A DNA stretch of 64,000 nucleotides from Altererythrobacter lutimaris (GTDB lineage Bacteria; Pseudomonadota; Alphaproteobacteria; Sphingomonadales; Sphingomonadaceae): positions 186,001-250,000 of the forward strand of contig NZ_JABWTA010000001.1 of the NCBI RefSeq assembly GCF_013371495.1. Reading direction: 5' to 3'. The number at the start of each line of letters is the position of its first letter. The first letter of the stretch is position 1. A model generated the notes under the pieces. That model had not been told where the DNA came from. It searched no databases and was given only the letters and a program-made list of their open reading frames with translations. This document shows positions 1 to 64,000 of the stretch, one piece after another. Both the position numbers and the translations under genes were made by a program.

Positions 1-692
1 ACCGTCCGGGCGGCGCGACCAATGGCGCAGGCTTCACTGTGCCTTTCGAGCTCGATACCGATGAAGTGAAGAACTACGAGATCGGTTGGAAAACCGAGCT
101 TGCCGATGGCCAGCTGCGGATCAACGGGAGCGCATTCTACGTTGATATCAGCCGCTTGCAAACGACGATCTTTGATCCGAGCATTACCAACCTGTTCTTC
201 TCGGCCAATGCGGCGGATGCAGAAATTCTCGGTATCGAATCCGATTTCACTTTCGCGCCGTATTCGCTTCCGGGCCTTACAGTCGCTGGTGCATTCTCTA
301 TCCTCGATACGGAGATCACCGATGTTCTGATCCCGACGAGCGACGTGATCGAAGGCGAAGATCTCGCATTCGCGCCGTCATTCCAGGGCAATATGCGCGT
401 ACGGTATGAGTGGGATGTCAGCGATGACCTGACCGCTTTCATTATGCCGCAGGTGACCTATTCGGCGTCCAAGCTGACGGACATTATCGAGATCAATAAG
501 TTCCGCTTGGACAGCTACACTGTGGTTGATCTGGCGGCGGGCGTCTCGAAAGACCAGTGGTCGTTCGAAGTGTTTGGCGAGAACCTGTTCGACACGCGCG
601 CGGAAATCTCAGGCAATTTCATCAATGACCGCGAGCGGATTACGACCAACCGCCCGCTCACTGTCGGACTGCGCGTCTCTTTCGACTACTAA
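1..692 (+). CDS. TonB-dependent receptor, C-terminal part (5' truncated by window)
   Basis: The reading frame is already open at base 3 and no start is visible, so the gene begins upstream of the window. About 230 residues of the C-terminal beta-barrel of an outer-membrane TonB-dependent receptor are present. The barrel signatures are alternating aromatic strands such as NYEIGWKTEL and VDLAAGVSKDQWSFEVFGENLFDTR, and a last strand ending in an aromatic residue (VGLRVSFDY). The family imports ferric chelates, cobalamin or organic ligands using TonB energy. The ligand cannot be told from this piece. A hairpin terminator follows, and the TPR-sulfotransferase gene begins 79 bases downstream, an arrangement I recall from sphingomonads. 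Confidence 0.88.
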   Translation, partial: RPGGATNGAGFTVPFELDTDEVKNYEIGWKTELADGQLRINGSAFYVDISRLQTTIFDPSITNLFFSANAADAEILGIESDFTFAPYSLPGLTVAGAFSILDTEITDVLIPTSDVIEGEDLAFAPSFQGNMRVRYEWDVSDDLTAFIMPQVTYSASKLTDIIEINKFRLDSYTVVDLAAGVSKDQWSFEVFGENLFDTRAEISGNFINDRERITTNRPLTVGLRVSFDY

Positions 693-714
693 GTCGGCAG
701 CACAGGATACCAAG

Positions 715-753
715 CGGTGGAGGCGAGCCTTGACGGTTCACCTCCACCGTTTT
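715..753 (+). terminator. Rho-independent terminator after the TonB receptor
   Basis: Perfect 9-bp arms CGGTGGAGG (715-723) and CCTCCACCG (741-749) are followed by TTTTGCTTT. The inner part (GAGCC / GGTTC) can extend the stem with one wobble pair. It sits between the receptor stop at 692 and the next start at 772. Confidence 0.65.
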
Positions 754-771
754 GCTTTGTAGAGAGAAGCG

Positions 772-2739
772 ATGGCCTCCCGCGAAGAGCAATTGAAAGC
801 AGCACAGTCTGCGCTGCAGTCCGGCAATTTTGCGGCCGGGCTTGCGCAGGCAGAGACTGTGCTCGCGGATGATCCGCGCGATGGTGAAGCGCTTTATATG
901 GCAGCGGTTGCTTCGCGATATCTCAAAAGCTTCGATGCCGCCTCAAGCCATCTCGCGGCGCTTCATGCTGTGACGCCTGAATATGGCAGAGCGTGGCAAG
1001 AGGAAGGGCACCTCGCGCTTGCACAAGGCGATCCTGCTCGCGCCCTTGATGCGTTTACGCGGGCGACGCGGTTCAATCCGGCGCTCGCGGCAAGTTGGCG
1101 CGAGCAGGCACGACTTGCTGAACAAGCAGGGCACGCCAGTGAAGCGGCAGCGGCCAAAGCTCAATTTGAGCGGGTGAGCGCGCTCCCGAGAGAATTGCTC
1201 GCGGTCACCAATCACTTGCACGAAGGCCGCTTGCTGAGAGCGGAAGAGATTTGCCGGCACTTCCTGCGCGCCAATCCCAAGAATGTCGAAGGCATGCGAT
1301 TGCTCGCGCGCATCGGGGTTGAGCTGGGCATACTCGATGATGCAGAATTTCTTCTGGAAAGCGCTGTCACTTTCGAGCCAGACAACATCCAGTTGCGGCT
1401 TGACTATATTGATGTGCTGCGACGCAGGCAGAGATTTGATGAAGCGCGCGGTCAGGCAGAAGAGCTGCACCAGCGCGACCCTGAAAACCCGCTTTTCCAG
1501 TCGCGTCTTGCGATCGAAAGCATGCAGACCAGCGATTTTGACCGCGCGTTTGAGCTGTTCGATGCGGTCCTCGCGAAGCTCCCGCATGATCCTGCGACAC
1601 ATACCAGCAAGGGACACGCGCTGAAGACCGTCGGGCGCAGCGATGATGCGATTGCGAGCTACCGATCAGCTATCAATGCCAAGCCCGATCACGGGGATGC
1701 CCATTATGCGCTCGCGAACCTTAAGACGTACCAGTTTGACGATGCTGAGATCGACGCGATGCGCGCGCAGATCGAACGGCCGGATCTGGCATTCATGGAC
1801 CGGGTCCATCTCTCTTTCGCGCTCGGCAAGGCGCTTGAAGACCGCAAGGACTATGAAGCGAGCTTCGGTTTCTACGAGCAAGGCAATGCTCTCAAACGTG
1901 CGCAAACGCGCTACAGCGCTGAGGCGATGACGCGTGAGCTTGCTGCTCAGAAAGAGGCCTGCACGTCCGAGCTTTTCGCAAAACATGAAGGCGCAGGCCA
2001 TGATGCGCTTGACCCGATCTTCATACTCGGACTCCCGCGTGCAGGCTCGACTTTGCTGGAGCAAATCCTTGCAAGCCATTCACAAGTCGATGGAACATTG
2101 GAGCTGCCCAATATTCTTGCGTTGGCGCATCGCTTGCGGGGCCGGAAAGCAGGGGCTTCGCGTTACCCTGAAATCCTGCATGAGCTGACCGCTGAGCAGC
2201 TCGCGAAATTCGGCGAGCAGTTCATTGAAGAGACGCGCATCCACCGGCAAGACGCACCGTTCTTCATCGACAAAATGCCAAACAACTTCCGGCATATCGG
2301 TTTGATCCATCTGATCCTGCCGAACGCCAAGATCATCGATGCGCGCCGCGCGCCGATGGATTGCTGTTTTTCCGGTTTCAAACAGCTCTTCGCGGAAGGC
2401 CAGGAGTTCACTTACGGTTTGCATGAGGTCGGCCGATATTACGCGGACTATGTTGACCTGATGGACCACTGGGACACGGTTTTGCCGGGCAAGGTCCTGC
2501 ATGTGCAGCACGAGGATGTGCTCGACGATGTTGAAGGGCAAACACGCCGGATACTCGATTATCTCGGCCTGCCATTCGAAAAAGCGTGCTTAGAGTTTCA
2601 CAAGACTGATCGCGCAGTGCGCACGGCCAGCAGCGAGCAAGTCCGACAGCCTCTCAACCGCAAGGGCCAAGATGCATGGAAGCCATTCGAGCCATGGCTC
2701 GACCCGCTCAAGCAAGCGCTAGGCGGTCAATTGAATTGA
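772..2739 (+). CDS. TPR repeat-containing sulfotransferase family protein
   Basis: The protein has 655 residues. The first ~390 are tetratricopeptide-like helical repeats (for example around ALYMAAVASRYLKSFDAASSHLAAL and PHDPATHTSKGHALKTVGRSDDAIASYRSA). The rest is a sulfotransferase domain. The PAPS 5'-phosphosulfate loop is visible as FILGLPRAGSTLLEQILASH near residues 417-436, and a 3'-phosphate-type segment with DARRAPMDCCFSGFKQLF follows about 100 residues later. The family moves sulfate from PAPS to hydroxyl or tyrosine acceptors. The bacterial TPR-fused type is common next to TonB receptors, but its acceptor is mostly unknown. A purine-rich segment (agagagaag) precedes the ATG. The gene stands alone between a receptor terminator and a convergent serine hydrolase. 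Confidence 0.85.
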   Translation: MASREEQLKAAQSALQSGNFAAGLAQAETVLADDPRDGEALYMAAVASRYLKSFDAASSHLAALHAVTPEYGRAWQEEGHLALAQGDPARALDAFTRATRFNPALAASWREQARLAEQAGHASEAAAAKAQFERVSALPRELLAVTNHLHEGRLLRAEEICRHFLRANPKNVEGMRLLARIGVELGILDDAEFLLESAVTFEPDNIQLRLDYIDVLRRRQRFDEARGQAEELHQRDPENPLFQSRLAIESMQTSDFDRAFELFDAVLAKLPHDPATHTSKGHALKTVGRSDDAIASYRSAINAKPDHGDAHYALANLKTYQFDDAEIDAMRAQIERPDLAFMDRVHLSFALGKALEDRKDYEASFGFYEQGNALKRAQTRYSAEAMTRELAAQKEACTSELFAKHEGAGHDALDPIFILGLPRAGSTLLEQILASHSQVDGTLELPNILALAHRLRGRKAGASRYPEILHELTAEQLAKFGEQFIEETRIHRQDAPFFIDKMPNNFRHIGLIHLILPNAKIIDARRAPMDCCFSGFKQLFAEGQEFTYGLHEVGRYYADYVDLMDHWDTVLPGKVLHVQHEDVLDDVEGQTRRILDYLGLPFEKACLEFHKTDRAVRTASSEQVRQPLNRKGQDAWKPFEPWLDPLKQALGGQLN

Positions 2740-2745
2740 GCGCAA

Positions 2746-4059
2746 TCAGCGTGCTTGCGGTTCCGGTATCGCCTCGGGATTATCCCTGAAGGCGTCGCGA
2801 ATGAGCAGGTTTGGCAGGAACACATTGTCCCACTCCGCCACATCGCGCGGTGGTCTTGCACCAAGACGCATGATGACCATGTTTGCGGACGGGATCATGT
2901 AGACCACCTGATTGCCATTCCCATCGAAAAGAGAGATTTCGCCATCAGCGTAGGGCTCTGAATGCAGGATCTTCCCGAATGGAACAGCCGGATGGGCAAA
3001 ACCACGCCGCTCGGTGTACGGGCCAGGCACCCAAAGACCGAGGCCGTAATACGGGTTCTCAGCTGTACCTGTGCGCATCTCTGCAACATAACCTTCAGGA
3101 AGCAGGCGCTCGCCGTCCCAAATGCCATCCTGCATCAGAAGGACTGCCATGCGCAGATAGGTCCTCGCGGGCAGCAAAGCGCAGCATCCCGAATGCGCTG
3201 TACCTCCCGGGCGATTCACCCACACCGAGCCCCCAGGTGCGCCAATCGGTTGAAGCAATGCAGAGCTAAGGTATTCTCCATACCGCATCCCCGTCGCTCG
3301 TTCGATAAGCGGCGCGACCATCTCGCTCGTCGCATTGGCATATTCATATCGCGAGCCCGGCCAGTTCACGACGGGATACTCATTGATAATGATTTCGTCG
3401 TGACGAGGATGGAGGTAAGCCTTGTTTAGGATATCGTCTGGATCGGTCGCGAACCCCTGCGGCAGGAAGCCTGTGCGCATATCCAGCAAGTGCCGAACGA
3501 GGATGGCCTCTTTCTGAGGGTTGCCTGCCCACTCGGTGATAAAATCCGAGACCGATTGATCTAGTGACTTAATGTAGCCTTGTTGGATCGCGCGGCCCAC
3601 GATGATCGCTGTAATCGGCTTGGCGAGAGACTTTGAGACGATTGGTGTCGACTGCTCGTATTCGCCAAAATAGCTCTCTTCCTCGACGACACCATCGCGC
3701 CAGACGAGAAAGGCCGAAGAGTTGCGCTGCGCAGCGTAGTCGCGTGCGGTGGCGAGCGCTTCGCTCGAGAGGGTGGCTGCAGGTTTGCTTGGAAATGCTG
3801 CAGGTTCCGCTGCACCTGGCAACGTTTCAAGTGTGTCGTAACCGGAAAGTCCTGCACCGCCGCTTCCGCCTTCACGCAACCGATTGAAGCGCGCCATGTA
3901 AAGCGCTTCCTCTGGGTCTTCTGCAATTGCCTCTTGCGCTGGGGCTGCTGTGCTTTCGGCAGGTGTTGCTGTCGCACAGCCTGCGAGGGCAACACCGCAG
4001 AGCAGGGCGGGGGCGAAGAAACGGAACGATGGCGAACTTGAAAATGCGCGAAGAGTCAT
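2746..4059 (-). CDS. Class C beta-lactamase-fold serine hydrolase, lipoprotein
   Basis: The protein has 437 residues. It opens with a signal peptide ending in a lipobox (GVALAGC, then ATATP), so a lipid-anchored periplasmic or outer-membrane protein is expected. The penicillin-binding/class C fold is shown by SLAK (S-x-x-K, nucleophile and base, near residue 145) in VSKSLAKPITAIIVGRAI, and by a YAN motif (Y-x-N) in SRYEYANATSEM. The family includes esterases, D-aminopeptidases and class C beta-lactamases. An AmpC-like resistance role is not supported, because the usual KTG triad was not clearly found. It converges on the sulfotransferase with 6 bases between the stops. A second member of the family lies at 45431-46651. 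Confidence 0.82.
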   Translation of the reverse strand: MTLRAFSSSPSFRFFAPALLCGVALAGCATATPAESTAAPAQEAIAEDPEEALYMARFNRLREGGSGGAGLSGYDTLETLPGAAEPAAFPSKPAATLSSEALATARDYAAQRNSSAFLVWRDGVVEEESYFGEYEQSTPIVSKSLAKPITAIIVGRAIQQGYIKSLDQSVSDFITEWAGNPQKEAILVRHLLDMRTGFLPQGFATDPDDILNKAYLHPRHDEIIINEYPVVNWPGSRYEYANATSEMVAPLIERATGMRYGEYLSSALLQPIGAPGGSVWVNRPGGTAHSGCCALLPARTYLRMAVLLMQDGIWDGERLLPEGYVAEMRTGTAENPYYGLGLWVPGPYTERRGFAHPAVPFGKILHSEPYADGEISLFDGNGNQVVYMIPSANMVIMRLGARPPRDVAEWDNVFLPNLLIRDAFRDNPEAIPEPQAR

Positions 4060-4157
4060 GACGCGTTAGTGTTAGCAATCCCACGCAAATCGCAAGAAAG
4101 AGTTCAACGTGAAATCCGCCTGTCGAATACTCAGTGGCTTGCGCTGAACGCGTCCCG

Positions 4158-5471
4158 TCAGATCGCTGAGCTGAATTGGCGCAGAGATTGCTTGCGATAA
4201 CCATCGCATAGCGACGCGATTACCCGCGCATAAGGCAGACCGACAGGCGTGATCGAGAGCGTCATATTGTTCAGCTCAGCCAGCCCGCGTTCAATAAACG
4301 GAACAAGGCCAGGCCTAATCTCGTTCTGCAGACAAAATGGAAGTTCGACCTCCGCATCGCACAGCAGTCTCTCGATAACGCGCGAGCGCAGCATGTCATC
4401 TTTGTCGCGAGCGAGGCCATGCGACGTCGTGAGCCGGTCTTGTGATGCGAGCATTCGGTAGCGCCCGCTGTTCTTCTCATTCTGCGCCAGCAATTGCGGG
4501 AAACTGCTGATAGCAGAGCTGCCAAGCCCGATGAGATTGACGGCCTGATCGTCGGTAAACCCCTGGAAGTTGCGCTTCAATGTGCCTTGAACTGCTGCAA
4601 TGGCTAGCGGGTCGGAGCCTCGCTTCGCAAAGTGATCAAATCCGACCGGGGCATAATCGCGGCTGATCAAATATTCGAAACCGAGTTGCGCCATCGCAAA
4701 GCGCTCGCGTTGGTTGGGCATTCCTGTTGGATCGATCGCACGCTGGCGAGGCACGATATGCGGAACATGGGCATATCCGAATAGAGCAATCCGATCTGCG
4801 CCAATCTCAACGGAACGCGAAAGGCTATCTTGCAAATCTCCGCGCGTCTGCTGCGGCAAGCCGTACATCAGATCGAAATTGAGCGATGTGACGTCGGCAT
4901 TGCGGAGCCAATCGACGGTTTGGTGGATCAGCGCATCATCCTGAACGCGGCCGATGACCTTCTGGCAGTGGCCTGCGAATGTCTGCACACCCAGACTTGC
5001 GCGCGAGATGCCCGCCACCTTGATTGCATCACCCCATTCCTTGCTCATCGTACGCGGATCGAGCTCGATCGATAGCTCGGGCGAGCTGCAATCGAAGTAA
5101 TGATAAAGCGCTTCCAGCAATTGCAGGAACTCGTCTGGGCGGATGGCATTGGGGCTCCCTCCGCCGAAGGAAATTCGCTTGATCGGTGTACCTTGAGGAA
5201 TCAGCGACGCGACAAGCGCGATCTCCTGATGCAAAGCCGAAAGGTAGCTTTCGAGCCGCTGCCTGCGTCCAGAAGCGCCGGTATTGCAGCCGCAATAGAA
5301 GCAGATCTTCTCGCAAAACGGGATATGCACATAGAGCGAAGTCGGCCCTTCCAAGGCTACCAGTGCATCGCGGTGCGGAGCGGGATCAAGCGCGGAAAAT
5401 TCCGCAGCGGTGGGATAGCTAGTGTAGCGCGGTACCGGCGTTTCCAGCAATTCAGGATGATAAGGCCACAT
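4158..5471 (-). CDS. hemN: Oxygen-independent coproporphyrinogen III dehydrogenase
   Basis: The protein has 437 residues, close to the usual ~450 of HemN. This radical-SAM enzyme decarboxylates coproporphyrinogen III to protoporphyrinogen IX without oxygen. The cluster motif CxxxCxxC, followed by another Cys as in HemN, is present in YVHIPFCEKICFYCGCNTG near residues 50-66. The SFGGGSPN and SLGVQTF blocks follow. It is the last gene of the cbb3 block, 32 bases after the 76-aa gene. A near-perfect FNR box (5507-5520) is centred 42 bases before its ATG, so it can probably be transcribed on its own at low oxygen. The haem made here would supply the cbb3 oxidase encoded upstream. Confidence 0.95.
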   Translation of the reverse strand: MWPYHPELLETPVPRYTSYPTAAEFSALDPAPHRDALVALEGPTSLYVHIPFCEKICFYCGCNTGASGRRQRLESYLSALHQEIALVASLIPQGTPIKRISFGGGSPNAIRPDEFLQLLEALYHYFDCSSPELSIELDPRTMSKEWGDAIKVAGISRASLGVQTFAGHCQKVIGRVQDDALIHQTVDWLRNADVTSLNFDLMYGLPQQTRGDLQDSLSRSVEIGADRIALFGYAHVPHIVPRQRAIDPTGMPNQRERFAMAQLGFEYLISRDYAPVGFDHFAKRGSDPLAIAAVQGTLKRNFQGFTDDQAVNLIGLGSSAISSFPQLLAQNEKNSGRYRMLASQDRLTTSHGLARDKDDMLRSRVIERLLCDAEVELPFCLQNEIRPGLVPFIERGLAELNNMTLSITPVGLPYARVIASLCDGYRKQSLRQFSSAI

Positions 5472-5503
5472 GCGATGCTATCTCGCTTGGGAGCCCCATG
5501 CGG

Positions 5504-5734
5504 TCATTGACGCAGATCAATCTTCTTGCGGCAAGTCCCGCCATGGCAGGCTTCGAGCTCGCATGGCGCGTCTTGCTGATCTTCTTTCGGCAGGCCGAGA
5601 TCGATTTCGATGCCGCCGCCACTGCACAGTTTGGCCGTGATGGTCACTTCTTCGTCCGAGCTTGTGGCCTCCGGTAAAGCTGGCCCTGCTGCGAGAGGAA
5701 CTGCCGCTGCGTAGAGGAGAAGAGCCTTGATCAT
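5504..5734 (-). CDS. Small secreted cysteine-rich protein linked to ccoS and hemN
   Basis: I do not recognise this 76-residue protein. It has a short N-terminal hydrophobic segment (MIKALLLYAAAVPLAAGPA) that looks like a Sec signal peptide. The mature part is acidic and has four cysteines, LCSGG, PCEL, ACHGG and TCRKK, with C-x4-C-x4-C spacing at the end. Its ATG overlaps the ccoS stop as ATGA, and it sits between cbb3 assembly genes and hemN, so co-expression with the oxidase is almost certain. A role in periplasmic copper, haem or disulfide handling during oxidase assembly is only inference. Its 3' end contains the candidate FNR box for hemN. Confidence 0.7.
   Translation of the reverse strand: MIKALLLYAAAVPLAAGPALPEATSSDEEVTITAKLCSGGGIEIDLGLPKEDQQDAPCELEACHGGTCRKKIDLRQ
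5507..5520 (-). promoter_or_regulatory. FNR/FixK box upstream of hemN
   Basis: On the minus strand this reads TTGAT-CTGC-GTCAA, one base away from the palindromic consensus TTGAT-N4-ATCAA. It lies within the last codons of the 76-aa gene and is centred 42 bases before the hemN start. That position could activate hemN if transcription starts very close to the ATG; otherwise it may act within the operon transcript's promoter context. Confidence 0.55.
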
Positions 5735-5886
5735 GCAGCATCATCCTCTTCATCATCGATGAGGATACGGTTGGCTGCGCCGTCCAGGTCTTCAAACTGT
5801 CCGCTGCGCATCGCCCACAAAAACATGACCAAGCCAAACAGGCCCATGCCAAGCGCGACCGGTATGAGAAGCATGAGCCCAGTCAT
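5731..5886 (-). CDS. ccoS: cbb3-type cytochrome oxidase assembly protein CcoS
   Basis: This 51-residue protein begins MTGLMLLIPVALGMGLFGLV. It has one transmembrane helix followed by FLWAMRSGQFEDLDGAANRIL and an acidic tail (DDEEDDAA). The helix plus the W-x(4-5)-GQ(F/Y)(E/D)D(L/P)xG motif is typical of CcoS, which is needed for cofactor insertion into cbb3 oxidase. Its start overlaps the ccoI stop by 4 bases, and its stop overlaps the start of the 76-aa gene by 4 bases. This confirms the frame despite its small size. Confidence 0.93.
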   Translation of the reverse strand: MTGLMLLIPVALGMGLFGLVMFLWAMRSGQFEDLDGAANRILIDDEEDDAA

Positions 5887-8006
5887 CGCGCGACCCTCGC
5901 GAGTCGAAGAGAATTGGCGACGACAATCAGGGAACTCAATGACATCGCAATCGCCGCAATCAACGGTGTGACGTAGCCGAACAAGGCAAGCGGCACAGCC
6001 AATACATTGTAGCCTATAGCCAGTCCGAAGTTCTGCCGAACGATCTGCATGGTGCGGCGTGCAGCACTAATGGCGAGTGCGACCGGCATGAGCTTGCTTC
6101 CGATGAACACAGCGTCAGCTGCTTGCTGGCTGGCATCGCTCGCCGTGCCGGGTGCTATGGAGGCATGGGCTGCGGCAAGGGCAGGGCCATCGTTGAGACC
6201 GTCGCCAACCATGAGCGGGAAATGACCTTGCGTGCGCAGATGCTCAAGCTCGGTCAGCTTGTCCTGCGGGCTGGCTTGCGCGTGCGCGAAAATGCGCAGT
6301 TTGCGCGCCACGTCCGCCACAGGGCCCGTCCTGTCCCCGGATAGGATGCGGGCATCCAAGTCCAGCTCTGTTAGAGCTTCTATTGTGTCTGCTGCATCGG
6401 TGCGCAATTGGTCGGCAAAGGTGATCGTCCAGCGATCCTCTCCGATAACCAGATCCGCTGCCATCCCGTCCAGTGCGGATTGTGGACGCTTAAGGCCGAC
6501 GGCGACATCGCCCCAGCGCGCTGAAATGCCTGCCCCAGAAACCTCGCTTAGTTCGGCAAGTGGTGCGGCGGTCACAGCTTCTTCATTCAGAGCCGCAGCA
6601 AGCCCCTGGCTTAGCGGGTGACGGCTCGATTGAGCCAACGCGAGAGCCACACCCTTGGCTGTGTCTGGAAGTTCAGAAAGATCAGGTCGCGGTGTTCCCA
6701 ACGTCAAAGTACCGGTTTTGTCGAACAGAGCTATGTCGACTTCTGCCAATCGCTCAAGCGCGCTTCCGTCTTTGATGAGCAAGCCCTTCTTGAGCAATGC
6801 GCCGGATGCAACGACCTGTGCTGTCGGAACGGCCAAACCCATGGCGCAAGGGCAGGTAATGATGAGCACAGCGATCGCTATGATCAGCGACTGATGCCAG
6901 CCCGCGCCAGCAATCATCCAGCCGACAAATGCCAGCGCCGCTAGCGTATGCACGACTGGCGCATAAAGGCGTGATGCTCGGTCTGCGATCCGGACATAGC
7001 GGCTGCGTGATTGCCCGGCTTCATCCATCAGACGCGCGATCTCTGCGATCACAGTGTCGCTTGCTACAGCGGTTATTTTGACGCGAATGGGTGCAAAGAG
7101 ATTGATGGCGCCGGCATGGACTGTGTCGCCTGTCTTGACGGGCTCAGGCGTGCTTTCGCCGGTCACCATGCCGTTATCGAGTGCGCTCTCTCCATCGAGG
7201 ATTATGCCGTCAGCCGCGAATGCCTCGCCGGCTGCGACCAGCATGACCATGCCCGTCTTCAAGTCTTCTGCTGCCATGCGCCGCATGGAGCCGTCCGGCT
7301 GGATTACGCTCGCGCTGCGTCCCATTCGGCCGAGCAGAGCGCCAATGCCAGCCCGCGTGCGATTCCGCATCATGGCGTCGAGCGCACGCCCTGCGAGCAG
7401 GAAAAACAACAGCATAACCGCGCTTTCAAAGTAAGCGTGGCTACCGCCTGTTGCGGTCTCGTAAATGCTGAGCGCTGTGGCGAGCAGCACGCCGATGGAG
7501 ATGGGCACGTCCATGTTGGTGCGCTTGTGGCTTAGAGCCATCCAGGCTGAGGCGAAGAATGGCTGGCCTGAATAAGCGATCACAGGAAGCGCTATGAGGG
7601 CAGAGAGCCAATGGAAGAGATCGCGCGTTGCCCCGTCTGCACCGGACCAGATGCTGACAGAGAACAGCATGATGTTCATCATGCCAAAGCCTGCCACTCC
7701 AAGCGCTCGGAACAGTCGCTTCGTTTCCTTGTCGTCGCTAGCAAGCGGATTCTCCGCAACTGGCTGCGATTCAAATCCGAGATCACGCAGGGCATTGGCG
7801 AGATCGCTCTCGTCAAGCCGAGAAACGTGCTGGATCGCAACACGTTTTGCAGAGAAGTTGACGCGAGCGGCTTCCACACCTTCCACATCCAATAGGCCGC
7901 GCTCGATCTTCGCGATGCAGCCCGCACATTTGATACCCGGGACTGTCAGCCGAGTATCGCTGAGCGCAGTTTTGTCGAGAGGATCAAGGGCGACCGCGGC
8001 ATTCAT
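5883..8006 (-). CDS. ccoI: Cu+-exporting P1B-type ATPase of cbb3 oxidase biogenesis (CcoI/FixI)
   Basis: The protein has 707 residues. The N-terminal heavy-metal-associated domain carries VPGIKCAGCIAKI (CxxC near residues 26-29). The membrane metal site CPC is in ITCPCAMGLAVP near residue 385. The phosphorylation loop is DKTGTLTLG near 427, and the hinge is VGDGLNDGPALAAAH. CcoI delivers copper across the inner membrane for the CuB centre of CcoN. Its place between ccoH and ccoS, with 4-base overlaps on both sides, separates it from general CopA exporters. Confidence 0.95.
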   Translation of the reverse strand: MNAAVALDPLDKTALSDTRLTVPGIKCAGCIAKIERGLLDVEGVEAARVNFSAKRVAIQHVSRLDESDLANALRDLGFESQPVAENPLASDDKETKRLFRALGVAGFGMMNIMLFSVSIWSGADGATRDLFHWLSALIALPVIAYSGQPFFASAWMALSHKRTNMDVPISIGVLLATALSIYETATGGSHAYFESAVMLLFFLLAGRALDAMMRNRTRAGIGALLGRMGRSASVIQPDGSMRRMAAEDLKTGMVMLVAAGEAFAADGIILDGESALDNGMVTGESTPEPVKTGDTVHAGAINLFAPIRVKITAVASDTVIAEIARLMDEAGQSRSRYVRIADRASRLYAPVVHTLAALAFVGWMIAGAGWHQSLIIAIAVLIITCPCAMGLAVPTAQVVASGALLKKGLLIKDGSALERLAEVDIALFDKTGTLTLGTPRPDLSELPDTAKGVALALAQSSRHPLSQGLAAALNEEAVTAAPLAELSEVSGAGISARWGDVAVGLKRPQSALDGMAADLVIGEDRWTITFADQLRTDAADTIEALTELDLDARILSGDRTGPVADVARKLRIFAHAQASPQDKLTELEHLRTQGHFPLMVGDGLNDGPALAAAHASIAPGTASDASQQAADAVFIGSKLMPVALAISAARRTMQIVRQNFGLAIGYNVLAVPLALFGYVTPLIAAIAMSLSSLIVVANSLRLARVAR

Positions 8007-8452
8007 TTGATGGCGATCTCCCGCGCCCAGTTCTTCTCGCCTGCAGTGAGGTCGAGCCGCACAATCCAGCGTCCTTCAGCAATCGGTGCATTCGAGCGGT
8101 AGGTTCCATCGCCCGTTGGGACGAAGGCAATGGTATGGCGCTGCTCTTCACCAAGAGGGCGACGCATCAGAGCACTGACTTGCGCGTATTCTGGAACAGC
8201 ACTTGTCTTGACTTCCAGATGACCGTCTTCAGTGCGAGCCACTTGTGCGCTCCAGCCTAGCGCTTCTTGCGCGCGGGCCTCTTCCAGCCAGCCATTGTAC
8301 TTCTGGCTTGCGACATAGGTGTTCTCGACGATTACGCCGCCAAAGCCGCGCGTTGCCAATGTCGCCATCAGGAAGTTGACGGCCATGACGATGCCGAAGC
8401 CCACGACCAATATGGTGAGCATGTTTCGGCCGGTGAATTCGCGTTGCATCAT
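8003..8452 (-). CDS. ccoH: cbb3 oxidase accessory protein CcoH (FixH)
   Basis: The protein has 149 residues. There is one N-terminal membrane helix (MLTILVVGFGIVMAVNFLMA) and then a periplasmic beta-rich domain ending in LDLTAGEKNWAREIAIK. This matches FixH/CcoH in size, helix position and operon place. CcoH stays associated with cbb3 subcomplexes during assembly. The ATG chosen overlaps the ccoG stop (8449-8452). A second ATG immediately follows it and cannot be excluded as the start. Confidence 0.92.
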   Translation of the reverse strand: MMQREFTGRNMLTILVVGFGIVMAVNFLMATLATRGFGGVIVENTYVASQKYNGWLEEARAQEALGWSAQVARTEDGHLEVKTSAVPEYAQVSALMRRPLGEEQRHTIAFVPTGDGTYRSNAPIAEGRWIVRLDLTAGEKNWAREIAIK

Positions 8453-10017
8453 GGCTCTCCCGGGCCATTGAAAGTGGTGGTTACAGTGTCGCTTTCGCGC
8501 TGCTCGTCGAGCGAGGTCAGGACAAACGCGAACTCGCTTGTCGATGCTCCTTCAGGAACCATGACATAGGCGCGTACGGTCTGCGTTGCGTCGGCCGGCA
8601 CAGGGATGTTCTGTGTCGTCGCGGCGTTGTCCGGGCCAATCATATCGGTCCACATGACAGCGCCCGGCAATCCAGTGACGGCGACTTCCATTTCGCGCGG
8701 ACGGCTCTCCATATTGCGCAAACGCAAAGTGTAGGCGTTTCGTACCGAGCCATCGGAAAGCAGCATGAAAGGCGGATTGCGGTCTGGTGAAACCGTCAGG
8801 TCCGTATGGCTGCGCGTGCCCAATGCGAATAGCATTGCCGTGCCAATCGCTGTCCAAACGCCGAGATAGATCAATGTGCGGGGACGCATCAGCGCTTGCT
8901 TGATCGGCTGGGGCGGGGCGCCTTTGGCTTCCGCTTCGCATCCTTCGAGGGTTGCATAATCGATCAGACCGCGCGGCCGCCCGATCTCGGCCATCACACG
9001 ATCGCAAGCATCAATGCAAAGCGCGCAGGTGATACAGCCAATTTGCGCGCCTTCGCGAATGTCGATCCCGGTTGGGCAAACTGCAACGCATTGATTGCAA
9101 TCGATACAGTCGCCGTATTCCTCAGGGCTCTTTTGCGCTTTTTTCAGGCTGCCGCGCTTCTCTCCACGCCAGTCTTTGTATGTGACAATGAGTGACTTCT
9201 CATCCAGCATCGCGGTCTGGATCCGCGGCCATGGGCACATATAAATGCACACCTGTTCGCGCATGAAACCGCCCAGCACAAAGGTCGTTGCGGTAAGCAC
9301 GCCGACAGTCATGTAAGCAATCGGTGCGGCATCCAGAGTGAAGAAGTCGCGAAACAGCGTCGGTGCATCTGCAAAGTACAGGATCCAGGCGCCGCCTGTG
9401 ACGAAGCTGATCAGCAGGTAGACTGCCCATTTGCTCGTCCGGCGAGCGATCTTGGACGGTCCCCAAGGCGCTTTGTCGAGCCGGATGCGGGCGTTGCGAT
9501 CGCCATCGAAGAAGCGGTCGACATGCTGGAATACGTCGGTCCAGACCGTTTGGGGGCAAGCGTATCCGCACCATGCGCGTCCGACTGCGCTTGTCACAAG
9601 AAACAGGCCAATGCCTGCCATAATGAGAAGGCCTGCTACGAAATAGAATTCGTGGGGCCAGATCTCGATTCCGAACATGTAAAAGCGGCGATTCGCGAGA
9701 TCGATCAGCACGGCCTGGTCGGGCGCATAGGGACCACGATCCCAGCGCAACCAAGGGGTTATGTAGTAGATCGCCAGCGTGACGATCATCACAAACCATT
9801 TGAAACGGCGAAATGGCCCGTCGATCCGCTGGTTGTGGACTGTCTCGCCTTTGGCATAGAGCGAGGAGGGGATCGCCTGGGTAGCCGCCGCCTTGTGCGG
9901 CTTTATTGCGCCGGGGGAAGGCGAAGGCGCGCCGGTGGTGCTGCTACCACCGGGCACCGCCTTCTCCCACCTGTCATCAGGCGGAGGGTCTTTGATTGGA
10001 GCGTCAGAGTTGCCCAT
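8449..10017 (-). CDS. ccoG: cbb3 oxidase accessory ferredoxin-type membrane protein CcoG (FixG/RdxA)
   Basis: The protein has 522 residues. A variable N-terminus of about 60 residues is followed by several membrane helices, with the CGYACPQTVW and CIYMCPWPRIQ segments typical of the family. A double 4Fe-4S region near residues 300-340 (CIDCNQCVAVCP and CITCALCIDACD) comes next, then one more helix and a C-terminal Ig-like FixG domain. CcoG reduces copper for CuB assembly in characterised systems. The ATG lies 14 bases inside the ccoP gene, so translation is coupled. Confidence 0.95.
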   Translation of the reverse strand: MGNSDAPIKDPPPDDRWEKAVPGGSSTTGAPSPSPGAIKPHKAAATQAIPSSLYAKGETVHNQRIDGPFRRFKWFVMIVTLAIYYITPWLRWDRGPYAPDQAVLIDLANRRFYMFGIEIWPHEFYFVAGLLIMAGIGLFLVTSAVGRAWCGYACPQTVWTDVFQHVDRFFDGDRNARIRLDKAPWGPSKIARRTSKWAVYLLISFVTGGAWILYFADAPTLFRDFFTLDAAPIAYMTVGVLTATTFVLGGFMREQVCIYMCPWPRIQTAMLDEKSLIVTYKDWRGEKRGSLKKAQKSPEEYGDCIDCNQCVAVCPTGIDIREGAQIGCITCALCIDACDRVMAEIGRPRGLIDYATLEGCEAEAKGAPPQPIKQALMRPRTLIYLGVWTAIGTAMLFALGTRSHTDLTVSPDRNPPFMLLSDGSVRNAYTLRLRNMESRPREMEVAVTGLPGAVMWTDMIGPDNAATTQNIPVPADATQTVRAYVMVPEGASTSEFAFVLTSLDEQRESDTVTTTFNGPGEP

Positions 10018-10963
10018 TACCCTCAGCCTCTGCGAGGGTCGCTAGAGCTTCCTCTGCGGTTTCTTCGCTCCCGGTAGGTACTTCCAAGGTTTCCCCACCA
10101 CCGCGAGAGTACACATAGGCCGCGAGCATCTTGATCGTTACCGGATCAAGACGATCCGCCCAGCCGGGCATCACACCGTGGCGCGGAGCCTTGATCTGAG
10201 CGCGGATCTCAGCGAGTTCGCCGCCACGCAGCCAGATCGCGTCATTAAGGGCTGGTGCGCCCTGAATGCGGTCTCCGCCACCTGCTGGACCGTGGCAAGC
10301 CAGGCAATTGTTGGCATATAGCTCAGCGCCGCGCGGTGAGCTCTGGCCTTTGCCTGTGAAGGAGAGGACGTGGTTTGCAACCGCGTCGATCTCTGCATCG
10401 CTGAAGATACCTTCAAAGCCCGGCATCAAGCTGAAGCGGGTCTGATCAGAGCCTTCCCAGCGAATGCCATGCACGAGCGTGTACTCGATCGCAGCAATAT
10501 CGCCGCCCCACAGCCAGTCATCATCATTGAGATTGGGGTAGCCATAATCCTCAAAGCCAGCTGCGCCAGCGCCGTGGCATTGCACGCAGTTCACTTTGAA
10601 GGCGGCGGCACCGCCTGCGATGGCTTGCTGCATTAGTTCAGCATTGGCGGGCAGCTGAGTGATGTCTGTCGCTGCAATCTGCTCGCGCACGGACTGGCGT
10701 GCAATATCGGCAGCGGCCATCTCTTCTGCCAACTGTCCGCGGCTGGTCCAGCCCAGGACACCTTCCGTGCCGCGCTCGATCATCGGCCATGCGGGGTAGA
10801 GTACGACATAAACCAGACCCCAGGCGATGGTCAGATAGAAGGTCCAGAGCCACCAGCGCGGCAATGGCGTATTCAACTCTTCAATGCCGTCCCACTCATG
10901 GCCGACAAATTCGGTTCCGGTAGGCTCGTCTACGCGGCTATTCTGTTTGGGATCATTCGCCAT
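10004..10963 (-). CDS. ccoP: cbb3 oxidase dihaem cytochrome c subunit III
   Basis: The protein is 319 residues from the ATG at 10963 ([10 protein letters not shown]). An in-frame ATG three codons upstream (10972) is the alternative. The long upstream open frame overlaps ccoQ and is not part of the gene. One membrane helix lies around LPRWWLWTFYLTIAWGLVYVV. Two CxxCH haem c sites follow: CVQCHGAG and CLACHGPAG. CcoP passes electrons from cytochrome c to CcoO/CcoN. Its start lies inside the ccoQ stop region (11-base overlap). Confidence 0.95.
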   Translation of the reverse strand: MANDPKQNSRVDEPTGTEFVGHEWDGIEELNTPLPRWWLWTFYLTIAWGLVYVVLYPAWPMIERGTEGVLGWTSRGQLAEEMAAADIARQSVREQIAATDITQLPANAELMQQAIAGGAAAFKVNCVQCHGAGAAGFEDYGYPNLNDDDWLWGGDIAAIEYTLVHGIRWEGSDQTRFSLMPGFEGIFSDAEIDAVANHVLSFTGKGQSSPRGAELYANNCLACHGPAGGGDRIQGAPALNDAIWLRGGELAEIRAQIKAPRHGVMPGWADRLDPVTIKMLAAYVYSRGGGETLEVPTGSEETAEEALATLAEAEGNGQL

Positions 10964-11132
10964 GGTCTTCATCCCTGAAATCATCATCTTTGAAAATCGA
11001 GTGAGCGGCTTGGTGATTGTGCGCTTTGGCACCCGGGCGGAACGGCCATGCGCATAGCCCCAGGAAGATCGCGAACATGACAATCAAAGCATAGCTGTCC
11101 GCGAAGTGGCGCAGAGTGTCGTAAAAGCTCAT
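10953..11132 (-). CDS. ccoQ: cbb3 oxidase small subunit IV CcoQ (FixQ)
   Basis: This 59-residue protein begins [20 protein letters not shown]. It has a single membrane helix that runs into [19 protein letters not shown] and an acidic C-terminus ([12 protein letters not shown]). The YxxLRxFADS(W/Y) opening and the WxFRPG segment after the helix are CcoQ hallmarks. The start overlaps the ccoO stop as ATGA, and the stop lies inside the ccoP start region. CcoQ stabilises the CcoN-CcoO-CcoP complex in characterised species. Confidence 0.94.
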
Positions 11133-11890
11133 CGACCTCTCTCCTCAGCCAGTTCCTGTTGTGCCGCGACGCTGTTCACATCGACCAGAGTGCCGAGCAT
11201 CTGGAGGTATGCGATCAAAGCATCCATTTCTGAAACCATCGCCGGATTACCATCAAAGTCGCGGATCTGCGCTTTGGGATAGCGTTCTTCCAGATCGCCC
11301 GGATTGGCGTTCGGATCAGCCTGCGCCATCATGTCGGTTTCAGCGCTCGCGATGTCAGTCTCCGAGTAAGGGACACCCACGCGAGAAAGCGCAGTCAGCA
11401 TCGCTGAAGGATCAGCAACCTTGAGCGAGTTCTCTGCAAGGAACCCGTATTGCGGCATGATGCTTTCCGGCACGACCGCTTGCGGATTGGTGAAGTGCAG
11501 GACGTGCCATTCATCTGAATAGCGCCCGCCGACACGTGCAAGGTCTGGCCCTGTACGCTTCGAGCCCCATTGGAAAGGATGATCGAACATGCTTTCCGCA
11601 GCCAGGCTGTAAGCGCCGTAGCGTTCGACCTCGTCACGGAAGGGCCGGATCATCTGGCTGTGGCAGACATAGCAACCTTCACGGATGTAGATGTCGCGGC
11701 CAGCCTGCTCCAGCGGCGTGTAAGGCCGCATGCCTTCAACCTGCTCGATCGTGTTGTCGAGATAGAATAGCGGAGTGATTTGCACCAGGCCGCCAATCGC
11801 GACGGTGACCAGGGTTGCCAGCGCCATCAGAGTGACATTGCGCTCCAGCTTCTCATGGCCCTTGGCGGGTTTTGCATTAGGATCAGTCAT
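11129..11890 (-). CDS. ccoO: cbb3 oxidase monohaem cytochrome c subunit II
   Basis: The protein has 253 residues. An N-terminal membrane helix ([21 protein letters not shown]) is followed by one haem c site in [23 protein letters not shown], the diagnostic CcoO sequence. The [18 protein letters not shown] block with methionine-ligand region is also present. It transfers electrons to the binuclear centre in CcoN. It starts 12 bases after ccoN and overlaps ccoQ by 4 bases. Confidence 0.96.
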
Positions 11891-11902
11891 CGTTTCCGCT
11901 CC

Positions 11903-13558
11903 TTATTCAGCTGGAACAGCGTTGATGGGACGGTCGGCTTCCTCATCGAGAGGCGTGTGGCTCATGGGAGCTTCCTCTCTTTGTTTGCCGAGGATGGTCA
12001 TCCACACATTGTAGACGAGCAGTCCGGCACCGATGAGGTAGAGAAGGCCGCCAAAGGCACGCAGAGCAAACATCGGCTTGAGCGCTGCGACAGTGTCGAC
12101 GAAGCTGTTCACCAGATATCCGTCCACGCCGTATTCACGCCACATGAGGCCCTGAGTGATGCCGGCAACCCACATGCTTGCGGCATAGAAAACGATGCCG
12201 AGCGTCGCGAACCAGAAGTGCCAGTTGATCATGCGCAGACTGTAGAGCCGCTCACGCTGCCACAGACGCGGGACGAGGAAGTAGATGCAGGCAAAGGTAA
12301 TCATGCCATTCCATCCCAGCGCACCAGAGTGGACGTGACCAATGGTCCAGTCGGTATAGTGCGACAGGCTGTTGACGGCCTTGATGCTCATCATCGGACC
12401 TTCAAAAGTGCTCATGCCGTAGAATGCGAGCGCCATCACCATCATGCGGATGATCGGGTCTGTGCGGACCTTGTCCCATGCGCCATTCAGCGTCATCAGA
12501 CCGTTTATCATCCCGCCCCAGCTCGGCATCCACAGGACGATCGAGAACACCATACCCAGGGTCTGCGCCCAGTCAGGCAAAGCTGTGTAGTGAAGGTGGT
12601 GCGGACCTGCCCAGATGTAGAGGAAGATCAGAGACCAGAAGTGGATGATGGACAGGCGATAGGAATAGACGGGACGCTGCGCTTGCTTCGGCACGAAGTA
12701 ATACATCATCGCAAGGAAGCCTGCCGTCAGGAAGAAGCCGACTGCATTGTGGCCATACCACCATTGCACCATGGCATCCTGTACGCCCGGGAAGACCGAA
12801 TAGCTGCGCGCGCCGAAAAGGCTGATTGGGATCGCCAGATTGTTGACGACGTGGAGCATCGCGACAGTGATAATGAAGGCGAGGAAAAACCAGTTCGCGA
12901 CATAGATATGCGGCTCATGGCGCTTGATGATGGTCGCAACGAAGACCACCAGATAGGCGACCCAGACAATCGTCAGCCACAGATCGACATACCATTCCGG
13001 CTCAGCATATTCCTTCGACTGCGTGACGCCCAGCAGATAGCCGGTTGCCGCGAGCACGATGAACAGCTGGTAGCCCCAGAAGACAAACCGGGCGAGCGAA
13101 GGCAGCGCTAGCGTCGTGCGGCATGTGCGCTGCACAACGTAGAAGCTTGTTGCAATCAGAGCGTTGCCGCCGAATGCAAAGATGACCGCAGAGGTATGCA
13201 GCGGGCGCAGACGCCCGAAATTCAGATATGGCTCGAGGTTGAGCTGCGGGAATACCATCTGCAATGCGATGAAGAGCCCGGCGAGGAAACCTGCCATGCC
13301 CCAGAAAATCGTTGCGATGACGCCCCAGCGGATGACATCGTCATCGTATCGGCTAGGACCGGTTGGCATTTTGAAAATGCTCTGAGCCGCCGCCATTTCA
13401 TCATAGCTGGTCGCAGTGAAACACATCAGCAGGAATGCAACCACCGCGATAATCAGCGCATGCACTGCATAGCCGAAGTCTTGCGCATTGGCGTAAGCCA
13501 GTATCGCAAGACACAGAACGACGAACCACAGGCCAATCCGGCCTAGAACCGATGTCAT
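11903..13558 (-). CDS. ccoN: cbb3 cytochrome c oxidase catalytic subunit I
   Basis: The protein has 551 residues with about twelve membrane helices. Haem and CuB histidine segments are present: [37 protein letters not shown] and [12 protein letters not shown]. This is the high-affinity oxygen-reducing subunit. Start choice: AGGAGG (13568-13573 complement) stands 9 bases before the ATG at 13558 but only 3 bases before an in-frame ATG at 13564, which overlaps the fnr stop. The 13558 start is therefore preferred. A perfect FNR box is centred about 60 bases upstream. Confidence 0.96.
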
Positions 13559-13560
13559 GA

Positions 13561-14346
13561 TCATTTTCCTCCTGTCGTCAGTGCAGCTAGCTCGGCTGAC
13601 TGGGCTCGACCTTGATCTGAATCAAAAACGGGATTTTTCTCGTTGCGCACATGAGTATCAGCGCACCGTCCTGAGATCGCAGTTAGCTTTTGAAGGTCGA
13701 GTAGGGATACCTGCGCGCGTCCACGTGTCGCGATCAGGCCTATGTCTCGGAGCGCGCTGAATTGACGGCTGACGGTCTCGATCGTGAGCCCGAGCGAATC
13801 GCCGATTTCCCGGCGCGACATAGGCAGCTCGAGCGTACAGGAATTAAGCTCCGCGCCGCCCACCCGCTCTGCCATTGCGAGTAGAAAGCTCGAAACGCGC
13901 TCCAAGGCGTTCTTTTGACCCAGCGCAACTGTCTTGTCCCTGCAACGATGCAAAGCCCCACGCAGCCGTTCGATTACGACACGTGAAGCATCATTTTCTC
14001 TTGAAATACAGTCAAGAAACTGTCCTGCCGGAAACACCAGCAGGGTTGTGCTCGTCAGCGCGGAAACAGTGTAGTGGTGCATCTCGGCGCGCGGGATCGA
14101 AACCAAGTCGCCTGCAAACTGAAACGCGACGATCTGCTCTCTTTCATGCGATGCAAGTGCGGCCAGCTTTGTGGCGCCGCGCGCGATGTAGACTACTCTG
14201 TCCTGGCGAAGGTCAAGTCTGGCCGCTTGGCCGGGCTCTACCGACACGAGTTCTGAAAGGTGCACTAGCTGTGTGCCGAGTACGCCCCCGGGGTCCTGCC
14301 CGAATATCGAGCGCATGAATGTCTGAAATACGGTTTGCTTGTCCAT
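13561..14346 (-). CDS. Crp/Fnr-family regulator, FixK-like (no N-terminal Fe-S cysteines)
   Basis: The protein has 261 residues. A cyclic-nucleotide-binding-like sensor domain occupies about residues 20-130. A helix-turn-helix ([20 protein letters not shown]) follows near residue 180. ETVSR in the recognition helix is the type that reads TTGAT-N4-ATCAA. The N-terminus lacks the cysteine group that holds the 4Fe-4S cluster of oxygen-sensing Fnr, so it resembles FixK. An unusual ~35-residue tail follows the winged helix, and its codons contain the FNR box for ccoN. The stop overlaps a possible ccoN ATG. Likely role: activator of the cco operon, hemN and ompW. FnrN-type sensing by other cysteines cannot be excluded. 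Confidence 0.9.
13612..13625 (-). promoter_or_regulatory. FNR/FixK box for the ccoN operon, inside the regulator gene
   Basis: Perfect palindrome TTGAT-CTGA-ATCAA on the plus strand (TTGAT-TCAG-ATCAA on the minus strand). It lies in the last 65 bases of the Crp/Fnr gene. Its centre is 60 bases before the preferred ccoN ATG, consistent with an activator site at -41 and a start of transcription near 13577. Confidence 0.8.
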
Positions 14347-14354
14347 GGCGCGCC

Positions 14355-14368
14355 TTGATCGTGACCAA
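14355..14368. promoter_or_regulatory. Imperfect FNR-like box at the regulator start
   Basis: TTGAT-CGTG-ACCAA, one mismatch to the FNR palindrome, begins 9 bases upstream of the Crp/Fnr start codon (complement). Binding here would block the ribosome-binding or transcription-start region, so an autorepression site is plausible but unproven. Confidence 0.35.
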
Positions 14369-14407
14369 TTGGTGGCATTGCTTTGTCAAAAGCGGGGCAA
14401 GCGGTCT

Positions 14408-14421
14408 TTGATCTCGATCAA
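14408..14421. promoter_or_regulatory. FNR box between fnr/fixK and ompW
   Basis: Perfect palindrome TTGAT-CTCG-ATCAA. It lies 68 bases from the regulator start (minus strand) and 97 bases from the ompW start (plus strand). It could serve either divergent promoter. The distance fits ompW activation with a leader of about 55 bases. Confidence 0.7.
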
Positions 14422-14511
14422 GGTCAGGCAGGGCGGTGTGTGGTTAAGGCACATTTGTTGTCGCAAACATCCTGGGCCGCGTTGGGCGGCCGCTGCGACA
14501 CTTGGATTAGA

Positions 14512-15183
14512 ATGATGAAAACTCTTCTCGCTTGCGGTGCCGCTGCTTTCGCGCTGCTCGCACAGCCTGCTTTCGCGCAGGATCAGGACGGCAAGCTGCA
14601 AATCAAGATTCTAGGCACTGCGGTATTGCCAGACGGCGAAATTACAGATTTCAATGTAGACCTCGTCGGCCTGCCTGCTGATACTCAAACCGAAGCGAAC
14701 AACAATGTCGTGCCGACAATTGCCATCGAGTACTTTGTCAGTGACAACTTCTCGATTGAAACGATCTGCTGCCTGACACAACATGACGTGGATGCGGTGA
14801 GCGGACTGCCCGGCGCTGAGCTCGTCTCGAACGCTAAACTTATTCCAGCGACCATCACAGCGAAATACCATTTCGATCTCGGCAGCGTGAAACCCTATGT
14901 CGGTGCTGGTCCAACTTACTTCTTGTGGATCAGTGACAAGCCAGGTGCTGACACAATTCCGCTTGGCGTCACAGACACCGACCTTTCAGATGAGCTTGGC
15001 TTCGTCTTGCAAGCTGGTTTTGACGTGCCGATCAACGACCGTGGTCTTGGCCTTACCGTCGATGCCAAGCGCTACTTTGTTGATACAACTGCGCGCTGGT
15101 ATGCAGGCGACGTTCTTGCGATCGAGACTGAGCACAAACTTGATCCTTGGGTCATCAGTGCTGGTGTCTCCTATCGTTTTTAA
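14512..15183 (+). CDS. ompW: OmpW family outer-membrane protein
   Basis: The protein has 223 residues from the ATG at 14512 (a second ATG follows at once). A signal peptide is visible (LLACGAAAFALLAQPAFAQD). The mature part is an eight-stranded small barrel of OmpW type: the DFNVDLVGLP, PTIAIEYFVSDNFSIE, AKYHFDLGSVKPYVGAGPTY and C-terminal VISAGVSYRF segments match, with the terminal Phe of a barrel. OmpW proteins form narrow hydrophobic channels and are often FNR-controlled. The divergent gene is the FixK-like regulator, with a perfect FNR box between them. Confidence 0.88.
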   Translation: MMKTLLACGAAAFALLAQPAFAQDQDGKLQIKILGTAVLPDGEITDFNVDLVGLPADTQTEANNNVVPTIAIEYFVSDNFSIETICCLTQHDVDAVSGLPGAELVSNAKLIPATITAKYHFDLGSVKPYVGAGPTYFLWISDKPGADTIPLGVTDTDLSDELGFVLQAGFDVPINDRGLGLTVDAKRYFVDTTARWYAGDVLAIETEHKLDPWVISAGVSYRF

Positions 15184-15213
15184 AGAGTATCTTTCGCCTG
15201 GATGGGTGAGGGC

Positions 15214-15252
15214 AAAGGGCCGGGCGTTTCGAGGGGTGCTCGGCTCTTTCTT
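15214..15252 (+). terminator. Possible terminator after ompW
   Basis: AAAGGGCCG (15214-15222) can pair with CGGCTCTTT (15241-15249) with one G-U wobble. The second arm ends in CTCTTTCTT. The loop is long (18 bases), so strength is uncertain. Confidence 0.4.
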
Positions 15253-15349
15253 ATGCGGTGGTCAGGATCAGCTTTCTCTTGCCGCGATGACATAAATATC
15301 CGATTGGAATGCGGACACTTTCATCAGGCATGGATGAGGAGAGGCTACC

Positions 15350-18300
15350 ATGCTCGATCATAATCCGTTCGCCCGTTTTGCGCCGGCGATTTCTGCGACG
15401 ACTTCCTTGAGGCGTGCGATTACAACGGCTTATCGCTTGCCTGAACCGGATGCGGTTTCACCACTGCTTGAAGCTGCAACTCTTCCCGATGCGGATCGCG
15501 CTGCGATCAATGCCCTTGCGACGGAACTGGTGGGTCGATTGCGCCAAAAGGGCCAGCAAGGCGGCGTTGAAGGGCTCGTGGGCGAATACTCGCTATCCAC
15601 TCAGGAAGGCGTGGCGCTGATGTGCCTTGCTGAAGCGCTCTTGCGTGTCCCAGACAATGCAACGCGCGACGCACTCATCCGTGACAAGATCGCCGGCGGC
15701 GATTGGCGCAGCCATGTCGGAGACGACCGATCCATCTTTGTGAATGCTGCGAGCTGGGGGTTGGTCATCTCCGGCAAGCTGGTGACCCCTGTTCAGGAAG
15801 ACAGTCTGGGCGCGTCGCTTACCGGCTTGATCAAGCGCGCAGGCGAGCCGGTAATTCGCGCTGGTGTTCATCACGCTATGGAAATGATGGGCGAGCAATT
15901 CGTCACCGGCGAAACGATCAAAGAGGCATTGAAGCGCGCGCGGGACATGGAGGAGCAAGGCTTCAGCTATTCCTATGACATGCTTGGCGAAGCGGCGATG
16001 ACGATGCGCGATGCCGAACGGTATTATGCCGATTACGAGCGCGCGATCCGTGCGATTGGCAAGTCTGCGACGAGTCGCGGCATCTATGAAGGGCCGGGTA
16101 TTTCGGTCAAGCTGTCCGCGCTCCATCCTCGCTACGAACGGGCGCAATCGGACCTGGTCATCAGCGAGATGCTGCCGAAAGTCCGCGCACTCGCATTGAT
16201 GGCCAAGTCCTATGAGATCGGCCTCAATATCGATGCGGAAGAGGCAGATCGGCTGGAGTTATCGCTAGACATCTTGGAGATGCTTGCGCTCGATCCGGAG
16301 CTTGCCGGCTGGGATGGGCTGGGCTTCGTTGTGCAAGCCTATGGCAAGCGTTGTCCGATGGTTATCGACTGGATCATCGACCTCGCAAAACGCTCGCGCC
16401 ACAGGATCATGGTCCGGCTGGTGAAAGGTGCCTACTGGGATAGCGAGATCAAACGCGCGCAAGTCGACGGGTTGGCCGACTTCCCGGTCTTCACGCGCAA
16501 AGTGCACACTGATGTCAGCTATATCGCTTGTGCGAAGAAACTGCTGCAGGCGCGGGAGGTCGTTTTCCCGCAATTCGCCACGCATAATGCGCAGACGCTT
16601 GCGACCATTTATCATCTTGCAGGGCCTGACTTCGCGGTTGGCGATTACGAGTTTCAATGCCTGCACGGGATGGGCGAAGGCCTTTATGAGGAGGTGGTGG
16701 GATCGAGGAAGCTCGACCGTCCATGCCGGATCTATGCGCCGGTTGGCAGCCATGAGACACTGCTCGCTTACCTCGTGCGGCGTTTGCTGGAGAACGGCGC
16801 AAACTCTTCATTCGTAAACCGGATCTGGGACGAGGATGTGCCAATTGAAGAGCTTGCACGCGATCCGGCGGAAGAAGCGCGCGCAATCGAGCCTATCGGT
16901 TCGCCTCATCCGCTTATCCGTTTGCCACGCGAGCTTTACCCTGAACGCACCAACTCGCGCGGAATCGATCTCACCGATGAAATAGCGTTGGCCACCCTGA
17001 CTGAACGACTGAGCAACAGCGCGTCGCGCGAATTCAATGCCCAACCTCTGGTGCCGGGGCGCGGCGAGACTGGAAGGGCGGACGCAGTCCTCAATCCGGC
17101 CAATCATTCAGATCGCGTAGGCACAGTCGAAAACGCCACGCTGGAAGATGTCGAGCTCGCCATGCGCAATGCAAAAGCAGCATCTGATGCTTGGGCACAA
17201 GTTCCCGTTAAAACCCGCGCGCAGCACCTCCTGAAAGCGGCTGATTTGCTCGAAGAGCGGATGGAAGATCTGCTCGGTCTGATCATGCGCGAGGCGGGAA
17301 AGTCCGCGCCCAACGCGATTGCCGAAGTGCGCGAAGCGGTCGATTTCCTGAGATACTATGCTCAGCAGGCTTGCGACGGGTTGGACGGCGCAAAGCCGCT
17401 CGGCCCGATCGTCTGCATCAGCCCATGGAACTTTCCGCTGGCGATCTTCACAGGCCAAGTGGTGGCCGCTTTGGTTGCGGGCAACTCAGTTGTCGCGAAA
17501 CCGGCTGAAGAAACTCCGCTCATAGCTGCACAAATGGTTGCGATCCTACATGAAGCAGGCGTTCCGGAAGAGGTGCTGCAATTGCTGACCGGCGCAGGCG
17601 ACATTGGCGCGGCTCTTGTCGCTTCTGAGCATACTTGCGGCGTAGTATTTACCGGCTCAACCGATGTTGCAAAGCTGATTCAGCGCCAGCTTGCAAAGAA
17701 AACCTTGATCGACGGGTCGCCGATCCCACTGATCGCTGAAACTGGGGGCCAGAACGCGATGGTAGTGGATAGCTCTGCCTTACCCGAGCAAGTTGTGCGG
17801 GATGTGCTTGCAAGCGCGTTCGATAGCGCGGGCCAGCGCTGCTCGGCACTGCGTGTACTCTGCGTGCAGGAAGACATTGCAGACAATCTGCTCGAGATGC
17901 TTCGCGGCGCGCTTGCCGAGCTTAAAGTCGGCTCGACCACGCGGCTATGCGTCGATATTGGTCCTGTGATTTCAGCAGGCGCACAACAGACCATCAATAC
18001 TCACATCGAGCAAATGGAGACGTGCGGGGCTCGCATCGAGCAGCTCGAACTTGGTCCGGAAACTGATGCGGGGACCTTCGTTGCTCCCACGATTATTGAG
18101 ATCGCAAGCCTTGCTGAACTCGGCCGCGAGGTTTTCGGGCCGGTTCTGCATGTTTTGCGTTTCAAGCGCCACGAGCTGCGCGATGTGATGCGCCAGATCA
18201 AGGAAACCGGCTATGGCCTGACCTTTGGTCTTCATAGCCGGATTGACGAGACAATTGCGGAAGTCACGGCGCTCGCAGAAGTCGGCAACATCTACATCAA

Positions 18301-18880
18301 CCGCAATGTGGTTGGAGCGATAGTTGGCGTGCAACCCTTCGGGGGTAGGGGCCTGTCTGGCACCGGACCCAAGGCTGGCGGGCCGCTCTATCTTGGGCGA
18401 CTTGTCCAAGGCGCAGCCTCACAAGCGCCGCCTCTAGGTCTTCCAGTAGAACTGCCGGGTCCGGTTGGGGAGCGCAATCTCTACGCGGTACAGCCCAAAG
18501 GGCGGGTGCTCGCGTTGCCAGAGACGATTGAAGGGCTGCAAGCCCAGCTTGATGCGATAATTGAGACCGGCAACGTCGCTGTCTTGCCGGATCGCGTGCG
18601 CGGTCTGGCAGAAGCACTTGCGCCGGAAGACTTTGCAAGGCTCGGCTGGGTTACAGACTGGCGCGCTGAGCCACCTTTCGCACATGTCCTGATCCAAGAT
18701 GGCAGTCAGGATGTGAGCAAGATCCTGCAATCGGTGGCAGTCAAGGATGGTCCCATCCCCATTGTGCAATTGGGCGGGCGTGACAAGCCATATCGGACAG
18801 ACTGGATGATCGAGGAAGTCTCAACATCAATCGACACCACCGCCGCCGGCGGTAATGCGAGCCTGATGGCTGTGGCGTAG
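15350..18880 (+). CDS. putA: Bifunctional proline dehydrogenase / L-glutamate-gamma-semialdehyde dehydrogenase
   Basis: The protein has 1176 residues and oxidises proline to glutamate in two steps. The FAD proline dehydrogenase barrel spans roughly residues 150-470, with RLVKGAYWDSEIKRAQ near 355 and FQCLHGMGEGLYEEV. The aldehyde dehydrogenase part spans about 560-1010, with PWNFPLAIFTGQ near 692, catalytic Glu in IAETGGQNAMVVD near 798, and catalytic Cys in SAGQRCSALRVL near 828. A C-terminal ALDH-like extension of about 150 residues makes it longer than minimal PutA. There is no N-terminal ribbon-helix-helix, so it does not repress itself as the E. coli protein does. GAGGAGAG lies just before the ATG. 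Confidence 0.96.
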   Translation: MLDHNPFARFAPAISATTSLRRAITTAYRLPEPDAVSPLLEAATLPDADRAAINALATELVGRLRQKGQQGGVEGLVGEYSLSTQEGVALMCLAEALLRVPDNATRDALIRDKIAGGDWRSHVGDDRSIFVNAASWGLVISGKLVTPVQEDSLGASLTGLIKRAGEPVIRAGVHHAMEMMGEQFVTGETIKEALKRARDMEEQGFSYSYDMLGEAAMTMRDAERYYADYERAIRAIGKSATSRGIYEGPGISVKLSALHPRYERAQSDLVISEMLPKVRALALMAKSYEIGLNIDAEEADRLELSLDILEMLALDPELAGWDGLGFVVQAYGKRCPMVIDWIIDLAKRSRHRIMVRLVKGAYWDSEIKRAQVDGLADFPVFTRKVHTDVSYIACAKKLLQAREVVFPQFATHNAQTLATIYHLAGPDFAVGDYEFQCLHGMGEGLYEEVVGSRKLDRPCRIYAPVGSHETLLAYLVRRLLENGANSSFVNRIWDEDVPIEELARDPAEEARAIEPIGSPHPLIRLPRELYPERTNSRGIDLTDEIALATLTERLSNSASREFNAQPLVPGRGETGRADAVLNPANHSDRVGTVENATLEDVELAMRNAKAASDAWAQVPVKTRAQHLLKAADLLEERMEDLLGLIMREAGKSAPNAIAEVREAVDFLRYYAQQACDGLDGAKPLGPIVCISPWNFPLAIFTGQVVAALVAGNSVVAKPAEETPLIAAQMVAILHEAGVPEEVLQLLTGAGDIGAALVASEHTCGVVFTGSTDVAKLIQRQLAKKTLIDGSPIPLIAETGGQNAMVVDSSALPEQVVRDVLASAFDSAGQRCSALRVLCVQEDIADNLLEMLRGALAELKVGSTTRLCVDIGPVISAGAQQTINTHIEQMETCGARIEQLELGPETDAGTFVAPTIIEIASLAELGREVFGPVLHVLRFKRHELRDVMRQIKETGYGLTFGLHSRIDETIAEVTALAEVGNIYINRNVVGAIVGVQPFGGRGLSGTGPKAGGPLYLGRLVQGAASQAPPLGLPVELPGPVGERNLYAVQPKGRVLALPETIEGLQAQLDAIIETGNVAVLPDRVRGLAEALAPEDFARLGWVTDWRAEPPFAHVLIQDGSQDVSKILQSVAVKDGPIPIVQLGGRDKPYRTDWMIEEVSTSIDTTAAGGNASLMAVA

Positions 18881-19051
18881 GCATTTGGGACGCTAGTGGA
18901 CACTTCGTTCCGGTTCGTGCGTTGAAACTTTGGTGCGATTACGCGCCGCACGACATTGTTCGCCAGTCGAGGGAAAGTTGCGCAGGGGGCCAGGTAAACT
19001 GGGGGAGCGCTACAAAGGCAGGCGTCAAAACGGAGAGAGCACAGGATTGCC

Positions 19052-20158
19052 ATGACTGACCATATCGGTTTTGCACCCAATCACGACGAGGCATCGCGCC
19101 AGGCATTCGTCGCTAGCCTCAAGAAATTCGTCAATTTCGACGTCGAAGCCAAAATTGCAGAGGTGTTCGAAAACGAGCTGGCGCCGTCCGCAGAAAGCCC
19201 GCCGCAAACGCGCGATGATGCGGCCGCATTGCTTGAGCCGCATCCGCTTTACCAGCTGTGGGCGTCGCTCACCTTTCACAGCCAGAACCTGATGTGGGAT
19301 GCAGTGCAGGAAACCACCGATCGCACGATTGATGCGCAGGTCGAGGCCTATCGCGCAATCGCAGGAAAAAAAGACAAGGGTGGTTCGGTTTCATTGAGTG
19401 AAGAGTTGCTCGTCAAAGCCCCAATCGCCACCACAGAAATCCATCGCCAGCCGGGCGGTTATTGGCGAGAGAACCGCCCTGACGATATCGAAGCCGCGCT
19501 CAATTACGCCGGGACAGTCGATCTCTACCGCAACGCCAAAGGCATGGGGATTGGAGCGAAGCCAGCCGCGGATTCCATTGCGCGCTTTGTAGCGGGCATT
19601 GCGCGGCAATACGCGCCCGATCTGGATCCCGAGACGATCCTCGACATGGGGTGCGGGACTGGCGAGCAGACGCTCGGTTACAAGCGCGAATGGCCTGATG
19701 CAGAAGTGACCGGGATCGACGTGGCGCGCCCCTTTATCCGCTTTGCGCACGGTCATGCTGAAAGCGAAAGCGTGCCTGTGCATTTTGCTGAGATGGATGC
19801 AGGCGCGACCACTTTTGAAGACGAGAGCTTCGATCTGATTGTCTCCATCATCATGTTCCACGAGACGACCAAAGCGCAAGTACATGACATCATGAGCGAA
19901 TGCTGGCGTTTGGTGCGCCCCGGCGGCCTGGTGCTCCATCTCGACGTGCCCTACCAGCCATCGCGCATTCCACTGGTAAAACAAGTCACGAACAATTGGC
20001 AGGTGCGCCACAATGGCGAGCCGTTCTGGAGCGGGTTCGCGAGCCTCGACATGAGAGAAGAAGCGATCAAAGCTGGCTTTGATGCCGAGCACGCTTTTGC
20101 GACTTATGAAGGGCAGGGGCCTGCGATTTATCACTTCTTCGGCGGCAGGAAACCGTAA
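19052..20158 (+). CDS. SAM-dependent methyltransferase with N-terminal extension (module A)
   Basis: The protein has 368 residues. About 190 residues of mostly helical extension, with an HRQPGGYW segment near residue 130, precede a class I methyltransferase fold. Motif I is ILDMGCGTGEQT near residues 198-209, the acidic motif II is VTGIDVARPF, then come TTFEDESFDLIVSIIMFHET and LVRPGGLVLHLDVPY. It is paralogous to the proteins at 29675 and 43045, sharing FEDxSFDxxxSxIxxHE. Its stop overlaps the start of the small partner gene (TAATG). The substrate is unknown. The location in a catabolic cluster suggests a small-molecule substrate rather than nucleic acid, but this is inference. Confidence 0.85.
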   Translation: MTDHIGFAPNHDEASRQAFVASLKKFVNFDVEAKIAEVFENELAPSAESPPQTRDDAAALLEPHPLYQLWASLTFHSQNLMWDAVQETTDRTIDAQVEAYRAIAGKKDKGGSVSLSEELLVKAPIATTEIHRQPGGYWRENRPDDIEAALNYAGTVDLYRNAKGMGIGAKPAADSIARFVAGIARQYAPDLDPETILDMGCGTGEQTLGYKREWPDAEVTGIDVARPFIRFAHGHAESESVPVHFAEMDAGATTFEDESFDLIVSIIMFHETTKAQVHDIMSECWRLVRPGGLVLHLDVPYQPSRIPLVKQVTNNWQVRHNGEPFWSGFASLDMREEAIKAGFDAEHAFATYEGQGPAIYHFFGGRKP

Positions 20159-20463
20159 TGAGCGATGCACCAGATCTGCCAGTCGGTCCGCGCGCGGGCG
20201 ACCGCGAGACAACGTTCTTCGACGATCCGGTGAAGGATCATTTGCTCCGATCGCTTGTGACGGTGACGATGGAGCTTTCAGTCACGCGTGACCGGCTTGC
20301 AAGCCTCGAAGCGTTGCTGAAGGAGAGCGGCGTGGTTTCAGCCGATGCACTCGATACGCTTCAGCCTGACATGGAGACCGCAAGACTGCGCGAAGCGGCG
20401 CGGTCAAAGCTCATCGAAGACGTTCTCGGGCCGCTTATGCGGCGCTTAGCGAAAGAGGGCTGA
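20158..20463 (+). CDS. Small helical partner protein of methyltransferase module A
   Basis: This 101-residue protein matches no family I can name. Two helical stretches are predicted by eye: one around HLLRSLVTVTMELSVTRDRL and ASLEALLKESG, and one in the last 35 residues (ARLREAARSKLIEDVLG). It shares a pattern with the small proteins at 29334 and 44088: hydrophobic-rich D-x2-L/I, LxxE/T, then a DRL-x-x-LE-x-x-L-x(3)-G block, then a D-x(3-4)-P-x(3-5)-R segment and an I/V-x-x-V tail. Its start overlaps the methyltransferase stop by one base, so equal production and a complex are likely. Confidence 0.75.
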   Translation: MSDAPDLPVGPRAGDRETTFFDDPVKDHLLRSLVTVTMELSVTRDRLASLEALLKESGVVSADALDTLQPDMETARLREAARSKLIEDVLGPLMRRLAKEG

Positions 20464-20468
20464 GCCCG

Positions 20469-20485
20469 CATCCACTAGGCGGATA
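20469..20485. promoter_or_regulatory. Cluster dyad motif, site A (upstream of methylaspartate ammonia-lyase)
   Basis: CATCC-ACTAGGC-GGATA, followed by GT. It lies 82 bases before the MAL start codon and 5 bases after the module A stop. It shares 16 of 17 bases (TCCACTAnGCGGATAGT) with site C at 33636 and the TATCC-N7-GGATA frame with sites B and D. It is probably an operator for a cluster regulator. Confidence 0.6.
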
Positions 20486-20490
20486 GTTAT

Positions 20491-20510
20491 CTTGTGGTGA
20501 GTGCCACAAG
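20491..20510 (+). other. Hairpin in the leader of the ammonia-lyase gene
   Basis: Perfect 7-bp inverted repeat CTTGTGG / CCACAAG with a 6-base loop, 5 bases downstream of dyad site A and 56 bases before the TTG start. There is no U-tract, so it is not a simple terminator. It could be a regulator site or an mRNA leader stem. Confidence 0.4.
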
Positions 20511-20566
20511 GCCCGTTGGCGGGGCAGCGCAATTGGCACTTCACATTCTCGGCTCGGAGACTGCAT

Positions 20567-21823
20567 TTGCAGATCATTGATGTCCTGTTTGCGCCTGCCA
20601 ATGGCGCATTTTTCTATGATGATCAGGCCGCGATCCGTGCCGGCCGCGAGCATGACGGTGTGGCCTATAAGGGCGAGCCGCTCACTCCAGGCTTCACGAG
20701 CGTTCGCCAGCCATCAAAAGCGCTCTCTATAGGGCTGATGCTGGAAGATGACGCGGTCATCTGGGGCGATATGGTCAGCGTGCAATACTCAGGCGCTGCC
20801 GGACGTGACCCTCTGTTTGAGCAAGCCGCTATCCTGAGCTTTTGTCGCGAAGTACTCATCCCGCGTTTAATCGGTCTTGATGTGAGCCAGGGTGCGGAAA
20901 TATGCGACGCCGCGCTCGCATTCCATGATGGTGCGCGTTTGCCGATTGCGGTCGAATACGGCGTCAGTCAGGCGCTGCTGAAAGCGGCTGCCTATGCGCG
21001 CCGAATCACACTGGCGGAGCTTATCGCGCAGTGGCTTGGCGTTCCTCCTCCAACGCAAGCCGTCCCACTCTTCGCGCAAAGCGGTGATGAGCGGTACGCG
21101 AATGTCGATACCATGATCCTCAAGCAGGCCGATGTGCTGCCGCATGGCCTGATCAATTCGGCGGAGAAGTTCGGGCCTGATGGCGCGACCTTCAGCGATT
21201 ATGTCGTCTGGGTGGCTGACCGGATCGCGCAGCTGGGCGAAGCAGGTTACAAACCGACGCTTCACTTCGATGTCTATGGCTGGATTGGCCTTGGTATCGG
21301 GACCGATCCAAAAGCCATCGCTGATTATATCGCGAGCGTTGCTGAGCGTGTCGCCGGATACACGCTGAACATCGAATGCCCGGCTGACTACGGCAACCGG
21401 ACTGCACAGATCGAGAACTATGCTGCGATTGTCGAGCATGTCGATCAGCTATGCGGCAACGCGACGGTCGTTGCGGATGAGCATTGCAACACTCTTGAGG
21501 ACATCGAAGCCTTCATCGCAGCGCGCGCGGCGCATATCATTCAGGTCAAGACACCGGATGTGGGCAATCTGCTTGATACTGCGCGCGCCATTGTTGCTGC
21601 GCGAGAAGCAGGGATCGGCGCATACAGTGGTGGGACCAGCGCAGAGACTGACATTTCGGCACGCGCTTGCGTCCACGTGGCTTTGGCAGCGCGAGCCAGC
21701 ATGATGCTCGCGAAACCGGGTATGGGCGTGAACGAAGGCATCACCATTGTAGGTAATGAGCAAGCACGCACGCTGGCGACAATCCGCGCGCGTCTCAACA
21801 GGGATAATTCCCATGCAGGATGA
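20567..21823 (+). CDS. mal: Methylaspartate ammonia-lyase
   Basis: The protein is 418 residues from a TTG start (GGAG 7 bases upstream); clostridial MAL has 413. MAL interconverts threo-3-methylaspartate and mesaconate plus ammonia, and belongs to the enolase superfamily. The start is set by homology: LQIIDVLFAPANGAFFYDDQ matches the family opening. Diagnostic blocks follow: VSVQYSGAAGRDPLF, YANVDTMILKQADVLPHGLIN (with the His of the family), LHFDVYGWIGLGIG, VADEHCNT, and IQVKTPDVGN with the catalytic Lys. The usual EGP metal-ligand region reads NIECPADYGN here, keeping the Glu. A CoA-transferase gene overlaps its 3' end. No glutamate mutase is present, so methylaspartate must come from elsewhere, or the reaction runs toward amination. 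Confidence 0.9.
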   Translation: MQIIDVLFAPANGAFFYDDQAAIRAGREHDGVAYKGEPLTPGFTSVRQPSKALSIGLMLEDDAVIWGDMVSVQYSGAAGRDPLFEQAAILSFCREVLIPRLIGLDVSQGAEICDAALAFHDGARLPIAVEYGVSQALLKAAAYARRITLAELIAQWLGVPPPTQAVPLFAQSGDERYANVDTMILKQADVLPHGLINSAEKFGPDGATFSDYVVWVADRIAQLGEAGYKPTLHFDVYGWIGLGIGTDPKAIADYIASVAERVAGYTLNIECPADYGNRTAQIENYAAIVEHVDQLCGNATVVADEHCNTLEDIEAFIAARAAHIIQVKTPDVGNLLDTARAIVAAREAGIGAYSGGTSAETDISARACVHVALAARASMMLAKPGMGVNEGITIVGNEQARTLATIRARLNRDNSHAG

Positions 21824-22940
21824 TCTCAACGGCGTTCTTGTGGTCTCGCTCGAACAGGCAGTCGCTGCGCCATATGCAAGCTCGCGGCTGGCTGACGCAG
21901 GCGCGCGGGTCATAAAGATCGAGCGCCCTGAAGGCGATTTCGCGCGCAATTATGACACCATGGTCAAAGGCGAGAGCGCGTATTTCGTGTGGCTTAACCG
22001 CGGCAAAGAGTCTCTGTGTCTTGACCTGCGCGAAAAAGATGACCGGGCCTTGCTGCTTCGGATGATTGCGCGGGCCGATGTGTTCATCGAGAACCTGAAG
22101 CCCGGCACACTTGCGAAGTTCGGCGTCGAACTGGACGCGCTTTGTGACGAGCACAATGGCCTCATCGCTTGCTCGATATCGGGCTTTGGCGAAGAGGGGC
22201 CATACTCCAAGCTCAAAGCCTATGATTTGATCGTCCAAGGCGAAGCGGGGCTCTGCGCGATCACGGGTACAGCGCATGGTCCGGCGAGAGTCGGCGTATC
22301 GGTCTGCGATATCGCAGCCGGCATGACTGCGCATGCTGCGATCCTTCAAGCTCTCTTTCGCCGCGAGCGGGAGGGCCACGGGCGACGCATCCGGGTTTCG
22401 CTGTTCGATGCGCTCGCGGACTGGATGAACGTGCCGTTCCTGCAATACGCTTATGGTGGCTATCAGAACCAGCGAAGCGGTGTGAACCACCCCTCCATCG
22501 CACCATATGGAGCCTTTCCGACTGGCGAAGGCAAACAGGTCATTTTTTCTGTCCAGAACCAGCGCGAATGGTACGCTTTCTGCGAACATGTGATGGGTGA
22601 TGCAGCGCTTGCAGAGGACCCGCTGTTCAAGACCAATATGGAACGGCTCGACAATCGCAGCGAGTTGGAAAGCCGTGTCCGAGCCCGTTTTTCGGAACTC
22701 AGAATCGCCTCAGCAATGGAGCTGCTTGAGCGCAGCGGCATCGCTTATGGGCGACTCAATTCGATCGCAGAGCTAGCAGAGCATCCCCATCTGCGGCGGC
22801 TGACGGTGAATACCGACGCGGGTGAAGTCCACGTGATTGCGCCTGGAGCGCTGTATGGCGATAGCGCATCAGAGCGTGTTCCAACTGTTCCGAGTATTGG
22901 AGCGCAATCGGCTGAAATGCGTGAAGAATTCTCGGAATAG
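21813..22940 (+). CDS. CaiB/BaiF family (class III) CoA-transferase, candidate mesaconate CoA-transferase
   Basis: The protein has 375 residues. The ATG at 21813 overlaps the 3' end of the MAL gene by 11 bases. Family signs are the N-terminal LEQAVAAPYASSRLADAGARVIKIERP, LDLREKDDRALL, and VFIENLKPGTLAKFGV, where the Asp of the motif is replaced in register by Glu-Asn (ENLKPG). CISGFGEEGPYSKLKAYDLIVQ is also present. The enzyme moves CoA between carboxylic acids through an aspartyl-CoA intermediate. Next to MAL, the natural guess is mesaconate or a related C5 dicarboxylate, but the substrate cannot be read from sequence alone. Confidence 0.85.
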   Translation: MQDDLNGVLVVSLEQAVAAPYASSRLADAGARVIKIERPEGDFARNYDTMVKGESAYFVWLNRGKESLCLDLREKDDRALLLRMIARADVFIENLKPGTLAKFGVELDALCDEHNGLIACSISGFGEEGPYSKLKAYDLIVQGEAGLCAITGTAHGPARVGVSVCDIAAGMTAHAAILQALFRREREGHGRRIRVSLFDALADWMNVPFLQYAYGGYQNQRSGVNHPSIAPYGAFPTGEGKQVIFSVQNQREWYAFCEHVMGDAALAEDPLFKTNMERLDNRSELESRVRARFSELRIASAMELLERSGIAYGRLNSIAELAEHPHLRRLTVNTDAGEVHVIAPGALYGDSASERVPTVPSIGAQSAEMREEFSE

Positions 22941-22982
22941 CCGGCGCTGCGGGACCATATTCGATCAAATACTGTAAAAACT

Positions 22983-23006
22983 GTATGACATGCGCTATTG
23001 TCATAC
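22983..23006. promoter_or_regulatory. Perfect inverted repeat upstream of the IclR gene
   Basis: GTATGACA-TGCGCTAT-TGTCATAC: 8-bp perfect arms with an 8-base spacer, 60 bases before the IclR start. It is a likely autoregulatory operator for the IclR protein or another dimeric regulator. It is different from the TATCC-N7-GGATA motif of the cluster. Confidence 0.55.
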
Positions 23007-23066
23007 TTCAATGACACTACTTGGTTAAATTGCGATAGCAAAGGCCATGGGAAGCAAGGGCGCTGT

Positions 23067-23864
23067 ATGGAACGTGGGGTACCAATTCGTGCGATCAGTC
23101 GGGGGCTTTCCGTCCTGACAACAGTCAATCGTGACGGCCCCATATCAATGATGGACATCGCAAGAGCGGCGCAGGTTCCGTACCCGACTGCTTGCCGCAT
23201 TATCCAAACGCTGCTGCATGAAGGGATGGTCGAGAAGGAGCCGCATCGCAAACGGTACCGCGTGACATCGCTCGTACAGACACTCTCGACCGGATATCAA
23301 ACGGAAGACATGCTGGTCTCAGCCGCGCGCGAGCATATCGAGACTCTGTGCCAGGAGCTCAGTTGGCCGATTTCCATCGCGACGCGTGTTGGCACACGCA
23401 TGATGGTACGCGATTCCACGCATAAGATGACTTCGCTCACCTTCTCGCATTACTTTCCGGGATACACTCTGCCCATTGCGGAATGCGCAACGGGCAAGGT
23501 GCACTTGGCGTTTTGTGATGATGAAGAGCGTGAGGCTATCCTTGAAGGCTTGAAAGCGATTGAGACGGAGAGCTCGCACATGGGCCTCGTGCTGATGGGC
23601 GATGACTACATGCTCACGAAGATTCGCAAGGATGGCTACGCGATGCAGATACGGAACGTCTACAATGCGGATCCGGGCAAGACCTCTTCGATCGCTGTTC
23701 CGCTGTTTGATGGGAACGACCAGCTGATAGGCTCGCTTGCGCTGATATTCTTCGCCAGCGCCATGAACGGCGATGAAGCGGTCGCTAAGTACCTCAAACC
23801 GATGCAGGATACCGCTCGCGCGATTGGAAGCTCGATGCGAGCCGCGACAAGCGCGGCCGCTTAG
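23067..23864 (+). CDS. IclR family transcriptional regulator
   Basis: The protein has 265 residues, the usual IclR length. The N-terminal winged helix is ISRGLSVLTTVNRDGPISMMDIARAAQVPYPTACRIIQTLLHEGMVEK. The effector domain follows, with LPIAECATGKVHLAF and IAVPLFDGNDQLIGSLALIFFA. IclR proteins in catabolic clusters respond to aromatic or small acid effectors (MhpR, PcaR, PobR types). The ATG at 23067 is preferred because the upstream open frame overlaps the inverted repeat. It is the only regulator gene in the 19-54 kb supercluster, so it is the first candidate to act on the shared dyad sites. Confidence 0.92.
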   Translation: MERGVPIRAISRGLSVLTTVNRDGPISMMDIARAAQVPYPTACRIIQTLLHEGMVEKEPHRKRYRVTSLVQTLSTGYQTEDMLVSAAREHIETLCQELSWPISIATRVGTRMMVRDSTHKMTSLTFSHYFPGYTLPIAECATGKVHLAFCDDEEREAILEGLKAIETESSHMGLVLMGDDYMLTKIRKDGYAMQIRNVYNADPGKTSSIAVPLFDGNDQLIGSLALIFFASAMNGDEAVAKYLKPMQDTARAIGSSMRAATSAAA

Positions 23865-23884
23865 GACCGCATCTCTGGACAAAG

Positions 23885-25294
23885 CTAAGCAGGCACAACG
23901 CAGGTTGCAGCATGCTCGCCTGCGAGCCGACCCAACGTAGTAGCGGTGAGCAGGCCATTGCCCGCCATATAACCGTCAGCGCCCGGGCCTGAAATGCCTC
24001 TTGCAGCGCCTCCGCCAGCGTAGAGGTTAGGCATAGTGCCTCCGCCCGCGCGCTTGACCCGCGCGTGCTCGTCCACTTCTAAACCGCCTTGCGTGTGGAA
24101 CAGTGCGCCCGTTACTTTGACCGCATGGAAAGGCGCGGAGAGCGGCGCCTTGCCAGCGAAACTGCGACCGAACTGGTCGCGCTCTTCGGTTTCGATAAGT
24201 CTATGTGTTTCTGCGACTGTCGCTTCGAGACCCTCGGCATCAACGCCGATTTTCTCAGCGAGTTCAGCGAGTGTGTCGGCGGAGTTCAAGCATCCTGCGG
24301 ACATAGCCTGCTGGTAGTCGTCGAATTGCACCATAACTTGGTGGCGGGTTTCATCATAGACGCTCCAGGCAACATGGCCGTCCTGCCGCAAGACTTCGAC
24401 CGCTTGCTCGGAATAGCCCGCCGCTTCATTGGCAAAACGCTGCCCAGCGCGGTTCACCTGGATCCCACCTTCTGTGATCAGCGGCCAAAGTATCGGGATT
24501 CCGTAGCCTGCTGCAAGCCCAGCATGCCCTTGATAGGCGCTTAAGTCTGCCATGGCTGCATTCAAATCGCGGCCCCATGCGATCGCATGGCCTTTATTAC
24601 CCGGATGCCCGTGAAATGTGGCATGCTCCAGCTCAGGGATGAGCTCGCTGACCATTTCCTGATTTCCCGCAAACCCGCAGCAAGCGAGGATCAAAGTCTC
24701 GCAGCCGATAATGTCGGTTTCGCCGTCGGGGCGCGTTGCATCGATAGCGATGATCTTGTCGGCTTCATTGACGTAGATTGTATTGACCAGGCTGTCCGTG
24801 AGGATGTCGACGCCTGCATCTTCGCACGCGCTCGCAAGTGCGCCCATCAACTCGCTGCCGGACCGGCTTGGCATACCGTGCATGCGAAGCGCGGAGTGTC
24901 CTGGATAGGTAAAGCCTTCCACAAGGCTTAGATCGATGCCGTGTTTCTCAACCAGCCAATCGATCGTCTTGCCGGATTCTTGCGCAAGGTGCTGGACCAG
25001 CTCTGCATCGACTTGGCCTTTGGCTTTGGCCGCAATGTCTTTTGCGAAAAGATCCGGCGAGTCTTCAATGCCTTTCGCGCGCTGGATCGCGCTGCTCGCC
25101 GCCGGGATAAGGCCGGTGGACATGGCAGTCGTTCCCATTGGCTGGCCGTCGCGCTCCACAACCAGAACATCGACGCCAGCATCACGTGCGGCAAGCGCAG
25201 CGCAAAGTCCGGTTCCCCCGCCACCGACAATCACTACCGGAATCTCGGCGATGGATTCGACGTTTTCTGTGCGAATGACGCGAATATCGCTCAT
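23885..25294 (-). CDS. FAD-dependent oxidoreductase, fumarate reductase/3-ketosteroid dehydrogenase-like flavoprotein
   Basis: The protein has 469 residues. The N-terminal FAD site is VVIVGGGGTGLCAALAARDAGVDVLVVERD, and the C-terminal FAD block is NLYAGGGAARGISGPGADGYMAGNGLL. The middle has the FAD-binding-2/succinate-dehydrogenase-like fold, with LFHTQGGLEVDEHARV near the end. The family reduces or desaturates alpha,beta-unsaturated acids or ketones. It is the last gene of the four-gene operon that starts at 29164; its ATG overlaps the alcohol dehydrogenase stop. No haem or flavin-transfer domain is fused, so its electron partner is unknown. Confidence 0.85.
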   Translation of the reverse strand: MSDIRVIRTENVESIAEIPVVIVGGGGTGLCAALAARDAGVDVLVVERDGQPMGTTAMSTGLIPAASSAIQRAKGIEDSPDLFAKDIAAKAKGQVDAELVQHLAQESGKTIDWLVEKHGIDLSLVEGFTYPGHSALRMHGMPSRSGSELMGALASACEDAGVDILTDSLVNTIYVNEADKIIAIDATRPDGETDIIGCETLILACCGFAGNQEMVSELIPELEHATFHGHPGNKGHAIAWGRDLNAAMADLSAYQGHAGLAAGYGIPILWPLITEGGIQVNRAGQRFANEAAGYSEQAVEVLRQDGHVAWSVYDETRHQVMVQFDDYQQAMSAGCLNSADTLAELAEKIGVDAEGLEATVAETHRLIETEERDQFGRSFAGKAPLSAPFHAVKVTGALFHTQGGLEVDEHARVKRAGGGTMPNLYAGGGAARGISGPGADGYMAGNGLLTATTLGRLAGEHAATCVVPA

Positions 25295-26406
25295 GTGTGC
25301 ATACCTTCAAAAGTCAGAACTGGCTTGATGACTTTGCCGCTCGCCGCTTCCGCGAAAGCCTCAGCGATGTCTTCAAACCGATATGTTTTGATCAAGCGGT
25401 CAATCGGCATGTCCCCGCTCGAGAGATAGGCGATCAGCAATGGCAAGAACTCGGACGGGACCGCATCGCCTTCGATGATCCCTACAATCGACTTGGTCAT
25501 AAAATCGAGCCCGCCCGGATGCGGAACCGGGGCATCGAATTCGCCTGGCAGAGTGAGCACGCCCAGAGTGCCTCCACTGTGCAAGGCCGCGATGCACGCT
25601 TCGAATGTTGCTTGCGTGCCTGCGGTATCCAGCGCTGCTGTCACGCCGCCGTGGGTGAGCGCTTGCACTGCTTCCGCCCAATCCTTGTTGGAACCGTCGA
25701 TGACGTGCGATGCACCAAGCTCTTTGGCTAATGCCCGCCGTTCAGAACCGAGTTCAATCGCGACGATGGGGTCACAGCCGATGATTTTGCCTGCCATAAT
25801 CGCTGCGGCACCCACCGCGCCGGCGCCAACAACCAGCAAGGGCCGATCAGGTAGAGCTCCGATCTGATTGAATACCGCGCCCGCACCTGTCTGAATGCCG
25901 CAGCCAAGCGGGGCTGCTGTGACCATGTCGAGACCATCCGGAATGCGCACGAGGTTTCGCTCGGTTGCTAATGCGTAAGTGGCGAAACAGCTCTGCTGGA
26001 AGAATGCGCCACCGACTTCGCTGCCATCTTCGCGCGTCAGAGAAGGACGATCGGTAGCGCGCTGTCCCTCGATATTGAGCGCGATCCCGTCAAAGCAATA
26101 GGCTGGCCTGCCGCCCTCGCAATTGGGACAAGCGCCGCAGAAGCCGAAAGTTGCAACAACCCGGTCGCCTTTCTCGAACTGGGTTACTGCAGAGCCTGTC
26201 TCGACCACTGTTCCTGCGCCTTCATGGCCGAACACTCGCGGCGTCTCGCTCCATTGCGAGATGCCGAGATCGGTGTGGCAGATGCCTGCCGCTTCGACTT
26301 TAATCACGACTTCGTCCGGCGCTGGATCGTCAAGCATAAGTGTTTCGATCCGCGGTGGAGCGCCTTGGCCGTTACAGACGGCTGCCTGGATGGAGCGCGG
26401 CATCAA
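25291..26406 (-). CDS. Zinc-dependent medium-chain alcohol dehydrogenase (class III-like)
   Basis: The protein has 371 residues. The catalytic zinc site is GICHTDL and GHEGAGTV. The structural zinc loop CGACPNCEGGRPAYC keeps all four cysteines. The NAD fold is seen in LLVVGAGAVGAAAIMAGK. It resembles aryl-alcohol and S-(hydroxymethyl)glutathione-type dehydrogenases and oxidises an alcohol or hydroxyacid to an aldehyde. It overlaps neighbours by 4 bases on both sides, between the lyase and the flavoprotein, so it probably acts on a product or precursor of those steps. Confidence 0.88.
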   Translation of the reverse strand: MMPRSIQAAVCNGQGAPPRIETLMLDDPAPDEVVIKVEAAGICHTDLGISQWSETPRVFGHEGAGTVVETGSAVTQFEKGDRVVATFGFCGACPNCEGGRPAYCFDGIALNIEGQRATDRPSLTREDGSEVGGAFFQQSCFATYALATERNLVRIPDGLDMVTAAPLGCGIQTGAGAVFNQIGALPDRPLLVVGAGAVGAAAIMAGKIIGCDPIVAIELGSERRALAKELGASHVIDGSNKDWAEAVQALTHGGVTAALDTAGTQATFEACIAALHSGGTLGVLTLPGEFDAPVPHPGGLDFMTKSIVGIIEGDAVPSEFLPLLIAYLSSGDMPIDRLIKTYRFEDIAEAFAEAASGKVIKPVLTFEGMHT

Positions 26407-27284
26407 GCGCCCCCGTGCAGGTCTTGGAACGCGACGATTTCTTCCATTCCGAGCAAGCGAGATATCTCGCCGAAGTCGAACATGTTGTCATGCGCTGGAT
26501 TGGCATCATCGTTTGCCAGAGAATTGTAGAAGTTCGCCGCACCTTGCAGCGCCGAAAGCGATGGCCCCGCAGGATAGATAACTAGCTTTGCACCAAGCTT
26601 GGCGTAGCCTGACGGAGACAAGATCGGCGTGAAACCGCCATGCGCTGCATTGATCAGCAAAGGTTTGTCGAACGCTGCGGCTGCTGTCGCGATCTCTTCT
26701 TCGTTCTCAGGCGCTTCCAAGAAGAGTATGTCAGCACCCGCCTCGCTGTACGCTCTCAGCCTATCGATGGCAGCATCCAAACCTTCCGTACGCCGCGCAT
26801 CGGTTCGCGCAATGACCATCAGATCGTCATCGCCGCGCGTCTCAACAGCGACCCGTATTCGCTTGACCATCTCCTGCGCGGGGACAGATGTCGCTCTTCC
26901 CACATGACCGCAAATCTTGGGGAAAGGCTGATCTTCGATCTGCATCGCAGCGATCCCGGCTTGGCAGTAGAGCTGAACTGCGCGGCGCAAGTTCGTAAGG
27001 CTGCCAAAGCCGGTATCCGCGTCTGCAATGATCGGCACTTCAGCGCGTGCTGCAAACCGGCCAAAAGTGCTGACGAAATCGCTCATCCCGGCAATGCCCA
27101 CGTCGGCTTCACCATAGGCAGAGGCTGTGCCCCAATAGCCCGAGGCGTAGAGCGCTTTGTGTCCGGCGGCTTGGCCGAGCAGCAAGCTCATATGGTCGTA
27201 GATGCCCGGTGCGGCGACGATGTCTTCGCTTGCCAGCAACGCACGCAGTTGAGCGCCGCCTGAGAGTTTTTGATGCTCGTTCAT
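26403..27284 (-). CDS. Isocitrate lyase/PEP mutase superfamily lyase (methylisocitrate lyase-like)
   Basis: The protein has 293 residues, the length of PrpB and dimethylmalate lyases. Its barrel carries APGIYDHMSLLLG, LYASGYWGTAS, PIIADADTGFGS, MQIEDQPFPKICGH and ARTDARRTEGLDAAIDR. The KxCGH loop with its catalytic Cys (KICGH) points to carbon-carbon lyase activity rather than PEP mutase. The DADTG metal site is intact. Substrates in this family include 2-methylisocitrate, 2,3-dimethylmalate and oxaloacetate. Position next to a propionyl-CoA-synthetase homologue favours a methyl-branched malate or citrate, but this is inference. Confidence 0.85.
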   Translation of the reverse strand: MNEHQKLSGGAQLRALLASEDIVAAPGIYDHMSLLLGQAAGHKALYASGYWGTASAYGEADVGIAGMSDFVSTFGRFAARAEVPIIADADTGFGSLTNLRRAVQLYCQAGIAAMQIEDQPFPKICGHVGRATSVPAQEMVKRIRVAVETRGDDDLMVIARTDARRTEGLDAAIDRLRAYSEAGADILFLEAPENEEEIATAAAAFDKPLLINAAHGGFTPILSPSGYAKLGAKLVIYPAGPSLSALQGAANFYNSLANDDANPAHDNMFDFGEISRLLGMEEIVAFQDLHGGA

Positions 27285-29164
27285 GCAAAAATGCCTTTGA
27301 TTTCGTCGAGTGCGCTTGCGTCCTCGATTGTAGGCGGAATCTTGGCCTTTTCCCCGTCGGCAATTTCGCGGATGGTTTTGCGCAGGATCTTGCCCGAGCG
27401 CGTCTTGGGCAGCTTGGCGAGCACATGAACCTGCTTGAAAGCGGCAACCGGACCGATCTGAGACCGGACTGCGGCAATGAGTTCAGCTGCGAGATCAACA
27501 GCCGAAATGTTTGCGCCCGCTTTAAGGACGACAAACCCGACCGGAATCTGTCCTTTCAACTGGTCCGCTTTCCCGATCACAGCACATTCAGCGACGCTGG
27601 GATGGGCAGCCAGTACTTCTTCCATCGCAGACGAGCTTAAACGGTGGCCCGCGACATTGATGACATCATCGATGCGCGCCATCACGCTGAGATAGCCATC
27701 CTCGTCGATAAACCCACTATCGCCGGTCAGGTAATTGCCGGGGAAGCGGCTGAGATAAGCTTCCTGGTAGCGCTCAGGCGCACTCCAGAGTGTCGGTGCG
27801 AAGCCTGGGGGCAAAGGCAAGCGCGCAACAATCGCACCGCTTTCGCCAGCTGCGACAGGCTCGCCCGCCTCATTGACGCAGGCCAGATCCCACCCCGGCA
27901 TTGGCATGGTGGAGGAGCCTGCCTTGGTCGGAAACTCTTCGATGCCAAGAGGGTTGGCGGTGATCGCACTGCCGGTTTCCGTCTGCCACCAATGGTCAAC
28001 GACCGGGACACCGAGCAAATCTTGCGTCCATGCCAGCGTGTCAGGGTCAGTGCGTTCACCAGCGAGATAGACCGCATTTAGATTGGAGAGGTCTGCTTCC
28101 TTCGCGAGTTCGCCGTCGGGATCGACTTGCTTGATCGCGCGCGTCGCGGTTGGGGCAGTAAAGAAGCTGCGGACCTTGTGCTTTGCCATGATGCGCCAGA
28201 AAATCCCTGCATCAGGCGTGCCGACGGGCTTACCTTCAAAGATCACGCTGGGATTGCGATGCAGCAGCGGCGCGTAGCAAATATAGCTGTGGCCAACGAC
28301 CCAGCCTACATCGCTCGCCGCCCAATAGGCTTCACCCGGCGGGCAATTGTAGATGCCTGTCATGCTCCAGTTAAGCGTCACCAGATGCCCGCCAGTATCG
28401 CGCACGATGCCTTTCGGCTGTCCAGTCGTTCCTGACGTATAAAGGATATAGAGCGGATGCGTCGCTTCAACGGCAACGCAATCAGCTGGCTCAGAGCTAG
28501 CGATCAAAGCCGACCAGTCATGCGCGTTGTCAGCAGACAAATCGGCTTCGTGCTGCGAGCGCTGCCAGAAAATCGTGTTGGAAGGCCGATGGGCGGCGAG
28601 CGCGTAGGCATCATCAAGGATCGGCTGGTAGGGCAGCGTCTTCGTCCCTTCGATCCCGCAACTCGCAGCCAGCACGACTTTGGGCTGCGCATCATCGATG
28701 CGGGTTGCGAGTTCGGGCGCAGCAAAGCCTCCGAAAACGACTGAATGGATCGCTCCGATCCGCGCACAAGCAAGCATACCAATCACTGCTTCCGGCGAGT
28801 TTGGCATGTAGATCAGCACGCGATCGCCTTTGGTGACCTCAAGCGACGCCATCGCGCCCGCCAGTCGCGACGTCGCGTCTTGCAACTCCGCATAGGTCAG
28901 AATGCGTGACGTGTTCGTAACCGGGCTTTCGTAGATCAGAGCGGTCTCATCACCGTGACCCTCGTCAACGTGGCGGTCCACGCAATTGTAGCAGGCGTTG
29001 ATTTTGCCATCGACGAACCAGCGCGGGATGAGGTCGCCCTCGCGCTCAAGGATCGTCTGCGGCTTCACCTCCCAATGCAGTGCCTCGGCCTGTTCCGCCC
29101 AGAATGCCTCCGGCTCGTCGATCGAGCGCTGATAGATGGGAAGATAAGTGTTCATACGCGTCAT
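27281..29164 (-). CDS. Acyl-CoA synthetase of the acetate/propionate type (PrpE-like)
   Basis: The protein is 627 residues from the ATG at 29164; an ATG three codons later (29155, MNTYLP) and a GTG at 29176 are alternatives. This AMP-forming ligase has PLYILYTSGTTGQPKGIVRDTGG (phosphate loop), VVDHWWQTETG, GNYLTGDSGFIDEDGYL and the C-terminal KTRSGKILRK with the adenylating Lys. DVGWVVGHSYICYAPLL and the short-chain type opening (YQRSIDEPEAFWAEQA) make it closer to PrpE than to long-chain ligases. It is the first gene of the four-gene minus-strand operon and diverges from module B across dyad site B. Confidence 0.88.
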   Translation of the reverse strand: MTRMNTYLPIYQRSIDEPEAFWAEQAEALHWEVKPQTILEREGDLIPRWFVDGKINACYNCVDRHVDEGHGDETALIYESPVTNTSRILTYAELQDATSRLAGAMASLEVTKGDRVLIYMPNSPEAVIGMLACARIGAIHSVVFGGFAAPELATRIDDAQPKVVLAASCGIEGTKTLPYQPILDDAYALAAHRPSNTIFWQRSQHEADLSADNAHDWSALIASSEPADCVAVEATHPLYILYTSGTTGQPKGIVRDTGGHLVTLNWSMTGIYNCPPGEAYWAASDVGWVVGHSYICYAPLLHRNPSVIFEGKPVGTPDAGIFWRIMAKHKVRSFFTAPTATRAIKQVDPDGELAKEADLSNLNAVYLAGERTDPDTLAWTQDLLGVPVVDHWWQTETGSAITANPLGIEEFPTKAGSSTMPMPGWDLACVNEAGEPVAAGESGAIVARLPLPPGFAPTLWSAPERYQEAYLSRFPGNYLTGDSGFIDEDGYLSVMARIDDVINVAGHRLSSSAMEEVLAAHPSVAECAVIGKADQLKGQIPVGFVVLKAGANISAVDLAAELIAAVRSQIGPVAAFKQVHVLAKLPKTRSGKILRKTIREIADGEKAKIPPTIEDASALDEIKGIFA

Positions 29165-29225
29165 TCTCTTATGCACTCCGCCTCTATTCCTGCCTCGCTT
29201 TCGACGCTTACCTATGGCTCGATAT

Positions 29226-29242
29226 TATCCAATGAGCGGATA
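29226..29242. promoter_or_regulatory. Cluster dyad motif, site B (divergent prpE-like operon / module B)
   Basis: TATCC-AATGAGC-GGATA with perfect 5-bp arms, followed by GT. It lies 62 bases upstream of the ligase start and 92 bases upstream of the module B small gene, placing it to control both divergent units. Confidence 0.65.
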
Positions 29243-29333
29243 GTCTCTGTGGACCTTTGCGGAACTGTGCGCAGCTTTGGTATTTGAATTAGTGAGAGAT
29301 CACTCCTTGATCAGGAAAGACGTAAAGGGTGTC

Positions 29334-29678
29334 ATGAACAAGCAAACTTCCAGCACCGAAGTTCCCGCGCAATTGGGTGATGAGATCGGAGGCTCCGGCA
29401 AAGTGTATTTCGAGAATGTCGTGATCGACAATATTCTCGACGCGCTGCTCGAATTGTCTGCCGCCACATGGACATTCCAGGACCGGTTGTTGGTGCTTGA
29501 AAAAGTGCTGGAGAAGCATGGCATTAACGCCGCTGAAGAAATCGAGCAGCATGTCCCTGATGAAGCGGAAATCGAGTCGCGGGCAGAGCAGCGCGCTGCA
29601 ATGGTACAGCGCGTATTTGGCAATTTCGTTCGTCGGCCGGTTGCCGGCGTGAACATATCTGCAGGAGATCAAGCATGA
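29334..29678 (+). CDS. Small helical partner protein of methyltransferase module B
   Basis: This 114-residue protein belongs to the same family as those at 20158 and 44088. The conserved block is NILDALLELSAATWTFQDRLLVLEKVLEKHGIN, then EEIEQHVPDEAEIESRAEQR and a hydrophobic tail (MVQRVFGNFV). It has about 20 extra N-terminal residues (MNKQTSSTEVPAQLGDEIGG), no signal peptide and no cysteines. Here the small gene precedes its methyltransferase, the reverse of modules A and C, and overlaps it as ATGA. The ATG at 29334 is chosen because the upstream frame has no other good start. Confidence 0.75.
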   Translation: MNKQTSSTEVPAQLGDEIGGSGKVYFENVVIDNILDALLELSAATWTFQDRLLVLEKVLEKHGINAAEEIEQHVPDEAEIESRAEQRAAMVQRVFGNFVRRPVAGVNISAGDQA

Positions 29679-30766
29679 GCCGCGGTCACATTGGCGTTCT
29701 TCCACGTCCGACCAAACTTGAAGATGAAAGCTATCTTGAGTTCATCACCAGCTTCCGCCGTTTGGCCATTCAGGAGATGTTCCCGAAGGTAGCGGAGCAT
29801 GGCGAAGTCGCGCTCGCAAAATCGCTTGAAAAAGGTGAGATCGCCAAGCCTGCTGAAGGCGAAGCGCTCCCATTGGGCGAGATCAAGAAGGTCTTCGGCA
29901 AAAATCCGGTCACGCCCACATTCCAGCGATTTGTACGCACGCAACAGGAAATGATGTGGCGCCGTACGCGCGAAAGCTTTTATCGCAATATCGATGAAGT
30001 GATGGCCTACATGGATGATGCGGAGGCGAAATGCCCCGAGCGTATCCATATCGATCCAGATTTTGTGGAGCCGGACTACACCCGCCGCGAGATTCACTGC
30101 CAGCCGGGCGGATACACCGACGATCCGATGGGCGGCATCGTTTTTCACTATGGAACCAAGGTCTTCTACGAAGGCTTCAACGATCAGGACGAGCTCCATA
30201 TCGAGCTTGCTGAAAAAGCGACCAAACCTGCTGATGGCAAGGTCGAGCGCATTCTCGATATTGGCTGTTCAATCGGTCAGGCGACGACTGTGCTGAAGGA
30301 TTTGTATCCTGAAGCTGAAGTCTGGGGCCTGGACGTTGGTAAGCCGCTGGTTCGCTACGCCCATGCGCGCGCGCTGGAGCACGGCAAGGAAGTCCATTTC
30401 AAGCAGGGCCTGGCTGAAGACAGCGGCTTTGAAGATGGCTCATTTGATATGGTGCTGAGCTATATCCTCTTCCACGAAGTGCCAGTGAAGAAGATGAAGG
30501 AAATCATCGCTGAGACTTTCCGCGTGCTGCGGCCCGGCGGTGTCTTCTCGATCTATGAATTCCCTAGCAATGACCAGAACCAGGTCAGCGCAGCGCACCG
30601 CTTCCTGATTGACTATGACAGCAAAAACAATTGCGAGCCGTATTCACCCGGCTTCGTTGCGAGTGACTTCAAAGGTATCATTGAAGAAGCCGGCTTTGTC
30701 GTTGAGCAGGGGCCTGGGCTCACCAATGACTTCTTGCAGTCTTTGGTGGCGCGCAAGCCCGACTGA
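29675..30766 (+). CDS. SAM-dependent methyltransferase with N-terminal extension (module B)
   Basis: The protein has 363 residues, paralogous to those at 19052 and 43045. The N-terminal ~185 residues include MMWRRTRESFYRNIDEV, HIDPDFVEPDY and an IHCQPGGY segment like HRQPGGYW in module A. The catalytic fold has motif I ILDIGCSIGQATT near residue 193, WGLDVGKPLVRYAHA, SGFEDGSFDMVLSYILFHEV and FRVLRPGGVFSIYEF. Motif I reads GCSIG instead of GCGTG, which still fits a SAM loop. The gene overlaps the small partner by 4 bases and is followed by a terminator. Confidence 0.85.
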   Translation: MSRGHIGVLPRPTKLEDESYLEFITSFRRLAIQEMFPKVAEHGEVALAKSLEKGEIAKPAEGEALPLGEIKKVFGKNPVTPTFQRFVRTQQEMMWRRTRESFYRNIDEVMAYMDDAEAKCPERIHIDPDFVEPDYTRREIHCQPGGYTDDPMGGIVFHYGTKVFYEGFNDQDELHIELAEKATKPADGKVERILDIGCSIGQATTVLKDLYPEAEVWGLDVGKPLVRYAHARALEHGKEVHFKQGLAEDSGFEDGSFDMVLSYILFHEVPVKKMKEIIAETFRVLRPGGVFSIYEFPSNDQNQVSAAHRFLIDYDSKNNCEPYSPGFVASDFKGIIEEAGFVVEQGPGLTNDFLQSLVARKPD

Positions 30767-30795
30767 TCTGACAACCAAGAGTTAAACGCAGGAGA

Positions 30796-30824
30796 GCGCG
30801 TCCGGAGCGATCCGGGCGCGTTTT
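30796..30824 (+). terminator. Terminator after module B
   Basis: GCGCGTCCGGA (30796-30806) pairs with TCCGGGCGCG (30811-30820) with one G-U pair, loop GCGA, followed by TTTTCCTTT. It sits between the module B stop and the convergent monooxygenase. Confidence 0.65.
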
Positions 30825-30846
30825 CCTTTGCCGCCAGAAAGTGAGT

Positions 30847-32001
30847 TCAAGCCAGTTCGACGCTGGCTGGATCATATTTGAAGATCCCCAAAGCGTCTTC
30901 GTTTTTAGGCGGATTGTCGCGCAAGACATACGGATCCATCGCTTGCAGGCGATCACCTCCGACATTGCTTTCCGCTTGCAGGAATGCGGCGCGTTCGACG
31001 CGCGCTTTTTCATACATGGCAAGCGCCTGCAGCGGGTCTGAACTTGTCGCAAAGCACCGCCCGAGGACCACACCGTCTTCAATCGCGCTGGAGGCGCCTT
31101 GGCCCATGTAAGGGAGCATGGGGTGGGCGGCATCACCCAGCAGCCCGACGCGGCCCTTGACCCATTGGTTTAATGGCGTGCGGATGAAGAGGCCCCAGCG
31201 ATAAAGGTCGTCCTTGCCGATCGCAGCGATTGCGTCCGTCACATAATCGGTCCAGCCTTCGAAAATCGCAGCGAGCTCTGATGGGTGCGCCTTCGCATTC
31301 CAGCTTTCCTCGACCCATCCGTCTGCGCGGGTGAGGGCAACCATATTGACGAGATCAGTGCCGCGGACCGGATAAGTGACCAGGTTTTGACCGGCGCCGA
31401 TGTGATTGACGTTGGTCCGCTCGGTCGCGCAGGCGCTGAGCTTTTGCCCCGGAATGAGGGCTCGCCATGCCACATGCCCGCTAAACTCAGGTTCCGGTGT
31501 GTCGAACAGGATATCGCGGATGACGGAGCGCAATCCGTCTACCCCTATAACAACATCTGCTTCTGCAGTTGAGCCGTCATCGAAACGCATTTCGACATGG
31601 CTTTCGTCTTGCGAAAGGCCTGTCAAAGCCTTGCCCATGACGCAATTGTCCGTGCCGAACGCATCGACCAGCCCGTTCATCAAATCGGCGCGATGCAATT
31701 GCAAGTAAGGTCCGCCATATTGGTCTCGGCAGGGCACGCGATCGATGTCGAGCAGCAGCTCGCCGGTCAGCCCGTGGAAGAGCAATTGGTGAAGCGGCTC
31801 GTTAGCTGTGCTCTCAAGAAATCCGCCCAGACCAATGCTATCAAGGCCTTTGACCGCATTGGGGCTAAGCGAAATGCCTGCGCCGACTTCTCCAAATTCT
31901 GGGGCGCGTTCGTAAATGACTGGCTCCAGACCAGCCTTTAGCAAAGCAATCCCGGCGGTCAGCCCGCCAATGCCGCCACCGATAATCGCAACCCGTTTCA
32001 T
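30847..32001 (-). CDS. FAD-dependent aromatic/heteroaromatic hydroxylase (salicylate hydroxylase-like)
   Basis: The protein has 384 residues. The FAD site is RVAIIGGGIGGLTAGIALLKAG, the second motif is DVVIGVDGLRSVIRD, and the third is GRVGLLGDAAHPMLPYMGQGASSAIEDG. This is the group A flavin monooxygenase family that includes salicylate 1-monooxygenase, 3-hydroxybenzoate 6-hydroxylase and 6-hydroxynicotinate 3-monooxygenase. It needs NAD(P)H and oxygen. The ring substrate cannot be assigned. Its ATG overlaps the stop of the VAO-type oxidase upstream, so the two act in one unit. Confidence 0.88.
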   Translation of the reverse strand: MKRVAIIGGGIGGLTAGIALLKAGLEPVIYERAPEFGEVGAGISLSPNAVKGLDSIGLGGFLESTANEPLHQLLFHGLTGELLLDIDRVPCRDQYGGPYLQLHRADLMNGLVDAFGTDNCVMGKALTGLSQDESHVEMRFDDGSTAEADVVIGVDGLRSVIRDILFDTPEPEFSGHVAWRALIPGQKLSACATERTNVNHIGAGQNLVTYPVRGTDLVNMVALTRADGWVEESWNAKAHPSELAAIFEGWTDYVTDAIAAIGKDDLYRWGLFIRTPLNQWVKGRVGLLGDAAHPMLPYMGQGASSAIEDGVVLGRCFATSSDPLQALAMYEKARVERAAFLQAESNVGGDRLQAMDPYVLRDNPPKNEDALGIFKYDPASVELA

Positions 32002-33584
32002 AGTCCCAGAGCTCCCGGATTGAGGATGCCGTTGGGATCCAGTCGATGCTTCAAATCGCGCAGCAGTGCATCGGCCTCGCCTTCGCGGGTGCTTGCGTAA
32101 GGATAGAGCCTGCCGAGCTGAAAATGCGTGCTCCCATGCTCGCGCATCAGGGCCACGATTTCTTGCACCAGCTCGCGGACAAGCGCGCGGCCTTCAGGGT
32201 TGTCTGGGTATTCCTGTGCGACCCCATCAAGATAAGCGGGCGTGCGTCGCTCGTGATAGAGCATTTGGCTGTCCGGCCAGTAGAACACAGGTTCGTAAAG
32301 AGTGCCAATCCCCGCGATGCCAGCAAAGAACTCAGCGATGGTCACTTGATGCTGAGCCAATTGCGCTTGGCGTCGTTTCTTCAAGGCGACGTAATCCTCA
32401 TGGAACGCTTTGATCCGCGAGTCTGCTATCACGCCATGGATTGGCAGCAAACGGCGCCCGTCCGGATGCGTCACCGGCAATTCAGGGAAGGGCGCACTGC
32501 GCGTTGCCAGCGGCACGGTGTTGACGATTTCCTTGCCGCCTTTGGCGAGCGCTTTGATTGCGTTCAAACGGCTGCGCATCTCGTCCTTGTCGCGCGCCTC
32601 CACCATGAAATGCGCGGTGTAAGCCGCACCATCGAGGAAGCGCCGCCCGGCCATCGCGACGCGTGCCATCCGTCCGACGGCACCGATCACACTGCCTGCA
32701 GCCAAGCCGATGCGCCACATCGCTTTGACGTCCTCAACCAAGTTTGGCGGGCCAGCATTTTGCCGCGCAACATCAGCATCCATTGCGAGAAATTCGCTTG
32801 CCAGACGCTGCAAGCGCACTTCGCGCAGCATGTCAGCCATGGGCTCAAAGTCATTGAAAGCGAATGACAAACCATTGACCAAGGCAGGGCGCGGTTCGAT
32901 CTCCAGCGTTGCGGCGGTCTTTATCCCCAAAGCGCCTGCATCATTCGCAAATATGCCAGTCAGATCAGGTCCGAAATTGCGGTTGAAAGGCGTTGTGCCT
33001 GCGCTGCCGTCCGAGCCAGTATGCAGAACTTCGCCCGCTCCTGTGACGATCTCGAAGCTCTTCACTGTATTGGCGGAGGCACCAGCCACGCCGGAACCGA
33101 AAGTAACCGAGCCTTGGCTGAGGCCGCCTCCGATCGTAGCAGTCCCGCCCGACATCGGACCCCAGAACCGGGCACGCATGCCATGCTTTGCAAGCGCTTC
33201 ATCGAGCGCCGCCCATGTGCAGCCTGCTTCGACTGTCACTTCGCCATCTTGCGCATTGATCGAACGGATCGCGGACAGCCGACTGAAATCGAGAATGATG
33301 CTGCTCGTTGCGCGTGGCTGGAACGCATCTGTGTAAGACATTCCGCCGCCGCGCGGGCAAATCGCGATGCTGTTTTCGTTGCACCATTTTGCAACCTTTG
33401 CGGCATCTTGCGTCGAACCCGGTGAGACTACCGCCAAGGGCAATGCGCCTTCGAAGAACAGGTCCTGACTGGCGAAGCGCAGCTCCTCTTCGCGGGTCTC
33501 GACAGCTTCGCTACCGACTAGCTCCGTCAAAGCGGAGACTAGATCAGTTGCGAGGGTTTCAGACGGGTTCATCGGTGCATTCAT
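31998..33584 (-). CDS. FAD-binding oxidase/dehydrogenase of the VAO (PCMH) family
   Basis: The protein has 528 residues. The FAD-binding domain reads LAVVSPGSTQDAAKVAKWCNENS, ICPRGGGMSYTD, VTVEAGCTWAALDEAL, and FWGPMSGGTATIGGGLSQGS. The C-terminus DPNGILNPG is standard for 4-cresol dehydrogenase, D-lactate dehydrogenase and glycolate oxidase-like members. It oxidises an alcohol, hydroxyacid or phenolic benzylic carbon. An in-frame ATG four codons later is an alternative start. It is the first gene of the unit with the monooxygenase and diverges from the MFS operon across dyad site C. Confidence 0.85.
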   Translation of the reverse strand: MNAPMNPSETLATDLVSALTELVGSEAVETREEELRFASQDLFFEGALPLAVVSPGSTQDAAKVAKWCNENSIAICPRGGGMSYTDAFQPRATSSIILDFSRLSAIRSINAQDGEVTVEAGCTWAALDEALAKHGMRARFWGPMSGGTATIGGGLSQGSVTFGSGVAGASANTVKSFEIVTGAGEVLHTGSDGSAGTTPFNRNFGPDLTGIFANDAGALGIKTAATLEIEPRPALVNGLSFAFNDFEPMADMLREVRLQRLASEFLAMDADVARQNAGPPNLVEDVKAMWRIGLAAGSVIGAVGRMARVAMAGRRFLDGAAYTAHFMVEARDKDEMRSRLNAIKALAKGGKEIVNTVPLATRSAPFPELPVTHPDGRRLLPIHGVIADSRIKAFHEDYVALKKRRQAQLAQHQVTIAEFFAGIAGIGTLYEPVFYWPDSQMLYHERRTPAYLDGVAQEYPDNPEGRALVRELVQEIVALMREHGSTHFQLGRLYPYASTREGEADALLRDLKHRLDPNGILNPGALGL

Positions 33585-33635
33585 GGTCAGTCTGTTTACG
33601 TCCTAAACCAATTCTCGCGAGATAGCGCAATCGGC

Positions 33636-33652
33636 TGTCCACTACGCGGATA
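33636..33652. promoter_or_regulatory. Cluster dyad motif, site C (divergent FAD oxidase / MFS operons)
   Basis: TGTCC-ACTACGC-GGATA, followed by GT. The same bases also form a second exact dyad, CCACTA-cgcgga-TAGTGG (33639-33656). It is 52 bases from the oxidase start and 50 bases from the MFS start, well placed to control both. Confidence 0.65.
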
Positions 33653-33701
33653 GTGGCGCGCGTAATTGTGCGATGAATGGTGGGGCGGGCTAGGCGCACT
33701 T

Positions 33702-35063
33702 ATGGCCTCCGCCCCTGCAAATCCTGCTCATCAAGCGACTGCCACAGCCAGCCTCCCTTCGTCGGGGCGCGCATGGTTCGCTGTATTTGCGCTCTCAATT
33801 GCAGGGATCGTGAGCTACATTGACCGCCAGATTCTCAATCTCCTGGTTGATCCAATCAAAGCCGATCTCGCTCTGAGCGATGTCCAGATCAGCTTGCTTC
33901 AGGGTTTCTCTTTCGCGCTCTTTTATGCCGTGATGGCAATTCCGCTTGCCTGGATGGCAGACCGGCACAACCGGAAATGGGTAATCCTCGCGGGACTCGT
34001 TTGCTGGTCAAGCGCCACTTTCATGAGCGGATTTGCCGCCGGCTTTCTGTTCCTGTTCTTTGCGCGGATGCTTGTCGGCGTAGGCGAAGCGACGCTAAGC
34101 CCGGCGGGCTTCTCCATCATCTCGGACAATTTCAGCAAAGAAAGGCTTCCGGCCGCCTTAGGGGTGTTTACAGGGTCTGGTTTTATCGGTTCAGGCCTCG
34201 CGCTCACGGTCGGCGGCATCCTTTACGCGCAACTCGCGGCCATAGGGCCTGTTACGCTGCCTTTCGGAACCTTCGCGCCCTGGCAGCTCACCTTCATGGC
34301 CGTGGCATTGCTGAGCGTGCCGCTGTTCTTCCTGTTGTTGCTGGTGCGCGAACCGGAACGTCAGCCCGACAATATCGTGATGGCGAGTGACGATGCGCCG
34401 CCAGCCTTCGAGATCGCACAATTCCTCAAACGTCATGCAGCCGTTTTCATCCCGCTGTTTTTCGGCTTCTCCAGCTTCGCAGCGGCGCAATACGGGATCG
34501 GCGCTTGGGCACCGAGCTTCTTCGGCCGCACATTTGACTGGAGCGAGTTGCAGATCGGGCAGTATCTTGGCCCGGTCACCATGGTTGCAGGCGTGACGGG
34601 CGTTGTCGCAGGTGGCTTTCTTGCAGGCAAATTGATGTCGAGCGGGATCAAGGATGCGACCTTGAAGCTGTCCATGATCGCGGTGGCGTGCGCGCTGCCA
34701 TTCGCGATTGTTTTCCCGCTGGTGGAAAGCCCGTTCGCTGCGCTTGGATTGCTGGGGCTTGTCTTGCTGCTCGGAACCGTACCTTTCGGCGCGGGTGTTT
34801 CCACATTCCCGCTCATCACGCCTAACCGGATGCGTGCTCAAGTGATCGCTGTCTATCTGCTGATCGCCAATCTCGTTGGATATTCCGCAGGTCCGATTTT
34901 CATCGCTGCGCTGACCGACAATTACTTCGCTGATCCTGCATCATTGAACCAGTCGATGGCGATTGCTGCCCCGACCATGATGGTGTGCGGGATCATTCTC
35001 ATCGCTTTCGCCGTTAAACCTTACAAGGCCATGCTGGCCGCTCAATCTTCTCAGGAGTCATAG
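33702..35063 (+). CDS. MFS transporter (Spinster/ACS-like)
   Basis: The protein is 453 residues from the ATG at 33702, with about twelve membrane helices. The typical MFS loop is present as PLAWMADRHNRKWVILAGL after helix 2, with IDRQILNLLVDPIKADLALSD in the first helix region and FFARMLVGVGEATLSPAGFS in helix 4-5. Proteins of this type in sphingomonads carry organic acids or unidentified catabolic substrates into the cell. It is the first of five plus-strand genes (MFS, aldehyde dehydrogenase, hydrolase, cupin, ornithine cyclodeaminase-like) with gaps of 10 bases or less. Confidence 0.88.
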   Translation: MASAPANPAHQATATASLPSSGRAWFAVFALSIAGIVSYIDRQILNLLVDPIKADLALSDVQISLLQGFSFALFYAVMAIPLAWMADRHNRKWVILAGLVCWSSATFMSGFAAGFLFLFFARMLVGVGEATLSPAGFSIISDNFSKERLPAALGVFTGSGFIGSGLALTVGGILYAQLAAIGPVTLPFGTFAPWQLTFMAVALLSVPLFFLLLLVREPERQPDNIVMASDDAPPAFEIAQFLKRHAAVFIPLFFGFSSFAAAQYGIGAWAPSFFGRTFDWSELQIGQYLGPVTMVAGVTGVVAGGFLAGKLMSSGIKDATLKLSMIAVACALPFAIVFPLVESPFAALGLLGLVLLLGTVPFGAGVSTFPLITPNRMRAQVIAVYLLIANLVGYSAGPIFIAALTDNYFADPASLNQSMAIAAPTMMVCGIILIAFAVKPYKAMLAAQSSQES

Positions 35064-35069
35064 AATCTC

Positions 35070-36560
35070 ATGGCATTGATCGATCTTGCCCCCGAAACGA
35101 AGTCCTTCCTTGGCAAGGATTTGAAGATCCTTATCGGCGCCAATTGGGCGGACCCGTCGTCAGACAGCGCGATTGACGTGATCAACCCTGCTGATGAAGC
35201 GGCTATCGGGCGTATTGCTGACGCAGCGATTGCCGACGTGGACCGCGCCGTTATGGCTGCGCGCAAAGCGTTCGATGAAGGCCCATGGCCGCATATGAAG
35301 CCGGGCGAGCGCGTCTTGCTTCTGAACAAAATCGCAAATGCGATGGAAGCCAATGCTGAGCAGCTCGCTCAGCTCGAAACGCTCGACAATGGCAAGCCGA
35401 TAATGTGGGCGCGCGCGGATGTTGGCGCAGCGATTGGCGCCATGAGATACTACGCCGGTTGGGCCGACAAGATTCAGGGCACCACACACAACATCAACAT
35501 GCCTGGCGAGCATCATGTCTACACAGTAAAAGAGCCAGTTGGCGTCGCAGCCTTGGTCGTTCCGTGGAATTACCCGCTAGTGATGGCGGCAATGAAGCTG
35601 GGGCCGTGCTTGGCTGCTGGCTGTACCGCTGTGCTGAAGCCTGCTGAAGACACCTCGCTGACCGCGCTTCGTTTGGGCGAGATCATGCTAGAATCTGGCC
35701 TTCCCGAAGGCGTGCTCAACATTGTCACAGGTTATGGCCACACAGTTGGGGACGCGCTGGTGAAGCATCCTGCGATCGACAAGATTGCGTTCACTGGTTC
35801 AACTGCAACCGGCAAGATCATCGCTCATGCTGCAGCAGAGGGCTTGAAGAAAGTCAGCCTGGAGCTTGGCGGCAAATCGCCCAACATCATCATGCCGGAT
35901 GCTGACCTGGCAGCAGCTATTCCAGCCTCAGCCATGGGTATTTTCTTCAACAGCGGTCAGACCTGCACCGCGCCTTCGCGCCTCTATGTGCATGAAGACG
36001 TGAAGGACGAAGTGATCGCGGGCATCGCGGAAGTCGGCAAGTCGATGAAGATCGCCCCGGGTCTTGATGAAGAAAGCCAGCTTGGCCCGCTTGTCTCAGC
36101 CAAGCAGTTCGAGCGTGTTTCGAGCTACATCGAAAAGGGCCAGAGCGAAGGCGCTGAGATCGCAGCGGGCGGCGGGCGTCACGGCAATAGCGGATACTTC
36201 CTTGAGCCGACGATTATCTCGGACACGAATAACTCCATGTCCGTTGTGCGTGAGGAAATCTTTGGCCCTGTTCTTGTGACGCAGACATTCTCCAGCGAGG
36301 ATGAAGTCATCGCACTTGCGAATGACAGCGACTATGGTCTCGCAGGCTGTGTCTGGACCAAGGATATCACAACCGCGCATACGATGGCGCGCAAGATCAA
36401 GGCAGGCATTATCGGCGTGAACACCGCTATGGGCGCTGACTGGGATGTGCCGCTCGGCGGCTACAAGCAGTCAGGTATCGGGCGCGAGAACAGCCGCGAT
36501 GGGCTGGAGCTTTACCTCAACACCAAGTCTGTCTTCACGCAGTTGAAGTCGGCCTGGTGA
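35070..36560 (+). CDS. NAD(P)-dependent aldehyde dehydrogenase
   Basis: The protein has 496 residues. It has VVPWNYPLVMAAMKLGPCLAAGC, KPAEDTSLTALRL, FTGSTATGKII, catalytic Glu in LELGGKSPNII near residue 267, and catalytic Cys in NSGQTCTAPSRLY near 300. EEIFGPVL and the end GGYKQSGIGRENSRDGLELY follow. It oxidises an aldehyde to an acid. The family is broad (betaine aldehyde, vanillin and others), so no substrate is assigned. It lies 6 bases after the MFS gene, and the next gene's GTG overlaps its stop. Confidence 0.93.
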   Translation: MALIDLAPETKSFLGKDLKILIGANWADPSSDSAIDVINPADEAAIGRIADAAIADVDRAVMAARKAFDEGPWPHMKPGERVLLLNKIANAMEANAEQLAQLETLDNGKPIMWARADVGAAIGAMRYYAGWADKIQGTTHNINMPGEHHVYTVKEPVGVAALVVPWNYPLVMAAMKLGPCLAAGCTAVLKPAEDTSLTALRLGEIMLESGLPEGVLNIVTGYGHTVGDALVKHPAIDKIAFTGSTATGKIIAHAAAEGLKKVSLELGGKSPNIIMPDADLAAAIPASAMGIFFNSGQTCTAPSRLYVHEDVKDEVIAGIAEVGKSMKIAPGLDEESQLGPLVSAKQFERVSSYIEKGQSEGAEIAAGGGRHGNSGYFLEPTIISDTNNSMSVVREEIFGPVLVTQTFSSEDEVIALANDSDYGLAGCVWTKDITTAHTMARKIKAGIIGVNTAMGADWDVPLGGYKQSGIGRENSRDGLELYLNTKSVFTQLKSAW

Positions 36561-37372
36561 GTTCCCCCGCGTTTCCTACTGATGTGCACCGCATCGACGT
36601 AGGCGACGCGGAATTGCATGTTGAGATCACGGGCGAGGGGCCTGATGTGCTCCTCGTCGCGGGTCTCGGCGGGCGAGGGGCCTTCTGGACCAACCAGATC
36701 CAGGCTTTCGCGCGGCACTTCAGAGTGATCACTTTCGATCATCGCGGCTGCGGGAGCAGCACAAGGGGCAAGACTGTCCAGAGCGTCGCGCATATGGCGA
36801 GCGATGTCACAGCGCTGATGGACGCGTTGGATATTCGGTCCGCGCATCTCGTCGGTCATTCGACCGGTGGTGCGATCGGACAGCATATCGGTGTGGAGAC
36901 GCCTGAGCGGCTGGACAAGCTCGTGCTGTCATGCAGCTGGCCCGGGCCGGACGCTTATTTCCTTGAGCTGTTCCGCATGCGGCGGGCGGTGCTTGAGCAA
37001 TGCGGGCCGCTTGATTACCTGTCTTCGGGTACGTTTCTCGCCATGCCGAGCCGGTACTTGCAGCCGCAGATGGAGAATGCGAGGTCCTACATGGAAGAGC
37101 GGCTATCGGCATTTCCCGGAGTGGAGGTGGAAATCTCACGCATATCTGCGGTTATGTCGCATGATCTACGCGAAAAGCTCACTCATCTCGCGTTATCTAC
37201 GCTGTGTCTCGGGGCTCTGGATGACCAGATTACGCCTGCTGGTTTCACCAAGGAGATGACTGATCTGATTCCCGGAGCAGAGCTCCATCTCTTTGATAAT
37301 GGGGGCCATTTTGCCCCGATGTGCGTTCCTGAAGAGTATAACGCGCGCGTTCTGGAATTCTTGCAAAGCTGA
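36557..37372 (+). CDS. Alpha/beta-fold hydrolase (RutD/enol-lactonase-like)
   Basis: The protein is 271 residues from a GTG that overlaps the aldehyde dehydrogenase stop (GTGA). The nucleophile elbow is HLVGHSTGGAIGQ near residue 99 (G-H-S-T-G), the acid lies in LGALDDQITPAG, and the His is in NGGHFAPM near residue 253. The oxyanion region is VAGLGGRGAFWTNQI. The complete triad separates it from the degenerate hydrolases at 57389 and 62474. Relatives open lactones or cleave amides and enol-lactones (RutD, PcaD, NicD). It may hydrolyse a ring-opened intermediate. Confidence 0.87.
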   Translation: MSSPAFPTDVHRIDVGDAELHVEITGEGPDVLLVAGLGGRGAFWTNQIQAFARHFRVITFDHRGCGSSTRGKTVQSVAHMASDVTALMDALDIRSAHLVGHSTGGAIGQHIGVETPERLDKLVLSCSWPGPDAYFLELFRMRRAVLEQCGPLDYLSSGTFLAMPSRYLQPQMENARSYMEERLSAFPGVEVEISRISAVMSHDLREKLTHLALSTLCLGALDDQITPAGFTKEMTDLIPGAELHLFDNGGHFAPMCVPEEYNARVLEFLQS

Positions 37373-37382
37373 GGAAGAGACG

Positions 37383-37895
37383 ATGTCTGATCATCCCCCT
37401 GTCGGCCACATCACCAAGGGACAATCCGTGATTGTCGGACCCGATGAAGGCCGTTCTTTGTGGCAGCCCATGCCGAGCCGCGGCTATGTCAATGTGAACC
37501 TCACCGCCGACAATATGCCTTATGATACATGGTCTTCGGGCATTCAGGTGATGCCGCCGGGCTGCATGGTGCGCGAACATGGGCACAAGCAGAACCACGA
37601 GCTGGTCTTCGTTTATGAAGGTACGGGTCAGGTCGATATTGATGGCGAAGTCACGGAGTTCGGCCCCGGTACGACCATCCTGTTTGCGCGCAATTGCACC
37701 CACTGGATCAAGAACACAGGCGACACGGACATGAAGATGTTTTGGGTCTTCTTCCCGCCGGGCCTCGAAGATTGGTTCTATGCCATTGGAAAAGAACGCA
37801 AACCCGGCGATCCAATGCCTGAGCCCTTCGACCGGCCTGACAATGTACAGGACGTGATGGACAAGATGCGCTTTCTCCCTCCGCGCGGAACCTGA
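37383..37895 (+). CDS. Cupin domain protein
   Basis: The protein is 170 residues from the ATG at 37383, 10 bases after the hydrolase. A single cupin barrel is visible. Motif 1 is VREHGHKQNHELVFVYEGTG with the His-x-His and Glu/His metal ligands. Motif 2 is PGTTILFARNCTHWIKNTG with the last His. A metal dioxygenase, isomerase or sensor role is possible; the family does not fix it. The tail GLEDWFYAIGKERKPGDPMP is unassigned. It belongs to the MFS operon. Confidence 0.85.
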   Translation: MSDHPPVGHITKGQSVIVGPDEGRSLWQPMPSRGYVNVNLTADNMPYDTWSSGIQVMPPGCMVREHGHKQNHELVFVYEGTGQVDIDGEVTEFGPGTTILFARNCTHWIKNTGDTDMKMFWVFFPPGLEDWFYAIGKERKPGDPMPEPFDRPDNVQDVMDKMRFLPPRGT

Positions 37896-37904
37896 AGGAC
37901 AATC

Positions 37905-38903
37905 ATGCGAATTATTCCGCAATCCGAAGTGGAGCGGCTGCTCCCTGTTGGCGCCTGTGTGCCGGTCATGCGCGAGGCGATGATTGCAACGTCGCGCGGC
38001 GATGTCAGTCTCCCGATACGGCAATTCATGCCTGTTCCAGGAGCAGCTGGAAAAATGGCGATCATGCCGGGTTCGCTAGGCACCGCGGGTGAATCTGAAG
38101 ATGCGAGCTTCGGGATCAAGCTGGTGTGCAAGTATGAGCGCCCACATGGCGACCCGCTTGGTACACATGTCGGCATGGTCATGCTGTTTGACAGCGCGAA
38201 GGGCATTCCGTTGGCGATGATCGAAGGTTCTTCGCTGACATCGATCCGTACTTCAGCTGCGAGCGCGCTGGCCACTGACTTGCTTGCTAGACCCGATGCA
38301 ACGCGGCTTGCCCTTATAGGCAATGGCGAACAGGCGATGCGGCATATCAAGGCGATGCAGGCCGTGCGCGCTATCGAGCACGTAACGGTGTGGGGCCGTG
38401 ATGCCGAACGAGCGCAGGCTTTCGCTGCGGACGCCTCCGATCAATGCAATGTCGAAGTAGTCACCTCAGCGACGCCGGCTGAAGCGGTGGCGAACGCCGA
38501 CATTATTTGCACAACGACGTCAGCGAAAGAGCCCGTATTGATGGGCGCTGATCTGAAACCGGGGCAGCACATCAATCTGGTCGGGTCAGCTATTCCGACG
38601 ACGTCGGAAGTGGACCACGAAGCTGTCAGACGCAGCCGGTTCTATGTCGACTATCGCCCCGCAGCGATGGCGGCGGCTGGTGAGCTCCTCAAAGCAATCG
38701 AAGCCGGGGTTATCACCGAGGATCATATTGTTGCCGAAATTGGTGAAGTAGCAGCGGGTGATGCGCCCGCACTCGGTTCTTCTGAGGAGATCACGTGCTA
38801 CAAATCGCTCGGTGTTGCCGCGCAGGACCTTGCGGCGGGCTATGCTGTGTATCTCGCAGCTGAAGCTGAGAACACAGGAACAGTTGTCGATCTGCTGGCT
38901 TAG
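37905..38903 (+). CDS. Ornithine cyclodeaminase/mu-crystallin family oxidoreductase
   Basis: The protein has 332 residues. The NAD fold is LALIGNGEQAMRHIKAMQAV (GxGxQA). Substrate-side segments are SFGIKLVCKYE, GIPLAMIEGSSLTSIRTSAASALATDLLA and INLVGSAIPTTSEVD. The family covers ornithine cyclodeaminase, alanine dehydrogenase, ketimine reductases and amine dehydrogenases. The canonical lysine in KLVCKYE is kept. It is the last gene of the MFS operon, followed by a strong terminator. A cyclic imine or amino acid is the likely substrate type. Confidence 0.86.
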   Translation: MRIIPQSEVERLLPVGACVPVMREAMIATSRGDVSLPIRQFMPVPGAAGKMAIMPGSLGTAGESEDASFGIKLVCKYERPHGDPLGTHVGMVMLFDSAKGIPLAMIEGSSLTSIRTSAASALATDLLARPDATRLALIGNGEQAMRHIKAMQAVRAIEHVTVWGRDAERAQAFAADASDQCNVEVVTSATPAEAVANADIICTTTSAKEPVLMGADLKPGQHINLVGSAIPTTSEVDHEAVRRSRFYVDYRPAAMAAAGELLKAIEAGVITEDHIVAEIGEVAAGDAPALGSSEEITCYKSLGVAAQDLAAGYAVYLAAEAENTGTVVDLLA

Positions 38904-38930
38904 CTGAGCGTCGTCTCACCGCACAACAAG

Positions 38931-38965
38931 AGGGGCGACATCTCGCGATGCCGCCCCTTTCTTTT
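38931..38965 (+). terminator. Terminator between the cyclodeaminase-like gene and the TonB receptor
   Basis: AGGGGCGACATC (38931-38942) pairs with GATGCCGCCCCT (38947-38958) with one mismatch, loop TCGC, followed by TTCTTTTT on the plus strand. It lies between convergent genes and may also act on the minus strand, where the mismatch becomes a G-U pair. Confidence 0.75.
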
Positions 38966-38982
38966 TGGCCTACAGGCTCGAC

Positions 38983-41400
38983 TTAGAAGTCGACGGAACC
39001 TGTAACCCCGAATGTGCGACGCTCCCCAAAGAACTGGCCGTACGTATTGCCAAACGGGAGCAGCACGACGAAAGCGTTCGACGTGTACTTCTTGTCGAAC
39101 AGGTTGCGTGCCCAGAGGCGGACCTTGAAGTTATCGATACTCACGCCGGCGGCAGCATTCACGAGGAAGCGTTCTGGAATGATGCCGAGGTTGCCGGAAT
39201 CGGCGAAGAAATCGCTCTGCCAGCTCGCATCGGTGCGGATGAAGTAGGAATTCCCGTCACCGAAATCGCCATCATATTGCGCACCGAAAGAGGCCTGTGT
39301 TGGCGCCTGACGTTCAACTTCATTGCCGCCGATGGATCCGTCGGTAGCGCAGACGATGTCGTCACACGGGGCTGTTGATCCAGGTACACCCCGGCTGAAA
39401 CGGCTGTCGACCGTATCGTCGCTATACTCTGCTTCTGAATGAGAGAATGTCGCATCGAAGCTGAGATTGTCAGTCGCCTGATAGCGAGTTGATATCTCGA
39501 TCCCGTAGACCGTTGCATTACCCAGGTTTTGAGTGATGTTCGGGACGTTCGGATCGTCGGGATTGTCCGGATCTTCATCAGCCGCATTGACCTGAATGTC
39601 GGTCCAGTCGGTGTAGAAGACAGAAGCGTTGAACACGAGATCGCCATTGAGCAGATTGCTCTTTACGCCGAGCTCATAAGTCCAGTTGTATTCAGGATCG
39701 AATGTGTTGTCGATTTCCTGACGCGCGGTGACGTTAAAGCCGCCAGCTTTCGCACCGCGTGCCGCAGTTGCGAAAAGCAATACATCCGGATTGAGTTCGT
39801 AGTCGATCGTGAAACGCGGTGTGAACTCCTTGAAAGTGTCATTCAAAGTGATCGCACGGCGATTGTCCTGCGCAGTGATTTCTGTTTCGGAATACCGAGC
39901 TTCCGCGCCAACGGTCAGGCGTCCGTCCGCTGATGTCCAGTAGAACTCACCGAAGATCGACTCCACTTCTGTGCGCGATTGCTCATCAGCAAGCAGGATG
40001 TTGAGCTGTGTCGGAAAAACGATCGCAGTGCCAGGAGGCTGAACCGGAATAACCGGATTGCCTTCAGTGATCGGAGGTAGGTTCTGGCTGGTAAACAGAA
40101 CGCTGTCTGTACCATCGGAAAGGAACCCTCCAACCGAGGTTCGGATCGTGCCGTTATCGAAGGTCAGGCGTGCTTCATGCGTATCGTAGTTGATGTCGCC
40201 GACGGGCGTTTGCTGGAAATTGCAAAGTGGAAACAAGGGGTTGTTACCAAAGCTGACGATCGCACCGCAATTGATCGGATCAGGCTCGCCGCTGGTGCCG
40301 ATATTCACATTGCCTTTGACGTTGCCGAAGACATAGCTGAGTTCGATATTGTCTGTCAGTTCAGCCGTCGCTGCGGCCCGGAAAATCCCTGTATTTGCTT
40401 GCGTCGCAAAGCTACGCGGATCGACGAGAACGGAGTCAGCTGGATCAGGCAATTCGCCACAAACCAGCGGAGAGAACGCTCCGAAGCGTAACGCACCGCA
40501 ATTCGTGATCGCAGTCAAGTCGGTGCTCGCGTCAGGATCGAGGATACCGCCGCTGCTGTCGCCGAAATACCGCGACGCACGCGCCTCGTTTTCAACTTCG
40601 AAACGGTTGTAAGAAGCTTCAATAGTCAGGCCTTCAAAAGGCTTTGCTGCCGCTGAGATCGACCACGATTCGTTTTCCCAACCGCCGACATTTCCCTTGG
40701 TGCTTGGCCCGGGAATGCTCAGGTCAGCAAACGGGTGTTCGTTTTCCCACGAGCCATCGAAGCTTGAGTATTCGTAGGTCCCGGCAATCGCGAGGTAATC
40801 GGTGACGGAGAAGTTCAGATGACCGCCGATGTCGCGACGCTCATCGGAGCCAAACGTGCCTTCCAGACCGCCTGAGATGAAGCCATCCATCGAAGCTTTG
40901 AAAGGCACGTAGTTGATTGCGCCAGCAAAGGCGTTGCGGCCATAACGCGCGCTTTGCGGTCCTTTGACGATCTCGACACGCTGGAGATTGGCTGTGCCGA
41001 TATCGACGGCCCAGCTGCGCGGAATGTAAATGCCATCGAAGAAAGTCGAGACGTTCGACTCTAGCGCTGTCACACGTGAAGTTGCCTGACCGCGAATAGT
41101 CGGCTGAGCAAAGCCGCCAGAGAAGTCTTCGAAGCTGAACCCCGGCGTGAAGCGTGCCACATCGTCAAGCTCTTGCAGGCCGCGGCGCTCGATATCTTCC
41201 TCGCCAAAAGCAGTAATCGCAAGAGGAACGTCTTGTATGTCCTCCGCCCGACTACGTGCTGTCACGATGATTACGTTGCCGTTTTCTGCATCTTCCGCAG
41301 TTGTTTCGTCTTCGGACTGCGCAAATGCAGCACCAGGGGCAAACACAACCAGGCTGGTCGCAATTGCCGCTACACTGGTCTTAGAAAGGAAACGCCTCAT
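38983..41400 (-). CDS. TonB-dependent receptor
   Basis: The protein is 805 residues from the ATG at 41400, with AGGAAG just upstream. A signal peptide (SVAAIATSLVVFAPGAAFAQ) is followed by a TonB box-like NVIIVTARSRAEDIQDVPLAI, a plug (RRGLQELDDVARFTPGFSFED, RVEIVKGPQSARYGRNAFAGAINYV) and a barrel ending in VTGSVDF with terminal Phe. It resembles the large sphingomonad group with FEDxxGGFxxPTIRG plugs, used for uptake of organic substrates rather than siderophores only. It diverges from the GPH symporter/module C operon, so both may carry the same compound through the two membranes. Confidence 0.93.
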   Translation of the reverse strand: MRRFLSKTSVAAIATSLVVFAPGAAFAQSEDETTAEDAENGNVIIVTARSRAEDIQDVPLAITAFGEEDIERRGLQELDDVARFTPGFSFEDFSGGFAQPTIRGQATSRVTALESNVSTFFDGIYIPRSWAVDIGTANLQRVEIVKGPQSARYGRNAFAGAINYVPFKASMDGFISGGLEGTFGSDERRDIGGHLNFSVTDYLAIAGTYEYSSFDGSWENEHPFADLSIPGPSTKGNVGGWENESWSISAAAKPFEGLTIEASYNRFEVENEARASRYFGDSSGGILDPDASTDLTAITNCGALRFGAFSPLVCGELPDPADSVLVDPRSFATQANTGIFRAAATAELTDNIELSYVFGNVKGNVNIGTSGEPDPINCGAIVSFGNNPLFPLCNFQQTPVGDINYDTHEARLTFDNGTIRTSVGGFLSDGTDSVLFTSQNLPPITEGNPVIPVQPPGTAIVFPTQLNILLADEQSRTEVESIFGEFYWTSADGRLTVGAEARYSETEITAQDNRRAITLNDTFKEFTPRFTIDYELNPDVLLFATAARGAKAGGFNVTARQEIDNTFDPEYNWTYELGVKSNLLNGDLVFNASVFYTDWTDIQVNAADEDPDNPDDPNVPNITQNLGNATVYGIEISTRYQATDNLSFDATFSHSEAEYSDDTVDSRFSRGVPGSTAPCDDIVCATDGSIGGNEVERQAPTQASFGAQYDGDFGDGNSYFIRTDASWQSDFFADSGNLGIIPERFLVNAAAGVSIDNFKVRLWARNLFDKKYTSNAFVVLLPFGNTYGQFFGERRTFGVTGSVDF

Positions 41401-41638
41401 TCTAACTTCCTCCAAATTGATTGGTTCGGGTTCTTCCCCACCCTGATGCGGCTCCAATTGGGCATTTCCGCTGTCTGCTGAATGGAGTCGGCGCATTTGT
41501 TCGACAGGCGATTAGAGACTTCCGCTAACGTTATGTACGTCGCGACAGAACCGTATCGAAGTTGACAGCAGGATCGCGCCGAAGGCTTCCGGAACCTGAA
41601 TTTGAGCGGAAGCGTTTGTACGCAGAGAGGTTTATTTG

Positions 41639-43048
41639 ATGGCTATGACTATTGCCCCCGAAACTCAGGTTGCGGGACCAGCTGAGGAAAAACTCTCAGT
41701 TGGCTTGAAGCTTGGTTGGGGCACGGGTGCTTTTGGCGTCGCGCTGCTAATGAACGGCATTTCGGGCGTCATTCTTGGCTTCGCGGGGACCATCCTGGGT
41801 CTTGAGCTGTGGCTTGCAGGCGCGGTCATTTTTGCCAGCAAGCTGGTCGACGTCGTGACCGACCCGATAGTCGGAATGTGGAGCGACAAGCACCAATCAG
41901 CCAAGGGGCGGCGGCGGCCATTCCTGATATGGGGAGCCTTAGCGAGCGCAGCCAGCTTCGCCTTAATTTTCACCACTCCGGTGTTTGACAATCAGTATGT
42001 GACCGCAACCTATCTGTTCGGTGCACTCTGCCTGTATGCATTTGGCTATACGCTCTTCAATATCCCCTACATGTCGATGCCCGCCGAGATGACAGACAGC
42101 TATCATGAGCGTTCTTCGATCCACGCTTATCGAATGGTGTTTATAGCTCTTGGCGCGCTAGTCGCTACGTCGGGGATTAAGGGCGCGTTGGATGTACTCG
42201 GTGAGAATGACATCGGCAGCTGGCGACTGGTCGGCATTGTCTGCGCTGCTTTGATATTGATTAGCCTTATAATTGCGTACCTTACAACCGCGAAAGCGCG
42301 TTTTACGGTCGGAAAATCGGCAACCGCTGAGTCTAAACTCGAGCAGTTGCGCACAGAATCCGGAGCGGTGCTGAGCAATCGCAATTTTGTTAGGCTGATC
42401 GGCGTGAAGTTTTCTCAGCTCATGGGTGTACAGACCATTGGCGCTGCAATGCTCTATTTTTTCGTCCAGTATCTTCAAAGTGACTTCGGCACGCTCGCCA
42501 TTTTCGGTGTCATCGTCACGGCTTCAACGATCATCTTCTCCCCAATATTGGTCCAGTTCTCGAAGAAGTTCGGAAAGAAAAACGCCTATTTCGTGGCAGC
42601 CGGCGCAAACATCGCATACGCGCTGAGCTGGACGTTTGCGAACCCCGGAGAGCCAGAATGGGCAATCTATCTGCGCGCGTCGATTGTCGGGATCGCTTTC
42701 GGCGGCAATGTCATCATGGCAATGAGCATGCTCACCGATATCATTAACGAAGATGCCGATCGCACCGGGGTACGGCGCGAGGGCGCATTTACGGCGCTCT
42801 ACAGCTTCGTCGAAAAACTGACCGGAGCGCTTGCCCCGTTGATCGTCGGTATTGCGCTCAGCTATGTTGGTTTCGACCAGAGCTTACCCTTTGGTGCTGA
42901 CCAAGGTGAAAACGTCAACACCGCATTGCTTCTTGCGGTGTCATGGTTGCCATCGGTCTTCAATCTCATCGCGATCATACTGCTGGCGGGATATAATTTG
43001 ACTGAGGCCGATGTGAGAAAGAGCAAAGTGCAACAGGAATTCTCATGA
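41639..43048 (+). CDS. GPH family sodium/proton:solute symporter (MelB-type)
   Basis: The protein is 469 residues from the ATG at 41639, with GAGAGG 8 bases upstream. Twelve helices are likely. The GPH signature is VVTDPIVGMWSDKHQSAKGRRRPFLIWGA after helix 2, followed by YTLFNIPYMSMPAEMT and later MSMLTDIINEDADRTGVRREGAFTALYSFVEKL. The family carries sugars, glycosides and uronates, and in sphingomonads also other organics. Its stop overlaps the start of the module C methyltransferase as ATGA, directly tying a transporter to a module. Confidence 0.88.
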   Translation: MAMTIAPETQVAGPAEEKLSVGLKLGWGTGAFGVALLMNGISGVILGFAGTILGLELWLAGAVIFASKLVDVVTDPIVGMWSDKHQSAKGRRRPFLIWGALASAASFALIFTTPVFDNQYVTATYLFGALCLYAFGYTLFNIPYMSMPAEMTDSYHERSSIHAYRMVFIALGALVATSGIKGALDVLGENDIGSWRLVGIVCAALILISLIIAYLTTAKARFTVGKSATAESKLEQLRTESGAVLSNRNFVRLIGVKFSQLMGVQTIGAAMLYFFVQYLQSDFGTLAIFGVIVTASTIIFSPILVQFSKKFGKKNAYFVAAGANIAYALSWTFANPGEPEWAIYLRASIVGIAFGGNVIMAMSMLTDIINEDADRTGVRREGAFTALYSFVEKLTGALAPLIVGIALSYVGFDQSLPFGADQGENVNTALLLAVSWLPSVFNLIAIILLAGYNLTEADVRKSKVQQEFS

Positions 43049-44091
43049 GTACGAACGCTTACCAAGACCCAAAACTGCGTCAGCGTGGACGCGCTTCAGT
43101 GGATTTTCTGGCTCAGATGGCAATGGCCTCGGGCGGGGTGCGGCAGGCAGTGGATGGCGCAGTCAGCGAGGCGGTTAAAGACCCTGCTGAACTGCCTGAC
43201 GATCTGGATGAACGCCTCGCGCACATGGATGCAGCGCTTGCTGACAGTTCTGCCTACACAGTTCAGAAGCTGATGGGTGATTGGCACGGGCGCATGCATG
43301 GCCGCATTGCTGCAGAAGCATTCGGCGAAGTGGAAGGTGATCTCGCCGAAGCTTTTGCTGCTGCGGAACAAGGGCGGGCAACGCTGGAGCTCGATCCTGA
43401 TCTCGTTCCGCCAGACTATTGGGATGGCGTGAACTTTCACCGCACTCACGGCGGTTGGGACAAGCATCCCGAGCAAGGCTACGTGCACGGCGAGATCATT
43501 CATAAGAAAATGGTCGCGCGTTTCTTCCCTGGCGGAATTTTCAAGCAACGCGCTGAGGTTGCGGCGATGGCACCGCGCGACGACTATAAGCGCATTCTCG
43601 ACATGGGCTGCTCTTCCGGCCATTTCACCACTGGCTTGCAGACAGTCTATCCCGACGCGCAGATCTATGGCGTGGAACTCTCCGCACAGATGCTGAAGCA
43701 TGCCTGGCGTACCGCCAATGCGAACGGCTGGAACTGGAAGCTTTATCAGCGCGCGGCTGAAGACACTGGCTTTGAAGATGGCAGCTTTGACTTCGTCGCT
43801 AGTTACATCATTCTTCATGAAATGCCTGCCTGCGCCATCCGCAAGGTATTCGCCGAGGCGTTTCGTGTACTGGAGTCTGGTGGTGATATGCTGATGAGCG
43901 ATGTCACGCGCTATGCTGATATGGACAAGCTTTCTGTCTGGAAAGCGGATCGCGGGGCGAAGTTCGGCGGCGAACCACATTGGCGTGAAAGTGCGAGCCT
44001 TGATCTCGCTGAAATTGCCCGCGACGCAGGCTTTGTCGATGTGAAAGCGGGCGGGTATTATCCGCATGTCGTTCAAGGTCGCAAGCCATGA
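43045..44091 (+). CDS. SAM-dependent methyltransferase with N-terminal extension (module C)
   Basis: The protein has 348 residues, paralogous to those at 19052 and 29675. The extension shares LELDPDLVPPDYWDGVNFHRTHGGW with module B's IDPDFVEPDY region and QPGGY segment. Motif I is ILDMGCSSGHFTTG near residue 185, then come IYGVELSAQMLKHAW, TGFEDGSFDFVASYIILHEM and FRVLESGGDMLMSDV. The catalytic part is closest to module B by eye (ED(S/T)GFEDGSFD). It lies between a GPH symporter and its small partner, overlapping each by 4 bases. Confidence 0.85.
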   Translation: MSTNAYQDPKLRQRGRASVDFLAQMAMASGGVRQAVDGAVSEAVKDPAELPDDLDERLAHMDAALADSSAYTVQKLMGDWHGRMHGRIAAEAFGEVEGDLAEAFAAAEQGRATLELDPDLVPPDYWDGVNFHRTHGGWDKHPEQGYVHGEIIHKKMVARFFPGGIFKQRAEVAAMAPRDDYKRILDMGCSSGHFTTGLQTVYPDAQIYGVELSAQMLKHAWRTANANGWNWKLYQRAAEDTGFEDGSFDFVASYIILHEMPACAIRKVFAEAFRVLESGGDMLMSDVTRYADMDKLSVWKADRGAKFGGEPHWRESASLDLAEIARDAGFVDVKAGGYYPHVVQGRKP

Positions 44092-44378
44092 GCTCAGTCG
44101 ACCCCAAGAGCTTCAACACGCCGAAATCTGAGATTTTCGCTCCCGACCAGGTCGATAATATCGCCCGCGCAGTGCTCACGCTCACGCGCGAAGTGGCGGT
44201 TCTGAGCGATCGGGTGATGGTGCTTGAAGAGGTGTTGGGCCAGAAAGGGGTCGATGTGCGAGAAGCGGTTGATACCTACCAGCCGTCGGAAGAGTTTCAG
44301 GCGCGCGCAGATGCCAGCACGCAACTGATCCTCAAGAATGTCATCGCAGCTTTGCAGGGTGCCGACGGGGGCGATTAG
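44088..44378 (+). CDS. Small helical partner protein of methyltransferase module C
   Basis: This 96-residue protein is the third member of the small family. The conserved block is NIARAVLTLTREVAVLSDRVMVLEEVLGQKGVD, then REAVDTYQPSEEFQARADA and the hydrophobic tail LILKNVIAAL. It has no signal peptide or cysteines, and heptad-like spacing of Leu/Val suggests a coiled coil. It overlaps the methyltransferase stop as ATGA. Conservation of pairing across three diverged copies is the best evidence that the two proteins act together. Confidence 0.75.
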   Translation: MSSVDPKSFNTPKSEIFAPDQVDNIARAVLTLTREVAVLSDRVMVLEEVLGQKGVDVREAVDTYQPSEEFQARADASTQLILKNVIAALQGADGGD

Positions 44379-44459
44379 CTCATTAAGCGGGCCCGAAGAC
44401 GGAGATGGTACTGCTCAGCTGAAGACACGCTCAAACGTTGTCAGGGGCAAGGAAGACCT

Positions 44460-45434
44460 ATGGTATTGAAGCGTACTGGCCTGCCTTTCGGTGTCGCGGC
44501 GATCCTTGCGGGATGTACGGGACCGCTCGAGCGGACCCCGCTGCCGGAGCAGGCTTCTTCTCCTGAAAGTGAAAGCTGTGCAGCGCGTCTCGCAGGAGCT
44601 TCTAGCGAAGTTTCCTTGAGCGTGACTGAGGGCAGCGAGCGGCAAATACCGGTCACGCTCTTCCTGCCTGAGCAGCCCGGTGAGTATCCTCTGTTGGGAT
44701 TCTCGCACGGAGCCTTTGCCAGCCCAACCCGCTATCGGGCGATGCTCGCACCGTTAGCGAGTGCGGGTTACATCGTTATCGCGCCAATGCATGTGGATTC
44801 CGAAGAGTTCGGATCGGACGAGCGGCCCGATCGCGACACAACCTGGCGCACGCGGAACGAGGATATGGCGCTCGCGCTCAATCCCAATCAGGAGCTCCTC
44901 GACCTGCTTGAGGCGCGCGAATACACGCTTTCGAAAGGCAAGGTCGCATCAGTCGGGCATAGCTATGGCGCGATCATGGCGCAGCTGCCCGGAGGCGCGC
45001 TCGCCTATGAGAGCGATGGTTCTCAGGTTGATCGAGCTGATCCCGATGTGGACGTTGTGGTCGGCTGGTCGCCGCCAGGTTCAATTCCGACGATGATTGA
45101 CGCAGAGGGTTGGAACACGCTTGCGGTGCCGTCGCTGACAATCACCGGAACAACTGATGTGTTGCCCGGCTTTATCGATGATTGGCGCGCGCATCTGGCG
45201 AGTTATGAAAACGCGCCGATTGGCAAACGTGCATCATGGGTTGGCGAGGGTATCGACCACTATTTCGGAGGAATGTTCGGGCGCGAAAAACCGGCTGATG
45301 CGAACAGTCAGCGATTATTCCACCGCGCAATGGAAATCAGCCTCAACTTTATGGATCGGCATATCGGAAGCGAGCAGGTTTGCACGCTCGGTCCGCCCGT
45401 ATCGGGTGAGGCATATCAAGAGGATGGTGCATGA
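44460..45434 (+). CDS. Secreted alpha/beta hydrolase lipoprotein (chlorophyllase/dienelactone hydrolase-like)
   Basis: The protein has 324 residues. The signal peptide ends in a lipobox (AAILAGC, then TGP). The nucleophile elbow is ASVGHSYGAIMAQL near residue 165, the acid lies in TGTTDVLPGFIDDW, and the His is in VGEGIDHYFGG. The opening LFLPEQPGEYPLLGFSHG is typical of secreted esterases. It is translated with the serine hydrolase that follows (4-base overlap), so both probably act in the periplasm or at the cell surface on an ester or amide before uptake. Confidence 0.83.
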   Translation: MVLKRTGLPFGVAAILAGCTGPLERTPLPEQASSPESESCAARLAGASSEVSLSVTEGSERQIPVTLFLPEQPGEYPLLGFSHGAFASPTRYRAMLAPLASAGYIVIAPMHVDSEEFGSDERPDRDTTWRTRNEDMALALNPNQELLDLLEAREYTLSKGKVASVGHSYGAIMAQLPGGALAYESDGSQVDRADPDVDVVVGWSPPGSIPTMIDAEGWNTLAVPSLTITGTTDVLPGFIDDWRAHLASYENAPIGKRASWVGEGIDHYFGGMFGREKPADANSQRLFHRAMEISLNFMDRHIGSEQVCTLGPPVSGEAYQEDGA

Positions 45435-46651
45435 CACGCGAATTCAAGCTTCTCACAGCTGTCCTTGCGATTGCGCTTGCGGGTTGCAGTGCCGTCGAAC
45501 CAGCAGCGCCGAAAGTTGCTGCGACATCCCCGCCTGCTGAGAAGTCTTACCCTGATCAGGCGGAGCTTTACTCCGATCTCGACAATCCCATGCGACCGGA
45601 CGAGTTTCAGGGTGCGACAATCCTTGATGTCGATCGCTACCGTCCGACTTACAACTTGACGGGTTGCGAGGCGGCGCCACTGCCTGTGGCTGAGCCGACA
45701 CCAGCTCTTTCTCAAGCTCTCGCCAAGGCAAAGGCATACTCCGAAGAGGCAAGCGGTGTCGGCCTGATCGTCATGGTGGATGGGGCGGTCGTGCATGAAA
45801 GCTATGCCAATGGCGCGGACGAGAATTCACTGACCACCTCTGCGTCCAAGATGAAATCTGTCCTTGCGCTGCTTTACGGCATTGCGATCGAGCAAGGACA
45901 TATCGGATCGATTGACGATTCAGCCGGCGCTTACCTTGATGAGTGGACTGACGATCCACGTGGAGCGATCACTCTGCGGCAGCTGATGACTATGTCTGCC
46001 GGGCTTGGCCCGACTGACTTCATGCAGTTGATTTTCGCGCCAGACATCGCGCCGGTTGCGCTGCAGGCTGCGAGGATTAGCGCGCCAGACACAGAGTTCA
46101 ATTACAGCAATGCCAACAGCAGAATCCTCGCGATCATTCTGGACAGGCAAGTGCGCGCAGCGGGCTTTGCAAGCCTCGCACAATTCCTGCAAGCAGAGCT
46201 GTGGTGCCCATTGGGCGGTAGCGATGCATTGCTGTGGGTCGACCCGGCAGGCAAAGCGCGCGGTTATGCAGGCCTGCACGCAATTTTGCGCGACTGGGCA
46301 AGAGTTGGCGATCTGATCCGCAACAACGGCACGGCCAATGGCAAACAGATCGTGCCAGCTGAATGGATTGCAGAAATGGCGAAGCCGTCGGCGGTCAACT
46401 CGCAATATGGCTTGCATGTCTGGCTCGGAGGCGAGTGGACCCCGCAAAGGTCCTACAGTGCTGCCAATCCGATCAAGATCACACACAGCGAAGCATTTGA
46501 AGCCAAGGACATCATCTACTTTGACGGGTTTGGTGGGCAGCGTGTCTATGTGATGCCGTCTGAAGGCGTGACGATTGCGCGATCAGGCCTCGTGAACATG
46601 CAATTTGATGACGCTATTTTGCCCAATACGGTTGCACGCGCAGTCGAGTGA
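45431..46651 (+). CDS. Class C beta-lactamase-fold serine hydrolase, lipoprotein
   Basis: The protein has 406 residues. The signal peptide ends in the lipobox VLAIALAGC, then SAVEP. The S-x-x-K motif is SASKMKSVLALLYG near residue 138 (SKMK), and Y-x-N is in FNYSNANSRI near residue 224. LRQLMTMSAGLG is typical of EstB/nylon-oligomer-hydrolase-like enzymes. No KTG box was clearly seen; the corresponding place may be KITHSEAFE. It is similar in layout to the gene at 2746. Esterase or amidase action on the catabolic substrate is more likely than antibiotic resistance. Confidence 0.82.
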   Translation: MTREFKLLTAVLAIALAGCSAVEPAAPKVAATSPPAEKSYPDQAELYSDLDNPMRPDEFQGATILDVDRYRPTYNLTGCEAAPLPVAEPTPALSQALAKAKAYSEEASGVGLIVMVDGAVVHESYANGADENSLTTSASKMKSVLALLYGIAIEQGHIGSIDDSAGAYLDEWTDDPRGAITLRQLMTMSAGLGPTDFMQLIFAPDIAPVALQAARISAPDTEFNYSNANSRILAIILDRQVRAAGFASLAQFLQAELWCPLGGSDALLWVDPAGKARGYAGLHAILRDWARVGDLIRNNGTANGKQIVPAEWIAEMAKPSAVNSQYGLHVWLGGEWTPQRSYSAANPIKITHSEAFEAKDIIYFDGFGGQRVYVMPSEGVTIARSGLVNMQFDDAILPNTVARAVE

Positions 46652-46669
46652 GCAGCGAGGGCTGAGCGG

Positions 46670-47356
46670 TCACTCTCTAAAGAAGAAAGCCTTGCGCGTT
46701 TCTTCTGTCGGATCGCCGACTTTCATGTCGGTTTTGAGCAAAGCCATGCCGCGCTGAACGCCCGGGCGCGTTTCACATTTCTCGATCCATGCGGCGACAT
46801 TCGGGAATGCACTGATGTCGATGCCGTGCAGCTTTTGCTGGCGCGCATCCATCCATGGGTAGGTCGCCATGTCTGCCAGCGAGTATTCGTCCCCAGCAAT
46901 CCAAGGCTTCTTGGCCAATTCGCGATCGATGAGACCATAAAGCCGCTTGGTTTCACCGCTGTAGCGCTCGATGGCGTAAGGAACTTCCTCAGCTGCATAC
47001 CCGCGAAAGTGTCCGCATTGGCCAAACATCGGGCCGATATTGGCGCACTGGAAAAACACCCATTGCGTGATGATTGAGCGCTGAACCGGATCATCGGGCC
47101 AGAACTTTCCGGTCTTCTGTGCAAGATAAAGCAGGATCGCGCCGGATTCGAAAACCGTGTGCGGGCGTCCATCCGGTCCGTCATAGTCAACGATCGCAGG
47201 AACACGATTGTTGGGGCTGATCGCGATAAAGTCAGGCGCGTGCTGTTCGCCGGTCAAGATATTGATCGGCTGCGTCACATAATCGAGCTCGAATTCTTCC
47301 AACGCGATGGAAATCTTGTGGCCGTTGGGTGTGGGCCAGAAATAGAAGTCGATCAT
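46670..47356 (-). CDS. Glutathione S-transferase (YfcG/Ure2-like)
   Basis: The protein has 228 residues. The thioredoxin-like N-terminal domain reads FYFWPTPNGHKISIALEEFELDY, SPNNRVPAIVDYDG and FESGAILLYLAQKTG. The helical C-terminal domain carries GDEYSLADMATYPWMDA. This nu-class type often uses two glutathiones and can reduce disulfides or peroxides. It lies 5 bases after a second GST gene, so the two are co-transcribed. A role in detoxifying or isomerising an electrophilic ring-cleavage product is possible. Confidence 0.88.
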   Translation of the reverse strand: MIDFYFWPTPNGHKISIALEEFELDYVTQPINILTGEQHAPDFIAISPNNRVPAIVDYDGPDGRPHTVFESGAILLYLAQKTGKFWPDDPVQRSIITQWVFFQCANIGPMFGQCGHFRGYAAEEVPYAIERYSGETKRLYGLIDRELAKKPWIAGDEYSLADMATYPWMDARQQKLHGIDISAFPNVAAWIEKCETRPGVQRGMALLKTDMKVGDPTEETRKAFFFRE

Positions 47357-47361
47357 TGCGA

Positions 47362-48087
47362 TTAAGCCTTTTGAGCTGCGAGGACTTCTTGGACAGCCGC
47401 CTGCAGTCTTGCTGCGCTGGTATCGCTTGTGAAGTCCTTGTTGTAATGCGATTGGACCGATGGACGCTGCACCGCTTCATCGTACCAATCAGAGAGCGCT
47501 GGACGACCTTCGCGCCAATCGAAGTTGGGGTAGATCGGGTCCTTCGCTTCGTAGAATTCCGCGCGGAAACCCAAATAGCTGATCGCATGCAGCATGGCCG
47601 CGTGGCCGACATCGAACGTGTCCCAGCCTTTCGCAGCTTCGCTATCCAGCCAATCGAGCCCGCGAATGAATTTTGGCCAGAGCCGTTCGAACACGAACAT
47701 GTTCCACTGGCCTGGCTCTTGCCATTGTTCGGCAACCATCTGGACTGTGCCTTCGAAGATCGTGTCTGACAGAGCAAGGCGCGTCACGGCATCCCAACGC
47801 GCTGGCCCGGGTTCAGGATACATACGACGAGCTTTGCTTTGGCTGTCGAGGAACTCACAAATCGCCTGACTGCCATAGATTACTTGGCCTTCATCCGTGG
47901 CCATCGTCGGAACCTTGCTCAGCGGATTGATCGCCGCGATGGAATAGGCTTCGCCCTGATCTTCGCCATCGAGATTCTTAAAGGGGAATGTCGCGACGAA
48001 GTCGATCTCGTCCCACAATCCGCACTCATGCGCAGTGACGAGAACCTTGTGAATGAAGGTGTGAAACGGAGAGTAAAACAACTTCAT
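47362..48087 (-). CDS. Glutathione S-transferase family protein
   Basis: The protein has 241 residues. The N-terminal domain is KLFYSPFHTFIHKVLVTAHECGL, INPLSKVPTMATDEGQVIYGSQAICEFLD. The helical domain follows, with FDVGHAAMLHAISYLGFRAEF. A Ser or Thr in the SPFHTF segment could serve as the glutathione-activating residue. It is poorly similar to its neighbour, so it is not a recent duplicate. It follows the PhyH dioxygenase by 56 bases on the same strand. Confidence 0.83.
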   Translation of the reverse strand: MKLFYSPFHTFIHKVLVTAHECGLWDEIDFVATFPFKNLDGEDQGEAYSIAAINPLSKVPTMATDEGQVIYGSQAICEFLDSQSKARRMYPEPGPARWDAVTRLALSDTIFEGTVQMVAEQWQEPGQWNMFVFERLWPKFIRGLDWLDSEAAKGWDTFDVGHAAMLHAISYLGFRAEFYEAKDPIYPNFDWREGRPALSDWYDEAVQRPSVQSHYNKDFTSDTSAARLQAAVQEVLAAQKA

Positions 48088-48143
48088 TGGATATGCTCCT
48101 CGCGTTGCTGCGGTCTGATTTCGGAAGGTACTCTAGGTCGAAC

Positions 48144-49124
48144 TTAATGCATGCCGACCTTCTGGTGATCGGGTGACTTGTCCTTGGCAGACAGTTCGCC
48201 GGCTTCTTCCTTTTGCTTCATATTCTTGAAGGTATCGAACTCGTTCACGCCGCCCATTTCCTTCTTGGGCCAACGCGTTGCAAAGCCACGCGGGTATTCG
48301 CTGTCATCGTCTTTGCGACCATCTTCTGACCACAAGAGCGGGAAGAGCGGGCCGTCCGGCTTTTCGCCTTCAAGCATCTCGTCAAAACTAACGCCCGCCA
48401 GGTTCAGGCAGTCCGGACGAGGTGCCCAGCGGATGTCATCGCCAAACACGCGCTCTGAAATGGCAATGCGCCAGTCGTCAGTCGGATTACCTGAAGAATA
48501 ATGCAGCGCCCACGGGTGCACGATCAAGATATCGCCCGGATCCATATCCCAAGTCAGAAAGCGCTTGCCCGGTTCACCACGCATTGGTTCGATATCCGGG
48601 TGAGGCACCCGGTCATCAGGCTTGATCATCTTGCGCGCATTCGGGCTGAATAGCCAATAGGGAACATCATCATGCTGGCTTTCCGCGAGCACTTCCAAGC
48701 AGTTCTCTTTCACGATCGGGGTAAGTGGTATCCAAATGGAAGGAACCATCTTCCCTTCCACCGGGAATGCCATCCGGTCACAATGCCAAAGCGTCTTGGC
48801 ATCAGATTGTGGCGGTTTCGCAAAGAACTCGTCAAAATAGAAACGGATTTCCTTTGATTCCATGACCTTGCCTGCAGCTTCAGCAAGCGGTCCCTTAAAC
48901 ACAAGTTCACGATATGCTTCCAAACGTCGCGCCATGTAGCGACCAGGAAGAGTTGGAAGTAGGCCGACGTCCTCTTTCTCAATGATCACCTGGCGCGCAA
49001 TGGGTTCGAGCAAATCGATCCAGTCTTTGTCGAGGACATTGCGCAAGCAAACGGCACCGTCGCGTTTGTAGTCATCGATATCCTGCTGAGTGATATCGCG
49101 CAGCGGACTGGAATTGAGCGGCAT
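48144..49124 (-). CDS. Phytanoyl-CoA dioxygenase (PhyH) family 2-oxoglutarate/iron oxygenase
   Basis: The protein is 326 residues from the ATG at 49124 (AAGGAG 7 bases upstream). The iron site is seen as H-x-D in LWHCDRMAFPVEG and a distal His in ILIVHPWALHYSSG, with the 2-oxoglutarate Arg in WRIAISERVFGDD. VPSIWIPLTPIVKENCLEVLAES is typical of the family. It hydroxylates an aliphatic carbon using oxygen and 2-oxoglutarate. Dyad site D lies 75 bases upstream, and the second monooxygenase unit diverges from it. Confidence 0.87.
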   Translation of the reverse strand: MPLNSSPLRDITQQDIDDYKRDGAVCLRNVLDKDWIDLLEPIARQVIIEKEDVGLLPTLPGRYMARRLEAYRELVFKGPLAEAAGKVMESKEIRFYFDEFFAKPPQSDAKTLWHCDRMAFPVEGKMVPSIWIPLTPIVKENCLEVLAESQHDDVPYWLFSPNARKMIKPDDRVPHPDIEPMRGEPGKRFLTWDMDPGDILIVHPWALHYSSGNPTDDWRIAISERVFGDDIRWAPRPDCLNLAGVSFDEMLEGEKPDGPLFPLLWSEDGRKDDDSEYPRGFATRWPKKEMGGVNEFDTFKNMKQKEEAGELSAKDKSPDHQKVGMH

Positions 49125-49198
49125 TGTCGTACTCCTTACGTCTTTAACTCCTAGCGATACCAAAGGGGTTCCATCGCGGGTTCAGCAAGTCCCGATAC

Positions 49199-49215
49199 TA
49201 TCCACGCTTCGGATA
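49199..49215. promoter_or_regulatory. Cluster dyad motif, site D (divergent phyH / monooxygenase)
   Basis: TATCC-ACGCTTC-GGATA with perfect arms. On the minus strand it is followed by GT, as at the other sites. It is 75 bases upstream of phyH and 154 bases before the monooxygenase start, so it serves phyH more clearly. Confidence 0.6.
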
Positions 49216-49368
49216 TTAATGGTGCGTCGGTGCGCCCTCCTGGACGAGTACCAAGGTCGCAGGGCTGCAAGCTCTTCGCAGGGTGGAGAAATTGTAAAGC
49301 GGGGCCTGTTCGTTTTGTCATCTCCCTTATTGCTGCCTCACGGACTGGTCGAAAATTCGGAGTTAACA

Positions 49369-50571
49369 ATGCAGGAAATCCGCACGCAGGTTGTGGTGGC
49401 AGGAGCTGGCCCGGTCGGGACTGTTGCGGCCTATTTGCTCGCGAGCCGCGGTATTGATGTGGTGCTGTTGGAAGACGGTGCTGATTGCGCACTCGATCTG
49501 CGTGCGTCCACTTTCCACCCGCCAACGCTCGAGATGCTCGAGCGTTTCGACATCACGCCGCGCCTGATCGAGAAGGGTTTGAAAGCACCGATCTACCACT
49601 TCCGCGAGCGCCGCACGGGCGAAGTCATAGACTTCGATCTGAGCGAAATCGCCGATATCACAAAGCATCCTTATCGCATTCAGTGCGAGCAGTATCACCT
49701 GTCGAGAATGCTGTCCGAAGGCGTGCGCAGCCAGCCTGGTGCAGAAGTCCTGTTCAACCACCGCGTTGTGGCGCTGGAGCAGTCGCCAGAAGATGTGACT
49801 GTCTATGCGGAGACGCCCTATTCGATACTCAAGATCAGAGCTGATTATCTGATCGGCGCTGATGGTTCGAACAGCTCGGTTCGCAAGTGGCTCGGCACGG
49901 AATTCGATGGCTTTACCTATCCGGAAAAGTTCCTTTGCTTCACGACCGAAGAGCCGCTGGAAGAGCACATCGAGAATCTCGCTTATGTGAACTACGTGTC
50001 TGACCCAGAGGAATGGATGGTGCTCCTTCGCGTACCATCACTTTGGCGGGTATTGGTCCCTGCGGACATGGATACGCCGGACGATGTCCTCAAAGCGGAC
50101 CCCAAGAAGGAAGAAGTCTTCAACCGTCTGATTGGTAAGGCTGATGTGAAGACTCATCACCGCACGATCTATCGCGTGCACCAACGGGTCGCGAAAAGCT
50201 TCCTGACGGGGCGCACGGCGCTGATCGGCGATGCGGCGCATCTTAATAACCCGATCGGCGGGTTCGGCATGAACTCAGGCATTCACGATGCCTTCAATCT
50301 GGGTGAGCGCTTGCTGAAGATCTATCAGCATGGTGCCGATGCAGACCATGAGCTCAATGCTTTTGAGCGTCAGCGTCGCACTACGACGCATGACTTCATT
50401 CAAGCGCAGACGATCCGCAATATGGAGTACCTGAAAGAGGGCGAGGACCAGCTTCATGACCGCCGCAAGGCTGAAATGCAGGCTATCCGTGATGATCCTG
50501 TGCGTCGCCGCGAATTCCTGCTGCGTCAGTCGATGATCGATTGTGTCGAGAAAGAAAGGGAAATGGCCTGA
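49369..50571 (+). CDS. FAD-dependent hydroxylase (PheA/TfdB/MhpA-like)
   Basis: The protein is 400 residues from the ATG at 49369 (GGAG 7 bases upstream). The FAD site is VVVAGAGPVGTVAAYLLASRGIDVVLLE, the second motif is YLIGADGSNSSVRKWLG, and the third is GRTALIGDAAHLNNPIGGFGMNSGIHDAFNLG. The C-terminal thioredoxin-like domain of phenol hydroxylases is missing, as in shorter members. It hydroxylates a ring or unsaturated substrate. The next gene starts inside its stop (TGATG), giving a three-gene unit with a racemase-fold enzyme and a deacylase. Confidence 0.88.
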   Translation: MQEIRTQVVVAGAGPVGTVAAYLLASRGIDVVLLEDGADCALDLRASTFHPPTLEMLERFDITPRLIEKGLKAPIYHFRERRTGEVIDFDLSEIADITKHPYRIQCEQYHLSRMLSEGVRSQPGAEVLFNHRVVALEQSPEDVTVYAETPYSILKIRADYLIGADGSNSSVRKWLGTEFDGFTYPEKFLCFTTEEPLEEHIENLAYVNYVSDPEEWMVLLRVPSLWRVLVPADMDTPDDVLKADPKKEEVFNRLIGKADVKTHHRTIYRVHQRVAKSFLTGRTALIGDAAHLNNPIGGFGMNSGIHDAFNLGERLLKIYQHGADADHELNAFERQRRTTTHDFIQAQTIRNMEYLKEGEDQLHDRRKAEMQAIRDDPVRRREFLLRQSMIDCVEKEREMA

Positions 50572-51338
50572 TGCCGGTCAAGCCTCGTCCTAATCCGGAC
50601 GCTCAAGGCTATCGCGCGCTATTTGGTGTGCTTGGTCCCTCGACCAATACAATCGTCCAGCCAGATTTCGATGACCTGCGTCTACGCGGCGTCACGAACC
50701 ATTACAGCCGGATTGTGGTTGATGACGCCAACGCGATTTCGGATGAGACATTCATGGCGGGCACGCTGGAGATCAGCAACAACACGCTGGAGGCTGTTCG
50801 CGGTGTTCTGACTTGCAATCCTGACTACCTCGTCATGGGGATGTCGGCGGTGACCTTCTACGGTGGAGCAAAGGGCGCAGAAGAGTGGCGGCAGAATATC
50901 GAAGATGCTTCAGGGCTCAAACTGTGTACTGGCTCGCAGTCCTTGATCGAAGCGTTCAACGCCTATGGCGGGATCAAGAAGATCGCGGTTATCTCTCCCT
51001 ATTTCCCTAGCGCGAATGCGCATGTGGCGCATTTCATGTCCGACCACGGCATCGAAGTCGTGCGCGACACCTGCCTCCAATGCCCAAGCTGGACTGCCAT
51101 TGCGCAAGTTCCGACAGAAACGCTGCGTGATGAACTCATGAAGCTTGATGGCGATGATATTGACGCGCTGGTGCAAGTGGGCACGAACCTCTCCATGGTG
51201 CGCTTTGCTGCTGCAGCAGAGGAATGGCTCGGCAAGCCCGTAATCGCAATCAATACAGCCACATACTGGAACGCTCTGCGCCAGAACGGCATTAAAGATC
51301 AAAAGACCGGTTTTGGCCGGCTGATGTCCGACTTCTAA
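50571..51338 (+). CDS. Asp/Glu racemase superfamily protein (arylmalonate decarboxylase/maleate isomerase-like) lacking both catalytic cysteines
   Basis: The protein has 255 residues. The fold is clear from VMGMSAVTFYGGAKG, IKKIAVISPYFPSANAHVAHFMSDHGIEV, and VIAINTATYWNALRQNG with GFGRLM at the end, a layout like arylmalonate decarboxylase. In racemases and maleate isomerase, Cys sits where GMSAVTF and LVQVGTNLS are here; neither position has one. Arylmalonate decarboxylase keeps only the second Cys. Isomerisation by covalent Cys chemistry is therefore unlikely. The three cysteines that remain (KLCTG, DTCLQCPS) lie elsewhere. It is coupled to the monooxygenase before it. Confidence 0.8.
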   Translation: MPVKPRPNPDAQGYRALFGVLGPSTNTIVQPDFDDLRLRGVTNHYSRIVVDDANAISDETFMAGTLEISNNTLEAVRGVLTCNPDYLVMGMSAVTFYGGAKGAEEWRQNIEDASGLKLCTGSQSLIEAFNAYGGIKKIAVISPYFPSANAHVAHFMSDHGIEVVRDTCLQCPSWTAIAQVPTETLRDELMKLDGDDIDALVQVGTNLSMVRFAAAAEEWLGKPVIAINTATYWNALRQNGIKDQKTGFGRLMSDF

Positions 51339-51353
51339 GGAATACGCTCTAAC

Positions 51354-52274
51354 ATGTTCGAATATGATTATGTCCCGCTCCCGGAGCGCGCTCCGCTTCG
51401 TTGGCCGAACGGCGCGAAAGTCGCGATTATGTTCACGTTCAATCTCGAAACATGGGACCTGGTGAAGGATACGGACCAGCCGTATTATGCGGGCGGACCG
51501 GCTTTGCTGCCAAATGCGCTTGCAGGCCGCATCCCCGATTACCCGAACTATTCCTGGCGCGAATATGGCCAGCGGGTGGGCGTATGGCGCATGTTCGAGA
51601 TGTTCGACGAGATGGGCGCAAAGGCAGGTTGTACAGTCAATGCAGTCACTTTCGAACGGCGCAAAGCGATGGCGGATGCCTGCCTTGAGCGCGGCTGGGA
51701 GCTGATCGCGCACAATTACGAGCAAGGCGAACTGCTGACCGATTTCCATGACGATATCGACACCGAACGCGACATCATCCGCCGTTCGGTAGAGATGTAT
51801 GAGAAGCACACTGGACGAAAGCCAAAAGTATGGCTTTCCAGCAGTTTACGCGGCACCTTGAATACTCCGACTATCCTCGTTGAAGAGGGTTTCAAGGCCT
51901 ATTGCGACATCATGAATGATGATCAGCCTTATATGATCCGCACCGATGCGGGGCCGATTGTCGGTACGCCGTACTCGAATGTGATCAACGATTTCACGAT
52001 TCTGACGCGCAATGCGCGCACCACTGACGAGTATCGCGACCTGCTGATCGAGGAATTGAAGGTGCTGCACGCAGAAGGTGCGAAAACGGGCCGCATCATG
52101 AATGTGGGCCTGCACCCGCACGTCTCCGGGCGCGCTTACACGATCCGCGCTCTTCGCGAATTTATCGAATATGCTCAATCACTTGATGGTATCTGGTGGG
52201 CAACGCGCGAAGAGATCGCCGACTGGTATGTCGACAATCACGAAGCGCATTTCCCGGGTCAGCTCAAGGGTTAG
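51354..52274 (+). CDS. NodB-fold polysaccharide deacetylase family protein (HpPgdA/PuuE-like amide hydrolase)
   Basis: The protein has 306 residues, all catalytic domain and no signal peptide, so it is cytosolic. Segments KVAIMFTFNLETWDL, GCTVNAVTFERRKAMADACLERGWELIAHNYEQGE and NVGLHPHVSGRAYTIRALREFIEYA match the family. The WATREEIADWY ending is like HpPgdA and cytosolic N-deacylases or allantoinase (PuuE). A cytosolic location beside a flavin hydroxylase argues for hydrolysis of a small N-acyl or ring-opened amide, not cell-wall deacetylation. Confidence 0.82.
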   Translation: MFEYDYVPLPERAPLRWPNGAKVAIMFTFNLETWDLVKDTDQPYYAGGPALLPNALAGRIPDYPNYSWREYGQRVGVWRMFEMFDEMGAKAGCTVNAVTFERRKAMADACLERGWELIAHNYEQGELLTDFHDDIDTERDIIRRSVEMYEKHTGRKPKVWLSSSLRGTLNTPTILVEEGFKAYCDIMNDDQPYMIRTDAGPIVGTPYSNVINDFTILTRNARTTDEYRDLLIEELKVLHAEGAKTGRIMNVGLHPHVSGRAYTIRALREFIEYAQSLDGIWWATREEIADWYVDNHEAHFPGQLKG

Positions 52275-52282
52275 AGACCTTT

Positions 52283-52330
52283 CGAGATAACCCCGAGATG
52301 AAGCGAGATACCCCCTAGAGCTCGCGAGAC
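52283..52330. repeat. Short phased repeat CGAGAT between convergent genes
   Basis: CGAGAT occurs at 52283, 52294 and 52304, with CGAGAC at 52325: spacings of 11, 10 and 21 bases, near whole turns of the helix. It occupies most of the 70-base gap between the deacylase and the convergent aldehyde dehydrogenase. Function is unknown; no clear terminator was seen here. Confidence 0.4.
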
Positions 52331-52344
52331 CTCCGCAAGATCCC

Positions 52345-53853
52345 TTACACAATCGCGCAGACAGTCTTGAGTTCAAGATAGTTGTCCATTGCGGCCTGTC
52401 CGCTGTCGCGGCCATAGCCCGACTGCTTCATCCCGCCGATCGGGAGCGAAGCGTCATACATCGCGTGGCTGTTGATCCACACCGTTCCGGCCTGGAGCCG
52501 CTCTGCCATGCGCGTCGCGTTGGAAAGCCCTTCCGTCCAGATGCCTGCGGCGAGGCCATAATCGCTGTCATTGGCCGCTGCGATAACTTCGTCCGCATCT
52601 TCAAAACGTGTGATCACGACAACAGGACCGAAAATCTCTTCGCGCACGATCCGCATGTCCGCTTTGATGTCGGTAATGACAGTCGGTGTGACAAAACTCT
52701 GATTGGGGCCAGCCGTCTCGCCACCCACCAGCACGCTCGCGCCTGCCTTTTTGCCGTCCGCGATATAGTCCGCAACTTTGCCGGCGTGTCCTTTGGAGAT
52801 CAGCGGGCCCATATGCGTTGCCGGATCAAGGCCGTGGCCCAGCTGGATGGCTTTGGCTTGCTCTGCCATGCCTTCAAGCACGCGGTCATAGACGCTGGAA
52901 TGCGCGTAAAGGCGTGAGCCTGCAATGCACACCTGACCGCCATTGAAGAAGATCGCATTGGCCGCGCCCGGAATGGCTGCCTCGAGGTCCGCATCGTCCA
53001 TGATGATGACCGGAGACTTGCCGCCGAGCTCAACACTCACGCGCTTCAAATTGCCTTGCGAGGCATCGACGATCTTGCGACCCGTCACTGTCGAGCCGGT
53101 AAAGGCGATCTTGTTCACGTCCTCGTGCTCAGCAAGCGCTGCGCCTGCCTCCGCGCCGAAGCCTGTGACAACATTGACCACGCCCTGCGGCGTACCCGCC
53201 TCCTGGATCAGCTCTGCCAAACGGATAGTCGTCAGCGAGGTCTCTTCAGATGGCTTGAGTACCAAGGTGCAACCTGCGGCCATCGCAGGGGCTATCTTCA
53301 TCGCCGTCAGCACCAGCGGCGAGTTCCACGGCAGGATGCCGCCGACAACGCCGACCGGCTCGCGGCGCGTATAGGCATGAACGCGCTTGCCTTCAGGCTG
53401 GTAATTGATCGAAGTCGGGATGGTCGAGCCTTCGATCTTCGTCGCCATCCCGGCGAAATAGCGGAACTGCGCAACCGCTCCGGGAATTTCCGCCCAGCGC
53501 CCGACATAAAGCGCCTTGCCCTGATCGAGCGTTTCCAGCTCTGCCAGCTCGTCAATCTTCGCTTCCATCAGGTCTGCGATCTTCCAGAGCAGCTGGCTGC
53601 GCTCCATCGGTGTCATCGCTCGCCATGGGCCGGTTTCGAACGCCTTGCGCGCCGCCGCAACTGCTGCATCGACATCGGCTGCATTTCCACGCGCAATTTT
53701 GCCGATAACTTCGCCGGTGGCCGGATCAAGCGTGTCGAATGTCTCGCCCGACTGGCTGCTCACCCATTCGCCATCAACCAGCAGCTTGTGCTGGACACGG
53801 GCGAGGAAGGCGGCTGCTTCTGCGTTGGGTTTGAGAGCGTTAGAAAGGTCCAT
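52345..53853 (-). CDS. NAD(P)-dependent aldehyde dehydrogenase
   Basis: The protein has 502 residues. It shows GGILPWNSPLVLTAMKIAPAMAAGC, KPSEETSLTTIRL, FTGSTVTGRKIV, catalytic Glu in ELGGKSPVIIMDD, catalytic Cys in NGGQVCIAGSRLYAH, EEIFGPVVVITRF and IGGMKQSGYGRDSGQAAMDNYLELK. It is distinct from the enzyme at 35070 and the HpaE-like one at 60967. It closes the supercluster and is the only gene of its unit. A long imperfect palindrome lies about 90 bases upstream. Confidence 0.93.
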   Translation of the reverse strand: MDLSNALKPNAEAAAFLARVQHKLLVDGEWVSSQSGETFDTLDPATGEVIGKIARGNAADVDAAVAAARKAFETGPWRAMTPMERSQLLWKIADLMEAKIDELAELETLDQGKALYVGRWAEIPGAVAQFRYFAGMATKIEGSTIPTSINYQPEGKRVHAYTRREPVGVVGGILPWNSPLVLTAMKIAPAMAAGCTLVLKPSEETSLTTIRLAELIQEAGTPQGVVNVVTGFGAEAGAALAEHEDVNKIAFTGSTVTGRKIVDASQGNLKRVSVELGGKSPVIIMDDADLEAAIPGAANAIFFNGGQVCIAGSRLYAHSSVYDRVLEGMAEQAKAIQLGHGLDPATHMGPLISKGHAGKVADYIADGKKAGASVLVGGETAGPNQSFVTPTVITDIKADMRIVREEIFGPVVVITRFEDADEVIAAANDSDYGLAAGIWTEGLSNATRMAERLQAGTVWINSHAMYDASLPIGGMKQSGYGRDSGQAAMDNYLELKTVCAIV

Positions 53854-53939
53854 GGGTCACGGGTCCGTTGGTTGCGCAAATCTGTCAGGTTCCACGTAGC
53901 GTGAGGGCCGATGTTCTGGCGGCACAACGCGCTCGCTAA

Positions 53940-53966
53940 TCGCTGATTGGATAAATCCGTGAGCGA
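53940..53966. promoter_or_regulatory. Imperfect 27-bp palindrome upstream of the aldehyde dehydrogenase
   Basis: Outer arms TCGCT / AGCGA enclose an inner GGAT-AA-ATCC. The inner half-sites resemble the cluster dyad turned outside in, but the spacing and order differ. It might be an operator for the gene starting at 53853. Confidence 0.3.
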
Positions 53967-54003
53967 TGTGCCTGTTCCCGGTGCTGTATCGTGCGCAGAG
54001 CAT

Positions 54004-54033
54004 AAAAAAGAAGGCGGGATCACTCCCGCCTTC
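54004..54033 (-). terminator. Strong terminator of the TonB receptor gene
   Basis: Perfect 10-bp arms GAAGGCGGGA / TCCCGCCTTC (54010-54019 and 54024-54033) with a 4-base loop. On the minus strand the hairpin is followed by TTTTTT (complement of 54004-54009). It lies 28 bases after the receptor stop. Confidence 0.9.
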
Positions 54034-54061
54034 TCCTTGATCACAAAGCTGTGCCCGGTCC

Positions 54062-57000
54062 TTAGAGGCCAGGAATGTCCGCGAAGTTCACACGGATACC
54101 AGCATAGAAATAGCGTCCGCGCCAGCCGGTGGGGGTGTTGTTCAACCCGATTGCCGGCTGTTCATTGGTGAAGTTGTTCACGCCGAGGTAGAACTGGAAC
54201 TGATCGTCCGCAGTCTGGAACTCTGCCCGAATGTCATGCATGAAGCGTGATCCAATCGTCAGGAATTCGGGAGCAGCGCGGTCCGGGTTTGCAGCCAGAA
54301 CGTCTTTTTCAAAACGCAGCTGGGGTCCGATATACTGCACACCATAATTCAGAGCAAAGTTGCCACGGGTGTAAGTGATATCGGCATTGCCATTCCACTT
54401 CGGAGAGCCGGTTTCCCCGCGATCATCGTCCACTGTCCCGCCATTTGACGGAACGAACGACAACGTATCAAGATAGCCAAGCGTGCCGCGCAACTGGATA
54501 TCGCTATTGTCGTCAAGGTCGAAGCGATAGCTCATCGTCATGTCCGCGCCAGACGTTTCGAAGAAGGCGACGTTAACAGGTGACAGGCTGAAGCTCTCAA
54601 CGAAGCCGGTGCCCGCAGCTCTGGTCACCCGATCGCAGAACTCATTGTCCAGCGTTGGAGAATCGACACAGAACTCAGCAATCTCTGACAATTCCGCTGT
54701 ATTGATCGCGTTCTCGATCTCGATATCGAACCAGTCGAAGCTGAACGTCAGCCCTGGCAGGAAGCTCGGCTGAACAACCACACCTGCGGTCCAGGTTGTT
54801 GCTTCCTCTGGATCAAGCTCCTGGTTGCCCGAGACAAAGCCCTCGATGCTTGCGCTTGATGCGATATCGTTGCCAAAGTCATAGGTATCGAAATCGGCAC
54901 CGAGGCCTTCGATCAAGGCGCGGCAATTCGCTTCGCGTACAGGCGCACCGTTGTTCACATTGATCGGGTCGCATGGGTCAGTAAGGAAATCGAACGTGCC
55001 TGTCGCCGGAGCAAACAGCTCGGTTATGTTCGGTGCACGTACGGACTGGCCATAACTTCCGCGGAAGCGGACATCGCGGACTGGCGCCCAGACACCAGAT
55101 ACGGACCAGCTGTCCGTGTAGCCCGATGTGGAATAATCCGAAATGCGTGCAGCAGCGCGCAGTTCAAGCAATTCGAAGAATGGCATGTCAGCCAACAGCG
55201 GCAATGACAGTTCAGCGAAGCCTTCGATTACATCGAACGAGCCGGTCTCATTGTCGAGAAGTGCGAGATCGGCAAGAACACCTTGGTCTGGATTGAAGTC
55301 AGTGACCTGACGCGCGAGGTCGTCGACCAATGAGACACTCTTCTCCTTACGGTATTCACCGCCGAGCACGAAGCCGACAGGGCCGCCGGGCAATTCAAAA
55401 AACGATCTGAAATCGCCGGAAACGAAGCCGTTCACCACATGTTGAGTGAGCGTGAATTCGTTGCGCAGGTCTGCGTTGATGAAGTCAAGCGCAGCCTGGC
55501 TTGCAACCCCTTCACCGAACACGTTCAATGGGACACACTGGTCTGGCGTGAATGTCTGAGGCGCTTCACCATAGTTGAAATTGCCATTATCCACGATGCC
55601 ACTGCCGTCGATCGAAACGCGGCACACTACGTTGCCGTTTGGCGTGCCGTTCAGGAATTCACCTTCATCAACCGCATCAAGAGCCGCGAAGTAGCGGTCT
55701 TCAATGCGATAGTTTTCAGAGATGTAGGTGGTCTTGTTGCGACCATAGACATAGCTCAACTCAAAACGTGAGTTGTCGCCAATGTCACCATCAAAGCCGA
55801 TTACACCGCGGAACAGATCTCGTTCGAGGCGCTCATTGCGTGTGCCAAGATCAAAGTTGTCGCGGTTAAACAGCACACCCCCGAAATCGCCGCGGTCGTT
55901 GACGGCATCACGGACGTTCTGCGGGATCAACGGGTTATCGTTCGATACGAAGGTGAAGAAGTCAAAGGAAGGCTGCGCAATCGAGAAGTTCTCGGTGTTC
56001 ACGTATTTGCCTTCAGCGAAAAACCGCAGTGTTGGGCTTAGCTCGTAATTTGTGAACAAGTTGAACGAGTGGTGCTCGGTTCTGGCCTGAAGATCGCCTT
56101 GATAACTTGCAACGGGCGTATCATCCGTGTCCGGAGAACCTGCAGACAGGAAGCCTGAATTCGGCAGGAACGTGCCTGCATTGTAGATGCCGCCATCGCC
56201 TCGGAATTCGGGCAGGAAGCTTCCATCGATGACCAATGCACCACCTGGGGCACTATCGGCCCAGCCGATGTACCGCAGCGGGATGTTGTCAGGAATATCG
56301 GGATCGTCCGGAATATCGTCCGGGTTGCGAACGAATACAAATGCATCGAACTGGCCATTGGGCCGGTCGCCAAACCCAACGCGGCCATCCTTCCGGTATT
56401 CGTAAGACGCGGCAATATTGCCGCGATCATCAGCGAAATTGGTACCGACTGTGATCGCGCCAAGAAAACTCTCGGCATCGCCAAAGTCGGAAACGCCAGC
56501 TTGGGCGCGTGCATCAATGCCTTCGAAGTCGCGCTTCATCACGAAGTTGACAACGCCCGACACGCCATCAGCACCATAAACCGATGAAACGCCGCCGGTC
56601 AGAATGTCGACGCGCTCAACCAAGGCAGTAGGGATGGTATTGATGTCGACACCCGCTTCACCGGGAACGCCAGCGATATGGCGTCGGCCATCGACGAGCA
56701 CGAGCGTGCGCTCTGGACCGAGGTTACGCAGGTCAAGAAGATTGACACCAGTACCGCCAAATCGCGCTTGCGAACCGGCCGCATCGAAATTGTCTTCCGA
56801 GTTGAACAGCGCAGGGCTTTGCGTCAGCAATTCAGTGAGGTTTGTTTCACCTGAGCGCGTAATCGTTTCAGCATCAATTGCTACGATCGGGTTCGGACTG
56901 GCGGCTCCGGGGTTGGTGTTAAGACGCGTACCGGTCACAACAATCGCGTTGTCGGTTTCAGTGGCCTCAGTCTCAGTGTTTGGTGCATCTTGCGCAAGCG

Positions 57001-57094
57001 CTGGGGTTGCAAGTGTGATAGCAAGCGCTGACACGCTTGCTCCGGCTACAGCGCGCACGGGACTGTGCGTCGCAAAAGCGATTACCTTGATCAT
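54062..57094 (-). CDS. TonB-dependent receptor, large type
   Basis: The protein has 1010 residues. A signal peptide (ASVSALAITLATPALAQDA) is followed by a TonB box-like NAIVVTGTRLNTNPG. The plug has NLTELLTQSPALFNS, LDLRNLGPERTLVLVDGRRH, LVERVDILTGGVSSVYGADGVSGVVNFVMKRDFEG. This is the sphingomonad group whose plugs carry LGxxRTLVLVDGRR and SxxYGADAVAGVVN-like sequences, often near polymer or aromatic use genes. The C-terminal strand is YFYAGIRVNFADIPGL. Two dyads lie in the 294-base region upstream. Its neighbours suggest either an oligosaccharide (GH42 nearby) or an aromatic ligand. Confidence 0.93.
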   Translation of the reverse strand: MIKVIAFATHSPVRAVAGASVSALAITLATPALAQDAPNTETEATETDNAIVVTGTRLNTNPGAASPNPIVAIDAETITRSGETNLTELLTQSPALFNSEDNFDAAGSQARFGGTGVNLLDLRNLGPERTLVLVDGRRHIAGVPGEAGVDINTIPTALVERVDILTGGVSSVYGADGVSGVVNFVMKRDFEGIDARAQAGVSDFGDAESFLGAITVGTNFADDRGNIAASYEYRKDGRVGFGDRPNGQFDAFVFVRNPDDIPDDPDIPDNIPLRYIGWADSAPGGALVIDGSFLPEFRGDGGIYNAGTFLPNSGFLSAGSPDTDDTPVASYQGDLQARTEHHSFNLFTNYELSPTLRFFAEGKYVNTENFSIAQPSFDFFTFVSNDNPLIPQNVRDAVNDRGDFGGVLFNRDNFDLGTRNERLERDLFRGVIGFDGDIGDNSRFELSYVYGRNKTTYISENYRIEDRYFAALDAVDEGEFLNGTPNGNVVCRVSIDGSGIVDNGNFNYGEAPQTFTPDQCVPLNVFGEGVASQAALDFINADLRNEFTLTQHVVNGFVSGDFRSFFELPGGPVGFVLGGEYRKEKSVSLVDDLARQVTDFNPDQGVLADLALLDNETGSFDVIEGFAELSLPLLADMPFFELLELRAAARISDYSTSGYTDSWSVSGVWAPVRDVRFRGSYGQSVRAPNITELFAPATGTFDFLTDPCDPINVNNGAPVREANCRALIEGLGADFDTYDFGNDIASSASIEGFVSGNQELDPEEATTWTAGVVVQPSFLPGLTFSFDWFDIEIENAINTAELSEIAEFCVDSPTLDNEFCDRVTRAAGTGFVESFSLSPVNVAFFETSGADMTMSYRFDLDDNSDIQLRGTLGYLDTLSFVPSNGGTVDDDRGETGSPKWNGNADITYTRGNFALNYGVQYIGPQLRFEKDVLAANPDRAAPEFLTIGSRFMHDIRAEFQTADDQFQFYLGVNNFTNEQPAIGLNNTPTGWRGRYFYAGIRVNFADIPGL

Positions 57095-57122
57095 CGAGGA
57101 GTCCCTCTGATTTTTCGATCAT

Positions 57123-57138
57123 TTTCGATGGATCGAAA
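57123..57138. promoter_or_regulatory. Dyad upstream of the large TonB receptor
   Basis: TTTCGAT-GG-ATCGAAA, perfect 7-bp arms, 29 bases before the receptor start (minus strand). A further half TTTCGAT lies at 57113-57119. It overlaps the likely promoter or leader, so a repressor site is plausible. Confidence 0.45.
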
Positions 57139-57197
57139 TGAAGTTATTCTCTGAGCGAAATACAATTCACCCGGCTAACTCCAGTCCCGCACCTTTT

Positions 57198-57223
57198 TTG
57201 CGCTCATGTGTTATTGAGCGCAA
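57198..57223. promoter_or_regulatory. Perfect 9-bp inverted repeat between the TonB receptor and hydrolase genes
   Basis: TTGCGCTCA-TGTGTTAT-TGAGCGCAA: 9-bp perfect arms and an 8-base spacer, in the divergent region 104 bases from the receptor and 166 bases from the hydrolase. A weaker half-site (TGAGCGAAA) occurs near 57152. It could be a shared operator. Confidence 0.5.
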
Positions 57224-57339
57224 GGCAGCTCAATTAACCACTTCTGCCTTTCCGCTGAACTGTAACCTCTTGGCAACAGGGGAGATGGTCAGTTTTGCCT
57301 TACATTCGATATGACGCCCCACTACAGGTCCGTACGCTC

Positions 57340-57354
57340 GCGAAGGTGCTTCGC
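57340..57354. other. Short hairpin in the hydrolase leader
   Basis: GCGAAG-GTG-CTTCGC with flanking C/G that can extend the stem to 7 bp, 34 bases before the start at 57389. It has no U-tract. Confidence 0.3.
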
Positions 57355-57388
57355 GCACAGGTCTTGAGAATTGGAAGGACTGACTGTC

Positions 57389-58939
57389 ATGGAATGCGAA
57401 TACGTGACATTGCCTGACGGGAAGCAGATGCATTATCGCAGCATGGGCGAGGGTCCAGCTCTGGTCATGCTCCATCCCTCGCCGCAAAATTCCGAAGCGA
57501 TGATCCCGGCCATGGGCGCGTTTTCGAAGGCAGGCACTTGTATCGCGTTTGATACGCCGGGCTATGGTTTGTCAGATCCGCTCGCCGTCAGCGGCACGCC
57601 GTCGCTCGGCGATTATGCGCGCCGGTTTGTCGAGGCAATGGACGCGCTCGGGATCGAGAAAGCTTGCATCTATGGCGCTGCGACAGGCGCTCAGATTGCG
57701 GCAGAGATGGGCAAGCTGTTCCCGGACCGGATTGCCTTCGTCATGCTCGATTCCAATGGCGAGCTGACCGAGCAGGAATGCGCAGACTATATCGAAGCGG
57801 GCTATTTCGCCGACGTCACGCCGCAGCGCGATGGAGCGCATTTGCTCACCTATTGGGACATGTGCCGCAACCTGTTCTACGCCTTCCCGTGGTTCTCTGA
57901 CGCGCCTGAACACAGGCTCGGTCTCGACGCGCCGCCGGTCGAGATGATCCACGCGACACTGCTGCGCTATTTGCAGGCAGGCGAGAACTATGCCGATGCC
58001 TACAAGCCGGCTTTCTATGCAGAGCGGGTCGAGCATCTGGAGGGCATGGACGTACCTGCGACGATGACGCGCTGGGAATCGAGCCCAGTGCTGGCGCTGG
58101 CGGACGCTTTGATCGCGCGCGGACTACCGGACAACGTCAAACTGCTTCGCGCCGGGGCAGGTCTGGAGGCGCGCTATGGCGTTCAGCTTGAAGCGTTGCA
58201 GAGCTTTTTGGCGGGCGCTGATTTGCCGACGTTCAAAGTTCCTAATGCGGAAGAGACAATAGGCCGCTTCTGGTGCGACACACCCGCAGGCCGAATTCAT
58301 GGCGAGCGGCGGGCAGGGGAAGGCGATCCGGTCGTGATGCTGCATGGGGCAGGCGGGACCGCCGCGCTTTTTGTCGAGCGGTGCCAAGCCCAAGCGAATG
58401 GTCGGTCAATCGTGGCGTTTGACTTGCCATGCCACGGCACGTCCTCTGATCTTTCGCGTGGCGGGCCAATCTCAGTCGAAGCTATGGCAGATGCACTATT
58501 TCCGGCCTTGCAAGGCGAAGGTCTGGCGGGTGCAGACGTGATCACAGAAGGGCTGGGGGCGGCGGTGGCTGTCGCTTTAGCTGAACGATCGGGGTCAGGC
58601 ACTCTCAGCATTGTCGAACCTGAGCGATATTCGCAGTCGCAGGTAGAAGCCGCGCTTGCTGGCGGCTTGCCGGACCTGTCGCCGCGCATGGACGGCACGC
58701 ATCTGATCGCTGCCTGGAGCTATGCGCGCAGTGGCCGCCTGTTCACGCCGCCATGGGATTTCAGCGCGGCAGCGCAGCGCTCACCAGCTCTCAACACAGA
58801 CCCGCGCGACATTCATGAGGAATGTACCGCGATGCTGCGTGTCGGCACGCATTGGCGCGAGCTCATGGCGCTGGAATTACAGATCGACTGGAATGCGCTG
58901 GTACAGCGCAGCGGTGCGGAATTCGTCACACTGGACTGA
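57389..58939 (+). CDS. Double alpha/beta-hydrolase-fold protein with degenerate nucleophile sites
   Basis: The protein is 516 residues from the ATG at 57389 (GGAAGGA upstream). Residues 1-~290 are one hydrolase fold (ALVMLHPSPQNSEAMIPAM, CIAFDTPGYGLSDP, ACIYGAATGAQIAAEMGKLFPDRI). A second, shorter fold follows (PVVMLHGAGGTAALFVERC, IVAFDLPCHGTSSDLSR, ITEGLGAAVAVALAE). The usual G-x-S-x-G is G-A-A-T-G in the first, and the second has G where Ser is expected (EGLGAA). The first half resembles the single-domain protein at 62474, whose elbow is G-T-H-T-G. A non-serine mechanism or a non-catalytic role is possible. Its 3' end overlaps the convergent GH42 gene by 14 bases. Confidence 0.75.
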   Translation: MECEYVTLPDGKQMHYRSMGEGPALVMLHPSPQNSEAMIPAMGAFSKAGTCIAFDTPGYGLSDPLAVSGTPSLGDYARRFVEAMDALGIEKACIYGAATGAQIAAEMGKLFPDRIAFVMLDSNGELTEQECADYIEAGYFADVTPQRDGAHLLTYWDMCRNLFYAFPWFSDAPEHRLGLDAPPVEMIHATLLRYLQAGENYADAYKPAFYAERVEHLEGMDVPATMTRWESSPVLALADALIARGLPDNVKLLRAGAGLEARYGVQLEALQSFLAGADLPTFKVPNAEETIGRFWCDTPAGRIHGERRAGEGDPVVMLHGAGGTAALFVERCQAQANGRSIVAFDLPCHGTSSDLSRGGPISVEAMADALFPALQGEGLAGADVITEGLGAAVAVALAERSGSGTLSIVEPERYSQSQVEAALAGGLPDLSPRMDGTHLIAAWSYARSGRLFTPPWDFSAAAQRSPALNTDPRDIHEECTAMLRVGTHWRELMALELQIDWNALVQRSGAEFVTLD

Positions 58940-60794
58940 CGGTGAACTGCGTGGCCGGGCAGTCGAAGTCGAACACATAGCGGCTGGTTGTCCGGCGGCG
59001 CTTGTGACCGTTTAGTTGCTCATACGGTAGCCCTGCATCGCGCGCGGCCCTTGCGACAAGCGTTTCGAGTACCGCCCCTTGCGGCCATGTCGCCAGCGTT
59101 CGCACGCGGCCGTGGCGGAAGCTCGCGAGCGTGCCATCCTTGGCGACCAATTCAGCCTCAGCCGCATGGCCAGCTTCCGCATGATCGAGCCAGCGCGCAA
59201 TCGCCCAGCCATCTCCTTCATTTTCAAGTCCGGGCCGCAAGCTCTCGCTGAGCGCGACGGTCAACCCGCAAAGCTCAGTGAGCGCACCCGGTGCGAGTTC
59301 TGGCGGGAATGCAAAGTCGGCATCGCGCGATCCAGTACGCGGGCCGATAATGATCTGTGCTTGGCTGTGCTCCAAGGCTTCTGCAAGTTCCAGCGTCACA
59401 ATCGGATTGCATGGCAGGATCACGAGCGCATAGCCGGTGAGCGACACGCCGGGCTTCACGAAGTCGACGTTCAGGCCGAGCCGCCGCATAGCGGAATAGC
59501 AATCAAATGCTGCCCACAGCGCGCTCAGCCCTTCGCCTTGCGGCTGGATTTGCGTCATCCATTCCGCGGCATAGTCGAACACGATTGCAACGTGTTTGAC
59601 AGGCGCGCCGATGTCGCCAAGTTCTTCCAGCATATCGGCGGCTTGACGTGCTTCGCCCAGCGCTGGCGCTGGCTCGCCATCGGGCCGCAAAAGCCCTGCA
59701 TGCATTTGCTCCTGCGCATGGGTGAATTGCCGCCAGCGGAAATAGCTCACAAGCTCCGCGCCATGCGCTGCCGCTTCCAGTGTCCAGAGCTTGACCATGC
59801 CAGCGAGCGGCGCGGGGTTGTGCCGCGCCCAGTTGACCGGCCCCGGCTGCTGTTCCAGCACAGACCAGCGACCGTCTTTGGCGCAGCCACGATAGAGGTC
59901 GTGGTGGAACGCGGCGATATCGGGATGACTGCACCTTGCGAACGAAGTTTTTTCTTCATCGGAAAAGCGGAACATCTCCAGGAAGCCGAGCGGGTAGCTA
60001 TCCCAGCCTAGGACATCGAGATCCTCGCCAAGATCGAAGTGATCGTACCCTGTGTAAAAGCCCATAGCGTTGTGCGTGATCGCGCGGCCGGGTGACAGTT
60101 CTCGCAGGATATCCACCTGAGCGCGGTTGAAGGCCATTACTTGATCGGAAGAAAAGCGCCGGAAGGCGAGCCAGTGCGCAGGGTTCGCTTCTGTCACTGT
60201 CAGGTTCGGTAACTCGATCTCTTCGAAACTGCGATATTCCATGCTCCAGAAGACATTGCCCCAAGCTGCGTTCAGGGCCTCGACTGTCTTGTAACGCGCC
60301 TCAAGCCATTTGCGAAACGCATCGCGCGCGGCAGGAGAGAAGCTCTGCACGGTGTCATGGCAGCCATATTCATTGTCGGTCTGCCATGCTGTGATTGCAG
60401 GGTGATCGCCATAGCGTTCGGCCACTGCCCGCGTAATCCGCGCTGCCTCTGCCTTATATCCTTTATGGCTAAAGCAATAATGCCGCCGCGATCCAAAGCC
60501 GCGCGCCTTTCCATTGCGATCCAGCGCCACCATGTCCGGCATGTGGTCGACCAGCCATTTGGGCGGTGTCGCAGTGGGCGTACCCATGATGACTTTGAGC
60601 CCGGCTGCGTGCAGCGTCTCGACCGCTTGGTCGAGCCAATCCCAGGCGACCTTGCCCGATTCCGGCTCGATCCGGCTCCATGCAAACTCGCCGATACGCA
60701 CTTGCGACAGGCCCGCATCGCGCATCATCTGCGCGTCCACGGCCCATCGCTCTTGCGGCCAGTGTTCGGGATAATAGCAAACGCCCAGTTCCAT
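58926..60794 (-). CDS. Beta-galactosidase, glycoside hydrolase family 42
   Basis: The protein is 622 residues from the ATG at 60794 (MELGVCYYPEHWPQERW, the standard GH42 opening). The acid/base Glu is E142 in WQTDNEYGCHDT. The nucleophile Glu is about E314 in WSVLEQQPGPVNW. The C-terminal part has the trimerisation and beta domains typical of GH42. No signal peptide, so it acts on imported galactosides in the cytoplasm. It stands alone on the minus strand among catabolic genes on the other strand and overlaps the end of the double hydrolase gene. A GPH transporter lies 15 kb away, not beside it. Confidence 0.92.
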   Translation of the reverse strand: MELGVCYYPEHWPQERWAVDAQMMRDAGLSQVRIGEFAWSRIEPESGKVAWDWLDQAVETLHAAGLKVIMGTPTATPPKWLVDHMPDMVALDRNGKARGFGSRRHYCFSHKGYKAEAARITRAVAERYGDHPAITAWQTDNEYGCHDTVQSFSPAARDAFRKWLEARYKTVEALNAAWGNVFWSMEYRSFEEIELPNLTVTEANPAHWLAFRRFSSDQVMAFNRAQVDILRELSPGRAITHNAMGFYTGYDHFDLGEDLDVLGWDSYPLGFLEMFRFSDEEKTSFARCSHPDIAAFHHDLYRGCAKDGRWSVLEQQPGPVNWARHNPAPLAGMVKLWTLEAAAHGAELVSYFRWRQFTHAQEQMHAGLLRPDGEPAPALGEARQAADMLEELGDIGAPVKHVAIVFDYAAEWMTQIQPQGEGLSALWAAFDCYSAMRRLGLNVDFVKPGVSLTGYALVILPCNPIVTLELAEALEHSQAQIIIGPRTGSRDADFAFPPELAPGALTELCGLTVALSESLRPGLENEGDGWAIARWLDHAEAGHAAEAELVAKDGTLASFRHGRVRTLATWPQGAVLETLVARAARDAGLPYEQLNGHKRRRTTSRYVFDFDCPATQFTVSPV

Positions 60795-60966
60795 CCTGTG
60801 CCAATGCGCAGGTTTAGCGCCTGCTGGCAATATCGATTGCGATTGCGAGAGGTGCGCGCGCCTCTCCGACAGGCGAGCAGATTGCGCGCAGCACGGCACT
60901 CTGCGTTGAAGCGGGACCCGCTGCATGCTTAAGGCGTTTCATTCCCGTCTAAGGAGGATCAGCGCC

Positions 60967-62472
60967 ATGAAAGTCGATGTCAGCCTGCCACATGGAACCC
61001 CGGCATTACCGGGCGGCCTCGATTGGGCTAGCGGCGAGCCGAAACCCGGCCATTCGCGGCTGATCTATGCTGCGACGGAAGAAGCGCTCGTCGATGTGCC
61101 TGATGCGAGCGAAGCGGAAGTCGAAGCGGTGGTCGCTAAAGCGCGCGATGCTTTTGCGAACGGCCCATGGCGCAAAATGCTGGCAGCAGACCGCGCGCGC
61201 ATGCTCGCGAAGTTCGAAGAAGCGGTTCTCGCCCATGCCGACGAGCTGGCGACATTGCAGACGCTGGAAACCGGCATGCCATTTCCGCAGATCCGCGGCA
61301 TGCATGTCGCGCGCACGGCAGAGAATTTCCGCTTTTTTGGTGAGCTTTCGACTTCGCTAGCGGGCGAAGCGTATGAGCAAACCGGGCGGTATCTGTCGAT
61401 TGTGACGCGTGAGCCGGTGGGCGTCAGCCTGCTGATCGCGCCGTGGAACGCACCGCTAGTCCTCGGCTCCATGAAGATGGCTGCGGCAATAGCGCTCGGT
61501 AACTCCGTTATCGTCAAGCCGAGCGAATATGCGCCGCTGGCGATCATGCGCCTCGTGGAAATTCTGCACGAAGCGGGGCTGCCTGAAGGCGTCGTCCAAG
61601 TCGTCACGGGGCCGGGGACGGGCGCTGGCTCGCAATTGGTGAAGCATCCCGGCGTCAACGTCGTCGGCTTTATCGGCGGCACGGCTACGGGCAAACGCAT
61701 CATGGCCGATGCTGCTGGCACCCTGAAGAAGGTCGGGCTGGAGCTGGGCGGAAAGTCGGCCAATATCATTCTTGACAGCGCAGACTTTGACCGCGCGCTT
61801 GACGGTACGCTGATGGGTTTCCTTGCAGGCAATGGCGAGCAGTGCCTTGCCGGAAGCCGTATCATGGTCGAGGATTCTATTGCTGATAGATTCATCGAAG
61901 CGCTGGTTGCGCGGGTCGAGAAAGTGAAAGTCGGCGATCCGTTCGCGGCAGGCACAGAGCTTGGGCCGCTTGCCTTCAAGGCGCATTACGATCGCGTCTT
62001 GAACTTTGCCGAGCGCGCGCAGTCCGGCGACGAATACAAAGTGCTCGCAGGCGCCAAGAAGGCCGAAGGGTTCGACCGCGGATACTACTTCGCGCCGACG
62101 GTCGTCGAAGCCAGCGACAACAGCACCAGCCTGTGTCAGGAAGAGATTTTCGGGCCGTTTGTGGCAGTCCAGCGTGTGCGTGATCTCGACGATGCGCTGG
62201 TGCGCGCCAATGATAGCGAGTTCGGGCTGGTGAGCTACATCTGGTCGGATGATTTGCCGAGTGTGATGCGCGCACGGCGAGAGCTGCAAGCAGGCACGGT
62301 TTGGGTCAACACGCCGATGGCGCGCGATCTTCGCGCGCCGTTCGGGGGCTACAAACAGTCAGGCATCGGGCGCGATGGCCTGCCGGGCTCTGTAGAGCTT
62401 TTCACGGAAGAGAAGACCACGATGATCCCGCAGGAGCCGTTGGAACTGCCCAAGCTCGGCATGGGCGACTAA
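60967..62472 (+). CDS. Aldehyde dehydrogenase, 5-carboxymethyl-2-hydroxymuconate-semialdehyde dehydrogenase-like
   Basis: The protein is 501 residues from the ATG at 60967, with a strong AAGGAGGA 8 bases upstream. It has LLIAPWNAPLVLGSMKMAAAIALGN, KPSEYAPLAIMRLVEI, FIGGTATGKRIM, catalytic Glu in ELGGKSANIIL, catalytic Cys in NGEQCLAGSRIMVED, QEEIFGPFVAVQR and FGGYKQSGIGRDG. Sequence style (EQCLAGSR, FFGELSTS) is like HpaE, but the substrate is not fixed. The next hydrolase starts 4 bases after its stop, and an SDR follows, forming a plus-strand unit. Confidence 0.9.
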   Translation: MKVDVSLPHGTPALPGGLDWASGEPKPGHSRLIYAATEEALVDVPDASEAEVEAVVAKARDAFANGPWRKMLAADRARMLAKFEEAVLAHADELATLQTLETGMPFPQIRGMHVARTAENFRFFGELSTSLAGEAYEQTGRYLSIVTREPVGVSLLIAPWNAPLVLGSMKMAAAIALGNSVIVKPSEYAPLAIMRLVEILHEAGLPEGVVQVVTGPGTGAGSQLVKHPGVNVVGFIGGTATGKRIMADAAGTLKKVGLELGGKSANIILDSADFDRALDGTLMGFLAGNGEQCLAGSRIMVEDSIADRFIEALVARVEKVKVGDPFAAGTELGPLAFKAHYDRVLNFAERAQSGDEYKVLAGAKKAEGFDRGYYFAPTVVEASDNSTSLCQEEIFGPFVAVQRVRDLDDALVRANDSEFGLVSYIWSDDLPSVMRARRELQAGTVWVNTPMARDLRAPFGGYKQSGIGRDGLPGSVELFTEEKTTMIPQEPLELPKLGMGD

Positions 62473-62476
62473 TTTG

Positions 62477-63319
62477 GTGGTCAGTATCGACAAAGCCCCA
62501 ATCGCCAAGGCTTACGTTCGCATCGCCGAAGGGCAATTGCATTTGCGCCATTTGGAGGGCGCGCCGGAAGTAACCCCGCTAATCCTCTCGCATGCGTCGC
62601 CATCTTCGTCGCGCTCGCTCGAGCCTCTGCTGGAGGCATTAGGGCAAGGCCGTGCGCTCTACGCATTCGACAATCCGTGCAACGGGCAGTCCTGCGCGCC
62701 TGTTGCCGACGCACCTGCGATGGCGGATTTTGCGGATATGCTGGCGCGTGGCAGCGCTGCGCTCGGGCAAGAGAAAGTCGCTCTTTACGGGACGCATACC
62801 GGTTCTCACATTATGGTCGAATGGGCGCTGGCTGAGCCAGACAGAGTCGACGCGCTGATCCTTGATGGCGTCGCCTTGATGGACGAGGCAACCGCAGCCG
62901 AATTCCTTGAAAAATACGCCCCGCACAAAGTGCCGGACGAGACCGGAGGCCAGTTTCATTGGGCGTGGAATTTCATCCGCGACCAGATGTTCTTCTACCC
63001 GCACTACAAGAAGGACAACGCGCATCGGCGCCCGGAAGGCGTGTTCGATGCGTGCACGCTGCATGACCTGACGATGGACGTGCTCGGGAATCTCGAAACT
63101 TACCATCTGCCCTATGAAGCGGTGTTCCGGCACGATGTGCGCGCCCGTCTGAAGCTGCTCGATCTGCCTGTCCTGATCCTCAGCCATGATGATGGCGCGC
63201 TGGATGAAGCGAGCAAAGAGGTCGCCGCGCTTGTCGCTGGTTCGCAGATCGTGCGCACCGACGGATCACCGGAGGCTAAAGCCGCTGCGATCAATACCTT
63301 CCTGGAGACACACACATGA
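62477..63319 (+). CDS. Alpha/beta-hydrolase-fold protein with GTHTG elbow
   Basis: The protein is 280 residues from a GTG at 62477 (a TTG at 62474 is the alternative). The fold is shown by LILSHASPSSSRSLEPLLEAL, LYAFDNPCNGQS, VALYGTHTGSHIMVEWALAEPDRV and VLILSHDDGALDEA. The nucleophile elbow is G-T-H-T-G, with His in place of Ser. This and the protein at 57389 share G-x-x-T-G and the spacing to PDR(I/V), so they are one sub-family. No ordinary Ser/Asp/His triad is seen. The SDR gene starts inside its stop (ATGA). Confidence 0.78.
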   Translation: MVSIDKAPIAKAYVRIAEGQLHLRHLEGAPEVTPLILSHASPSSSRSLEPLLEALGQGRALYAFDNPCNGQSCAPVADAPAMADFADMLARGSAALGQEKVALYGTHTGSHIMVEWALAEPDRVDALILDGVALMDEATAAEFLEKYAPHKVPDETGGQFHWAWNFIRDQMFFYPHYKKDNAHRRPEGVFDACTLHDLTMDVLGNLETYHLPYEAVFRHDVRARLKLLDLPVLILSHDDGALDEASKEVAALVAGSQIVRTDGSPEAKAAAINTFLETHT

Positions 63320-64000
63320 CCGACACGCCTGTCTTTCTCGTTGCGGGTGCAAGCTCCGGCATGGGACGCAAGGCTGCATTGAAGCTTGGTGAAGGCGAAG
63401 GGCATGTCGTGCTGGCGGCACGCCGCGAAGAAGCTTGCGAAGAAGCAGCGGCACAAATCCGCGCGGGCGGAGGCTCGGCTGAAGCCCTGCAGTTCGACGG
63501 GACCGATGCGGAAAGCTGCCATGCGCTGATCGCAGCAATCGAAGACAAGCACGGGCGGCTCGATGGTGCGTTCAACAATCTTGGCGACACTCTGGGAGAC
63601 TCTCCACTTCATGAAACGCCGCCGGAACGCTGGGATGCGACGATTGCAGTGAACCTTTCCTCGGTCTTTCATCTGATGCAGGCACAAGTGCCGCTGATGC
63701 TGAAGAATGGCGGCGGGCGGATCGTCAATAACAGCTCTACGGGCGGGCTGCGCGGGACCAAGGCAATGAGCGACTATTCCGCCGCCAAATGGGGCGTGAT
63801 CGGCCTAACCAAGTCCGCTGCGCTCGACTATGCGAGCCAGGGGCTGGTGATCAACGCGATCGCGCCCGGCATCATCGCGACAGAGAAGTTCCGCGAATTT
63901 GAAAAGCGCGTGCCGGAAATCTTCGAGAAAATTCGGGTGGAGACGCCGATTGAACGTTTCGGCGATATGGGCGAGATCGCGGACGTGGTCGACTGGCTCT
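63316..64000 (+). CDS. Short-chain dehydrogenase/reductase (3' truncated by window)
   Basis: The first ~228 residues are present, and the frame stays open to the end. The cofactor loop is VAGASSGMGRKAAL (G-x3-G-x-G). NNLGDTLGD stands for the NAG motif. Catalytic Ser lies in IVNNSSTGGLRG and Tyr/Lys in DYSAAKWGVIGLTKSA. The NAIAPGIIATE segment is present. It is a typical classical SDR that interconverts an alcohol and ketone with NAD(P). It is coupled to the GTHTG hydrolase by ATGA. Confidence 0.9.
   Translation, partial: MTDTPVFLVAGASSGMGRKAALKLGEGEGHVVLAARREEACEEAAAQIRAGGGSAEALQFDGTDAESCHALIAAIEDKHGRLDGAFNNLGDTLGDSPLHETPPERWDATIAVNLSSVFHLMQAQVPLMLKNGGGRIVNNSSTGGLRGTKAMSDYSAAKWGVIGLTKSAALDYASQGLVINAIAPGIIATEKFREFEKRVPEIFEKIRVETPIERFGDMGEIADVVDWL

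Follow-up and report, generated by a model that had tools for sequence, protein, structure and literature searches.

A methylaspartate ammonia-lyase gene in an Altererythrobacter lutimaris genome without glutamate mutase subunit E, and a proposed exit through citramalate

Where would a methylaspartate ammonia-lyase (MAL) obtain its substrate, and where would its product go, in a bacterium without glutamate mutase? In known pathways MAL works after this mutase, as described in PMC4682846 and PMC5592240. A preliminary description of the window, a stretch of 64,000 nucleotides from Altererythrobacter lutimaris, pointed out a MAL gene that overlaps a CoA-transferase gene and lacks the mutase. We see an even chance that this gene encodes a working, mutase-free MAL within a cluster that degrades an external compound, with citramalate as the exit.

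The MAL and CoA-transferase genes

The MAL gene (20567..21823, + strand) starts with TTG at 20567, seven bases downstream of a GGAG, and its stop lies at 21823; an alternative start is GTG 20501. With 551.1 bits against a curated cut-off of 286.15 the protein belongs to TIGR01502 (EC 4.3.1.2). Both PF05034 and PF07476 score above their cut-offs, and four MAL sequences from the PDB are matched with E-values of 9e-104 to 2.5e-108. The lysine of VKTPD, one of the features on which the preliminary identification as MAL was based, is present. A residue comparison revealed that the equivalents of Q73, F170, Q172, H194, D238, E273, D307, Q329, K331, Y356, T360 and L384 are retained, and the sole change among the pocket residues checked is a serine for C361. 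The catalytic His and Lys, the presumed metal ligands, the carboxylate-binding and hydrogen-bonding residues and the methyl pocket (F170, Y356, L384) are all kept. The residue roles follow PMC7241714, according to which the exchange C361S in CaMAL left the kinetics comparable. Judged by its sequence, the gene looks like a true, working MAL that would deaminate 3-methylaspartate to mesaconate.

The class III (CaiB/BaiF) CoA-transferase gene (21813..22940, + strand) probably starts at ATG 21813, although the longest frame begins at 21756, and the overlap with MAL noted earlier amounts to 11 bases. The protein reaches 335.1 bits with PF02515 (gathering score 23.3). All 23 transferases in a comparison share the presumably catalytic Asp of VGVSVCDIAAG; a pattern match showed it in 19 of them and alignment in the other four. 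For NF041294, the succinyl-CoA:mesaconate CoA-transferase (Mct), the score of 200.9 bits stays below the cut-off of 700, so that the protein is not a member, and it likewise falls below every NCBIfam cut-off as a succinate-glutarate, oxalate or carnitine CoA-transferase. The transferase tree has a single very distant outgroup, which makes its root unreliable. Since genes for a class I fumarase and a CoA-ester lyase are frequent neighbours of related transferases, (S)-citramalate would fit better as acceptor, and the comparison favours it over the conversion of mesaconate to mesaconyl-CoA that had been suggested.

Glutamate mutase and the MAL subfamily

The reported absence of glutamate mutase holds for the whole genome (2.95 Mb, 99.95% complete): PF06368, the profile of subunit E, found no match in it. 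The same profile was above its cut-off in four of 385 alphaproteobacteria and in all three control plasmids. Subunit S (TIGR01501) gave two matches, both below the cut-off, which are MetH and methylmalonyl-CoA mutase. TIGR01503 also had no match in the genome and is uninformative, as its built-in control was silent everywhere. On the strength of the PF06368 and TIGR01501 searches we rejected the idea that the genome encodes a glutamate mutase away from the window; the mutase that belongs to the methylaspartate pathway of glutamate fermentation and to the methylaspartate cycle was not found.

In a tree of 45 rows (44 different), hand-chosen from MAL loci, the window MAL falls into a clade (support 100/100) that comprises 30 of the sampled MALs, all proteobacterial and roughly half of them from rhizobia. 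This clade is separated by 21 columns from six rows labelled mutase-linked: each of these columns is fixed in the six, and no more than a single clade row shares the residue. W239, adjoining the DVYG motif, occurs in 30/30 clade rows compared with T in 6/6 mutase-linked MALs; together with C/S271 it is a fixed difference beside the metal ligands, and both may indicate a shift in substrate. A seventh mutase-linked MAL, that of locus L090 with GlmS, GlmL and GlmE beside it, agrees with the six at 20 of the 21 columns. PF06368 detected subunit E in none of 30 further genomes with clade-type MALs, of which 21 were reached through loci and have no completeness value; in ten of these 21 the MAL was classed by identity, outside the tree. 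An alphaproteobacterial subfamily appears to have parted from glutamate mutase, so 3-methylaspartate or a similar compound must come from elsewhere.

The preliminary description regarded this as a new setting for MAL, which does not agree with the loci of relatives. Among the best 80 of 118 MAL loci, which include near-copies and hence do not count independent events, a CoA-transferase follows MAL in 72, a CoA-ester lyase is near 53 and a class I fumarase near 51 (within 12 kb, at identity thresholds of our own choice: 25% for the FAD dehydrogenase, the IclR regulator and the mutase, 35-45% for the others). Mutase-free pairs of MAL and transferase are common in rhizobia. The rhizobial operons L029, L051 and L126 carry a MAL of the window's clade and an approximately 60% identical CoA-transferase with no mutase nearby; unlike the window, they also contain a CoA-ester lyase, a fumarase and an aldehyde dehydrogenase. 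Three other alphaproteobacteria, Ensifer adhaerens, Rhizobium sullae and Gemmobacter fulvus, have plasmids with complete operons of mutase, MAL, CoA-transferase, CoA-ester lyase and fumarase. As in the window, a related CoA-transferase (48-50% identity) directly follows MAL on these plasmids, but GlmS and GlmE are present and the MALs belong to a different clade. To judge from these gene arrangements, the mutase-free setting is not peculiar to the window organism and recurs in rhizobia.

Neighbouring genes and their conservation

Downstream of the transferase lie an IclR-family regulator (22998..23864, + strand, start TTG 22998 or ATG 23067; PF01614, PF09339) and four genes on the - strand. 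According to profile search the first of these (23885..25294) encodes a FAD dehydrogenase or ene-reductase of the flavocytochrome c type without haem domain. We rejected a plain fumarate (mesaconate/methylsuccinate) reductase here, since the Arg of the ANRLGGN motif, presumably needed for reductase function, has no counterpart. It is followed by a zinc alcohol dehydrogenase (25291..26406; PF08240, PF00107), a lyase of the isocitrate-lyase/PEP-mutase superfamily with a CGH motif (26403..27284) and an AMP-forming CoA ligase of the acetate/propionate type (27281..29176; PRK10524, 695 bits, below the cut-off of 955). The lyase is a candidate 2-alkylmalate (citramalate) lyase; its best profile is methylisocitrate lyase, below the cut-off, which leaves citramalate as a guess.

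Two SAM-dependent methyltransferase genes flank this region on the + strand. Methyltransferase 1 (19052..20158; PF13649) is followed by a 101-amino-acid partner (20158..20463), and methyltransferase 2 (29675..30766), which aligns to the first with 29%, is preceded by a small partner (29277..29678); neither partner has a Pfam family. For methyltransferase 2 a structure was predicted from 7 sequences with low confidence (mean pLDDT 64), and all the fold matches listed for it were SAM methyltransferases of a generic kind. Further downstream a FAD monooxygenase (30847..32001, - strand), whose nearest solved relatives are tropone 2-monooxygenase and 6-hydroxynicotinate 3-monooxygenase, and a FAD-linked oxidase (31998..33584, - strand; PF01565) precede a conserved distal part (33666..38903, + strand) with an MFS transporter, an aldehyde dehydrogenase, an alpha/beta hydrolase and a ketimine-reductase-like protein. 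These genes bear out the catabolic-looking neighbourhood described before. The window also contains a cbb3 oxidase operon, and this alphaproteobacterium, a relative of Erythrobacter, is presumably aerobic. No enzyme that would supply MAL with methylaspartate was recognised among the window genes, and no CitDEF-type citramalate lyase among those scanned. PutA (15350-18880) was rejected as a cluster member, as it was not seen in the compared stretches of relatives.

Nine of 150 genomes, all nine from the window's genus and one of them that of the window, contain MAL, and the presence of the neighbouring genes was scored by tblastn in the compared stretches, in place of ORF calls, which favour long frames and sometimes merge or mis-start genes. 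The IclR regulator, the alcohol dehydrogenase and methyltransferase 2 were each found in 8/9 MAL genomes, the monooxygenase, the oxidase and the distal part (window included) in 7/9, the CoA ligase in 6/9 and methyltransferase 1 upstream of MAL in 5/9 (window included). The isocitrate-lyase-type lyase occurs in all nine, as an orthologue in five and as a 41-47% identical paralogue in four. The FAD dehydrogenase is present at 76-100% identity in exactly the nine MAL genomes, in one of them on a different contig from MAL; since these genomes come from one genus, shared descent inflates this co-occurrence. The transferase is present in only three of the nine. The claim that MAL and transferase are directly coupled is weakened by this count, and within the genus their coupling, as scored by gene presence, is loose. 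On a Sphingomonadales contig from another genus (L085), MAL, transferase, methyltransferase 2, monooxygenase and oxidase are present, with no FAD dehydrogenase and no isocitrate-lyase-type lyase within its 15.6 kb.

Possible source and fate of methylaspartate

Gene identities, the overlap, the lack of mutase E, conservation and co-occurrence can be read from the sequences; from these we infer reactions, their directions and an external source as follows. An external compound, and not glutamate, would be broken down by the IclR-flanked cluster to 3-methylaspartate or a close 3-alkyl-aspartate, which MAL would deaminate to mesaconate. Hydration to (S)-citramalate would be performed by the single class I fumarase of the genome (PF05681; C10:2230365-2231186), a candidate mesaconase that is 70% identical to one MAL-operon fumarase; it is unlinked to the MAL cluster and may be a housekeeping enzyme. 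Two routes, perhaps both present in the window organism, could then cleave citramalate to an acetyl unit and pyruvate. One would use the CoA-transferase to form citramalyl-CoA from succinyl-CoA and citramalate, then a CitE-like lyase. The genome has three CitE-like genes, none above an NCBIfam cut-off among the matches listed (the best reaches 219 bits against 375 for RipC), and their products are only 27-34% identical to MAL-linked CoA-ester lyases. The other route would consist of the isocitrate-lyase-type lyase and the AMP-forming CoA ligase, on which relatives without the transferase would rely. Microcystin was dismissed as a source, as its methylaspartate, which we take to be the D-erythro form, is unfit for MAL, and a literature search showed no link among the papers listed.

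Other readings of the same genes were compared with this proposal. It is unlikely that the transferase acts as in the methylaspartate cycle of haloarchaea and channels mesaconate via mesaconyl-CoA and methylmalyl-CoA to propionyl-CoA and glyoxylate. Haloarchaea use a class III Mct after MAL (PMC5592240), the window transferase shares its superfamily with 201 bits, and the three CitE-like proteins and the methylmalonyl-CoA mutase, which could handle propionyl-CoA, would suit this route; but the score is far below the Mct cut-off, the transferase relatives are often beside fumarase and CoA-ester lyase, and six of the nine MAL genomes of the genus do without the transferase. Possible, if doubtful, is a substrate shift of the mutase-free MALs, which would then release fumarate or an alkylfumarate from aspartate or from a different aspartate with a substituent at C3 or N. 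The 21 separating columns, W239 among them, argue for such a shift, whereas the retained methyl pocket and hydrogen-bonding residues of the window MAL and the fumarase and CoA-ester lyase genes of its relatives fit the route from mesaconate to citramalate. That MAL and transferase are a jointly acquired pair, loosely tied to the FAD dehydrogenase, alcohol dehydrogenase and lyase genes, seems very unlikely. The patchy transferase, a 67% identical copy in a genome without MAL (G043) and FAD dehydrogenase relatives (at most 61% identity) in eight further genomes without MAL above the cut-off point in this direction; against it, MAL tracks the close FAD dehydrogenase in 9/9 genomes, even where unlinked, and the gene order around MAL is broadly kept in 8/9, a figure again inflated by shared descent.

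The route through citramalate resembles the methylaspartate pathway of glutamate fermentation (Clostridia and the enterobacterial FumD cluster), for which PMC4682846 gives MAL, mesaconate, a class I fumarase as mesaconase and the cleavage of citramalate to pyruvate and a C2 unit. Unlike that pathway, the window genome has no mutase E, no CitDEF-type lyase was recognised among the window genes scanned, and the organism is presumably aerobic. The haloarchaeal cycle, as covered in PMC5592240 and the review PMC8307300, has MAL and a class III CoA-transferase in common with the window; here, in contrast, mutase E is absent and the transferase stays far below the Mct cut-off, and acetate assimilation is an unlikely purpose.

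With much reservation, mutase-free MALs could more generally be the exit step for compounds with a 3-methylaspartate-like skeleton, fed by rhizobial and Erythrobacteraceae front ends. Some rhizobial mutase-free loci adjoin ectoine-degradation-like genes (ectoine-hydrolase-, deacetylase- and aminotransferase-like), where the window has IclR, FAD dehydrogenase, alcohol dehydrogenase, isocitrate-lyase-type lyase and CoA ligase. These neighbours hint at C-methylated ectoine-like solutes, which a ring hydrolase, deacetylase, aminotransferase and semialdehyde dehydrogenase would convert to 3-methylaspartate. The corresponding front end of Erythrobacteraceae would be another one, made up of the methyltransferases, the monooxygenase and the FAD oxidase, and both pathways would end in pyruvate and acetyl-CoA via citramalate. 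If this were true, branched amino acids or compatible solutes would form a pool that has so far escaped recognition. The mutase-free MAL subfamily itself, with its need for 3-methylaspartate or a similar compound from elsewhere, marks a gap, open to test, in what rhizobia and Erythrobacter-like bacteria do with carbon and nitrogen. One such gene carries the automatic annotation "anaerobic glutamate catabolic process", which is probably wrong for mutase-free MALs. Compared with the ectoine degradation module, the proteins of L051 are related but not members (DoeA 141 against a cut-off of 575, DoeB 194.5 against 402.7).

MAL, the overlapping CoA-transferase gene and glutamate mutase

Two overlapping genes are located on the forward strand at window positions 20567-22940. 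The first one (20567-21823) encodes methylaspartate ammonia-lyase (MAL): the product reaches 551 bits with NCBIfam TIGR01502 (cut-off 286), contains both Pfam MAL domains according to a profile search and matches the four MAL sequences of the PDB (E-values between 9e-104 and 2.5e-108). When 45 MAL-like proteins were aligned, it was evident that in the window MAL the equivalents of Q73, F170, Q172, H194, D238, E273, D307, Q329, K331, Y356, T360 and L384 are kept, and that the C361 position is occupied by Ser. For CaMAL, the residues reported to hold the methyl group are Y356, L384 and F170, and the exchange C361S is reported to result in kinetics close to the wild type (PMC7241714). The second gene encodes a class III CoA-transferase (PF02515); its most probable start is at 21813, so that the two reading frames share 11 bases. 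The enzyme identity and the gene overlap given in the preliminary description are therefore confirmed.

In the methylaspartate cycle, glutamate mutase acts before MAL (PMC8307300). The claim that no mutase accompanies this MAL held in a search of the genome (2.95 Mb, 99.95% complete): mutase subunit E (PF06368) gave no match, and subunit S (TIGR01501) gave only two matches below the cut-off, methionine synthase and methylmalonyl-CoA mutase. TIGR01503 likewise found nothing in this genome, in a search whose control was also without a match anywhere. Among 385 evenly drawn alphaproteobacteria MAL was above the cut-off in four, including A. lutimaris, and mutase E in four, with no genome containing both. 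A MAL without mutase points to another source of methylaspartate. Among the matches listed, no paper dealt with a mutase-free MAL subfamily, MAL in Erythrobacter or a rhizobial MAL operon; as subscription literature was mostly outside the scope, this absence is weak.

A mutase-free MAL clade and its gene neighborhoods

In a maximum likelihood tree with 45 rows the window MAL belongs to a clade of 30 with a support of 100/100, consisting of 14 sequences from rhizobia and other Hyphomicrobiales, 11 from Sphingomonadales and five others, all from alphaproteobacteria or proteobacterial bins of unstated class. Outside this clade are seven MALs from Ensifer, R. sullae, Gemmobacter, E. coli, Peptoclostridium, Prevotella and an acidobacterial bin, and mutase genes adjoin MAL in all seven cases. 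Twenty-one alignment columns are fixed in six mutase-linked rows and present in at most one of the 30 clade rows; next to the DVYG motif, for example, Trp 239 is found in 30/30 clade rows versus Thr in 6/6 mutase-linked rows. A third group (n = 7) lacks pocket residues and comprises four proteins in genome G209, one in G348 and two in Rhizobium sp. 007. The mutase E search was extended to 36 further genomes or records: it detected subunit E on all three control plasmids and in the acidobacterium, whereas none of the 30 further genomes with window-kind MALs and neither of the two with third-group MALs had a match.

The divergent MAL-like proteins of loci L131-L134 (four copies in G209), L136 and L130 lack methyl-pocket and some carboxylate-binding residues, some are adjoined by peptide-binding-protein or CoA-ligase-like genes, and they probably act on another substrate. 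A haloarchaeal plasmid MAL adjoins an IclR regulator (L141:6596-9230), with no mutase found within 8 kb.

To describe the surroundings of MAL outside the genus we used the best 80 of 118 loci fetched by similarity, many of them closely related to each other. A CoA-transferase directly follows MAL on the same strand in 72/80; three Erythrobacter contigs are among the other eight. Within 12 kb of MAL we found aldehyde dehydrogenase (58/80), CoA-ester lyase (53/80), class I fumarase (51/80), Lrp regulator (42/80), class III aminotransferase (22/80), AstE/AspA-type hydrolase (15/80) and M24 hydrolase (9/80), and mutase genes only in the acidobacterium (1/80). The annotated MAL locus of S. meliloti pC is also without mutase. 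Complete operons of glutamate mutase, MAL, CoA-transferase, CoA-ester lyase and fumarase are present on three alphaproteobacterial plasmids (L127, L128, L129), one of them adjoining histidine-utilisation (hut) genes.

Mutase-free rhizobial MAL operons (L051:1019-13244, L077, L029, L126) are in some loci joined by ectoine-degradation-like genes. Eight of the best 80 loci combine M24 and AstE-type hydrolases with transferase, lyase, fumarase and aldehyde dehydrogenase. In L051 the M24 protein scores highest with ectoine hydrolase (141, cut-off 575) and the AstE-type protein with DoeB deacetylase (194.5, cut-off 402.7); L029 has an SSADH-like aldehyde dehydrogenase and an aminotransferase above the PRK07482 cut-off. 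A table in PMC4417242, not discussed in the part of that paper covered, includes a putative 3-methylaspartate ammonia-lyase, fumarate hydratase, 4-aminobutyrate transaminase and aldehyde dehydrogenase on one rhizobial replicon. We hypothesize that the L051/L029-type set of hydrolase, deacetylase, aminotransferase and dehydrogenase resembles ectoine degradation displaced by one methyl group, which suggests breakdown of a C-methylated ectoine-like compound by the rhizobial operons.

Conservation of the cluster within the genus

Among 150 relatives, with Erythrobacter and Altererythrobacter records as the named members of the genus, MAL was above the cut-off in nine, all from this genus. The FAD dehydrogenase (23885-25294, reverse strand) is present with 76-100% identity in exactly these nine genomes, and with at most 61% in eight other relatives; in G046 it lies on a different contig than MAL. 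The CoA-transferase was found with at least 67% identity in three of the nine and in one genome without MAL. A tblastn comparison of the window proteins with the examined stretches of the nine genomes detected an isocitrate-lyase (ICL)-type lyase in all of them, as orthologue of the window lyase (26403-27284) in five, as 41-43% paralogue adjoining MAL in three and as 47% paralogue adjoining the FAD dehydrogenase in one. The dehydrogenase and the lyase, and not the transferase, are therefore the dependable partners of MAL in the genus. A counter-case is the Sphingomonadales contig L085 (15.6 kb), which has MAL and transferase but neither FAD dehydrogenase nor ICL-type lyase. The IclR regulator (22998-23864), alcohol dehydrogenase (25291-26406) and methyltransferase 2 together with the small protein paired with it occur in 8/9 genomes, FAD monooxygenase and FAD oxidase in 7/9 (the G078 contig stops short of both) and the CoA ligase (27281-29176) in 6/9; the G046 stretches gave no match for IclR, alcohol dehydrogenase, methyltransferase 2, FAD monooxygenase or FAD oxidase.

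A proposed route to pyruvate

The MAL/CoA-transferase pair without mutase stands as initially described, but the suggested conversion of mesaconate to mesaconyl-CoA is less likely. The transferase stays under every specific family cut-off (succinate-glutarate 229/750, oxalate 217/522 and mesaconate 201/700 bits), and we prefer citramalate over mesaconate as acceptor because the relatives' loci often carry CoA-ester lyase and class I fumarase. Some substrate of the cluster would yield 3-methylaspartate, MAL would release mesaconate and NH3, and a class I fumarase (C10:2230365) would hydrate mesaconate to (S)-citramalate. The CoA-transferase could then form citramalyl-CoA, to be cleaved to acetyl-CoA and pyruvate by one of three CitE-like proteins. 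Weak points are the distance of the fumarase gene from the MAL cluster and the low identity (27-34%) of these CitE-like proteins to the MAL-linked CoA-ester lyases. A second plausible route would avoid citramalyl-CoA: the ICL-type lyase may act as 2-methylmalate (citramalate) lyase, splitting (S)-citramalate into pyruvate and acetate, and the neighboring CoA ligase would convert the acetate to acetyl-CoA. The PDB entries closest to this lyase are of the phosphorylmutase and methylisocitrate-lyase type (about 158 bits), followed by 2,3-dimethylmalate lyase (147 bits) and petal death protein (139 bits). Clusters for itaconate and methylsuccinate are treated in PMC12290011.

The FAD monooxygenase (30847-32001) has tropone 2-monooxygenase (210 bits) and 6-hydroxynicotinate 3-monooxygenase (184 bits) as best solved relatives, a hint that the cluster substrate may be a ring compound. 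One stretch of clustered catabolic genes also contains three pairs of a SAM methyltransferase and a partner of about 100 residues (19052-20463, 29277-30766 and 43045-44378); the methyltransferases have an unfamiliar N-terminal half and the partners belong to no Pfam family.
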